Shown here piece by piece: positions 1 to 32,595 of a stretch of DNA of 32,595 bases (the stretch's first letter is position 1; every line of letters begins with the position of its first letter). Source of the DNA: an uncultured Akkermansia sp. (lineage in GTDB: Bacteria; Verrucomicrobiota; Verrucomicrobiia; Verrucomicrobiales; Akkermansiaceae); contig CANRJD010000016.1 in the NCBI GenBank assembly GCA_947630815.1, positions 1-32,595 of the forward strand. The letters run 5' to 3'. The position numbers were made by a program, and so were the translations under genes. Under the pieces are notes generated by a model. It made no database searches, was not told where the DNA came from, and saw only the letters and a program-made list of their open reading frames with translations.

Positions 1-75
1 AGGCATCAAGCTTTCAGAAATTTCTTTTTTCCCGTTTTTTACGTCCCTTCGGTGACTTTATTTTTGAGGCAATGC
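1..75. repeat. Left copy of 75-bp inverted repeat found at both ends of the window
   Basis: aggcatcaagctttcagaaa...tttttgaggcaatgc is the exact reverse complement of 32519-32593. Confidence 0.97.
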
Positions 76-76
76 G

Positions 77-1210
77 GTGGACGATCGTAGACTGAAGAGG
101 ATTTCGTCTCGCATAGAGAAGGGTGAAGATGGCTTCTACGATATGACGGATTATGTTGAAGAGACAGAGAGACTGTGCACGCTACAGGAGGCGGTTGCCG
201 GGGATAAGCAGGCGCAGCTTGATCTTGCGCGTATGTATTGGAGGGGTGACACAGTTCGGAAAAGCAGGAAGCAGGCGATCAAGTGGTATCTCATGGCTGC
301 CGAGCAAGGTGATACCGAAGCGATGTTTGAGTTAGCTTCTCTTTACCGCGAAGAAATCAAAAAAAAGCCGGAGTTCAAAAAGCAGGCAGCCTTCTGGATG
401 AAGAAAGCCGCGGAAGGGGGGCACATGTTTGCGCAAAATGATCTGGGGTGTATGTACTACTACGGCGAAACCGGGCGGGTTCGGTACAAGGAGGCCGTGA
501 AGTGGTACCGCAAGGCGGCGGAGCAAGGGGATTCCTACGCATTTCACTCGCTCGGTAATTGCTACTATTTTGGGCGTGGCGTGAAAAAGAACCTGGAAAC
601 GGCGGCGCAATGGTACCGCAAAGGCGCAGAAAAAGGGTATGAGGGGTCGATGCGTTGCTATGCTGTTTTCCTTGCCCGCGGAATAGGCGTGCGCAAGAAC
701 ATGAAATTGGCGGTTCAAATGACAAAGGCTGCCGCTGATTTGGATGAAGCCGACTGCCAATGTGATTACGGTGATTACCTCGCTTTCTCGTCCTTCGGAC
801 CTCACGATTACAAAGGAGCCATCCCTTGGTACCAAAAGGCCGCAGAGGGTAAGTGCGAGCACGCCAACTGCAAGCTCGGGAAAATATACATGGGCGGGTT
901 GGGAGTCGGGGAAAATACAAAAAAGGGTTATGAGCTGATTCGTCACGCGGCCAAAATTGGTTGCGGCGAGGCTTGCTTTGAAATGTACAAGTTTTACCGC
1001 GAGGGCAATTCCTTCGTGCGGCCGGATCTCAAGAAAGCCCTTCACTGGCTCAAACGATCCGCCGAAACGCGCGAGGGAGTGTATGCCAAGTTGGAGCTTG
1101 CCCGTCGCTATCGAGAGGGAGACGGGGTACGCAAGAATGCCAAGTTGGCACGCAAGTGGAGTATGAAGGCAAGGAAAGTTCACATTTTTAATGATATATT
1201 CATGTCGTGA
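77..1210 (+). CDS. Sel1-like repeat (SLR) protein, no obvious signal peptide
   Basis: GTG start; repeated A...WYRKAAEQGD..A...LG..Y..G.GV pattern typical of Sel1 repeats. Confidence 0.88.
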   Translation: MDDRRLKRISSRIEKGEDGFYDMTDYVEETERLCTLQEAVAGDKQAQLDLARMYWRGDTVRKSRKQAIKWYLMAAEQGDTEAMFELASLYREEIKKKPEFKKQAAFWMKKAAEGGHMFAQNDLGCMYYYGETGRVRYKEAVKWYRKAAEQGDSYAFHSLGNCYYFGRGVKKNLETAAQWYRKGAEKGYEGSMRCYAVFLARGIGVRKNMKLAVQMTKAAADLDEADCQCDYGDYLAFSSFGPHDYKGAIPWYQKAAEGKCEHANCKLGKIYMGGLGVGENTKKGYELIRHAAKIGCGEACFEMYKFYREGNSFVRPDLKKALHWLKRSAETREGVYAKLELARRYREGDGVRKNAKLARKWSMKARKVHIFNDIFMS

Positions 1211-2147
1211 ACAAGAAAGAATACCAACTACAACGCGCTGCCGAAGCGGGTGATGTCGATGCGATGGTTAACCTCGAACGCTACTATTGGAGGAACGTGA
1301 AAAGGAACAAGGAGTACGGTGCACTTGCCCGCAAGTGGGCTCTGCGTGCGGCGCGAAAAGGCCACATGGCGGGAATGAGCGATATGGGAGACTTCCACTA
1401 CTATGGATTCTGTGGCGTGAAACGTTCCTACAGGAAGGGCTTTTTGTGGTACTCCAAAGCGGCAGAATTAGGCTACGCCTATGCCATGAACTCCCTCTCC
1501 ATTTGCTATCAGGAAGGGAAAGGCACCAAGCGCGATATCAAAAAGGGACTGGAGTGGACGAGGAAGGCTGCCGCGTTGGGAGATGCCGAGGGGCAGAACA
1601 TGTTGGGCGTTTTTCTCTTCGCCGGGCGTGGCACGCGCAGGGACAAGAAAGGAGCTATGGAAATGTTCCGCGCGGCTGCCAAGCAGGGGGAGGCGTGCGG
1701 CTTGTGTAACTACGCAGACTGCTTCCGTTCCGGCATTACCGTGACTAAGAATTACAAAAAAGCGCTTTATTACTACCGCAAATCAGTTCAAAAAGGGAAT
1801 CTGTATTCTAAGTACCGAATCGGCGAAATGACCATGAAGGGCATGGGGGTAAAAAAGATGTCAAGAAGGGGTACAAGCTCATTGAAGAGGCCGCTCGCGC
1901 GGGGTGCCGTGAAGCTCAGTTTAATATGTATGAATTTTATCGTGACGAGAACTCCTGCATCCCCAGATGCAACATGGGTTGTGCTATCCGTTGGCTGAAA
2001 CGCTCAGCTGAACAAGAGGATGCCGAGGCTTGCAAAGAGCTTGCCCGCTGCTACAGGGAAGGGATAGGCGTCGATAAAGACACGCGTCTCGCTCGTAAAT
2101 GGGAGCGCATCGCTGCAGGAATTCTCTTCCCGGGAGGAGAGAAATGA
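1207..2147 (+). pseudogene. Sel1-like repeat protein split by a -1 frame change at an A6 run (1207-1998 then 1926-2147 frames)
   Basis: Near-identical to 3698-4609, but has GTA AAA AAG ATG (A6) where the intact copy has GTA AAA AAA GAT (A7). May be a pseudogene, a frameshifted gene or a sequencing error. Confidence 0.8.
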
Positions 2148-2251
2148 TCACTTCATCCAAATGCGTTTGCTGTGTAGCCTCTGCGCGGCGGCGAAGCCGG
2201 TTGTGCGGGATTTGGCAGGCGTGGAAGAAGACTTCCGGGCGGAGTTTTGGT

Positions 2252-3130
2252 CTATGATATGGCCAAGGGGCGCATCGTGCGGAACTTTCCTCGGGTATAA
2301 GTAATGCTGTTTCTACGAGGGAGAAAGCGTGAAATGTCAATGAGCGTCGCGCAAAGACGCAAGCAGAATAGCCATGGGTGAGGAGCCCAGGCCAATCGGT
2401 AGGGAGATGGGTCATCATAGGGACCCGAATCATATTCAACGGAGTTGTATTGGAAAAGGTTGTACTCGATGAAATCCACGAGCTCTGCCGGGAAAATGTG
2501 GTTTCCATCTCCAATGGAATCATACGTTTTTTCTCCGACTGTCACGATGCTGTTAACATAACCACACCAGTCATAATCCATCCGCAATTGTGCCGAATAG
2601 TGGTCATCGGACTCTTCTCCTTCACGGATCAGTTGCTTCATAAACGGAGTCATGGGAGCGTCATCTGGTAGGCAGCAAATACTTCCTTCTTTCAACGGTA
2701 CCAAACCATGCACGATGACCCTGTGTCGAGAGTTGGCATCGAGGTATTGAGTAAGTGCCAATTCGCAGTGAATGCCCATACCGCAGTAGGTGACGTGGGC
2801 CTTGTTGACAAGGAGGTCGGCGAGATCTGCGGCGATGGAAACGCCGTAGGCCTCCAGCCCGTAGGTGTCCGGTTCGGTGTCGTAGAAAGTTTCCAGCGCG
2901 TGATTGAAAGCGCTTTGCCAGTAATCGAACCGCTGCACAAGCCAATCGGAAATGCCGGGAACTTCTGTAATGCCAATTTTGTCCCCATCCCGCGTGAGCA
3001 ACACTCCTTCATCACTGGTTGAGAGAGCGTACGTAGGCGCCCCACTTGGCACTTGCAGCACCGGGTGATCCAGGCGGTGATTGACGTAATCGGCCAGCCG
3101 CACGGGATTGAATAATTGCGGGAAGTTCAT
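2252..3130 (-). CDS. Hypothetical protein, no family recognised
   Basis: Long ORF with protein-like composition (MNFPQLFNPVRLADYVNHRLDHPVLQVPSG...); likely start is the internal Met rather than 3157. Confidence 0.6.
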   Translation of the reverse strand: MNFPQLFNPVRLADYVNHRLDHPVLQVPSGAPTYALSTSDEGVLLTRDGDKIGITEVPGISDWLVQRFDYWQSAFNHALETFYDTEPDTYGLEAYGVSIAADLADLLVNKAHVTYCGMGIHCELALTQYLDANSRHRVIVHGLVPLKEGSICCLPDDAPMTPFMKQLIREGEESDDHYSAQLRMDYDWCGYVNSIVTVGEKTYDSIGDGNHIFPAELVDFIEYNLFQYNSVEYDSGPYDDPSPYRLAWAPHPWLFCLRLCATLIDISRFLPRRNSITYTRGKFRTMRPLAIS

Positions 3131-3201
3131 AGCCGGTGAGTGTAACGTGCTCCGCATCGCAAAGCAAGTACATTTTTTTGAGCGTTATGAAACAAAGGGA
3201 G

Positions 3202-3230
3202 TTGACGCGTGTGTTACTGTGTGTTAGATT
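3202..3230 (+). promoter_or_regulatory. Candidate sigma70-type promoter TTGACG-N17-TAGATT upstream of SLR gene 3335
   Basis: Hexamers read by eye; 17-bp spacer; precedes an AGGAGG Shine-Dalgarno and ATG at 3335. Confidence 0.45.
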
Positions 3231-3334
3231 GACATCAATCCCGGTGGGCAAGTGGAACCGAAAAAAGAGACATAAGCTCCTGCAGGCAGGGAAAGTATCG
3301 GCTCGTTTGGCACCGGATCAAGGAGGGTTTTACG

Positions 3335-4609
3335 ATGTCGAATAATCTTGAAGGAACAGAAAGGATGCAGCTGGTGCAAAAGGCGGTTGCCGGGGATAAG
3401 CAGGCGCAGCTCGATCTTGCACGCACGTACCGGGATGTCGATATTGTCCGGGAAAACAGGAGACAGGCTCTCAAATGGTATCTCATGGCTGCGGAGAGTG
3501 GAGATCCGGAATGCATGTACCAATTAGCCGATTATTGTTGGTCCCTTGACGAAGATTATGGGGAGGAAGGCTATGGGACCATGGCAAGAAAATGGATGAA
3601 ACGCGCCGCTGAGGCGGGCAGTGTTGAGGCAATGCGCGACCTTACTCTGTATTATCATGAAAAAGGCCGCGGAACTGAGGAGAGAAAGTGGCTGGAACGC
3701 GCCGCCGAAGCGGGTGATACCGATGCGATGGTTAACCTCGAACGCTACTATTGGAAGAACGTGAAAAAGAACAAGGAGTATGGAGCGCTTGCCCGCAAGT
3801 GGGCTCTGCGTGCGGCGCGAAAAGGCCACATGGCGGGAATGAGCGACATGGGAGACTTCCACTACTACGGGTTCTGTGGCGTGAAACGATCCTACAGGAA
3901 GGGCTATTTGTGGTACTCCAAAGCGGCAGAATTAGGCTACGCCTATGCCATGAACTCCCTCTCCATTTGCTATCAGGAAGGGAAAGGCACCAAGCGCGAT
4001 ATCAAAAAGGGACTGGAGTGGACGAGGAAGGCTGCCGCGTTGGGAGATGCCGAGGGGCAGAACATGTTGGGCGTTTTTCTCTTCGCCGGGCGTGGCACGC
4101 GCAGGGACAAGAAAGGAGCTATGGAAATGTTCCGCGCGGCTGCCAAGCAGGGGGAGGCGTGCGGCTTGTGTAACTACGCAGACTGCTTCCGTTCCGGCAT
4201 TACCGTGACTAAGAATTACAAAAAAGCGCTTTATTACTACCGCAAATCAGTTCAAAAAGGGAATCTGTATTCTAAGTACCGAATCGGCGAAATGACCATG
4301 AAGGGCATGGGGGTAAAAAAAGATGTCAAGAAGGGGTACAAGCTCATTGAAGAGGCTGCTCGCGCAGGGTGCCGTGAAGCTCAGTTTAGTATGTATGAAT
4401 TTTATCGTGACGGGAACCCCTGCATCCCCAGACGCAACATGGGTTGTGCTATCCGTTGGCTGAAACGCTCAGCTGAACAAGAGGACGCCGAGGCTTGCGA
4501 AGAGCTTGCCCGCTGCTACAGGGAAGGGATAGGCGTCGATAAAGATACGCGTCTCGCTCGTAAATGGGAGCGTATCGCTGCAGGAATTCTTTTCCCGGGA
4601 ACAGACTGA
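3335..4609 (+). CDS. Sel1-like repeat protein (intact copy of the duplicated pair)
   Basis: ATG preceded by AGGAGG; many Sel1 repeats; C-terminal two thirds nearly identical to 1207-2147. Confidence 0.9.
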   Translation: MSNNLEGTERMQLVQKAVAGDKQAQLDLARTYRDVDIVRENRRQALKWYLMAAESGDPECMYQLADYCWSLDEDYGEEGYGTMARKWMKRAAEAGSVEAMRDLTLYYHEKGRGTEERKWLERAAEAGDTDAMVNLERYYWKNVKKNKEYGALARKWALRAARKGHMAGMSDMGDFHYYGFCGVKRSYRKGYLWYSKAAELGYAYAMNSLSICYQEGKGTKRDIKKGLEWTRKAAALGDAEGQNMLGVFLFAGRGTRRDKKGAMEMFRAAAKQGEACGLCNYADCFRSGITVTKNYKKALYYYRKSVQKGNLYSKYRIGEMTMKGMGVKKDVKKGYKLIEEAARAGCREAQFSMYEFYRDGNPCIPRRNMGCAIRWLKRSAEQEDAEACEELARCYREGIGVDKDTRLARKWERIAAGILFPGTD

Positions 4610-4721
4610 TAGGCGCCTATTATTGCTACCCTTTCTACGCGCTACGATGGCAAGGGTATTGCGTCTGCCAAGCAGGATCTGGAGTGTGGATTGCAAGGAT
4701 AAATGCAACAGATGAGAGAAA

Positions 4722-7094
4722 ATGATGATCGAAAAGAAAAGTCTAAATGAAGCTCTCTTCCGGGAAGTCGCGGATCCCAAAACATCCGTGGAAGAAGTCC
4801 GGACGCTCATTGGCGTAGGGGCGAATGTCAATGCTGCGGACGGGGATGGGAAGACCGCGCTTATGTGGGCGGCGCGTGAGGGACACGGGGAGATTTTCAA
4901 ACTCCTGCTGGAGGTTGGGGCGGATGTCCATGCCACGGACAAGGATGGGCGAACGGTGCTTATGGCGGCGGCGCAGAGAGGATGCGTGGAGGTTGTGAAA
5001 CTCTTGCTGGAGGCTGGGGTAGATGTCCATGCTGCGGACATGTATGGAAACACCGCGCTTATGGTGGCGGCGCGCAAGGGACGCGTGGAGGTTGTGAAAC
5101 TCCTGCTGGAGGCTGGGGCGGATGTCCATGCTGCGACCAAGGATGGATGGAGTGCACTTACGTTGGCGGCGCATGAGGGACGCGCGAAGGTTGCTAAACT
5201 CCTGCTGGGGGTAGGTGCGGATGTCCATGCGGTGACCAAGTATGGAAATACCGCGCTTACATTGGCGGCGCAGAAGGGGCATTCGGAGATTGTCAAACTA
5301 TTGCTGGATGCCGGTGCGAATGTCCATGTTGCGGACACGGATGGGAGGACTGCGCTTATGAAGGCGGCGCAGGAGGGGCACTTGGAGATTGTCAAACTCC
5401 TGCTGGATGCCGGTGCGAATATCCATGCCGCGGACGAGAAGGGGTGGACTGCGTTTACGTTGGCGGTGCAGGAGGGACGCGTGGAGACTGTCAAACTCCT
5501 GCTGGAGGCCGGGGCAGATATCGATGCACGTACTGCGCTTACATTGGCAACCCGAGAGGAGCATTTGGAGATTGTCAAGCTGCTGCTAGAGGCAGGTGTG
5601 GATGTTCATGCCGCAGGCAAGGGTGAAAATACTGCGCCTACGTTGACGAGGGCGCTAGGTCAGGCTCTCTTCCATGAAATCATGGCTCCCGAAACCTCCA
5701 TAGAAAAAGTCCGATCGTTCATTAATGATGGGGCGGATGTGAATATGCAGATTGGGGGCAACGTTTCATGTGGCACAGCGCTTATAGCGGCGGTGGATGG
5801 CGGAAAGGAGGAGATTGTCAAGCTGCTGCTGGAGGCTGGTGCAGATGTCCATGCTGTGGGCAAGTATGGGCAGACTGCGCTTACGTGGGCAGCGTGTATG
5901 GGATCCGTGGAGATGGTCAAAATCCTGCTGGGAGCCGGGGCAGATATCCAGGCTGCGACTGAGGATGGGAGGACTGTGCTCATATGTGCGGCGCGTGAGG
6001 GAAACGGGGAGACTGTCACGCTACTCCTGGATGCCGGGGCGGATGTCAATGCTGCGACCAAAGGTGGATGGACTGCGCTTATGGAGGCGGCACTGTGGGG
6101 ACCCGTGGAGATTGTCAAACTCCTGCTGGATGCCGGGGCGGATGTCGATGCTGCGGACGAGGATGGAGATACCGCGCTTATGGAGGCGGCGCAGGAGGGG
6201 CATTTGGAGATTGTCAAGCTGCTGCTGGATGCCGGGGCGAATGTCCATGCTGCAGACGAGGATGGATATACTCCGCTTATATGGGCGGCGCGTAAGGGAC
6301 ATCTGGAGATTGCCAAACTCCTGCTGGATGCCGGGGCGGATGTGAATGTTGCAGATAAGGGGGGATGGAGTGCACATATGTGGGCGGCGAGGGGACACGA
6401 GGAGATTGTCAAACTCCTGCAGGAGGCTGGTGCGGATGTCCATGCTGCGGACGTGTTTGGGCAGACTGCGTTTATGGTGGCGGCGTATGGGGGACACGTG
6501 GGGACTGTCAAGCTCCTGCTGGAGGCTGGTGCAGACGTCCATGCCGCGGACAAGGATGGGCGAACGGCGCTTATGGCGGCGGCGCAGGAGGGGCATTTGG
6601 AGATTGTCAAACTACTGCTGGAGGCCGGTGCAGACGTCCATGCCACGGACAAGGATGGGCGTACGGTGCTTATGGCGGCGGCGCAGGAGTGGTATTTGGA
6701 GATGGAGATTGTCAAACTGCTGCTGGAGGCCGGTGCAGATGTCCATGCTACGGACAAGGATGGGCGTACGGTGCTTATGGCGACGGCGGAGAAGAAGGAA
6801 GATGCGGCGATTGTCAAACTCCTGCTGGAGGCCGGTGTGGATGTTCACGCCACGGATAAGGAGGGGAGAACGGCGCTTATGGTGGCAGCGCAGGAGGGTC
6901 ATTTGGAGATTGTCAAACTGCTGCTGGAGGCTGGTGCAGATTTCCCTGATGCAGACAATGAGAGGACATGGGGCAACCGCCTTGAGGCAACTGCAAAGCA
7001 AGCGCGGTTGCGTCCTGCAACGGGCTTGCAACGGGACTGCAACGGGGCTGCCGATGCTCGACCTACGAACAACGCCTACGGCAAACGCTTTTGA
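4722..7094 (+). CDS. Large ankyrin-repeat protein (790 aa)
   Basis: More than 20 tandem 33-aa units of DG.TALM.AA..GH.EIVKLLLEAGADVHAAD type. Confidence 0.95.
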   Translation: MMIEKKSLNEALFREVADPKTSVEEVRTLIGVGANVNAADGDGKTALMWAAREGHGEIFKLLLEVGADVHATDKDGRTVLMAAAQRGCVEVVKLLLEAGVDVHAADMYGNTALMVAARKGRVEVVKLLLEAGADVHAATKDGWSALTLAAHEGRAKVAKLLLGVGADVHAVTKYGNTALTLAAQKGHSEIVKLLLDAGANVHVADTDGRTALMKAAQEGHLEIVKLLLDAGANIHAADEKGWTAFTLAVQEGRVETVKLLLEAGADIDARTALTLATREEHLEIVKLLLEAGVDVHAAGKGENTAPTLTRALGQALFHEIMAPETSIEKVRSFINDGADVNMQIGGNVSCGTALIAAVDGGKEEIVKLLLEAGADVHAVGKYGQTALTWAACMGSVEMVKILLGAGADIQAATEDGRTVLICAAREGNGETVTLLLDAGADVNAATKGGWTALMEAALWGPVEIVKLLLDAGADVDAADEDGDTALMEAAQEGHLEIVKLLLDAGANVHAADEDGYTPLIWAARKGHLEIAKLLLDAGADVNVADKGGWSAHMWAARGHEEIVKLLQEAGADVHAADVFGQTAFMVAAYGGHVGTVKLLLEAGADVHAADKDGRTALMAAAQEGHLEIVKLLLEAGADVHATDKDGRTVLMAAAQEWYLEMEIVKLLLEAGADVHATDKDGRTVLMATAEKKEDAAIVKLLLEAGVDVHATDKEGRTALMVAAQEGHLEIVKLLLEAGADFPDADNERTWGNRLEATAKQARLRPATGLQRDCNGAADARPTNNAYGKRF

Positions 7095-7110
7095 GCGAAA
7101 TCAGGCAATA

Positions 7111-7155
7111 CGTGGGGCGACTCCGAAGAAACCAGGGCAGGGTGGTGCCGGTGAG
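7111..7155 (+). repeat. 45-bp intergenic repeat (cgtggggcgactccgaagaaaccagggcagggtggtgccggtgag)
   Basis: One mismatch to the reverse complement of 15573-15617; partial copy at 13281-13304. Confidence 0.9.
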
Positions 7156-7190
7156 GCGACGTACGTTTTTCAATTATCCTTTGGACGTTC

Positions 7191-8609
7191 TTATCGCAAG
7201 ATCACCTGCCTCAGCTTTTCGCACGATTTTAACAGATCCTCGATTTTTGCAACGATGCGCTTTTGCTCGGCAAGAGGGGGAAGAGGTAAATACAACTGAA
7301 CAAGAAGGGAGAAATGTCTGGCATATCCTCTATTGCGCATTGTTTTTGCACAAAAAAGCAGTAAAATATAACAGTATTTAGCGTCAATTAGTAGAGATTT
7401 GAGTAGTTTAGCCCCATCCGCTCCAACAGCAAAGGGAAAATCTAAGAATTTCACATTTCTGGTATGGTCCCCAAAAAGAAGAATGGGAGGATCATCGAGA
7501 ACTTGATCAAAGAGATCTGTGTATCCATCGATGAATTTTGCTCCCTGACCTACAACCGGATACTTGCCTGTTTTTTTTATTTCCTTACTTTGACTTTGAT
7601 CATATTTTGAGTCAACTCCATACGAAATCTCATCCAGCCTTACCCACATCCAACTTTCCGGAATATCAAAGGGCTTTCCCTCTTCCGTAATTTCCGGCAA
7701 AGTTTTTTCCTTTTTGAGCTTCCCTGCCTTGATAAGTTGCTGCTTTTTCGCTCGGATCTGCTGGTAGAGTTCTGCCGCTGTGCCTTCTTCGGGGTGCTGT
7801 TCGACTAACTTGCCCTGGACGGCTAACTGCAGGATGGACTTTTGGATCTCGTCAGGGAATCGCTTGTTTAATGTGTCCAGACGGCTCCACGCTTGTTCGT
7901 AGCGGTCAATGTATGGCAACAGTTCCTCGATTTTTGCAACGATGCGCCTTTGCTCGGCAAGAGGGGGAAGAGGTAGAAGAAGAGAAACAAATTTCGATTT
8001 ATTCAGAATCGATATAGTGGCTGCACTTGAACTCTCTATCTCTCGCTGTTTTACTTCCTCACTTTTCAGGAAGTAAAGTAGCATTTTCATATTGATGTGA
8101 TCATGAGGGAAAATTGCATTTATTTGTTGATTACAAATGCCTTCTTTAGAAATAATAGAACACTTCCCTATGCTCCCTATACAACTTACCAAGATGCTGT
8201 TGCATGGCAAAAGAGGTGTGCACGAAGCACCTTTGATGCTTACATATTCTTTTGATGCATGAGTGTAGCACAAGTTTTTGTTTATATCTGCCGGTTTGTA
8301 AAAGCAAATTTCCTTAGGTTCAAAGTTGTCGCGTTGCTGAGTCGATGGTGTTTTCCCCGTTATAACTCGCACAATATCTCCCAATCTTACCCACATCCAA
8401 CTCTCCGGAATATCAAAGGGCATTTCTTCTTCCGTTATTTCCGGTAAAGGTTTTTCCTTTTTGAGCTTCCCTGCTTTGATAAGTTGCTGCTTTTTCGTTT
8501 GGATCTGCTGGTAGAGTTCTGCCGCCGTGCCTTCCTCGGGGCGCTGTTCGACTAGCTTGCCCTGGATGGCTAACTGTAAGATGCTTTTTTTCAACTCCTG
8601 TGGGGTCAT
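7191..8609 (-). CDS. hsdS: Type I restriction-modification specificity subunit S
   Basis: Two TRD halves with conserved IPESWMWVRLGDI and LPPLAEQ.RIVAKIE motifs; 4-bp ATGA overlap with hsdM. Confidence 0.95.
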   Translation of the reverse strand: MTPQELKKSILQLAIQGKLVEQRPEEGTAAELYQQIQTKKQQLIKAGKLKKEKPLPEITEEEMPFDIPESWMWVRLGDIVRVITGKTPSTQQRDNFEPKEICFYKPADINKNLCYTHASKEYVSIKGASCTPLLPCNSILVSCIGSIGKCSIISKEGICNQQINAIFPHDHINMKMLLYFLKSEEVKQREIESSSAATISILNKSKFVSLLLPLPPLAEQRRIVAKIEELLPYIDRYEQAWSRLDTLNKRFPDEIQKSILQLAVQGKLVEQHPEEGTAAELYQQIRAKKQQLIKAGKLKKEKTLPEITEEGKPFDIPESWMWVRLDEISYGVDSKYDQSQSKEIKKTGKYPVVGQGAKFIDGYTDLFDQVLDDPPILLFGDHTRNVKFLDFPFAVGADGAKLLKSLLIDAKYCYILLLFCAKTMRNRGYARHFSLLVQLYLPLPPLAEQKRIVAKIEDLLKSCEKLRQVILR

Positions 8610-10060
8610 GATTTCGTTCCTTCCAGTAGGGTTGTAATCTCCGCCAGTACCTGCTCAATTTCCGCATTCAGAGAGGCACGCTCGCTTTCGTATTGCTGGA
8701 CCAGCTCCCACGGCTCTAAGATTTCCTCTTCCTTTCGAGGGAAAGGGCAGCATTTATCAAAATTATAGTTGAGAGCTTGCAATTCCTCTGTCGTGTAAAA
8801 GCGCGCTTTATCGAAACCATCGACGACGATGGGCTGCTTGTTTTTCCACCATGCACGAACAGGGTCAAAATGCTTGTCCTGCATGGGTCTTGCTTTGGTG
8901 AAACTCTTGATTCCCTCCGGATAATCCAACCTGTAGAACCACACGCCGGCGGAGGCAACACCTTTTTGGAAAAACAGCAGATTGGTGTGCACGCTGGCAT
9001 AGGGTTTGAATATCTGGGGCAAGCGAATGATTGTGTGAAGGCCGTATTCTTTCAGCAATTTCTCCTTTAGCGCCTTTTTTACCGGCTCCGTCCCAAACAT
9101 GAACCCATCGGGGAGGACGATGCCGCAACGCCCACGATCTTTCAGGAGACGCATAATGAGCGCTAAAAACAGATCGGCGGTCTCAGAAGTTTTAAACTCC
9201 GCTGGAAAGTTTTGTTTGATAGCTGCGTCCTCTGAACCTCTGAATGGAGGATTTGTGACGATCACATCCACACGATCTTTTGCTGAGTAATCGGAAAGAG
9301 GGCGGGCAAGAGAGTTCTGGTGGCGGATTTGCGGCACGTCTATGTCGTGCAGGATCAGGTTCGTCATTGCCAACAGGTGCGGCAGAGGTTTTTTCTCCCA
9401 GCCAAAGATTGTTGTTTGCTGGGTGCTCAGCTCCTCCGTTGAGATCACGCTACCCAAATGCGCGATGGTGCTGGCGAGGAAGCCACCCGTGCCGCAGGCG
9501 GGATCTAACACGGATTCTCCAGGCTTGGGATCGACCATTTCCACAACGAAGTTCGTAACGGGGCGGGGCGTGTAAAATTCACCCACTTTTCCTGCGCTTT
9601 GCAGATCCTTGAGCATCCCTTCGTACAACTCATTAAAGGTATGCTCCTTTCGCGCATCGATAAAATCAACTTGCTCATTGATGCGATTGATAAGCTGGCG
9701 GAGATTGACGCCGGACTTCATGGAGTTATTGATGTCCTCAAAGACCCCGCGCACCACGAATTTACGTAAGTCTCCATCAGAAGTATCCAGTTTTTTGAGA
9801 GCTTCGAATAGCCTGCTTACAAAAGCTATCAGGTCATCACCGGTGATGCCTTCTTTATCCGCCGCCCAATCACGCCAACGCAACCCCTTTGGAATCACGC
9901 CGTGGTAGTCGGAGTGAAATTCCCAGCTCATTTCCTTGGCATCAAAGGCTTTCAGGAACAAAAGCCAGGTGATTTGCTCGATATACTGCGCATCGCCATT
10001 CAGGCCGGCATCTTTGCGCATAATATCTTCCAGCGATTTTACCAAAGCGGACATTGCCAT
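8606..10060 (-). CDS. hsdM: Type I restriction-modification DNA (adenine-N6) methyltransferase subunit M
   Basis: Motif I VLDPACGTGGFL, NPPF catalytic motif, N-terminal HsdM-type helical region. Confidence 0.95.
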   Translation of the reverse strand: MAMSALVKSLEDIMRKDAGLNGDAQYIEQITWLLFLKAFDAKEMSWEFHSDYHGVIPKGLRWRDWAADKEGITGDDLIAFVSRLFEALKKLDTSDGDLRKFVVRGVFEDINNSMKSGVNLRQLINRINEQVDFIDARKEHTFNELYEGMLKDLQSAGKVGEFYTPRPVTNFVVEMVDPKPGESVLDPACGTGGFLASTIAHLGSVISTEELSTQQTTIFGWEKKPLPHLLAMTNLILHDIDVPQIRHQNSLARPLSDYSAKDRVDVIVTNPPFRGSEDAAIKQNFPAEFKTSETADLFLALIMRLLKDRGRCGIVLPDGFMFGTEPVKKALKEKLLKEYGLHTIIRLPQIFKPYASVHTNLLFFQKGVASAGVWFYRLDYPEGIKSFTKARPMQDKHFDPVRAWWKNKQPIVVDGFDKARFYTTEELQALNYNFDKCCPFPRKEEEILEPWELVQQYESERASLNAEIEQVLAEITTLLEGTKS

Positions 10061-10517
10061 AACCAGTCCTTTCTATTTTATCAACTTACGCAGCGTATTG
10101 TTTGATTTCTTCGCGGTACTTTTCAAGCTTCTCCTTCTCAATTCATCACGCACAAATTCCGAAATCGACACCTCCAAAATTCAACGGAACCCTGCTCCAT
10201 TGCCGGCATCGGACAAACACCCCATCCTTGCTTCTTCGAAAAATCCCCGGAGCATTGATATGCGAGAGAAAGGACAATACAGAGTGTATCACTAAAAACC
10301 AGCCCCTCTCTGGACCTTCACAAACGTCAAATACAACCTTCCCCCAAAAATCTTCCCCCTGTTGCAGCGCCTCATTCGCAATATCCTCGCGCTGCGTGTA
10401 AATTTCGTCCCCTTTGGCTACCCCTGCTTCGCGGAGGGGTTTGTTATTACCCCCCCCACCGCTCTATATGTTGATTTTCAACGTCTTGCATAGCTAGATG
10501 TTGTATAATGTGTCCAT

Positions 10518-10546
10518 ATTATATCTCTTTTTGCTGGACGTATCAA
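10518..10546 (-). promoter_or_regulatory. Candidate strong promoter TTGATA-N17-TATAAT reading leftward toward hsdM-hsdS
   Basis: Reverse complement of 10541-10546 is TTGATA, of 10518-10523 is TATAAT, with a 17-bp spacer. Confidence 0.65.
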
Positions 10547-11008
10547 GTTTTATTTAAGTAAGTTCTACGCTCGCTTCACATCCGTCTCAAGAAAAGATAA
10601 AGATTGGAACACTTCAGGTGCTTGAAGCTCCAGCCCTTCACCTTGCCATACGGGAGCACCCCCTGACAAGGAAACGGGGAACGACTTCATTCCATCACAC
10701 CGAGACGCCTCTGTCAACGAAAAAAGCGGGGCAATATTTACGCTTTTGGCCGAATTGCCTCCGAGCCCTCGGGGGCTTTCACGGCTTTGCTCAATCATCA
10801 AAGGTTTGAGCTTCTTGCTGGCTTACCTCCTTCATCCATGGGAAACGCATGAGGAATGGGGTGGATGAGCCCAGTGAAGATTTTATTGGGACAAGTGTGC
10901 TCTCTAAAAGTTTTTTGCCTTTAGACTGTACATCTGTTTTGAAAAAAGATATACTCGCCCTCATACGGCGGAGAAACAGAGCCGGAGCCTCAAACCCTTA
11001 TTTTCACC

Positions 11009-11947
11009 GTGAAAGAAAATCACACCTTCAAAAGCGCGATTCGAAAAGTCGTTCGTGGGATGTCGGCGGTGGCGCTATGTGCCCTATTCGTTACAGCGTC
11101 GGCGGAAGGAGGGACGCCCGAATTCTACAAGGAAGCGGAAGCCGGGCAGGCATGGGCGCAGTATGAAGTTGGTGAGTGCTATTATCATGGCAGGGGAGTG
11201 AGTAAGGACTACGCGGAGGCCGTGAAATGGTATCGCAAGGCAGCGGATCAGGGGAATGCGCAGGCGCAGTTTAGTCTTGGCTGGTGCTATGCGGACGGCA
11301 AGGGGGTGAGTAGGAATTACGCGGAGGCAGTGAAGTGGTACCGCAAGGCGGCGGAGCAGGGGGATGCGAAAGCGCAGTGCGGTCTTGGCTTGTGTTATGA
11401 GACCGGCGAAGGAGTGAGCAAGGATTACGCAGAGGCGGTAAAGTGGTACCTCTTGTCAGCGGATCAGGGGAATGCGAATGCGCAGTTTAGGCTTGGCTGC
11501 TGCTACAGGAATGGCAGTGGAGAGAGCAAAGACTTCGTCGCGGAGGCAGTGAAGTGGTTTCGCAAGGCGGCGGAGCAGGGGGATGCGAATGCGCAGTTTG
11601 ATCTTGGCTGGTGCTATGAGTGCGGCAGAGGAGTGGGCAAGGACATGACAGAGGCAGTGAAGTGGTACCGCAAGGCGGCGGAACAGGGGCATGCGGATGC
11701 ACAGTATACCCTTGGCAATTGCTATTACGACTGCGAGGGAGTGAGCAAGGACATAACAGAGGCAGTGAAGTGGTGGCGCTTGGCGGCGGAGCAGGGGGAT
11801 GCGGATGCGCAGTTTCGCCTTGGCGTATGCTATGCGAACGGCTGGGGAGTGAGCGAGGACATGACGGAGGCGGTGAAGTGGTGGCAGAAGGCAGCGGAGC
11901 AGGGGAACGAGGCGGCGGCGGATAATCTGCGGAAGTTAAAGTTTTAA
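11009..11947 (+). CDS. Secreted Sel1-like repeat protein
   Basis: GTG start; N-terminal signal peptide (VVRGMSAVALCALFVTASAEG) followed by seven or so Sel1 repeats. Confidence 0.9.
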   Translation: MKENHTFKSAIRKVVRGMSAVALCALFVTASAEGGTPEFYKEAEAGQAWAQYEVGECYYHGRGVSKDYAEAVKWYRKAADQGNAQAQFSLGWCYADGKGVSRNYAEAVKWYRKAAEQGDAKAQCGLGLCYETGEGVSKDYAEAVKWYLLSADQGNANAQFRLGCCYRNGSGESKDFVAEAVKWFRKAAEQGDANAQFDLGWCYECGRGVGKDMTEAVKWYRKAAEQGHADAQYTLGNCYYDCEGVSKDITEAVKWWRLAAEQGDADAQFRLGVCYANGWGVSEDMTEAVKWWQKAAEQGNEAAADNLRKLKF

Positions 11948-11968
11948 CCAATCAACGAGACAAAGCAG

Positions 11969-12601
11969 ATGAAAGCGAAACGAATCGCGATGATGCTGGG
12001 AATGGCGGTGGCGCTGAGTGGGTGCGAAAGCGGATCATTGCCGAAGTACTACCACTCGATGAACAACCCGAACATCAGTGTGAGTAACCCGGGATGGCGG
12101 GTGCAACGGACCGGACAAGGCTATGAGCTGACCGCCTGGGGGAGGCAGCTTGTAGCGGAGGTGGATCCCGCGGCGTATGAAAGCTGGAGCGACGCGATGT
12201 TCTCGCACCTCAAGACGTGTAAGCGAGGGCTTGAGGAGCAGCAGACTTTGCTCTCTGCACAGGGACGGCAGGATTACGGGATGGTGTGCGCGAAGCTGAG
12301 CCAGGTGCCCACGACGCCGGTGCCCTACGCGGGGAACTCCTACGGCGCGCCTACCATGGATGATGCTGAACTGGTGCACCAAGTAGCAGGCGGTGGCTAT
12401 GAGCTGCAGCCCTGGCTGCGGATGTGCGCGCAGAGTCTCACGGCGCGTCAGGTGGCGGATACGAGCACATATTACCCTGCGGAGGGAGCCATGATCCACG
12501 CGCTGTATGCCTTGCAAAAGCATGCGGAGGCGCTTACGCCGCAAGGGGTGAAAGATTTTGACCTGCTCAAGGATCGCCTGCGCTATGTTGAGTTTGGCTA
12601 A
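11969..12601 (+). CDS. Hypothetical lipoprotein
   Basis: MKAKRIAMMLGMAVALSGCES: positively charged N-terminus, hydrophobic core and LSGC lipobox; directly downstream of the secreted SLR gene. Confidence 0.75.
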   Translation: MKAKRIAMMLGMAVALSGCESGSLPKYYHSMNNPNISVSNPGWRVQRTGQGYELTAWGRQLVAEVDPAAYESWSDAMFSHLKTCKRGLEEQQTLLSAQGRQDYGMVCAKLSQVPTTPVPYAGNSYGAPTMDDAELVHQVAGGGYELQPWLRMCAQSLTARQVADTSTYYPAEGAMIHALYALQKHAEALTPQGVKDFDLLKDRLRYVEFG

Positions 12602-12663
12602 GAGCTTGGTACGGCGTAACCTTTCCTAAACAGTCAACAAACCAACTCACAACCGCATAGCAT

Positions 12664-13032
12664 ATGACAAAAAGACCGGAAAAATAAACGGTTAAGCTCT
12701 TCAGGGCAATGGTGTGCGGCGGTGGCAACATTGCTTGCCGGCGCAGCTCTGGTCACGACTCCACCAAGCAACGCGGCTACCGTTTACCAAAGCAGCTCGC
12801 AGGTTGCTGAAACCTACCGGCTGGCAAGAGCACTGCGGAAGGACATGGCGGAGACGGTGAAGCGGTACCGCAAGGCGGCGGAGCAGGGGCATGCGGGGGC
12901 ACAGTACAACCTAGGCGAGTACTATGCGAACGGCCAGGGCGTGAGCAAGGATATAGCAGAGGCAAGAAGATGGTACCAAAAGCCGCCGATCAGGGGCATG
13001 AAGGTGCCAAGAAGGCCCTGCAGCAACCGTAG
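12664..13032 (+). pseudogene. Sel1-like repeat gene with two probable single-base indels
   Basis: Removing one A in ACAAAAAGACC (about 12669-12673) gives MTKDRKNKRLSSSGQWCAAVATLLAGAAL...; adding one G near 12979 gives WYQKAADQGHEGAKKALQQP*. Confidence 0.65.
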
Positions 13033-13214
13033 GTTGCTGCTTATGTACGATTTACGATGTACGATGTACGATTTGGAAAGTTCGCGCGCTTTGCGCGGGA
13101 ATTTGGCGAAGCTGGGGCGAACGGGATGTAATGGAGCTGTGCGCGGGAATGGCTAGAAGGGGACGGGAGAGGGACGCCTAGCGGCGCCCACGTATGATGT
13201 AGGATGTACGATGT

Positions 13215-13278
13215 ACAACACGCACGACGGCTGTAAGTGCGTATGGACAGCGCGGATGCGCTGCCCCGCAGGGGCGAA
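13215..13278 (+). repeat. Left arm of 64-bp inverted repeat flanking ankyrin gene 2
   Basis: acaacacgcacgacggctgtaagtgcgtatggacagcgcgg...ggggcgaa matches the reverse complement of 15708-15771 with one mismatch. Confidence 0.93.
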
Positions 13279-13733
13279 CCGGCAGGGTGGTGCCGGTGAG
13301 TCAATTTGAAAAGCTCGCGCGCGTTGCGCGGGGAAGCGAAGCCGGGGCGGACGGGATGTGATGGAACTGCTCGCGGTCGTAGTTAGAAAGGGGCGGTGGC
13401 GCCTCGCGGCGCCTATGTACGATTGCAACGGGCTTGCAGCCACATTTCGTCCCATGAAAAAACGACCCATTTTGGCGGCATGGAATTTTGAAAGCCACTC
13501 AACCCGGGATCAAAGAGATAGAAAAAGCTCGTGCAGCAACACGCTCGGCTCAATCCTATTGAGCTTAATAGCAAATCAGAAGAACGATTGATGGAACTCT
13601 ACGAATCCTCTCACAAAAGCCTTGCAAATCCTGACGAAAACGCTATGCTGTTGGAGGGCCGTTCACTTTGAGGCATGATGCACCTCGCTTCTCATCAAAA
13701 CAATACCAAACACCTCTACCCCTCCCCACGCAC

Positions 13734-15341
13734 ATGATGGTCGAAAAGAAAAGTCTAGATGAAGCTCTCTTCCGGAAAGTCGCGGATCCCAAAACGTCCG
13801 TGGAAGAAGTCCGGGCGCTCATTCGTGCAGGGGCGGATGTCCATGCTGCGGACAAGGAGGGGTGGACTGCGCTTACGTTAGCGGCGGAAAAGGGACATGT
13901 GGAGGTCGTGAAACTCCTGTTGGATGCCGGTGCGGATGTCAATGTTGCGACCAAGGGTGGACGAACTGCGCTTGTGCGGGCGGCGGGGTGTGGACGCGTG
14001 GAGGTTGTCAAACTTCTGCTGGAGGCCGGGGCGAATGTTAATGTTGCGACCAAGGGTGGGCGGACTGTGCTTACGTGGGCGGCGCGGTTGGGGCACGCGG
14101 AGATCGTCAAACTGCTGCTGGAGGCTGGTGCAGATGTCCATGCCACGGACAAGGATGGGCGAACGGCGCTTATGAAGGCGGCGCAGGAGGGGCATTTGGA
14201 GATTGTCAAACTGCTGCTGGAGGTTGGGGCAGATGTCCATGCCACGGACAGGAAGGGGAGGACTGCGCTTACGTGGGCGGCGCAGGAGGGGCATTTGGAG
14301 ATTGTCAAACTGCTGCTGGAGGCTGGCGCAGATGTCCATACCACGGACAAGAAAGGGAGGACTGCGCTTACGTGGGCGGTGCAGTATGGACACGAAGAGG
14401 TCGTGAAACTCATGCTGGAGACCGGTGCGAATGCCCGTGCTGCGGATAAGACCGGAAATACCGCGCTCGCGTGGGCGGCGCAGAGAGGGCACGTGGAGAT
14501 TGCGAAACATCTGCTAGATGCCGGGGCGGATGCCAATGCCGCGACCGAGATTGGATGGACTGCGCTCATGAGGGCGGCGCAGGAGGGGCGCGTGGAAATT
14601 GTCAAACTGCTGCTGGAGGCTGGGGCGGATGTTCGTGCTGCGACCAAGGATGGATGGACTGCGCTTGTGCGGGCGGCGGGGTGTGGACGCGTGGAGGTTG
14701 TCAAACTGCTGCTGGATGCCGGGGCGAATGTTAATGTTGCGACCAAGGGGGGGTGGACTGTGCTTATGTGGGCGGCGAAGGAGGGATACGAGGAGATTGT
14801 GAAACTTCTGCTAGAGGGAGGAGCTGATGCCAATGCTGCGACCAAGGATGGGTGGACTGCGCTTACGATGGCGGCGTATGGGGGACACGTGGGGACTGTC
14901 AAGCTCCTGCTGGAGGCTGGTGTGGACGCCAATGCTGCGACCAAGGATGAGTGGACTGCGCTCACGTGGGCGGCGTATGGGGGACACGTGGGAACTGTCA
15001 AGCTCCTGCTGGAGGCCGGGGCGGACGCCAATGCCGCGACCAAGGATGGATGGACTGCGCTTACGTTGGCGACGCATGGGGGACACGTGGAGATTGCGAA
15101 ACTTCTGCTGGAGGCCGGGGCGGATGCCAATACCGCGACCAAGGATGGGTGGACTGCGCTTATGGCGGCGACGCGCCACGTGGAAATGGTGAAACTCATG
15201 CTGGAGGCCGGGGCAGATGCTAATGCCGCGGACAAGGAGGGGAAGACTGCGTTCACGTGGGCGGCGCAGTGTGGGCGCATGGAGGTTGTCAAACTCCTGC
15301 TGAGGGCCGGGGCGGATTTCCCTGATGCGAACAAGAAGTAA
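13734..15341 (+). CDS. Ankyrin-repeat protein 2, paralogue of 4722-7094
   Basis: MMVEKKSLDEALFRKVADPKTSVEEVRALI... is nearly identical to the ankyrin 1 N-terminus; tandem 33-aa repeats; the track start at 13668 is probably too early. Confidence 0.93.
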   Translation: MMVEKKSLDEALFRKVADPKTSVEEVRALIRAGADVHAADKEGWTALTLAAEKGHVEVVKLLLDAGADVNVATKGGRTALVRAAGCGRVEVVKLLLEAGANVNVATKGGRTVLTWAARLGHAEIVKLLLEAGADVHATDKDGRTALMKAAQEGHLEIVKLLLEVGADVHATDRKGRTALTWAAQEGHLEIVKLLLEAGADVHTTDKKGRTALTWAVQYGHEEVVKLMLETGANARAADKTGNTALAWAAQRGHVEIAKHLLDAGADANAATEIGWTALMRAAQEGRVEIVKLLLEAGADVRAATKDGWTALVRAAGCGRVEVVKLLLDAGANVNVATKGGWTVLMWAAKEGYEEIVKLLLEGGADANAATKDGWTALTMAAYGGHVGTVKLLLEAGVDANAATKDEWTALTWAAYGGHVGTVKLLLEAGADANAATKDGWTALTLATHGGHVEIAKLLLEAGADANTATKDGWTALMAATRHVEMVKLMLEAGADANAADKEGKTAFTWAAQCGRMEVVKLLLRAGADFPDANKK

Positions 15342-15572
15342 CGGGTCTGTAACGGATCTGCAACGCAGGGGCGGTGGCTCCTATGTACGAATTAGGAAAT
15401 TCGCGCCTGCGGCGCGGGAGGGCGGATCGCATGTGGTGCGGGAGCAATGTGGTGACGAGGCGAGTAGTCCCGACAAGATGTCAAACCATTGATGATTGAG
15501 CATGGCAATGAACCCGGCATAGCGTCACATCGAAGGTTTTCCCGAGCAACGCGCGCAAGCTCTGCAAGTTGA

Positions 15573-15617
15573 CTCACCGGCACCACCCTGCCCTGGTTGC
15601 TTCGGAGTCGCCCCACG
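15573..15617 (-). repeat. 45-bp intergenic repeat, second copy
   Basis: Reverse complement matches 7111-7155 with one mismatch. Confidence 0.9.
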
Positions 15618-15645
15618 ACTGTTGCTTCGGACTCGCCCCACGACT
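15596..15645. repeat. Two tandem 25-bp units gttgcttcgga/cgtcgccccacgact type
   Basis: 15596-15620 and 15621-15645 differ at one base. Confidence 0.9.
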
Positions 15646-15707
15646 CCTCACCCCTGCGGGGCAAAAGCTACGCTTTTGGCCAAACTGACTTACAGCCGTC
15701 GGCAGTT

Positions 15708-15771
15708 TTCGCCCCTGCGGGGCAGCGCATGCGCGCTGTCCATACGCACTTACAGCCGTCGTGCGTGTTGT
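15708..15771 (-). repeat. Right arm of 64-bp inverted repeat flanking ankyrin gene 2
   Basis: Reverse complement of 13215-13278, one mismatch. Confidence 0.93.
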
Positions 15772-15846
15772 AAATCGTAAATCGTAAATAATCAACGGCT
15801 TATGCTTCATGATGTACCGTTAACTTTCTTAATTAACCGTGTACGA

Positions 15847-15930
15847 TTTATTGATAACGTGCGCGTTGAGCAGATTATTCGGATCATTAACGTATGCGGG
15901 GATTCCTCTAGGTCCATCATCATGATGACC
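15847..15930 (+). repeat. 84-bp conserved intergenic element, copy A
   Basis: Ungapped alignment to 24203-24286, 70 of 84 positions identical by hand count. Confidence 0.88.
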
Positions 15931-16041
15931 GCCAGAGCGAACGCATTAGGAAATGCGTTTGCCCTGGGGCAAAGGTGGCAAACCTGCGTCATTTAGGAGT
16001 AATTGGATTGTTGCCGCTTGCCAAGGAGGAAGAGATATGAT

Positions 16042-17019
16042 ATGCTGCGGGGTATGAGGAAGATAGAGATGCTGATAGCGCTGATGGGAGTCGCAGTGCT
16101 GGCGATGTGCAGTCAAAACGAAGGGCCGTTGCCAGCGGGGCAGGTGCGAGCGACGGATGCCAAGGCGGACGCACTGATGGCGCAGGCGCAAAGGTTGGAA
16201 CAGGCAGGGAAACATTCAGCGGCGCGTAGCGTCCTTACCCAGATTGTGACAGATCATGACTTGGCTCCGTGTGCACCGCAGGCGCGGATGATGCTCGGAG
16301 AGATAGAGGAAAAGCTGGGCGACCCGCGCGAGGCTTTCCGGCAATACGGCAAGGTGGTGGAAGGATACCAGAGCAGCGAATTGTATGAGAAAGCGTTGAA
16401 TCGCCAACTGGCTATCGGTACGGCAGCAGCAAGCGGCAAACTGAAGGGGAAAGTGCTTTGGCTGTGGGATGTGCCTATGGAAGAAGGGAAGGTGGTGGAG
16501 TGGCTACAATCCGTGATAAAAAATGCGCCGTATGCCGATATGTCTGCCACAGCAGCATCTGTGCTGGGAAATTATCTGGTGAAGCGAGAGAAATATGATG
16601 AGGCTGCAGCGGTGTACAAGAAACTGGTAGAGGATTATCCGGACAGCCCGTACGCACCCGGGGCGCAGTTGATGGTGGCGAAGTTGTGGGCATCTAGCCA
16701 CACACGTGGCGACAACAATTTGGTGAATCTGGATCGCGCCCGCGAAGCGTATGAGGAGTTTACCCTGCTTTACCCAAACCATAAGGAGGTCGGTACGGCT
16801 CGCAGCGGGGTAAAGGAGATGCAACGACTCATGGTGGATCAGGAGTTGGAGGTGGGGCGCTATTATTTGGAACGTGCCCGCGAGTATGGTCCGGCCGTAT
16901 TTTGCTTTGAGAGTGTGATACGTCAGGCAAGCGCGAATCCGGAGGCCGCGCAAAAGGCTAAGAAGCTCTTGGTACAAGCACAGGCAGGTCTCAGATCTTC
17001 CACCGCCCCCAAGTCGTGA
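16042..17019 (+). CDS. BamD/YfiO-like TPR lipoprotein
   Basis: Lipoprotein-like N-terminus (MLIALMGVAVLAMCS), TPR-like segments ...YDEAAAVYKKLVEDYPDSPYAPGAQ...; AGGAGG upstream. Confidence 0.78.
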   Translation: MLRGMRKIEMLIALMGVAVLAMCSQNEGPLPAGQVRATDAKADALMAQAQRLEQAGKHSAARSVLTQIVTDHDLAPCAPQARMMLGEIEEKLGDPREAFRQYGKVVEGYQSSELYEKALNRQLAIGTAAASGKLKGKVLWLWDVPMEEGKVVEWLQSVIKNAPYADMSATAASVLGNYLVKREKYDEAAAVYKKLVEDYPDSPYAPGAQLMVAKLWASSHTRGDNNLVNLDRAREAYEEFTLLYPNHKEVGTARSGVKEMQRLMVDQELEVGRYYLERAREYGPAVFCFESVIRQASANPEAAQKAKKLLVQAQAGLRSSTAPKS

Positions 17020-17534
17020 TTCACTTTGTAACCAGATTCTTGATCATGGCCGGCTGTGTGTTGCCACTGCTCAGCTGTGGTTACCATTTGGGGGGTGTCA
17101 GGAGTCGTGCGATGGCGAAGGTGGACACCGTCTGCGTTGACATGTTCACGAACAGCACATTTTACCCCAATGTGGCCGTACAGACTACCACCGCGCTCAC
17201 TGAGGCAATACAGCGAGACGGGGCTTTTCGCCTAGCGTCTCCGTCGCAGTGCACTGCAGTGCTGAGCGGGAACGTGTCCTCAGTGGTGAGCAGTGTGTTG
17301 CGCACCAATTCGCGTAATACGTACCTGAGTGCGGAGATCGGGCTCACAGTGCACGTGGATTACGTTGTCACGGAGGCAGCTACTGGGCGTATCATCACCA
17401 GGGGGAAAGTAACCGGCGAGGGTAGCTACTTTAACGATGACACAGGCAATGTGCAGACGGCGCGTGATAGTGCGCTGTCTTATGCTACGCGCTTGGCGGC
17501 TGACCAAATTGTGCAAAAGCTCACAATTCCATGA
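17016..17534 (+). CDS. LptE-like LPS-assembly lipoprotein
   Basis: LSCGYHLGG lipobox and YHLGG start typical of LptE; overlaps the upstream gene by ATGA-type junction. Confidence 0.72.
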   Translation: MIHFVTRFLIMAGCVLPLLSCGYHLGGVRSRAMAKVDTVCVDMFTNSTFYPNVAVQTTTALTEAIQRDGAFRLASPSQCTAVLSGNVSSVVSSVLRTNSRNTYLSAEIGLTVHVDYVVTEAATGRIITRGKVTGEGSYFNDDTGNVQTARDSALSYATRLAADQIVQKLTIP

Positions 17535-18238
17535 TATCCTACCCGGTCAGTTTTGTAGGGGTACCAATAGGCAATCGGGAGGATATCACACGCCGTGCAC
17601 TCGCCGTGCTGGAAGAGGTAGATTGTGTATGCTGTGAAGACACGCGCAATACTGGGCGTTTGTTGGCGTATTACGGTATTAGTAAACCCTTGATCAGCCT
17701 GCACGAGCACAATGAGCGAGAACGCTGTGCTGCAGTGGCGCAACGAGCAATGGCCGGGGAGAAGTTTGCGGTGGTGACCGATGCAGGGATGCCTGGGGTG
17801 AGTGACCCAGGGTATCGATTGGTGCGCGAGTTGCAGGAGCGTGGGGTGGAATATACTGTGTTGCCCGGACCATGCGCGGTGGTGACAGCGTTAGTGGGAT
17901 CCGGCATGCCAAGCGATGCCTTTTTTTTCGGGGGGTTTCTTCCGGTGAAGACAGGGAAGCGTCGCCGTGCGTTGGAGAAGGCATTGAACGCAAACTGCAC
18001 GAGCATCTTTTATGAGTCTCCTTTCCGCATAGCTGCCACACTTGCCGAACTTGCAGAATTGAGAGCAGATGCACGTGTGTGCGTAGCACGTGAGCTCACC
18101 AAAATGCATGAAACATACCATCGTGGCACGGCTATTGAATTGTCTGCTGACTTTTCCGCAAAAAAATACAAGGGAGAGATGGTGTTGCTCATTGGCGGGG
18201 AAAATGCGCCGCGCGAGCACGAAACTACGGAGTCGTGA
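17531..18238 (+). CDS. rsmI: 16S rRNA (cytidine-2'-O)-methyltransferase RsmI
   Basis: VGVPIGNREDITRRAL, CEDTRNTGRLL, TDAGMPGVSDPG, LPGP motifs. Confidence 0.95.
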   Translation: MISYPVSFVGVPIGNREDITRRALAVLEEVDCVCCEDTRNTGRLLAYYGISKPLISLHEHNERERCAAVAQRAMAGEKFAVVTDAGMPGVSDPGYRLVRELQERGVEYTVLPGPCAVVTALVGSGMPSDAFFFGGFLPVKTGKRRRALEKALNANCTSIFYESPFRIAATLAELAELRADARVCVARELTKMHETYHRGTAIELSADFSAKKYKGEMVLLIGGENAPREHETTES

Positions 18239-18314
18239 GCTCGCCCTGGTTACTTACTGCCCCAGAGTGGCATGCCCTCCCATTGCTCCATTAAGCGAGG
18301 CTGATATCACTCCA

Positions 18315-18396
18315 TACGCACGAGAGGACTCGAACCTCCACGAGCTAGCTCACCGGACCCTAAAACCGGCGCGTCTACCAATTCCGCCACGTGCGC
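18315..18396 (-). tRNA. tRNA-Leu(TAG)
   Basis: Reverse complement GCGCACGTGGCGGAATTGGTAGACGCGCCGGTTTTAGGGTCCGGTG...GGTTCGAGTCCTCTCGTGCGTA; class II variable arm, acceptor stem pairs; no encoded CCA. Confidence 0.93.
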
Positions 18397-18723
18397 GTGT
18401 TGCTCAACACGGCTGCATTGAAACATAATTCCGCGTGCGATGCAAGGCGGAAGTACGGAAGACGGGTGCAAATACGTAAAAAAGCGTTTGATATTTACAA
18501 GCAGCAAAGGATAATGTTCGATTTTTATTTATTGATAATGCGCATGTTGAATAATTTTGGACAGGAAATGTATGGGAGAAAGGAAAAAGACTCAACTTAA
18601 TTCGCATCATGGGGACATCGCTGTTATGATTTTTTGATCCACGCAAAACGAGTATGTGTTTGCTTTGCATGGGAAAGCGTGAGCTTGCAAAAGAGTGGGT
18701 CCTATGGTAGCATCTGCGCGCGG

Positions 18724-19821
18724 ATGATTTCGGATGTTACCAACTTGAAGCGCTGGGTTAAGCGGGCTGAAAATCAGCCGCAAGGGCGCGCTGTATTGGA
18801 TTTGGAAGCGGATAGCATGTACCACTATCGCGAAGAACTATGTTTAATTCAATACGCTGATGATAAGGGTGTAGAAATCATCGATCCGCTGGTCATTGAG
18901 GACATGAGTCCCTTTTACAACTGGCTAAAAGGTGCTGAGGTATGGATGCATGGGGCAGACTATGATATGTGTCTGCTGAAGCAGACATTCGGAGGGTTGC
19001 CCGCCATGATATGGGACACGCAGATAGCGGCGCGATTGCTTGGACATGAGCAGTTTGGATTGGCGGCACTCGTGGAGTATTTTTACGGCATCAAGCTAAG
19101 TAAAAAAAATCAGAGAGCCAATTGGAGTGTGCGCCCTATTTCACAGACGATGCAGGACTATGCGCAGGGGGATGTGGCCTTTATACTGGATATGGCGGAT
19201 CGTATGGTGGCACAGCTGAAGACCATGGGGCGTTACGAGTGGTTTTTGGAAAGCTGCGAAGAAAGTCTGGAAAAAGGGCGTTTGCGTCGCAAGGCAGAGC
19301 AAGAGGACTGGCGTATCCGCGGCTGTGGACGCTTGAATCGTCGTGGTCTGGCCGCACTGCGTACTCTCTGGCACTGGCGGGAGGTCGAAGCAGCGCGCAT
19401 AGATTGTCCCGTGTTCAAGGTATGTTCCAATCAAGAATTGCTGAATTGGAGTGCCCGGTTGCAAGATTTTCTCCGCGTTTTTCCCCCGCATGGTAGAGCT
19501 GACCGTATAGCCCGATATCGCCGTGCAGTGCGAAGGTTTCAGCTGCTGGATGAAGAGGAATATCCGCCGTTGCCCAGTCGCGCCAAGTGGCAGCAGGTTC
19601 CACGGAACTATGAGAAGCGTTTGGAAAGCTGGCTAGCACATCGTGATGTCTTAGCGAGCGAACTGCATCTGAACGCTGCACTTATTGCATCCCGCGCGCA
19701 GGTGGAGGCCATAGCTGCTGATGAAAAGAAAGGATTGTCGAGCCTGATGCACTGGCAGAGAGAGCTGCTCACTGATAGCACAGTGGCGAAGCGCGCCATT
19801 TCCCTCACATGCCTCCCCTGA
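18724..19821 (+). CDS. rnd: Ribonuclease D
   Basis: DEDD exonuclease pattern LDLEADSMYHYREELCLIQ, HGADYDMCLL, WDTQIAARLLG, YAQGDVAFILDM, followed by an HRDC-like region. Confidence 0.88.
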   Translation: MISDVTNLKRWVKRAENQPQGRAVLDLEADSMYHYREELCLIQYADDKGVEIIDPLVIEDMSPFYNWLKGAEVWMHGADYDMCLLKQTFGGLPAMIWDTQIAARLLGHEQFGLAALVEYFYGIKLSKKNQRANWSVRPISQTMQDYAQGDVAFILDMADRMVAQLKTMGRYEWFLESCEESLEKGRLRRKAEQEDWRIRGCGRLNRRGLAALRTLWHWREVEAARIDCPVFKVCSNQELLNWSARLQDFLRVFPPHGRADRIARYRRAVRRFQLLDEEEYPPLPSRAKWQQVPRNYEKRLESWLAHRDVLASELHLNAALIASRAQVEAIAADEKKGLSSLMHWQRELLTDSTVAKRAISLTCLP

Positions 19822-21191
19822 GCGACAGAATCAAGAAACTTGAGGGGAGGGAATTGAAGCGCATTCTCGTCCTCATGGGTCCGTTATACCTAGCGAATCT
19901 GATGAGTGTGGGGATGGGAGTCATTGACACAATGGTGGCTGGCAGTGCAGGCACGAGGGATTTGGCTGCGGTTGCGCTGGGCACCTCGGTGACTGTGCCC
20001 GTCATGGTGTCCGTGGGAGCTGTTTTGAACATCATCAGTCCCATGTTGGCGCGACTCTTGGGTGCCGGACATGAAAGACGGGCAGGTCTGCTACTCAACA
20101 GCGCCAAATTACTTAGCCTAGCGCTTATGCTGGTGGAATTCGTGTTGCTCTATTTGGGAAGTTACGTGTTTCCGTACATCACCAATTCCCCGCAACTGGC
20201 TCAGGATGCTGCGCTCTACGTGTATTTCCTCGTAGGGGCGGTACCTGCTTCCTTGCTTATGAGGGTGGTGCAGGGGTGCTGGGAAGGCTACGCACAGACG
20301 CGGCCGGCTATGGTGGTGTGTTTGCTGGGACTGGTGTTGAATGTGCCGCTCAACTATGCGTGTGTGCTGGGATGGTGGGGATTCCCCGCATTGGGTGGCG
20401 CAGGGTGTGGGCTTGCTACAACGATCGTTCATTGGCTCATGTGCGCAGTGCTCCTGGGCATGCAAATAGCCTCGCGTCGGCACCGGTGGGCGGCGCTGCA
20501 GATGCTTGGATTTCGACGATTCGGAAAAATCGGGGTGATGCGACGCATTGTGCGCTTGGGGTTGCCGCTCGGTGTGGCCTCGCTGTGCGAGATGAGCTAT
20601 TTTTGTGTGATTACGCTGGTGATAGCGCCACTGGGCGAACTGATGGTAAGCGCACAACAGATTGCTATAAACATTTCCAGCGTGCTTTTCATGTTCCCAC
20701 TGAGTTTGAGCATAGCCGTATCTATCCGTGGAGCCTATCTTGTGGGTGCTCGGAGCGAACGGCGCTTCCGTGCGCTGGTGCGTGCGGCTATGCGTTTCAT
20801 GTACGCCGCGACGGTCTTTCTGATGGCTGCGGTCATCTATTGGCGACACTCAATTATTTCGCTTTACACGGATGATCCCACCGTCACAGCCACAGCTGCC
20901 ACATTGGTGACGTTGTGCGCTGTGTACCAATTTTCCGATGGCACGCAAGCTCTCATGACGGGCTTGCTACGTGCCTGCCATGACACCGCAGTCATCACTT
21001 GGGCTAATATAGGTTGTTATTGGGCGTTGGGATTTCCCCTCTCCGTCGTCCTCATCCGCACGGATTGGTTGCTGCCGGCTATGGGACCCGAGGGGGCATG
21101 GTGGAGCTTCATTATCTCGCTCACGGCTATTGCTGTGATCTTTGCCTTGCGTTTCCGCGCAACGGCACGCAAAGTTTTTCTCCGTTCTTGA
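19809..21191 (+). CDS. MATE family efflux protein
   Basis: About 12 hydrophobic segments; MGVIDTMVAG...AVALG, WWGFPALGGAGCGLATTI patterns. Confidence 0.92.
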   Translation: MPPLSDRIKKLEGRELKRILVLMGPLYLANLMSVGMGVIDTMVAGSAGTRDLAAVALGTSVTVPVMVSVGAVLNIISPMLARLLGAGHERRAGLLLNSAKLLSLALMLVEFVLLYLGSYVFPYITNSPQLAQDAALYVYFLVGAVPASLLMRVVQGCWEGYAQTRPAMVVCLLGLVLNVPLNYACVLGWWGFPALGGAGCGLATTIVHWLMCAVLLGMQIASRRHRWAALQMLGFRRFGKIGVMRRIVRLGLPLGVASLCEMSYFCVITLVIAPLGELMVSAQQIAINISSVLFMFPLSLSIAVSIRGAYLVGARSERRFRALVRAAMRFMYAATVFLMAAVIYWRHSIISLYTDDPTVTATAATLVTLCAVYQFSDGTQALMTGLLRACHDTAVITWANIGCYWALGFPLSVVLIRTDWLLPAMGPEGAWWSFIISLTAIAVIFALRFRATARKVFLRS

Positions 21192-21216
21192 CGCGCAGCC
21201 GTAGTTCGGGTACAAT
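21188..21216 (+). promoter_or_regulatory. Promoter of SRP RNA, TTGACG-N17-TACAAT
   Basis: -35 at 21188-21193 overlaps the MATE stop codon; -10 at 21211-21216; predicted start coincides with the RNA 5' stem. Confidence 0.75.
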
Positions 21217-21222
21217 GTGTGT

Positions 21223-21319
21223 GCCGTCGGAGCCCCCGGAGGTGCAGCCGGAAAACCCCGCCAGGACCGAAAGGTAGCAACGGTATTCGTTCTGCGTTTG
21301 TCGGGTAGGCTTCGGCGGC
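21223..21319 (+). ncRNA. ffs: Bacterial small SRP RNA (4.5S)
   Basis: Conserved CCAGGACCGAAAGGTAGCAACGG tip; 12-bp closing stem GCCGTCGGAGCC/GGCTTCGGCGGC followed by T6. Confidence 0.92.
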
Positions 21320-21328
21320 TTTTTTGCT

Positions 21329-21769
21329 ATGCAGACGCTGATTCTAGCTGTCAATAAACCAGCGCTCGCCTACGCAAAGGCGGGTGTGGCGTTTTATGAG
21401 GAGCGGCTGCGACCACTGGGGAAAGTGGAAGTGCGTTATTTAAGAGAAGGGGGTGCCAGTGATGTGGCGGAGGCGATGCTGCGCGCCAGTGAGGGCTGCC
21501 TGCGCATAGCAATGGACGAGCGTGGGCAAAATATGAGTACACGCCAGCTGGAGGCAAAATGGCGCGAGTGGCAGATGCGAGCGGTGAAACGCGTGGCGTT
21601 TCTCATCGGACCAGCAGATGGGCATACAGAGAAATTGCGTGCCAGCTGCGATTGGACTCTTTCTCTGGGACGGCACACCATGCAGCATGAGTTGGCACTG
21701 GTAGCGTTGATGGAACAAGTGTATCGCATTCACACGCTGCTTGCCGGTTCTCCTTATCACAGGGATTAG
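21329..21769 (+). CDS. rlmH: 23S rRNA (pseudouridine1915-N3)-methyltransferase RlmH
   Basis: [46 protein letters not shown]-terminus diagnostic of RlmH. Confidence 0.95.
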
Positions 21770-21783
21770 GACCTCCCGGTTTT

Positions 21784-23460
21784 TCAACTGTCTTTTTTGC
21801 GGATTTCTACGCGTCGGATTTTGCCGCTGATTGTCTTGGGCAGTTCATCGACGAACTCGATGATACGTGGGTATTTGTAGGGAGCAGTTTCACGCTTCAC
21901 ATGTTCTTGCAGGTCTCGGATCAATTCTTCGCCAGTCTTGCCTTTCCACTCTTGACCGAGCACCACCGTGGCTTTTACCACCATGCCGCGTATCTCATCC
22001 GGTACGCCTGTGATGGCGCATTCCACCACGGCAGGGTGAGTCATCAACGCGCTTTCTACTTCGAAGGGACCTATTCGGTAACCGCTTGACTTGATAATGT
22101 CATCCATGCGACCAACAAACCAGTAATAACCATCCTTATCGCGCCAAGCCATGTCGCCAGTGTGGTAGATGCCATCGTGCCAGGTACGGTGAGTGAGCTC
22201 AGGGTCCCGATAGTATTCTTTGAAAAGACCTATGGGCTTTTTATCGCCCACGCGAACCACAATTTCACCTTTTTCGCCGTCTCCGCAACTTGTACCATCC
22301 GGGCGCTGCAGGTCAATGTCGTACTGCGCGTTGGGAACGCCCATGGAACCGGGCTTGGGGGCCATCCATGGGAAGGTCCCCAGCGTCATGGTAGTTTCAG
22401 TTTGTCCGAATCCCTCCATCATGCTGATACCTGTTCTCTCCTTAAACTTTTCAAAGACGGCGGGATTGAGGGCTTCTCCTGCCGTGGTGCAGTATTCGAG
22501 ACTGGACAAGTCATACTTCGATAAGTCCTCACGGATCATGAAGCGGTAGATGGTGGGAGGCGCGCAAAAACTTGTCACCCTGTATTTTTCGATTTGGCGG
22601 AGCAAGGCGTCGGCGTTGAACTTCTCGTGGTCAAATACAAACACAGCTGCTCCTGCAAACCACTGACCGTAAAACTTACCCCACACAGCCTTGCCCCAGC
22701 CAGTATCAGCCACGGTAAGGTGCAAAGATCGCTCATGTAGATTATGCCAGAACACGCCGGTGGTGAGGTGTCCCAGCGCATACAGGTAGTCGTGAGCTAC
22801 CATATTGGGTTCACCGCTTGTGCCACTAGTGAAGTACATGAGCATGGTATCCTCGTTGGAGTTTACGCATGCAGGTTTACGGAAGGGCGAAGCCTTGCGC
22901 CACTCGGACCGCCAGTTATGGAAGCCCTCCGGGGCAGGATCATCATGGTCCGTGACGGCGATGTAATGCTGTACGGTGGGGCTTTCAGCAGCGGCTGCTC
23001 GTATCTGGTTCACTACATAAGGCTCATCCACACAGACAATGGCTTTTACGGAGGCCCGTGTGTTGCGGTAAACGATATCGTGCTTGGTGAGCATGTGGGT
23101 GGCAGGGATCACCACGGCTCCGATTTTGTGCAGAGCAAGCATCACGATCCACCACTCGTAACGGCGTTTCAGAATGAGCATCACCGGGTCATTTTTGCCA
23201 ATGCCCAGTGACATTAGGTAGCTTGCGGCTTGGTCAGTCTGCTCCTTCAATTCGCTGAATGTGGCGCGGGTTTCCTGCCCTTGATCATTCGTCCAAAGGA
23301 GAGCCAGCTTATCCGGAGCCTCCTCAGCCCAGGCATCCATGACGTCGTAGGCGAAGTTGAAGTTTTTCGGGATCATGAACTCGAGGTTCTGATTGTAATC
23401 CTCGATGGACACGAAATGAGTTTGCTTTAGGAAACGTTCGATCATGGTGAAAAGCATCAA
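21784..23460 (-). CDS. AMP-binding acyl-CoA synthetase (acetyl/medium-chain type)
   Basis: YFTSGTSGEPNMV, GFGQTETT, YHTGDMAWRDKDGYYWFVGRMDDIIKSSGYRIGPFEVE, PKTISGKIRR motifs. Confidence 0.93.
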   Translation of the reverse strand: MMLFTMIERFLKQTHFVSIEDYNQNLEFMIPKNFNFAYDVMDAWAEEAPDKLALLWTNDQGQETRATFSELKEQTDQAASYLMSLGIGKNDPVMLILKRRYEWWIVMLALHKIGAVVIPATHMLTKHDIVYRNTRASVKAIVCVDEPYVVNQIRAAAAESPTVQHYIAVTDHDDPAPEGFHNWRSEWRKASPFRKPACVNSNEDTMLMYFTSGTSGEPNMVAHDYLYALGHLTTGVFWHNLHERSLHLTVADTGWGKAVWGKFYGQWFAGAAVFVFDHEKFNADALLRQIEKYRVTSFCAPPTIYRFMIREDLSKYDLSSLEYCTTAGEALNPAVFEKFKERTGISMMEGFGQTETTMTLGTFPWMAPKPGSMGVPNAQYDIDLQRPDGTSCGDGEKGEIVVRVGDKKPIGLFKEYYRDPELTHRTWHDGIYHTGDMAWRDKDGYYWFVGRMDDIIKSSGYRIGPFEVESALMTHPAVVECAITGVPDEIRGMVVKATVVLGQEWKGKTGEELIRDLQEHVKRETAPYKYPRIIEFVDELPKTISGKIRRVEIRKKDS

Positions 23461-23463
23461 GAA

Positions 23464-24042
23464 TTATCCGACGCTGAAAGTATGGATTTTCATTGCCTGA
23501 TTGCCTATGGCGAGTGCACCGTTAGGCATAGAAGAGTCAAAATAAATTCTGTCGCTCTCGTTAGGTATGGTTGACTTGCTGCCCATATAGACCACCCACC
23601 CTCCCTCGAGCGCGTAATTCAAATCCTGACCCGCGTGCGAACTTCTGTGTATGGTTCGGGCGGAGGGTTTGACCCCCACTGCAGAGTGGAATACTCCAGT
23701 CTTGAGGCTGCGAAAACCGTTCACATGATTACGATGGTTGCGGACTTTCGAACGCTCTATAGACACACCTTGCCCCTTGTGTACCACGAAAGAGGACTTC
23801 AGGTGCGACTGTTCAGCACACATGAGCTTTTCGGCTGACAAGCCGCACTTGCAGACAATTTTCACGAGATTGAAGAAGGTGATACCCAATTCTCTTCTTC
23901 CAATGAGTTCATACTTTCCCACGTCAATACCGATGATCTTGGCAACCTTGCTCATCGGGAAACCGAGCGCATCACGCAAACCGTGCGGGCGTTCGCCCAG
24001 CTGATTGAGTCGTTCGTCCATATTTCTACGGGGCGTGTTCAA
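23464..24042 (-). CDS. XRE-type HTH plus cupin-domain transcriptional regulator
   Basis: N-terminal LRDALGFPMSKVAKIIGIDVGKYELIGRRE helix-turn-helix, C-terminal small cupin-like segment; directly upstream of the acyl-CoA synthetase. Confidence 0.75.
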   Translation of the reverse strand: MNTPRRNMDERLNQLGERPHGLRDALGFPMSKVAKIIGIDVGKYELIGRRELGITFFNLVKIVCKCGLSAEKLMCAEQSHLKSSFVVHKGQGVSIERSKVRNHRNHVNGFRSLKTGVFHSAVGVKPSARTIHRSSHAGQDLNYALEGGWVVYMGSKSTIPNESDRIYFDSSMPNGALAIGNQAMKIHTFSVG

Positions 24043-24202
24043 TGGATGCTCTTGGATGTGACCTACTCCGAAGAAAGAAACAGTCTAAACAAACATCCTC
24101 CCTCCCGAGATCATACTCCTTTCATTTCTTTACTCAAGCAGAAAATGTGCATCCCCAGGGCAACCGTATTATAAAATGTGGTTGCCAATTTAAGGTGTAT
24201 TA

Positions 24203-24286
24203 TTTATTGATAATATGCGCGTTGCGTAGATTTTATGGATCATTAACGTATGCAGAGATTCCTCTAGACCCATCATCATGACGGTC
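24203..24286 (+). repeat. 84-bp conserved intergenic element, copy B
   Basis: Ungapped match to 15847-15930. Confidence 0.88.
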
Positions 24287-24460
24287 GATCGTTGTGATGA
24301 TTTTTGATACGTATAAACAGGGATATCAGTCAATAAGAGCATTTTCTCTGTTGATGACCTCCTCTCAAATGCGTTTGCCCTGTGTGCGGCCCAAGAGTCG
24401 CGCGCTTTGTGCGAGAAAATTGCGCTTGCTTTTTCGGGTGGGGAGGTGTAGGCTCAGTGC

Positions 24461-26302
24461 GTGAGTTATCAAGTCTTCGCTAGGAAGTATCGCCCGCGTA
24501 CATTCAAGGACGTGCTCGGGCAAGACCATGTGGTGCGTACGCTTTGCAACGCTATTGAGCAGAAGCGCTTGGCGCATGCCTATCTTTTTGTTGGGCCTCG
24601 TGGCACCGGGAAAACTTCCACCGCACGTGTTTTTGCGAAGGCTCTGAATTGCACGGGTGGTCCAAAGGTTGACTTTGATCCGGATGAGGATGTGTGCCGT
24701 GAAATTGCGGAGGGGACAAGTCTGGATGTACTTGAAATAGACGGCGCTTCCAATCGAGGCATCGACAATATCCGTGACCTGCGCGACAATGTGCAGTTTA
24801 CTCCCACTTACGGGCAGTACCGCATCATCTACATTGATGAGGTGCACATGCTTACGAAGGAATCCTTCAACGCGCTGCTTAAGACGTTGGAGGAGCCGCC
24901 CGAACACGTCATGTTTATTTTTGCGACCACGGAGCCGCATAAGATATTGCCAACCATACTCTCGCGCTGCCAGAGGTTCGATCTGCGCCCTATCCCAGCA
25001 GACGTAATTGCGAGGCATCTCACCCACATCGCTGGTTTGGAGGGGGTGAAACTCAGCGAAGATGCGGCATACGCAATCGCTGGGGTAGCGGATGGTGGCA
25101 TGCGTGATGCGCAATCTATGCTTGATCAGTTGGTGTCTTTCTGCGGCAATGAGATCACCGAGCGCAACGTGAACGATATTTTTGGCATCACCGGGCGGGA
25201 GGTTGTAGCACGGGCTGTGGCTTATCTACTGGATCGACAGCTGCCGAGCCTGCTGCACTTGGTGCATGAGCTGTCTGAAGCGGGGCGCGACATGGGACAA
25301 TTTTTGGCGGAAATGATGGGCACGGTGCGTGAGTTGCTGGTGGCAAAAATGGCTCCCCAAGAGGGCAACACTTCTCTACCGTCGGCATGGCGGGAGCCGT
25401 TACTGGCGTACATAGCTCGCATTCCGCTGGATAAGATTGTGGGTCTCATGGAGGCGCTTTCTGCGGCTGAGGAGCAGATGCGCTGGAGTGCAAACAAGCG
25501 CTTGCACTTGGAGCTCGGCATCATCCAGGCCGTGCATTCCCTTGCTCAAGCAAACATCAGCGACATTATCAAGGCTCTGAATGGTGCGCCCCTGCCAGAG
25601 ACGCCCATCGCCACCGAGGTGTTACCGGATATTCCCTTGCCCGTCGCTGGAGAAACCGAGCCACCCGCGCCGGTTCGCCATGCGCAGATATCCCCGGTAT
25701 CGGCGGAAGAATCCGTCCATGCTGCATCTGAGCCTGCTGCCTTCGATGCTTCGGTGTCAACGCCTCCGGAACTTTTCCCCATTGATGACGATTCGCCGGA
25801 TTTCGGTCCTGCCGAGTCAGAGACCCCAGTTGCAGAAACTCCGGTAATTGCGCTCTCAGCAGAGTTGTGGGAGCAAGCCGTGCAAAGTGTGCGTTCCAAA
25901 GCTCCTTTGAAAGCAGGACTCATTGGCAACACTCTCTTTGTGGGTGAGGAAAATGGGTTGCTTACCGTTGCCATACATCCCACGGACACTTCAAGTCGGG
26001 ATGCCTTGCTCTGCGGTGATGTGGGTGCACTGCTGCGCGAGACATTGCGTGAGAAATTGGGGCGCGAGATAGAGCGCATACAGGTGGTGACGGATGAAAG
26101 CGTGCCCGAACCGGTCGTTGAGGAACCGGAGCCTGTGTCTCCCCCTTCCAAAACCGACAAAACGACTCAAGCACCCTCCCCGACAGAAGAGGAGCCGGAC
26201 AAGGAGCAGAAATCTCCCATCCCAGAAGAGGATTTTTACAGGGATCCGCTGATTGAATCAGCTCTCCGTGAATTAGAAGCCAGAATTATTACTCAACCAT
26301 GA
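24461..26302 (+). CDS. dnaX: DNA polymerase III subunit gamma/tau
   Basis: GTG start; VFARKYRPRTFKDVLGQDHVVRTL, GPRGTGKTSTARVFAKALNC, EIDGASNRGIDNIRDL, YIDEVHMLTKESFNALLKTLEEPP. Confidence 0.97.
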   Translation: MSYQVFARKYRPRTFKDVLGQDHVVRTLCNAIEQKRLAHAYLFVGPRGTGKTSTARVFAKALNCTGGPKVDFDPDEDVCREIAEGTSLDVLEIDGASNRGIDNIRDLRDNVQFTPTYGQYRIIYIDEVHMLTKESFNALLKTLEEPPEHVMFIFATTEPHKILPTILSRCQRFDLRPIPADVIARHLTHIAGLEGVKLSEDAAYAIAGVADGGMRDAQSMLDQLVSFCGNEITERNVNDIFGITGREVVARAVAYLLDRQLPSLLHLVHELSEAGRDMGQFLAEMMGTVRELLVAKMAPQEGNTSLPSAWREPLLAYIARIPLDKIVGLMEALSAAEEQMRWSANKRLHLELGIIQAVHSLAQANISDIIKALNGAPLPETPIATEVLPDIPLPVAGETEPPAPVRHAQISPVSAEESVHAASEPAAFDASVSTPPELFPIDDDSPDFGPAESETPVAETPVIALSAELWEQAVQSVRSKAPLKAGLIGNTLFVGEENGLLTVAIHPTDTSSRDALLCGDVGALLRETLREKLGREIERIQVVTDESVPEPVVEEPEPVSPPSKTDKTTQAPSPTEEEPDKEQKSPIPEEDFYRDPLIESALRELEARIITQP

Positions 26303-26601
26303 ATCTTCAAAAACTGATGAAACAGGCGCAGGCTATGCAGGCGGGCATGGCTCAAGCGCAAGCTCGCCTCTCGGAGCTGCAATTCTCCGCAGAAGCGCCG
26401 GGTGGCAAAGTGAAGGCGACTGCAGATGGCGCCGGCAACCTTGTGCGGCTCAGCATTGATCCGGCAGTAGTGGATCCGGAGGACGTGGAGTTTCTAGAAG
26501 CCATGGTGTTGAAGACTGTGCAGGATGCATTGAATGGGGCCAAAGAAATGGCTGAAGCGGAAATGCGCAAGCTGACTGGGGGTTTGGGGTTTCCCATGTA
26601 A
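26299..26601 (+). CDS. YbaB/EbfC nucleoid-associated protein
   Basis: MNLQKLMKQAQAMQAGMAQAQ; ATGA overlap with dnaX, a classic gene order. Confidence 0.93.
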   Translation: MNLQKLMKQAQAMQAGMAQAQARLSELQFSAEAPGGKVKATADGAGNLVRLSIDPAVVDPEDVEFLEAMVLKTVQDALNGAKEMAEAEMRKLTGGLGFPM

Positions 26602-26610
26602 ACCAAACCT

Positions 26611-27657
26611 ATGCGGCATATAATCATCATTTTTGCCGCTGTGGCGCTACTTGGCAACTTTTCGGTGGCCGAGACGGTGTCCATCGGCAAGTATGATGCC
26701 AAAATAGTGCCGGAGCAGGTGGCCACCCTCAACTTTCAAAACAAAGGGGTCATCAGTGATCTGCTTGTCGATGTATCGCACCGTATCGAAAAAGATTCTG
26801 TATTGGCGGTGATGGATAAAGAGAAGACAGAGCAGGAACGCGAAGACATGGAGTTGCAAATCCGCCGCGAGAGACTCACGAAAAAGGATGAAATTCGCAA
26901 ACTTGAGATGCAGCGTGAAAAACTTAACTTTTATTTTTCTTTGAACGAAAAAGAGCGAACTTATGCCCGTGATATCAAACCTGAAGAGAGTGCTGCAGCT
27001 TCTGAAGAAACATTGGCTGACATCAATGAACGCATCGAGTTGACCAAGCTTGAGCTGAATACGATGGAGCGCCGCAAGAGGCTCGATTTTGATGCCAAGC
27101 ATGAGCAGCTGATCATGCGCATGCCCTTCACTGGCAGGGTTCAGTATCATTTTCCGATGCCGGAGCACCCAGAAATCCCATTTGAATACGCGCACAACGC
27201 AGCTGTGCCTTTCGCAACTGTGTGCGACGATTCGGCATTTTATATCACTTTGAGCATTAGCGATACAGACATCAGTCTTATGCCGCCCGATTCATTCAGT
27301 GCCGCGGTGCGGTTGCCGGGCGGCAAACAACTGCCGGGAACGTACGCCTACCGCCGAGTGGAGCGCAATGGCAGCCGCGGCGATATGCTTGTGTTCTTCT
27401 TCAAAATTCCGGAGCAATACCATTCTATCGCCTTTCGAATGCTTGGTAGCAATACCACTGCCACTCTCTACTACTCCACGGATGATAGTTGCAAGCGTGT
27501 GAGCAAGGCGGAGTTGCTTACTCACCCTGCAGCACCCAATTGCGAGGATTGGCATCAGCTCGCCCAGATTGCTTACCCGGACTACGTCGTGCTGCTCGTC
27601 ACTGAGCATGATGTTATCCTGCGACCCAAATCAGCTATGCTCGATAGCGCATCATGA
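26611..27657 (+). CDS. Periplasmic adaptor (HlyD/MacA-like)
   Basis: Signal peptide, coiled-coil Glu/Lys/Arg-rich centre, operon with ABC ATPase and permease. Confidence 0.65.
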   Translation: MRHIIIIFAAVALLGNFSVAETVSIGKYDAKIVPEQVATLNFQNKGVISDLLVDVSHRIEKDSVLAVMDKEKTEQEREDMELQIRRERLTKKDEIRKLEMQREKLNFYFSLNEKERTYARDIKPEESAAASEETLADINERIELTKLELNTMERRKRLDFDAKHEQLIMRMPFTGRVQYHFPMPEHPEIPFEYAHNAAVPFATVCDDSAFYITLSISDTDISLMPPDSFSAAVRLPGGKQLPGTYAYRRVERNGSRGDMLVFFFKIPEQYHSIAFRMLGSNTTATLYYSTDDSCKRVSKAELLTHPAAPNCEDWHQLAQIAYPDYVVLLVTEHDVILRPKSAMLDSAS

Positions 27658-28286
27658 ATCTTGTGTGCGACAATATTACCTTCGGGTACACACGCCGCGA
27701 GAAGGTACTGGATCATTTTTCGTACACCTTTAAGCCAGGGATTACGGTGCTGAAAGGGTATTCCGGCAGTGGGAAGACGACGTTGCTCAAACTGCTTGCT
27801 GGTTATTTGAAGGCAGAAAGTGGCAAGATCATTACCCCTACTGGGGTAAAAGTGACAAGCCGCAAGTACCATCGCCGCTGCGTGGCCTACATGTTCCAAG
27901 GAATCAACCTGCTACCGCTTATGAGTGTGGAGCGCAACCTGAGGCTTGCTGCAGAAATGGCTATGCTCCCTGGTCGTTTGTGGAAACCGCTTTGCGAGGA
28001 GCTCATCCATGATCTTGGGCTTCAGGAGCTGCGACACCGTCGCGCTGACAAGCTCTCTGGCGGTCAAGCTCAGCGGGCGGCTCTGGCACGCACGCTCATG
28101 AAGAATGCTCCGACTGTGCTGCTGGATGAGCCAACCTCCGGTTTGGACGACGATAATACGAATATCATCAAAAAGCTGGTACTCAAGGATGCCGCTAATC
28201 GTATCTGCATCATTTGTACCCATGATGCCCGCCTGCTGGAATTAGCCGATGATCTCATTGATTTTGACAGTCCTGTATCTTGCTAA
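27654..28286 (+). CDS. ABC transporter ATP-binding protein (LolD/MacB-like)
   Basis: Walker A GYSGSGKTT, signature LSGGQAQR, Walker B VLLDEPTSGLD. Confidence 0.96.
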   Translation: MNLVCDNITFGYTRREKVLDHFSYTFKPGITVLKGYSGSGKTTLLKLLAGYLKAESGKIITPTGVKVTSRKYHRRCVAYMFQGINLLPLMSVERNLRLAAEMAMLPGRLWKPLCEELIHDLGLQELRHRRADKLSGGQAQRAALARTLMKNAPTVLLDEPTSGLDDDNTNIIKKLVLKDAANRICIICTHDARLLELADDLIDFDSPVSC

Positions 28287-29397
28287 AGATACGGTACATC
28301 GCTGGTTTACGCGTATATCCAGTCCTGTAGCGCGTGTGCTGGTGGTGTACTTTCTTACTCTCAGCGCTCTTGCTGCATTGGGTAGTTATGTGATTACACT
28401 GAATCTTGTGCGACATGAACTCATTGTCCGTGGAGCAGACACTGTCGCCGCAGCTATTTCTTCCCAGAATCGTGATCGGCCGGTTTTTATCCCTACATAC
28501 GATGCCATAGACAAAGCATTGCAAGCCGAGTCGTACGCTCTACAAGCGCATGGGATTGTTTCTTTGCCAAATGGGCAGAGTGTGCAGGTGTATTCCTACG
28601 ATTTTTCGCGCATGCGGCAGATGGCTCCGCTGTTGGCACCAGATGGGGGACCCACGCTGCTGCAGGCGGAGGATAACCAGGTGCTGCCCCCTGGTCCCGG
28701 GGATGTGATGATTGATAAAGTGCGTGTACCGGTGATGGTTCGCAATTTACCACCGAATCACACTCTACATCGTATTGTGCGCTCCGGTGCTCTTGTGGTC
28801 AGTCAAGATCAACTTCCGCCCCAAATAAAGGCCAACAAGAGCACCCTCACCAGTCTTCTCATCCGCGTGCGTAATTTGGATTCTTCAGAATCCATCCTTC
28901 GCGTGGAACGCTATATAGAGATGCTTAAACGCTATGAAAAAGCTCTTGGCTCGGTTATTTCGGCTGGATCCATACTGAGTCGCATGGACGACGTGCTGAA
29001 CAAGCAAGTGCAGTGTCGTGTCGCATTTTGCTTGGGTATTAGTGCTATTGTGGGAATTCTGCTTACAGCCTTGGCAGGTATGGAATACCGCCAGAATGAG
29101 TACATATACACCCTTATGAAGAGTTTTGGGATTCACCCGCTGTTACTTGTAGGCTCGTTTATCGTGGAGAACACGGTGATTGTAGCCGCCTCATTTGCTG
29201 CGGCCATCGGTACTTTTATGTATTTCCAGGACATCATCGTCAACCAAATTCTGAAGTTGGGCAATTACTCATTGACCTTTAACGATATTCTACCGGAAAT
29301 ATACCTGATCTCTTACACTCTGCTTGGCTGCGTTTTTGTGTCGTCTATTCCCATTTTTGTCGCAGCTAACCGTGAAATAGGTCGTGTGCTCAAGTGA
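28249..29397 (+). CDS. ABC transporter permease (FtsX/MacB-like)
   Basis: N-terminal TM, large periplasmic region, three C-terminal TM segments; follows the ATPase. Confidence 0.82.
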   Translation: MISLILTVLYLAKDTVHRWFTRISSPVARVLVVYFLTLSALAALGSYVITLNLVRHELIVRGADTVAAAISSQNRDRPVFIPTYDAIDKALQAESYALQAHGIVSLPNGQSVQVYSYDFSRMRQMAPLLAPDGGPTLLQAEDNQVLPPGPGDVMIDKVRVPVMVRNLPPNHTLHRIVRSGALVVSQDQLPPQIKANKSTLTSLLIRVRNLDSSESILRVERYIEMLKRYEKALGSVISAGSILSRMDDVLNKQVQCRVAFCLGISAIVGILLTALAGMEYRQNEYIYTLMKSFGIHPLLLVGSFIVENTVIVAASFAAAIGTFMYFQDIIVNQILKLGNYSLTFNDILPEIYLISYTLLGCVFVSSIPIFVAANREIGRVLK

Positions 29398-30406
29398 ACC
29401 GCCGTATAAAATTGGCGGACCAGAAGAGGGCAGCATGGTCTCGCGTGACTCCCTTCATGCTGAGGTACCGGGTGCGCAGGAGTTGGGCAGAGCGGTGTCC
29501 CATTTCCTCTTGCAATCGCTCCAAGTCGTGCCAGCGCTTCAGATGATAGCTGGCGAAGGTGTGGCGCAGAGCATCTTGTTGCCAGTGGCGGATGCCCGCA
29601 TCGTTGCGCAGGCGCGACCATCGGTGGCACCAGTCCGGTGGACAAATACTGCCGCTTGCCGGAGAGGAGGAAGAAAAGAGAGAGAGCCACGTGAGAAGCG
29701 CCGAATGCATGGTGATATGGCGGCAGCCACCAGTTTTCGTATGACGCGGTTGCAGGGAGATGACGCGCTCGTCCCAATCCAGGTCAGCCCAATCTAGACG
29801 CATAACTTCTGCCGGGCGTACACCAGCCCACAGCATGATACCCAAAGCTGGCATACATCGAGAGTGACGGGGTTCCCGCGCTGTACGTAGCAGGGCGAGC
29901 AGTTGTTCCCAGGCAAGGGGGAGAATCTCCGTCTCGTGCAGCTCCGGGCGCGAGATCGTATCCACTGGATTGGTAGTGCACCAGCCATGTTTGATGCCAC
30001 AAGCAAAGATAGAGTGCAGAACAGCGCGTCCTTTCACAAATTGGTGTGGGGTGGTAAACAGACCGTCGAGCAGATTTTTGCAGTCTGTGGGGCTAATGTA
30101 GCGCAATTTCCGGTGGGCAAGGGGGGATTGAAGCATGCGAGTTGTGATGGAACGCAGCTCATCAAGAGTGCGTTGGCGGCGGTTGCTTCGCTCACGCAGG
30201 GAAACGACTACGGCCTCCTGAAAATCCACACTGCGTTCGGATTCGTATATGGCTTGCTTGCCCATCATAATTACATCTCGGCAGCGGTTGAGCAATTCAA
30301 CTCCACGCAACTTACATGAACTAACCCGTTCGATAAGTTCGCGCCCCAGACGTTGCGCATCTTCTGCATCTAAACCATAGCATGTAGCCCAACTTACGGA
30401 GGCCAA
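29390..30406 (-). CDS. Tyrosine recombinase/integrase; ORF as assembled begins at TTG with no upstream ATG
   Basis: Catalytic pattern GVRPAEVMRL (R), HTKTGGCRHI, ALRHTFASYHL (HxxR region), MGHRSAQLLRTRYLSM (GH...Y). Confidence 0.88.
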   Translation of the reverse strand: MASVSWATCYGLDAEDAQRLGRELIERVSSCKLRGVELLNRCRDVIMMGKQAIYESERSVDFQEAVVVSLRERSNRRQRTLDELRSITTRMLQSPLAHRKLRYISPTDCKNLLDGLFTTPHQFVKGRAVLHSIFACGIKHGWCTTNPVDTISRPELHETEILPLAWEQLLALLRTAREPRHSRCMPALGIMLWAGVRPAEVMRLDWADLDWDERVISLQPRHTKTGGCRHITMHSALLTWLSLFSSSSPASGSICPPDWCHRWSRLRNDAGIRHWQQDALRHTFASYHLKRWHDLERLQEEMGHRSAQLLRTRYLSMKGVTRDHAALFWSANFIRRFT

Positions 30407-30422
30407 TTCTTCGTTTGTTTGA

Positions 30423-30438
30423 GGATTGCTAATCCGTA
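30423..30438 (+). repeat. Left 16-bp inverted repeat (IRL) of the putative invertible segment
   Basis: ggattgctaatccgta; exact reverse complement at 30596-30611. Confidence 0.95.
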
Positions 30439-30595
30439 TGTCAAGTTTTTCAATGAAGAAATGTATATTTCTCTATTTATTAAGCTGTTAGTGAACGGAC
30501 AGCTTTTAATTTGTTTCTCACCGCAGGATGCAGAGTGTATCTCTTCCTCAAATATTATACTTTACAGTCAATGAGTAACGAGAATTACAGACTCT
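30439..30595. mobile_element. Putative invertible DNA segment (157 bp)
   Basis: Bounded by perfect 16-bp inverted repeats and next to a tyrosine recombinase gene. Confidence 0.78.
30482..30505. terminator. Hairpin inside the putative invertible segment, possibly a bidirectional terminator
   Basis: AAGCTGT-N10-ACAGCTT followed by TTTAATTT. Confidence 0.5.
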
Positions 30596-30611
30596 TACGG
30601 ATTAGCAATCC
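30596..30611 (-). repeat. Right 16-bp inverted repeat (IRR)
   Basis: tacggattagcaatcc; exact reverse complement of 30423-30438. Confidence 0.95.
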
Positions 30612-30613
30612 GC

Positions 30614-30619
30614 TATAAT
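30614..30619 (+). promoter_or_regulatory. TATAAT -10 element just outside IRR, lacking a good -35 in the assembled orientation
   Basis: Position 18 bp from the IRR boundary reads gactct as assembled; would be TTGACA after inversion. Confidence 0.65.
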
Positions 30620-30768
30620 ATGCGGCAGCGGAGGAGAATTTTACCCGTCCGAGCGGGGGAAATAGCTAGGAAACGAGAGTCTCATTCATGGTGCTGACGT
30701 GGAAGCGATATCCCGTGATTTACCGGGTAGATTCTCCTTCGTTCCATCTAACCCAAACTGAACCACCT

Positions 30769-31008
30769 ATGCCAAAAGTAATATGTTTTCGTGCCACAGA
30801 CCTGATGTGCTCGGCCATAGATCGCATCATGGATGAGCGCCTCATTGACCGTACGACCGTCATCAAGCTTGCCCTTTATCACTTCGACACATACATGCGC
30901 CGCGGTGAAACACGTAACATGAATCTCTACGAAATTGTGGACGATTTAGAGAAGAGCGCAACCCCCGAGCAAACGCGTTTCGCGCCATTTAGCGTGACAC
31001 GGAGGTAA
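30769..31008 (+). CDS. Small ribbon-helix-helix (CopG-like) DNA-binding protein candidate
   Basis: MPKVICFRATDLMCSAIDRIMDERLIDRTTVIKLALYHFDTYMRR: short beta strand plus two-helix pattern; alternative start at 30688. Confidence 0.6.
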   Translation: MPKVICFRATDLMCSAIDRIMDERLIDRTTVIKLALYHFDTYMRRGETRNMNLYEIVDDLEKSATPEQTRFAPFSVTRR

Positions 31009-31053
31009 GGGAACAGTTTATCACGTGGGGAAAGGCGTGGTTTGTGAGACCCC

Positions 31054-32463
31054 TTATAGCTCAGGTTCCCAAGAATCTTTGACAATAAGCTGGTCGTACA
31101 GTTGTTTGGCCTTATCACCCATATCCATAGAGGCGAGGCGCAGGTAGCTGCGCGCCATGGAGGCATCCGCAGGAAGTCCTTCACCCCCCTTCGCTGTGAT
31201 ATAGGCCAAGTACACATAAGCCTGGGGAGCGCCTGCCGCGGCAGCATCCGAAAGGAGCTGTGATGCCTTGCGTGCATCAGGTTTTACATGCTTGCCAGAG
31301 AAGTACTCGGCAGCCAGTATGATGGACGCTTGGGGGTGTCCCACCTTTGCGGCATCTTCCAGCAGCTTAATGCCGGCAGCAGTATCTTGCTTTACTCCTT
31401 TGCCATTCAGAAGCATGTAAGCGCGAGCCGTGGCTAGCGCCACCGTGTTGCTCAGTTTGGGGTGACTGAAGTAAAAATATGCTTTTTGCGGATCCTCAGG
31501 CAGGCCGAGTTGACCCTTCAAATAGCCGTAACCAAGAGCCATGCATGAGCGCAGATGACCGAGCGCAGCAGCAGTTTTCAACAAAATAATCGCTCGCTTG
31601 GGGTCGGGTTGTACTCCTGCTTCACGGACCGCGGCGTTCTCTCCCTTAACATCCATCAGACCAGAAGCCATTACGAAATAGGCCTCTGGGTTATGGCGGC
31701 GTACAGCCTCCTCCAGCAGCGTGCGGCTCTCGACAGGTTTTTTTGCGGAGGCCACGGCGGAGAGTGCAAAGTATGCATCTGAGCTTCCTGCTTCAGCCGC
31801 TTTTTTGAGCCATTCCATCTTTTGGGCAGGATCGGAAGCTAGGTTGCACAGGCGGAACATGACGTAATGGTTGCCGCGTTTGACTTCAGATTCGACCTCA
31901 GGCTTGGTGCGCGAGCTGAAAAATTCCACGCGCCCAGTGCTTATCAGCCAGTGGGCTCGAGCCATGAAGTCACCAGTTTTACAGGCATCCATGAGCATTT
32001 TATTGGCCGCAGCCTCATCCTTTGGCACCCCGATGCCCTGACGAAGGCACATGCTGGCATCTAGCATAGAGGGAACAAACCCTTTGGCAGCCAGTTTGGC
32101 CATACGCTGGTAAGTGGCACGTACTTCTGGTGAAAGAAGTTTTTCTACGGGAGTTTGGGATAGAGCCACGTCGGTGATCCAATGCTCGGCAGCGATATTC
32201 CCCTGCTTTGCTGCGGCTTTCATCCATGATTCCACGGCCTTTTCATCACCATCAGTGGCTTCCAGTACACAGAGGATGGCAGCACCGAAGTCGGGGCTGT
32301 TGTCCTTCACTTGCTTTTGTAAGGCTTCGTAAAATTCATTGTATCTGGGATTGGAGGTGACAGCATTTGATGGCGACGCAGCCGGGGGTTCTGCGATCAC
32401 GGGGAGCGAACCTAGAGCAATGATCGGAATAATGATACTGAATCGAAGATAGTTCTTAAGCAT
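31054..32463 (-). CDS. Secreted Sel1-like repeat protein
   Basis: Likely start MLKNYLRFSIIIPIIALGSLPVIAEPP (signal peptide); multiple A..G....A...L...Y..G.GV.KD..AA repeats. Confidence 0.87.
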   Translation of the reverse strand: MLKNYLRFSIIIPIIALGSLPVIAEPPAASPSNAVTSNPRYNEFYEALQKQVKDNSPDFGAAILCVLEATDGDEKAVESWMKAAAKQGNIAAEHWITDVALSQTPVEKLLSPEVRATYQRMAKLAAKGFVPSMLDASMCLRQGIGVPKDEAAANKMLMDACKTGDFMARAHWLISTGRVEFFSSRTKPEVESEVKRGNHYVMFRLCNLASDPAQKMEWLKKAAEAGSSDAYFALSAVASAKKPVESRTLLEEAVRRHNPEAYFVMASGLMDVKGENAAVREAGVQPDPKRAIILLKTAAALGHLRSCMALGYGYLKGQLGLPEDPQKAYFYFSHPKLSNTVALATARAYMLLNGKGVKQDTAAGIKLLEDAAKVGHPQASIILAAEYFSGKHVKPDARKASQLLSDAAAAGAPQAYVYLAYITAKGGEGLPADASMARSYLRLASMDMGDKAKQLYDQLIVKDSWEPEL

Positions 32464-32518
32464 AGCAGATGCCACTATTCTACGCTTGTCATGAAGTCTT
32501 GGCAAGCGGCATTTCGTT

Positions 32519-32593
32519 GCATTGCCTCAAAAATAAAGTCACCGAAGGGACGTAAAAAACGGGAAAAAAGAAATTTCTGAAAGCTTGATGCCT
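32519..32593 (-). repeat. Right copy of the 75-bp terminal inverted repeat
   Basis: Exact reverse complement of 1-75; lies 56 bp upstream of the SLR gene start. Confidence 0.97.
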
Positions 32594-32595
32594 CA

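Follow-up and report, generated by a model that had tools for sequence, protein, structure and literature searches.

A 157-nt DNA segment in an uncultured gut Akkermansia sp. very probably acts as a phase-variable switch, in which a tyrosine recombinase would invert the segment and thereby assemble a split promoter that transcribes a small RHH-like DNA-binding protein. The segment lies in a contig of 32,595 nucleotides, the whole of which is referred to here as the window. In the proposed mechanism, the recombinase (29390-30406) would recombine two inverted sites of the CGGATT-N3-AATCC type and turn over the DNA between them. Of the two halves of a sigma-70 type promoter, the segment would bring the -35 alone, with the -10 fixed past the right repeat, and the recombination site itself would form the promoter spacer. 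The orientation found in the assembly would be OFF, with TTGACA pointing at the recombinase gene and no -10 behind it. After a flip, TTGACA-N18-TATAAT would transcribe the RHH-like gene (ON), the product of which would relay the state of the switch to other genes. For the source copy, both the inversion and the firing of the assembled promoter are steps that we infer from the sequence.

The segment (30439-30595) is enclosed by a perfect inverted repeat with two 16-nt arms that are 100% complementary. The left arm (IRL, 30423-30438, plus strand; GGATTGCTAATCCGTA) contains a GGATT-N3-AATCCG core, and the right arm (IRR, 30596-30611, minus strand; TACGGATTAGCAATCC) makes up the greater part of the 18 nt between the hexamers once the promoter is assembled. 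Both carry the CGGATT..AATCCG core of Akkermansia invertons (GGATTGCTAATCCG / CGGATTAGCAATCC), the outermost C of IRL being changed to A. When up to two mismatches were allowed, these two arms were the only copies in the 2.09 Mb genome assembly, of which the window is one of 130 contigs. The initial annotation had placed TTGACA on the minus strand at 30439-30444, TATAAT at 30614-30619 and GACTCT at 30590-30595, and all of these coordinates were confirmed. Positions 30439-30444 read TGTCAA, the reverse complement of TTGACA; this putative -35 half lies within the segment, abuts the inner edge of IRL and, as assembled, reads outward across it. The putative -10 half TATAAT is located on the plus strand outside the segment, 2 bases past IRR, so that the hexamers do not both lie between the repeats, as they do in complete-promoter invertons.

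In silico inversion of 30439-30595 moves TTGACA to 30590-30595 on the plus strand and reproduces the predicted TTGACA-N18-TATAAT at 30590-30619, which has IRR as its spacer, matches the consensus at 12/12 positions and faces the RHH-like gene. The top score obtained by shuffling the segment and its flank 20,000 times was 10/12, and the best plus-strand site within 30401-30740 as assembled reaches 8/12. A generic sigma-70 scanner found no sigma-70-like site at the locus in the assembled orientation. In the source genome, TTGACN-TAnnnT is enriched over the backwards pattern at a spacing of 17 (156 vs 44) and not at 18 (40 vs 40), and the spacer at this locus is therefore slightly long, its hexamers being perfect. 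From the position of the -10, transcription would be expected to start near 30626 on the plus strand, giving a predicted and poorly conserved 5' leader of about 143 nt (30626-30768). The flipped junction, TTGACATACGGATTAGCAATCCGCTATAAT, had no match in IMG/VR. Besides the promoter half, two blocks of the segment (30478-30497 and 30560-30579, which are ATCAATCTATTAGTCAACG-like and TTTACAATCAATGAATAA-like in orthologues) appear to be conserved and are perhaps accessory binding sites or a portion of the recombinase promoter. A terminator-like hairpin inside the segment (30482-30505) is absent from the more distant orthologues aligned and was treated as chance.

The recombinase gene lies on the minus strand, divergent from the RHH-like gene, and its product matches the Phage_integrase family (PF00589; Pfam E 2.7e-16, 60.3 bits vs a cutoff of 27.1). 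The motifs GVRPAE, TKTGG, LRHTFA, MGH and RYL align across the family and represent an R-K-H-R-H-Y-type active site, with Asp at the box II His position in every member aligned. This protein is likely the invertase of the adjoining segment. A group of recombinases that are about 52% identical to it (L125 / L224 (G000:C32), L006, L007, L123 and L124) have no detectable upstream inverted repeat of this kind, and possibly act on distant sites or are defunct.

Comparison with orthologous loci indicates which parts of the intergenic DNA are maintained. Among named sequences, MAG contigs of uncultured Akkermansia (isolates 'Lapin') are the nearest relatives. L033-L037, the recombinases of which are 98-72% identical, retain the inverted repeat, TTGACA, TATA[A/G]T and the small gene, and most of their other intergenic DNA has diverged; TTGACA sits at the same place in all of them, and the -10 is either TATAAT or TATAGT. 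Relative to L033, the closest relative, the hexamers and both arms show 0 changes, compared with 10 differences in the segment outside the -35 (151 nt) and 8 in the leader. Close relatives of the source locus also share its 18-nt spacer, with hexamers that are near-perfect.

The same arrangement recurs beside related recombinases. In the upstream regions of about 90 of them, the best inverted repeat with arms about 100-240 nt apart was selected blind to TTGAC or any other promoter motif, resulting in 50 distinct loci. TTGAC lies against an arm in 37 of these (at the recombinase-proximal arm in 34 and at the distal arm in 3), and 36 of the 50 would assemble TTGACN-N17/18-TAnnnT, compared with 0.06 on average and at most 2 upon shuffling of segment and flank. 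Many of the 13 loci without TTGAC have TTGCA- or TTGAA-like variants. At OFF loci with a split promoter, the target side holds the -10 in 34/34 cases and the recombinase side in 0/34; this set was preselected as OFF, with L155, L160 and L171 excluded (no right-spaced -10, or artefacts), and the less selected figure is therefore 36/37. The repeat sequences differ among loci (CGGATTAGGAATCCG, TTCGGAATCCGTAA, CGTATTCATAAGCCG, ATATGATTTCAAATCAT and others), and promoter spacing is thus kept across different recombination sites. Within the genome of the source locus itself, two further loci, L172 and L173, show this layout around different repeats. On these counts, the split-promoter layout at the source locus is not a product of chance.

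Three of the family-test loci, L008, L162 and L179, are in the ON orientation, and the segment of L179 aligns with those of L158/L168 only when reversed (scores 68, 85 vs 18, 19), the recombinase side being unchanged. The initial annotation had proposed a -35 carried on the flipping segment, a -10 fixed outside it and an OFF state as assembled; conservation in the orthologues, the 36/50 recombinase-linked loci, the target-side position of the -10 in 34/34 and these ON-oriented loci all support this proposal. Among RHH-linked loci, 14 are OFF (the source locus and 13 others) and 3 are ON (L193, G072:C10 and L008, the RHH-like gene of which is at G019:C100). OFF strongly predominates among the assembled recombinase-linked loci, and flipping may therefore be rare, or the ON state may be rare, costly or disfavoured. 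Several contigs stop exactly in an inverton arm (L005, L038, L145 and L198), an outcome that can be expected from mixed orientations in a sample and that repeats alone can also produce.

Across the genus, the pattern TTGACN{0,4}GGATTN3AATCC is present in 34 of 77 genomes, with up to 46 occurrences per genome and 0 for the reversed control. In G004, G040 and G041, wherever the partner arm was found, TTGAC is located within the segment. Because of antisense ORFs, assignment of the gene side by ORFs was mostly ambiguous in these three genomes, and a positional test was used instead. At their 51 invertons, TA occurs at 17-nt spacing on 37 of the 102 flanks, compared with 0-11 at other offsets, and is found on exactly one flank in 35 invertons and on both in 1. 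TTGAC faces the TA in 21 of the one-flank invertons and points away from it in 14, and the sixth base of the -10 is often not T. Judged by matching flanks, apparently orthologous invertons of G040 and G041 are oppositely oriented at 3 places (L072/L089, L073/L090 and L077/L095). On balance, we favour the view that invertons of one class occur genus-wide in Akkermansia, with the recombination site serving as the promoter spacer, the -35 brought by the segment and the -10 by the chromosome. A spacing of about 17 nt would be held while the repeats diversify together with the recombinases, and a subset of these invertons would control a small DNA-binding regulator, such that one flip could reset other genes.

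The gene that would be switched at the source locus (30769-31008, plus strand) encodes a putative RHH-like DNA-binding protein of 79 aa (MPKVICFRAT...). The ORF 30688-31008 was ruled out as the start of this protein, as conservation begins at the Met of 30769. With 27 synonymous and 1 nonsynonymous codon changes relative to L034, the gene is evidently under purifying selection. The label 'RHH-like', as given in the initial annotation, is a structural inference: the AlphaFold model (pLDDT 85), in which an extended N-terminus is followed by two helices (11-24 and 28-43), superposes on CopG with TMt 0.77-0.81 and rmsd 1.7-1.8 A, with Foldseek E-values >1. Searches against Pfam and NCBIfam profiles gave no match, nor one to a curated RHH family profile. 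The predicted strand-helix-helix N-terminus may resemble that of CopG/Arc-type RHH repressors and TacA/AtaR-type antitoxins, but the protein differs from these in lacking a profile match and a visible neighbouring toxin gene.

Matches to this small protein, with E up to 0.01, were found in 38 of the 77 genomes, the weaker ones not all with a demonstrated link to an inverton. The RHH-like gene lies beyond IRR in the source locus and in the nearest recombinase subclade. Other members of the recombinase family often have, beyond IRR, a gene for a large protein with an N-terminus such as MKLHLP (surface-protein-like) or a lipoprotein-like gene. The putatively switched gene at the source locus is likely a regulator and not a surface protein. 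At the RHH-linked loci L009, L010 and L013, a long palindrome continues from the right arm and takes in the -10 (AGCATAGCGGATT-N3-AATCCGCTATGCT); it is a possible operator.

Other readings of the locus differ in what the small protein or the repeats would do. A split-promoter inverton might be in place while the RHH-like protein has the switch, more than other genes, as its main target, either as a repressor or as an accessory or directionality factor of the recombinase. We regard this as a tentative possibility, in line with the association of RHH-like genes with the nearest recombinase subclade, the genes switched by more distant recombinases being surface-protein-like or lipoprotein-like, and with the operator-like palindromes spanning the -10 at some RHH-linked IRR sites, although such palindromes serve the recombinase too. 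An ordinary invertible promoter, complete inside the segment and driving the RHH-like gene or the recombinase with the TTGACA/TATAAT pair as a secondary feature, appears improbable. Invertons of the Bacteroides and fimS types do hold the whole promoter inside, and a weak internal 9/12 site, TCGTTA-N16-TATAAT, reads toward the recombinase and on inversion would point at the RHH-like gene; however, this site is lost beyond the closest orthologue, where the two split halves persist with their spacing, and such halves recur with unrelated repeats.

It is very unlikely that the repeats serve a mobile element as attachment or boundary sites, with accidental promoter halves and no switch. The recombinase is integrase-like and its family multicopy, as such an element would have it, but beside many recombinases the sites are inverted, with about 120-170 nt between them, the segments occur in both orientations, and Akkermansia IR elements of the same motif have been published as inverting (PMC13343947). 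A static inverted repeat with hexamers placed by accident could be entertained only when viewing the single locus, and is hardly credible given the shuffle tests and the family-wide recurrence that contradict it.

The split-promoter switch that we propose combines features of several known systems. The invertible promoters of Bacteroides (Mpi/Tsr type) and fimS of E. coli have the complete promoter inside the segment; they share with the source locus a site-specific recombinase, short inverted repeats and, as proposed for the latter, ON/OFF control by promoter inversion, whereas the segment at the source locus holds the -35 half only. At insertion-sequence ends and IS circle junctions, an outward -35 joins a separate -10 across the terminal repeat, which creates a hybrid promoter. 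The two halves on either side of a repeat are common to these and the source locus, but IS hybrid promoters arise by transposition or circularisation, where the source locus would depend on a dedicated recombinase and reversible inversion.

Within the genus, invertons with the IR motif CGGATT..AATCCG have been described in Akkermansia muciniphila (Jiang et al., 2019, as cited in PMC13343947), and the citing paper links an inverton beside cps1 to ON/OFF phase variation of the capsule (PMC13343947). A further study reports an inverton group 138 with the same Akkermansia IR motif, the flipping of which was detected in reads, and an Akkermansia promoter motif found with lower confidence (PMC11892184). 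The motif search described there was confined to the inverton and its repeats, and the lower confidence may be due to a -10 half outside the searched region. The inverton coordinates given in that study, when applied to G040, pointed to no inverted repeat there, and therefore either the assembly is numbered differently or G040 is another strain.

The source locus resembles the CGGATT..AATCCG invertons in genus, IR core and the similar size of the intergenic segments; compared with the available descriptions, it differs in its adjacent recombinase, its RHH-like target and a promoter split across the IR. No description of a split promoter was found in the portions of the Akkermansia inverton literature searched, and the design may already have been noted by Jiang et al. 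(2019). The split promoter offers a concrete way, resolved to single bases, in which Akkermansia invertons could act. It also supplies a rule by which ON and OFF would be predicted from sequence: TTGAC next to one arm and TAnnnT about 17 nt beyond the other.

The window contains several further features. The minus strand carries a type I restriction-like pair at 7191-10060, in which a methylase-like ORF (8606-10060) is joined by a specificity-subunit-like one with two similar halves (7191-8609). Several Sel1-like and ankyrin-like repeat proteins are encoded at 77-15341 and 31054-32505, and the ORFs 1207-1998 and 3335-4609 share near-identical stretches.
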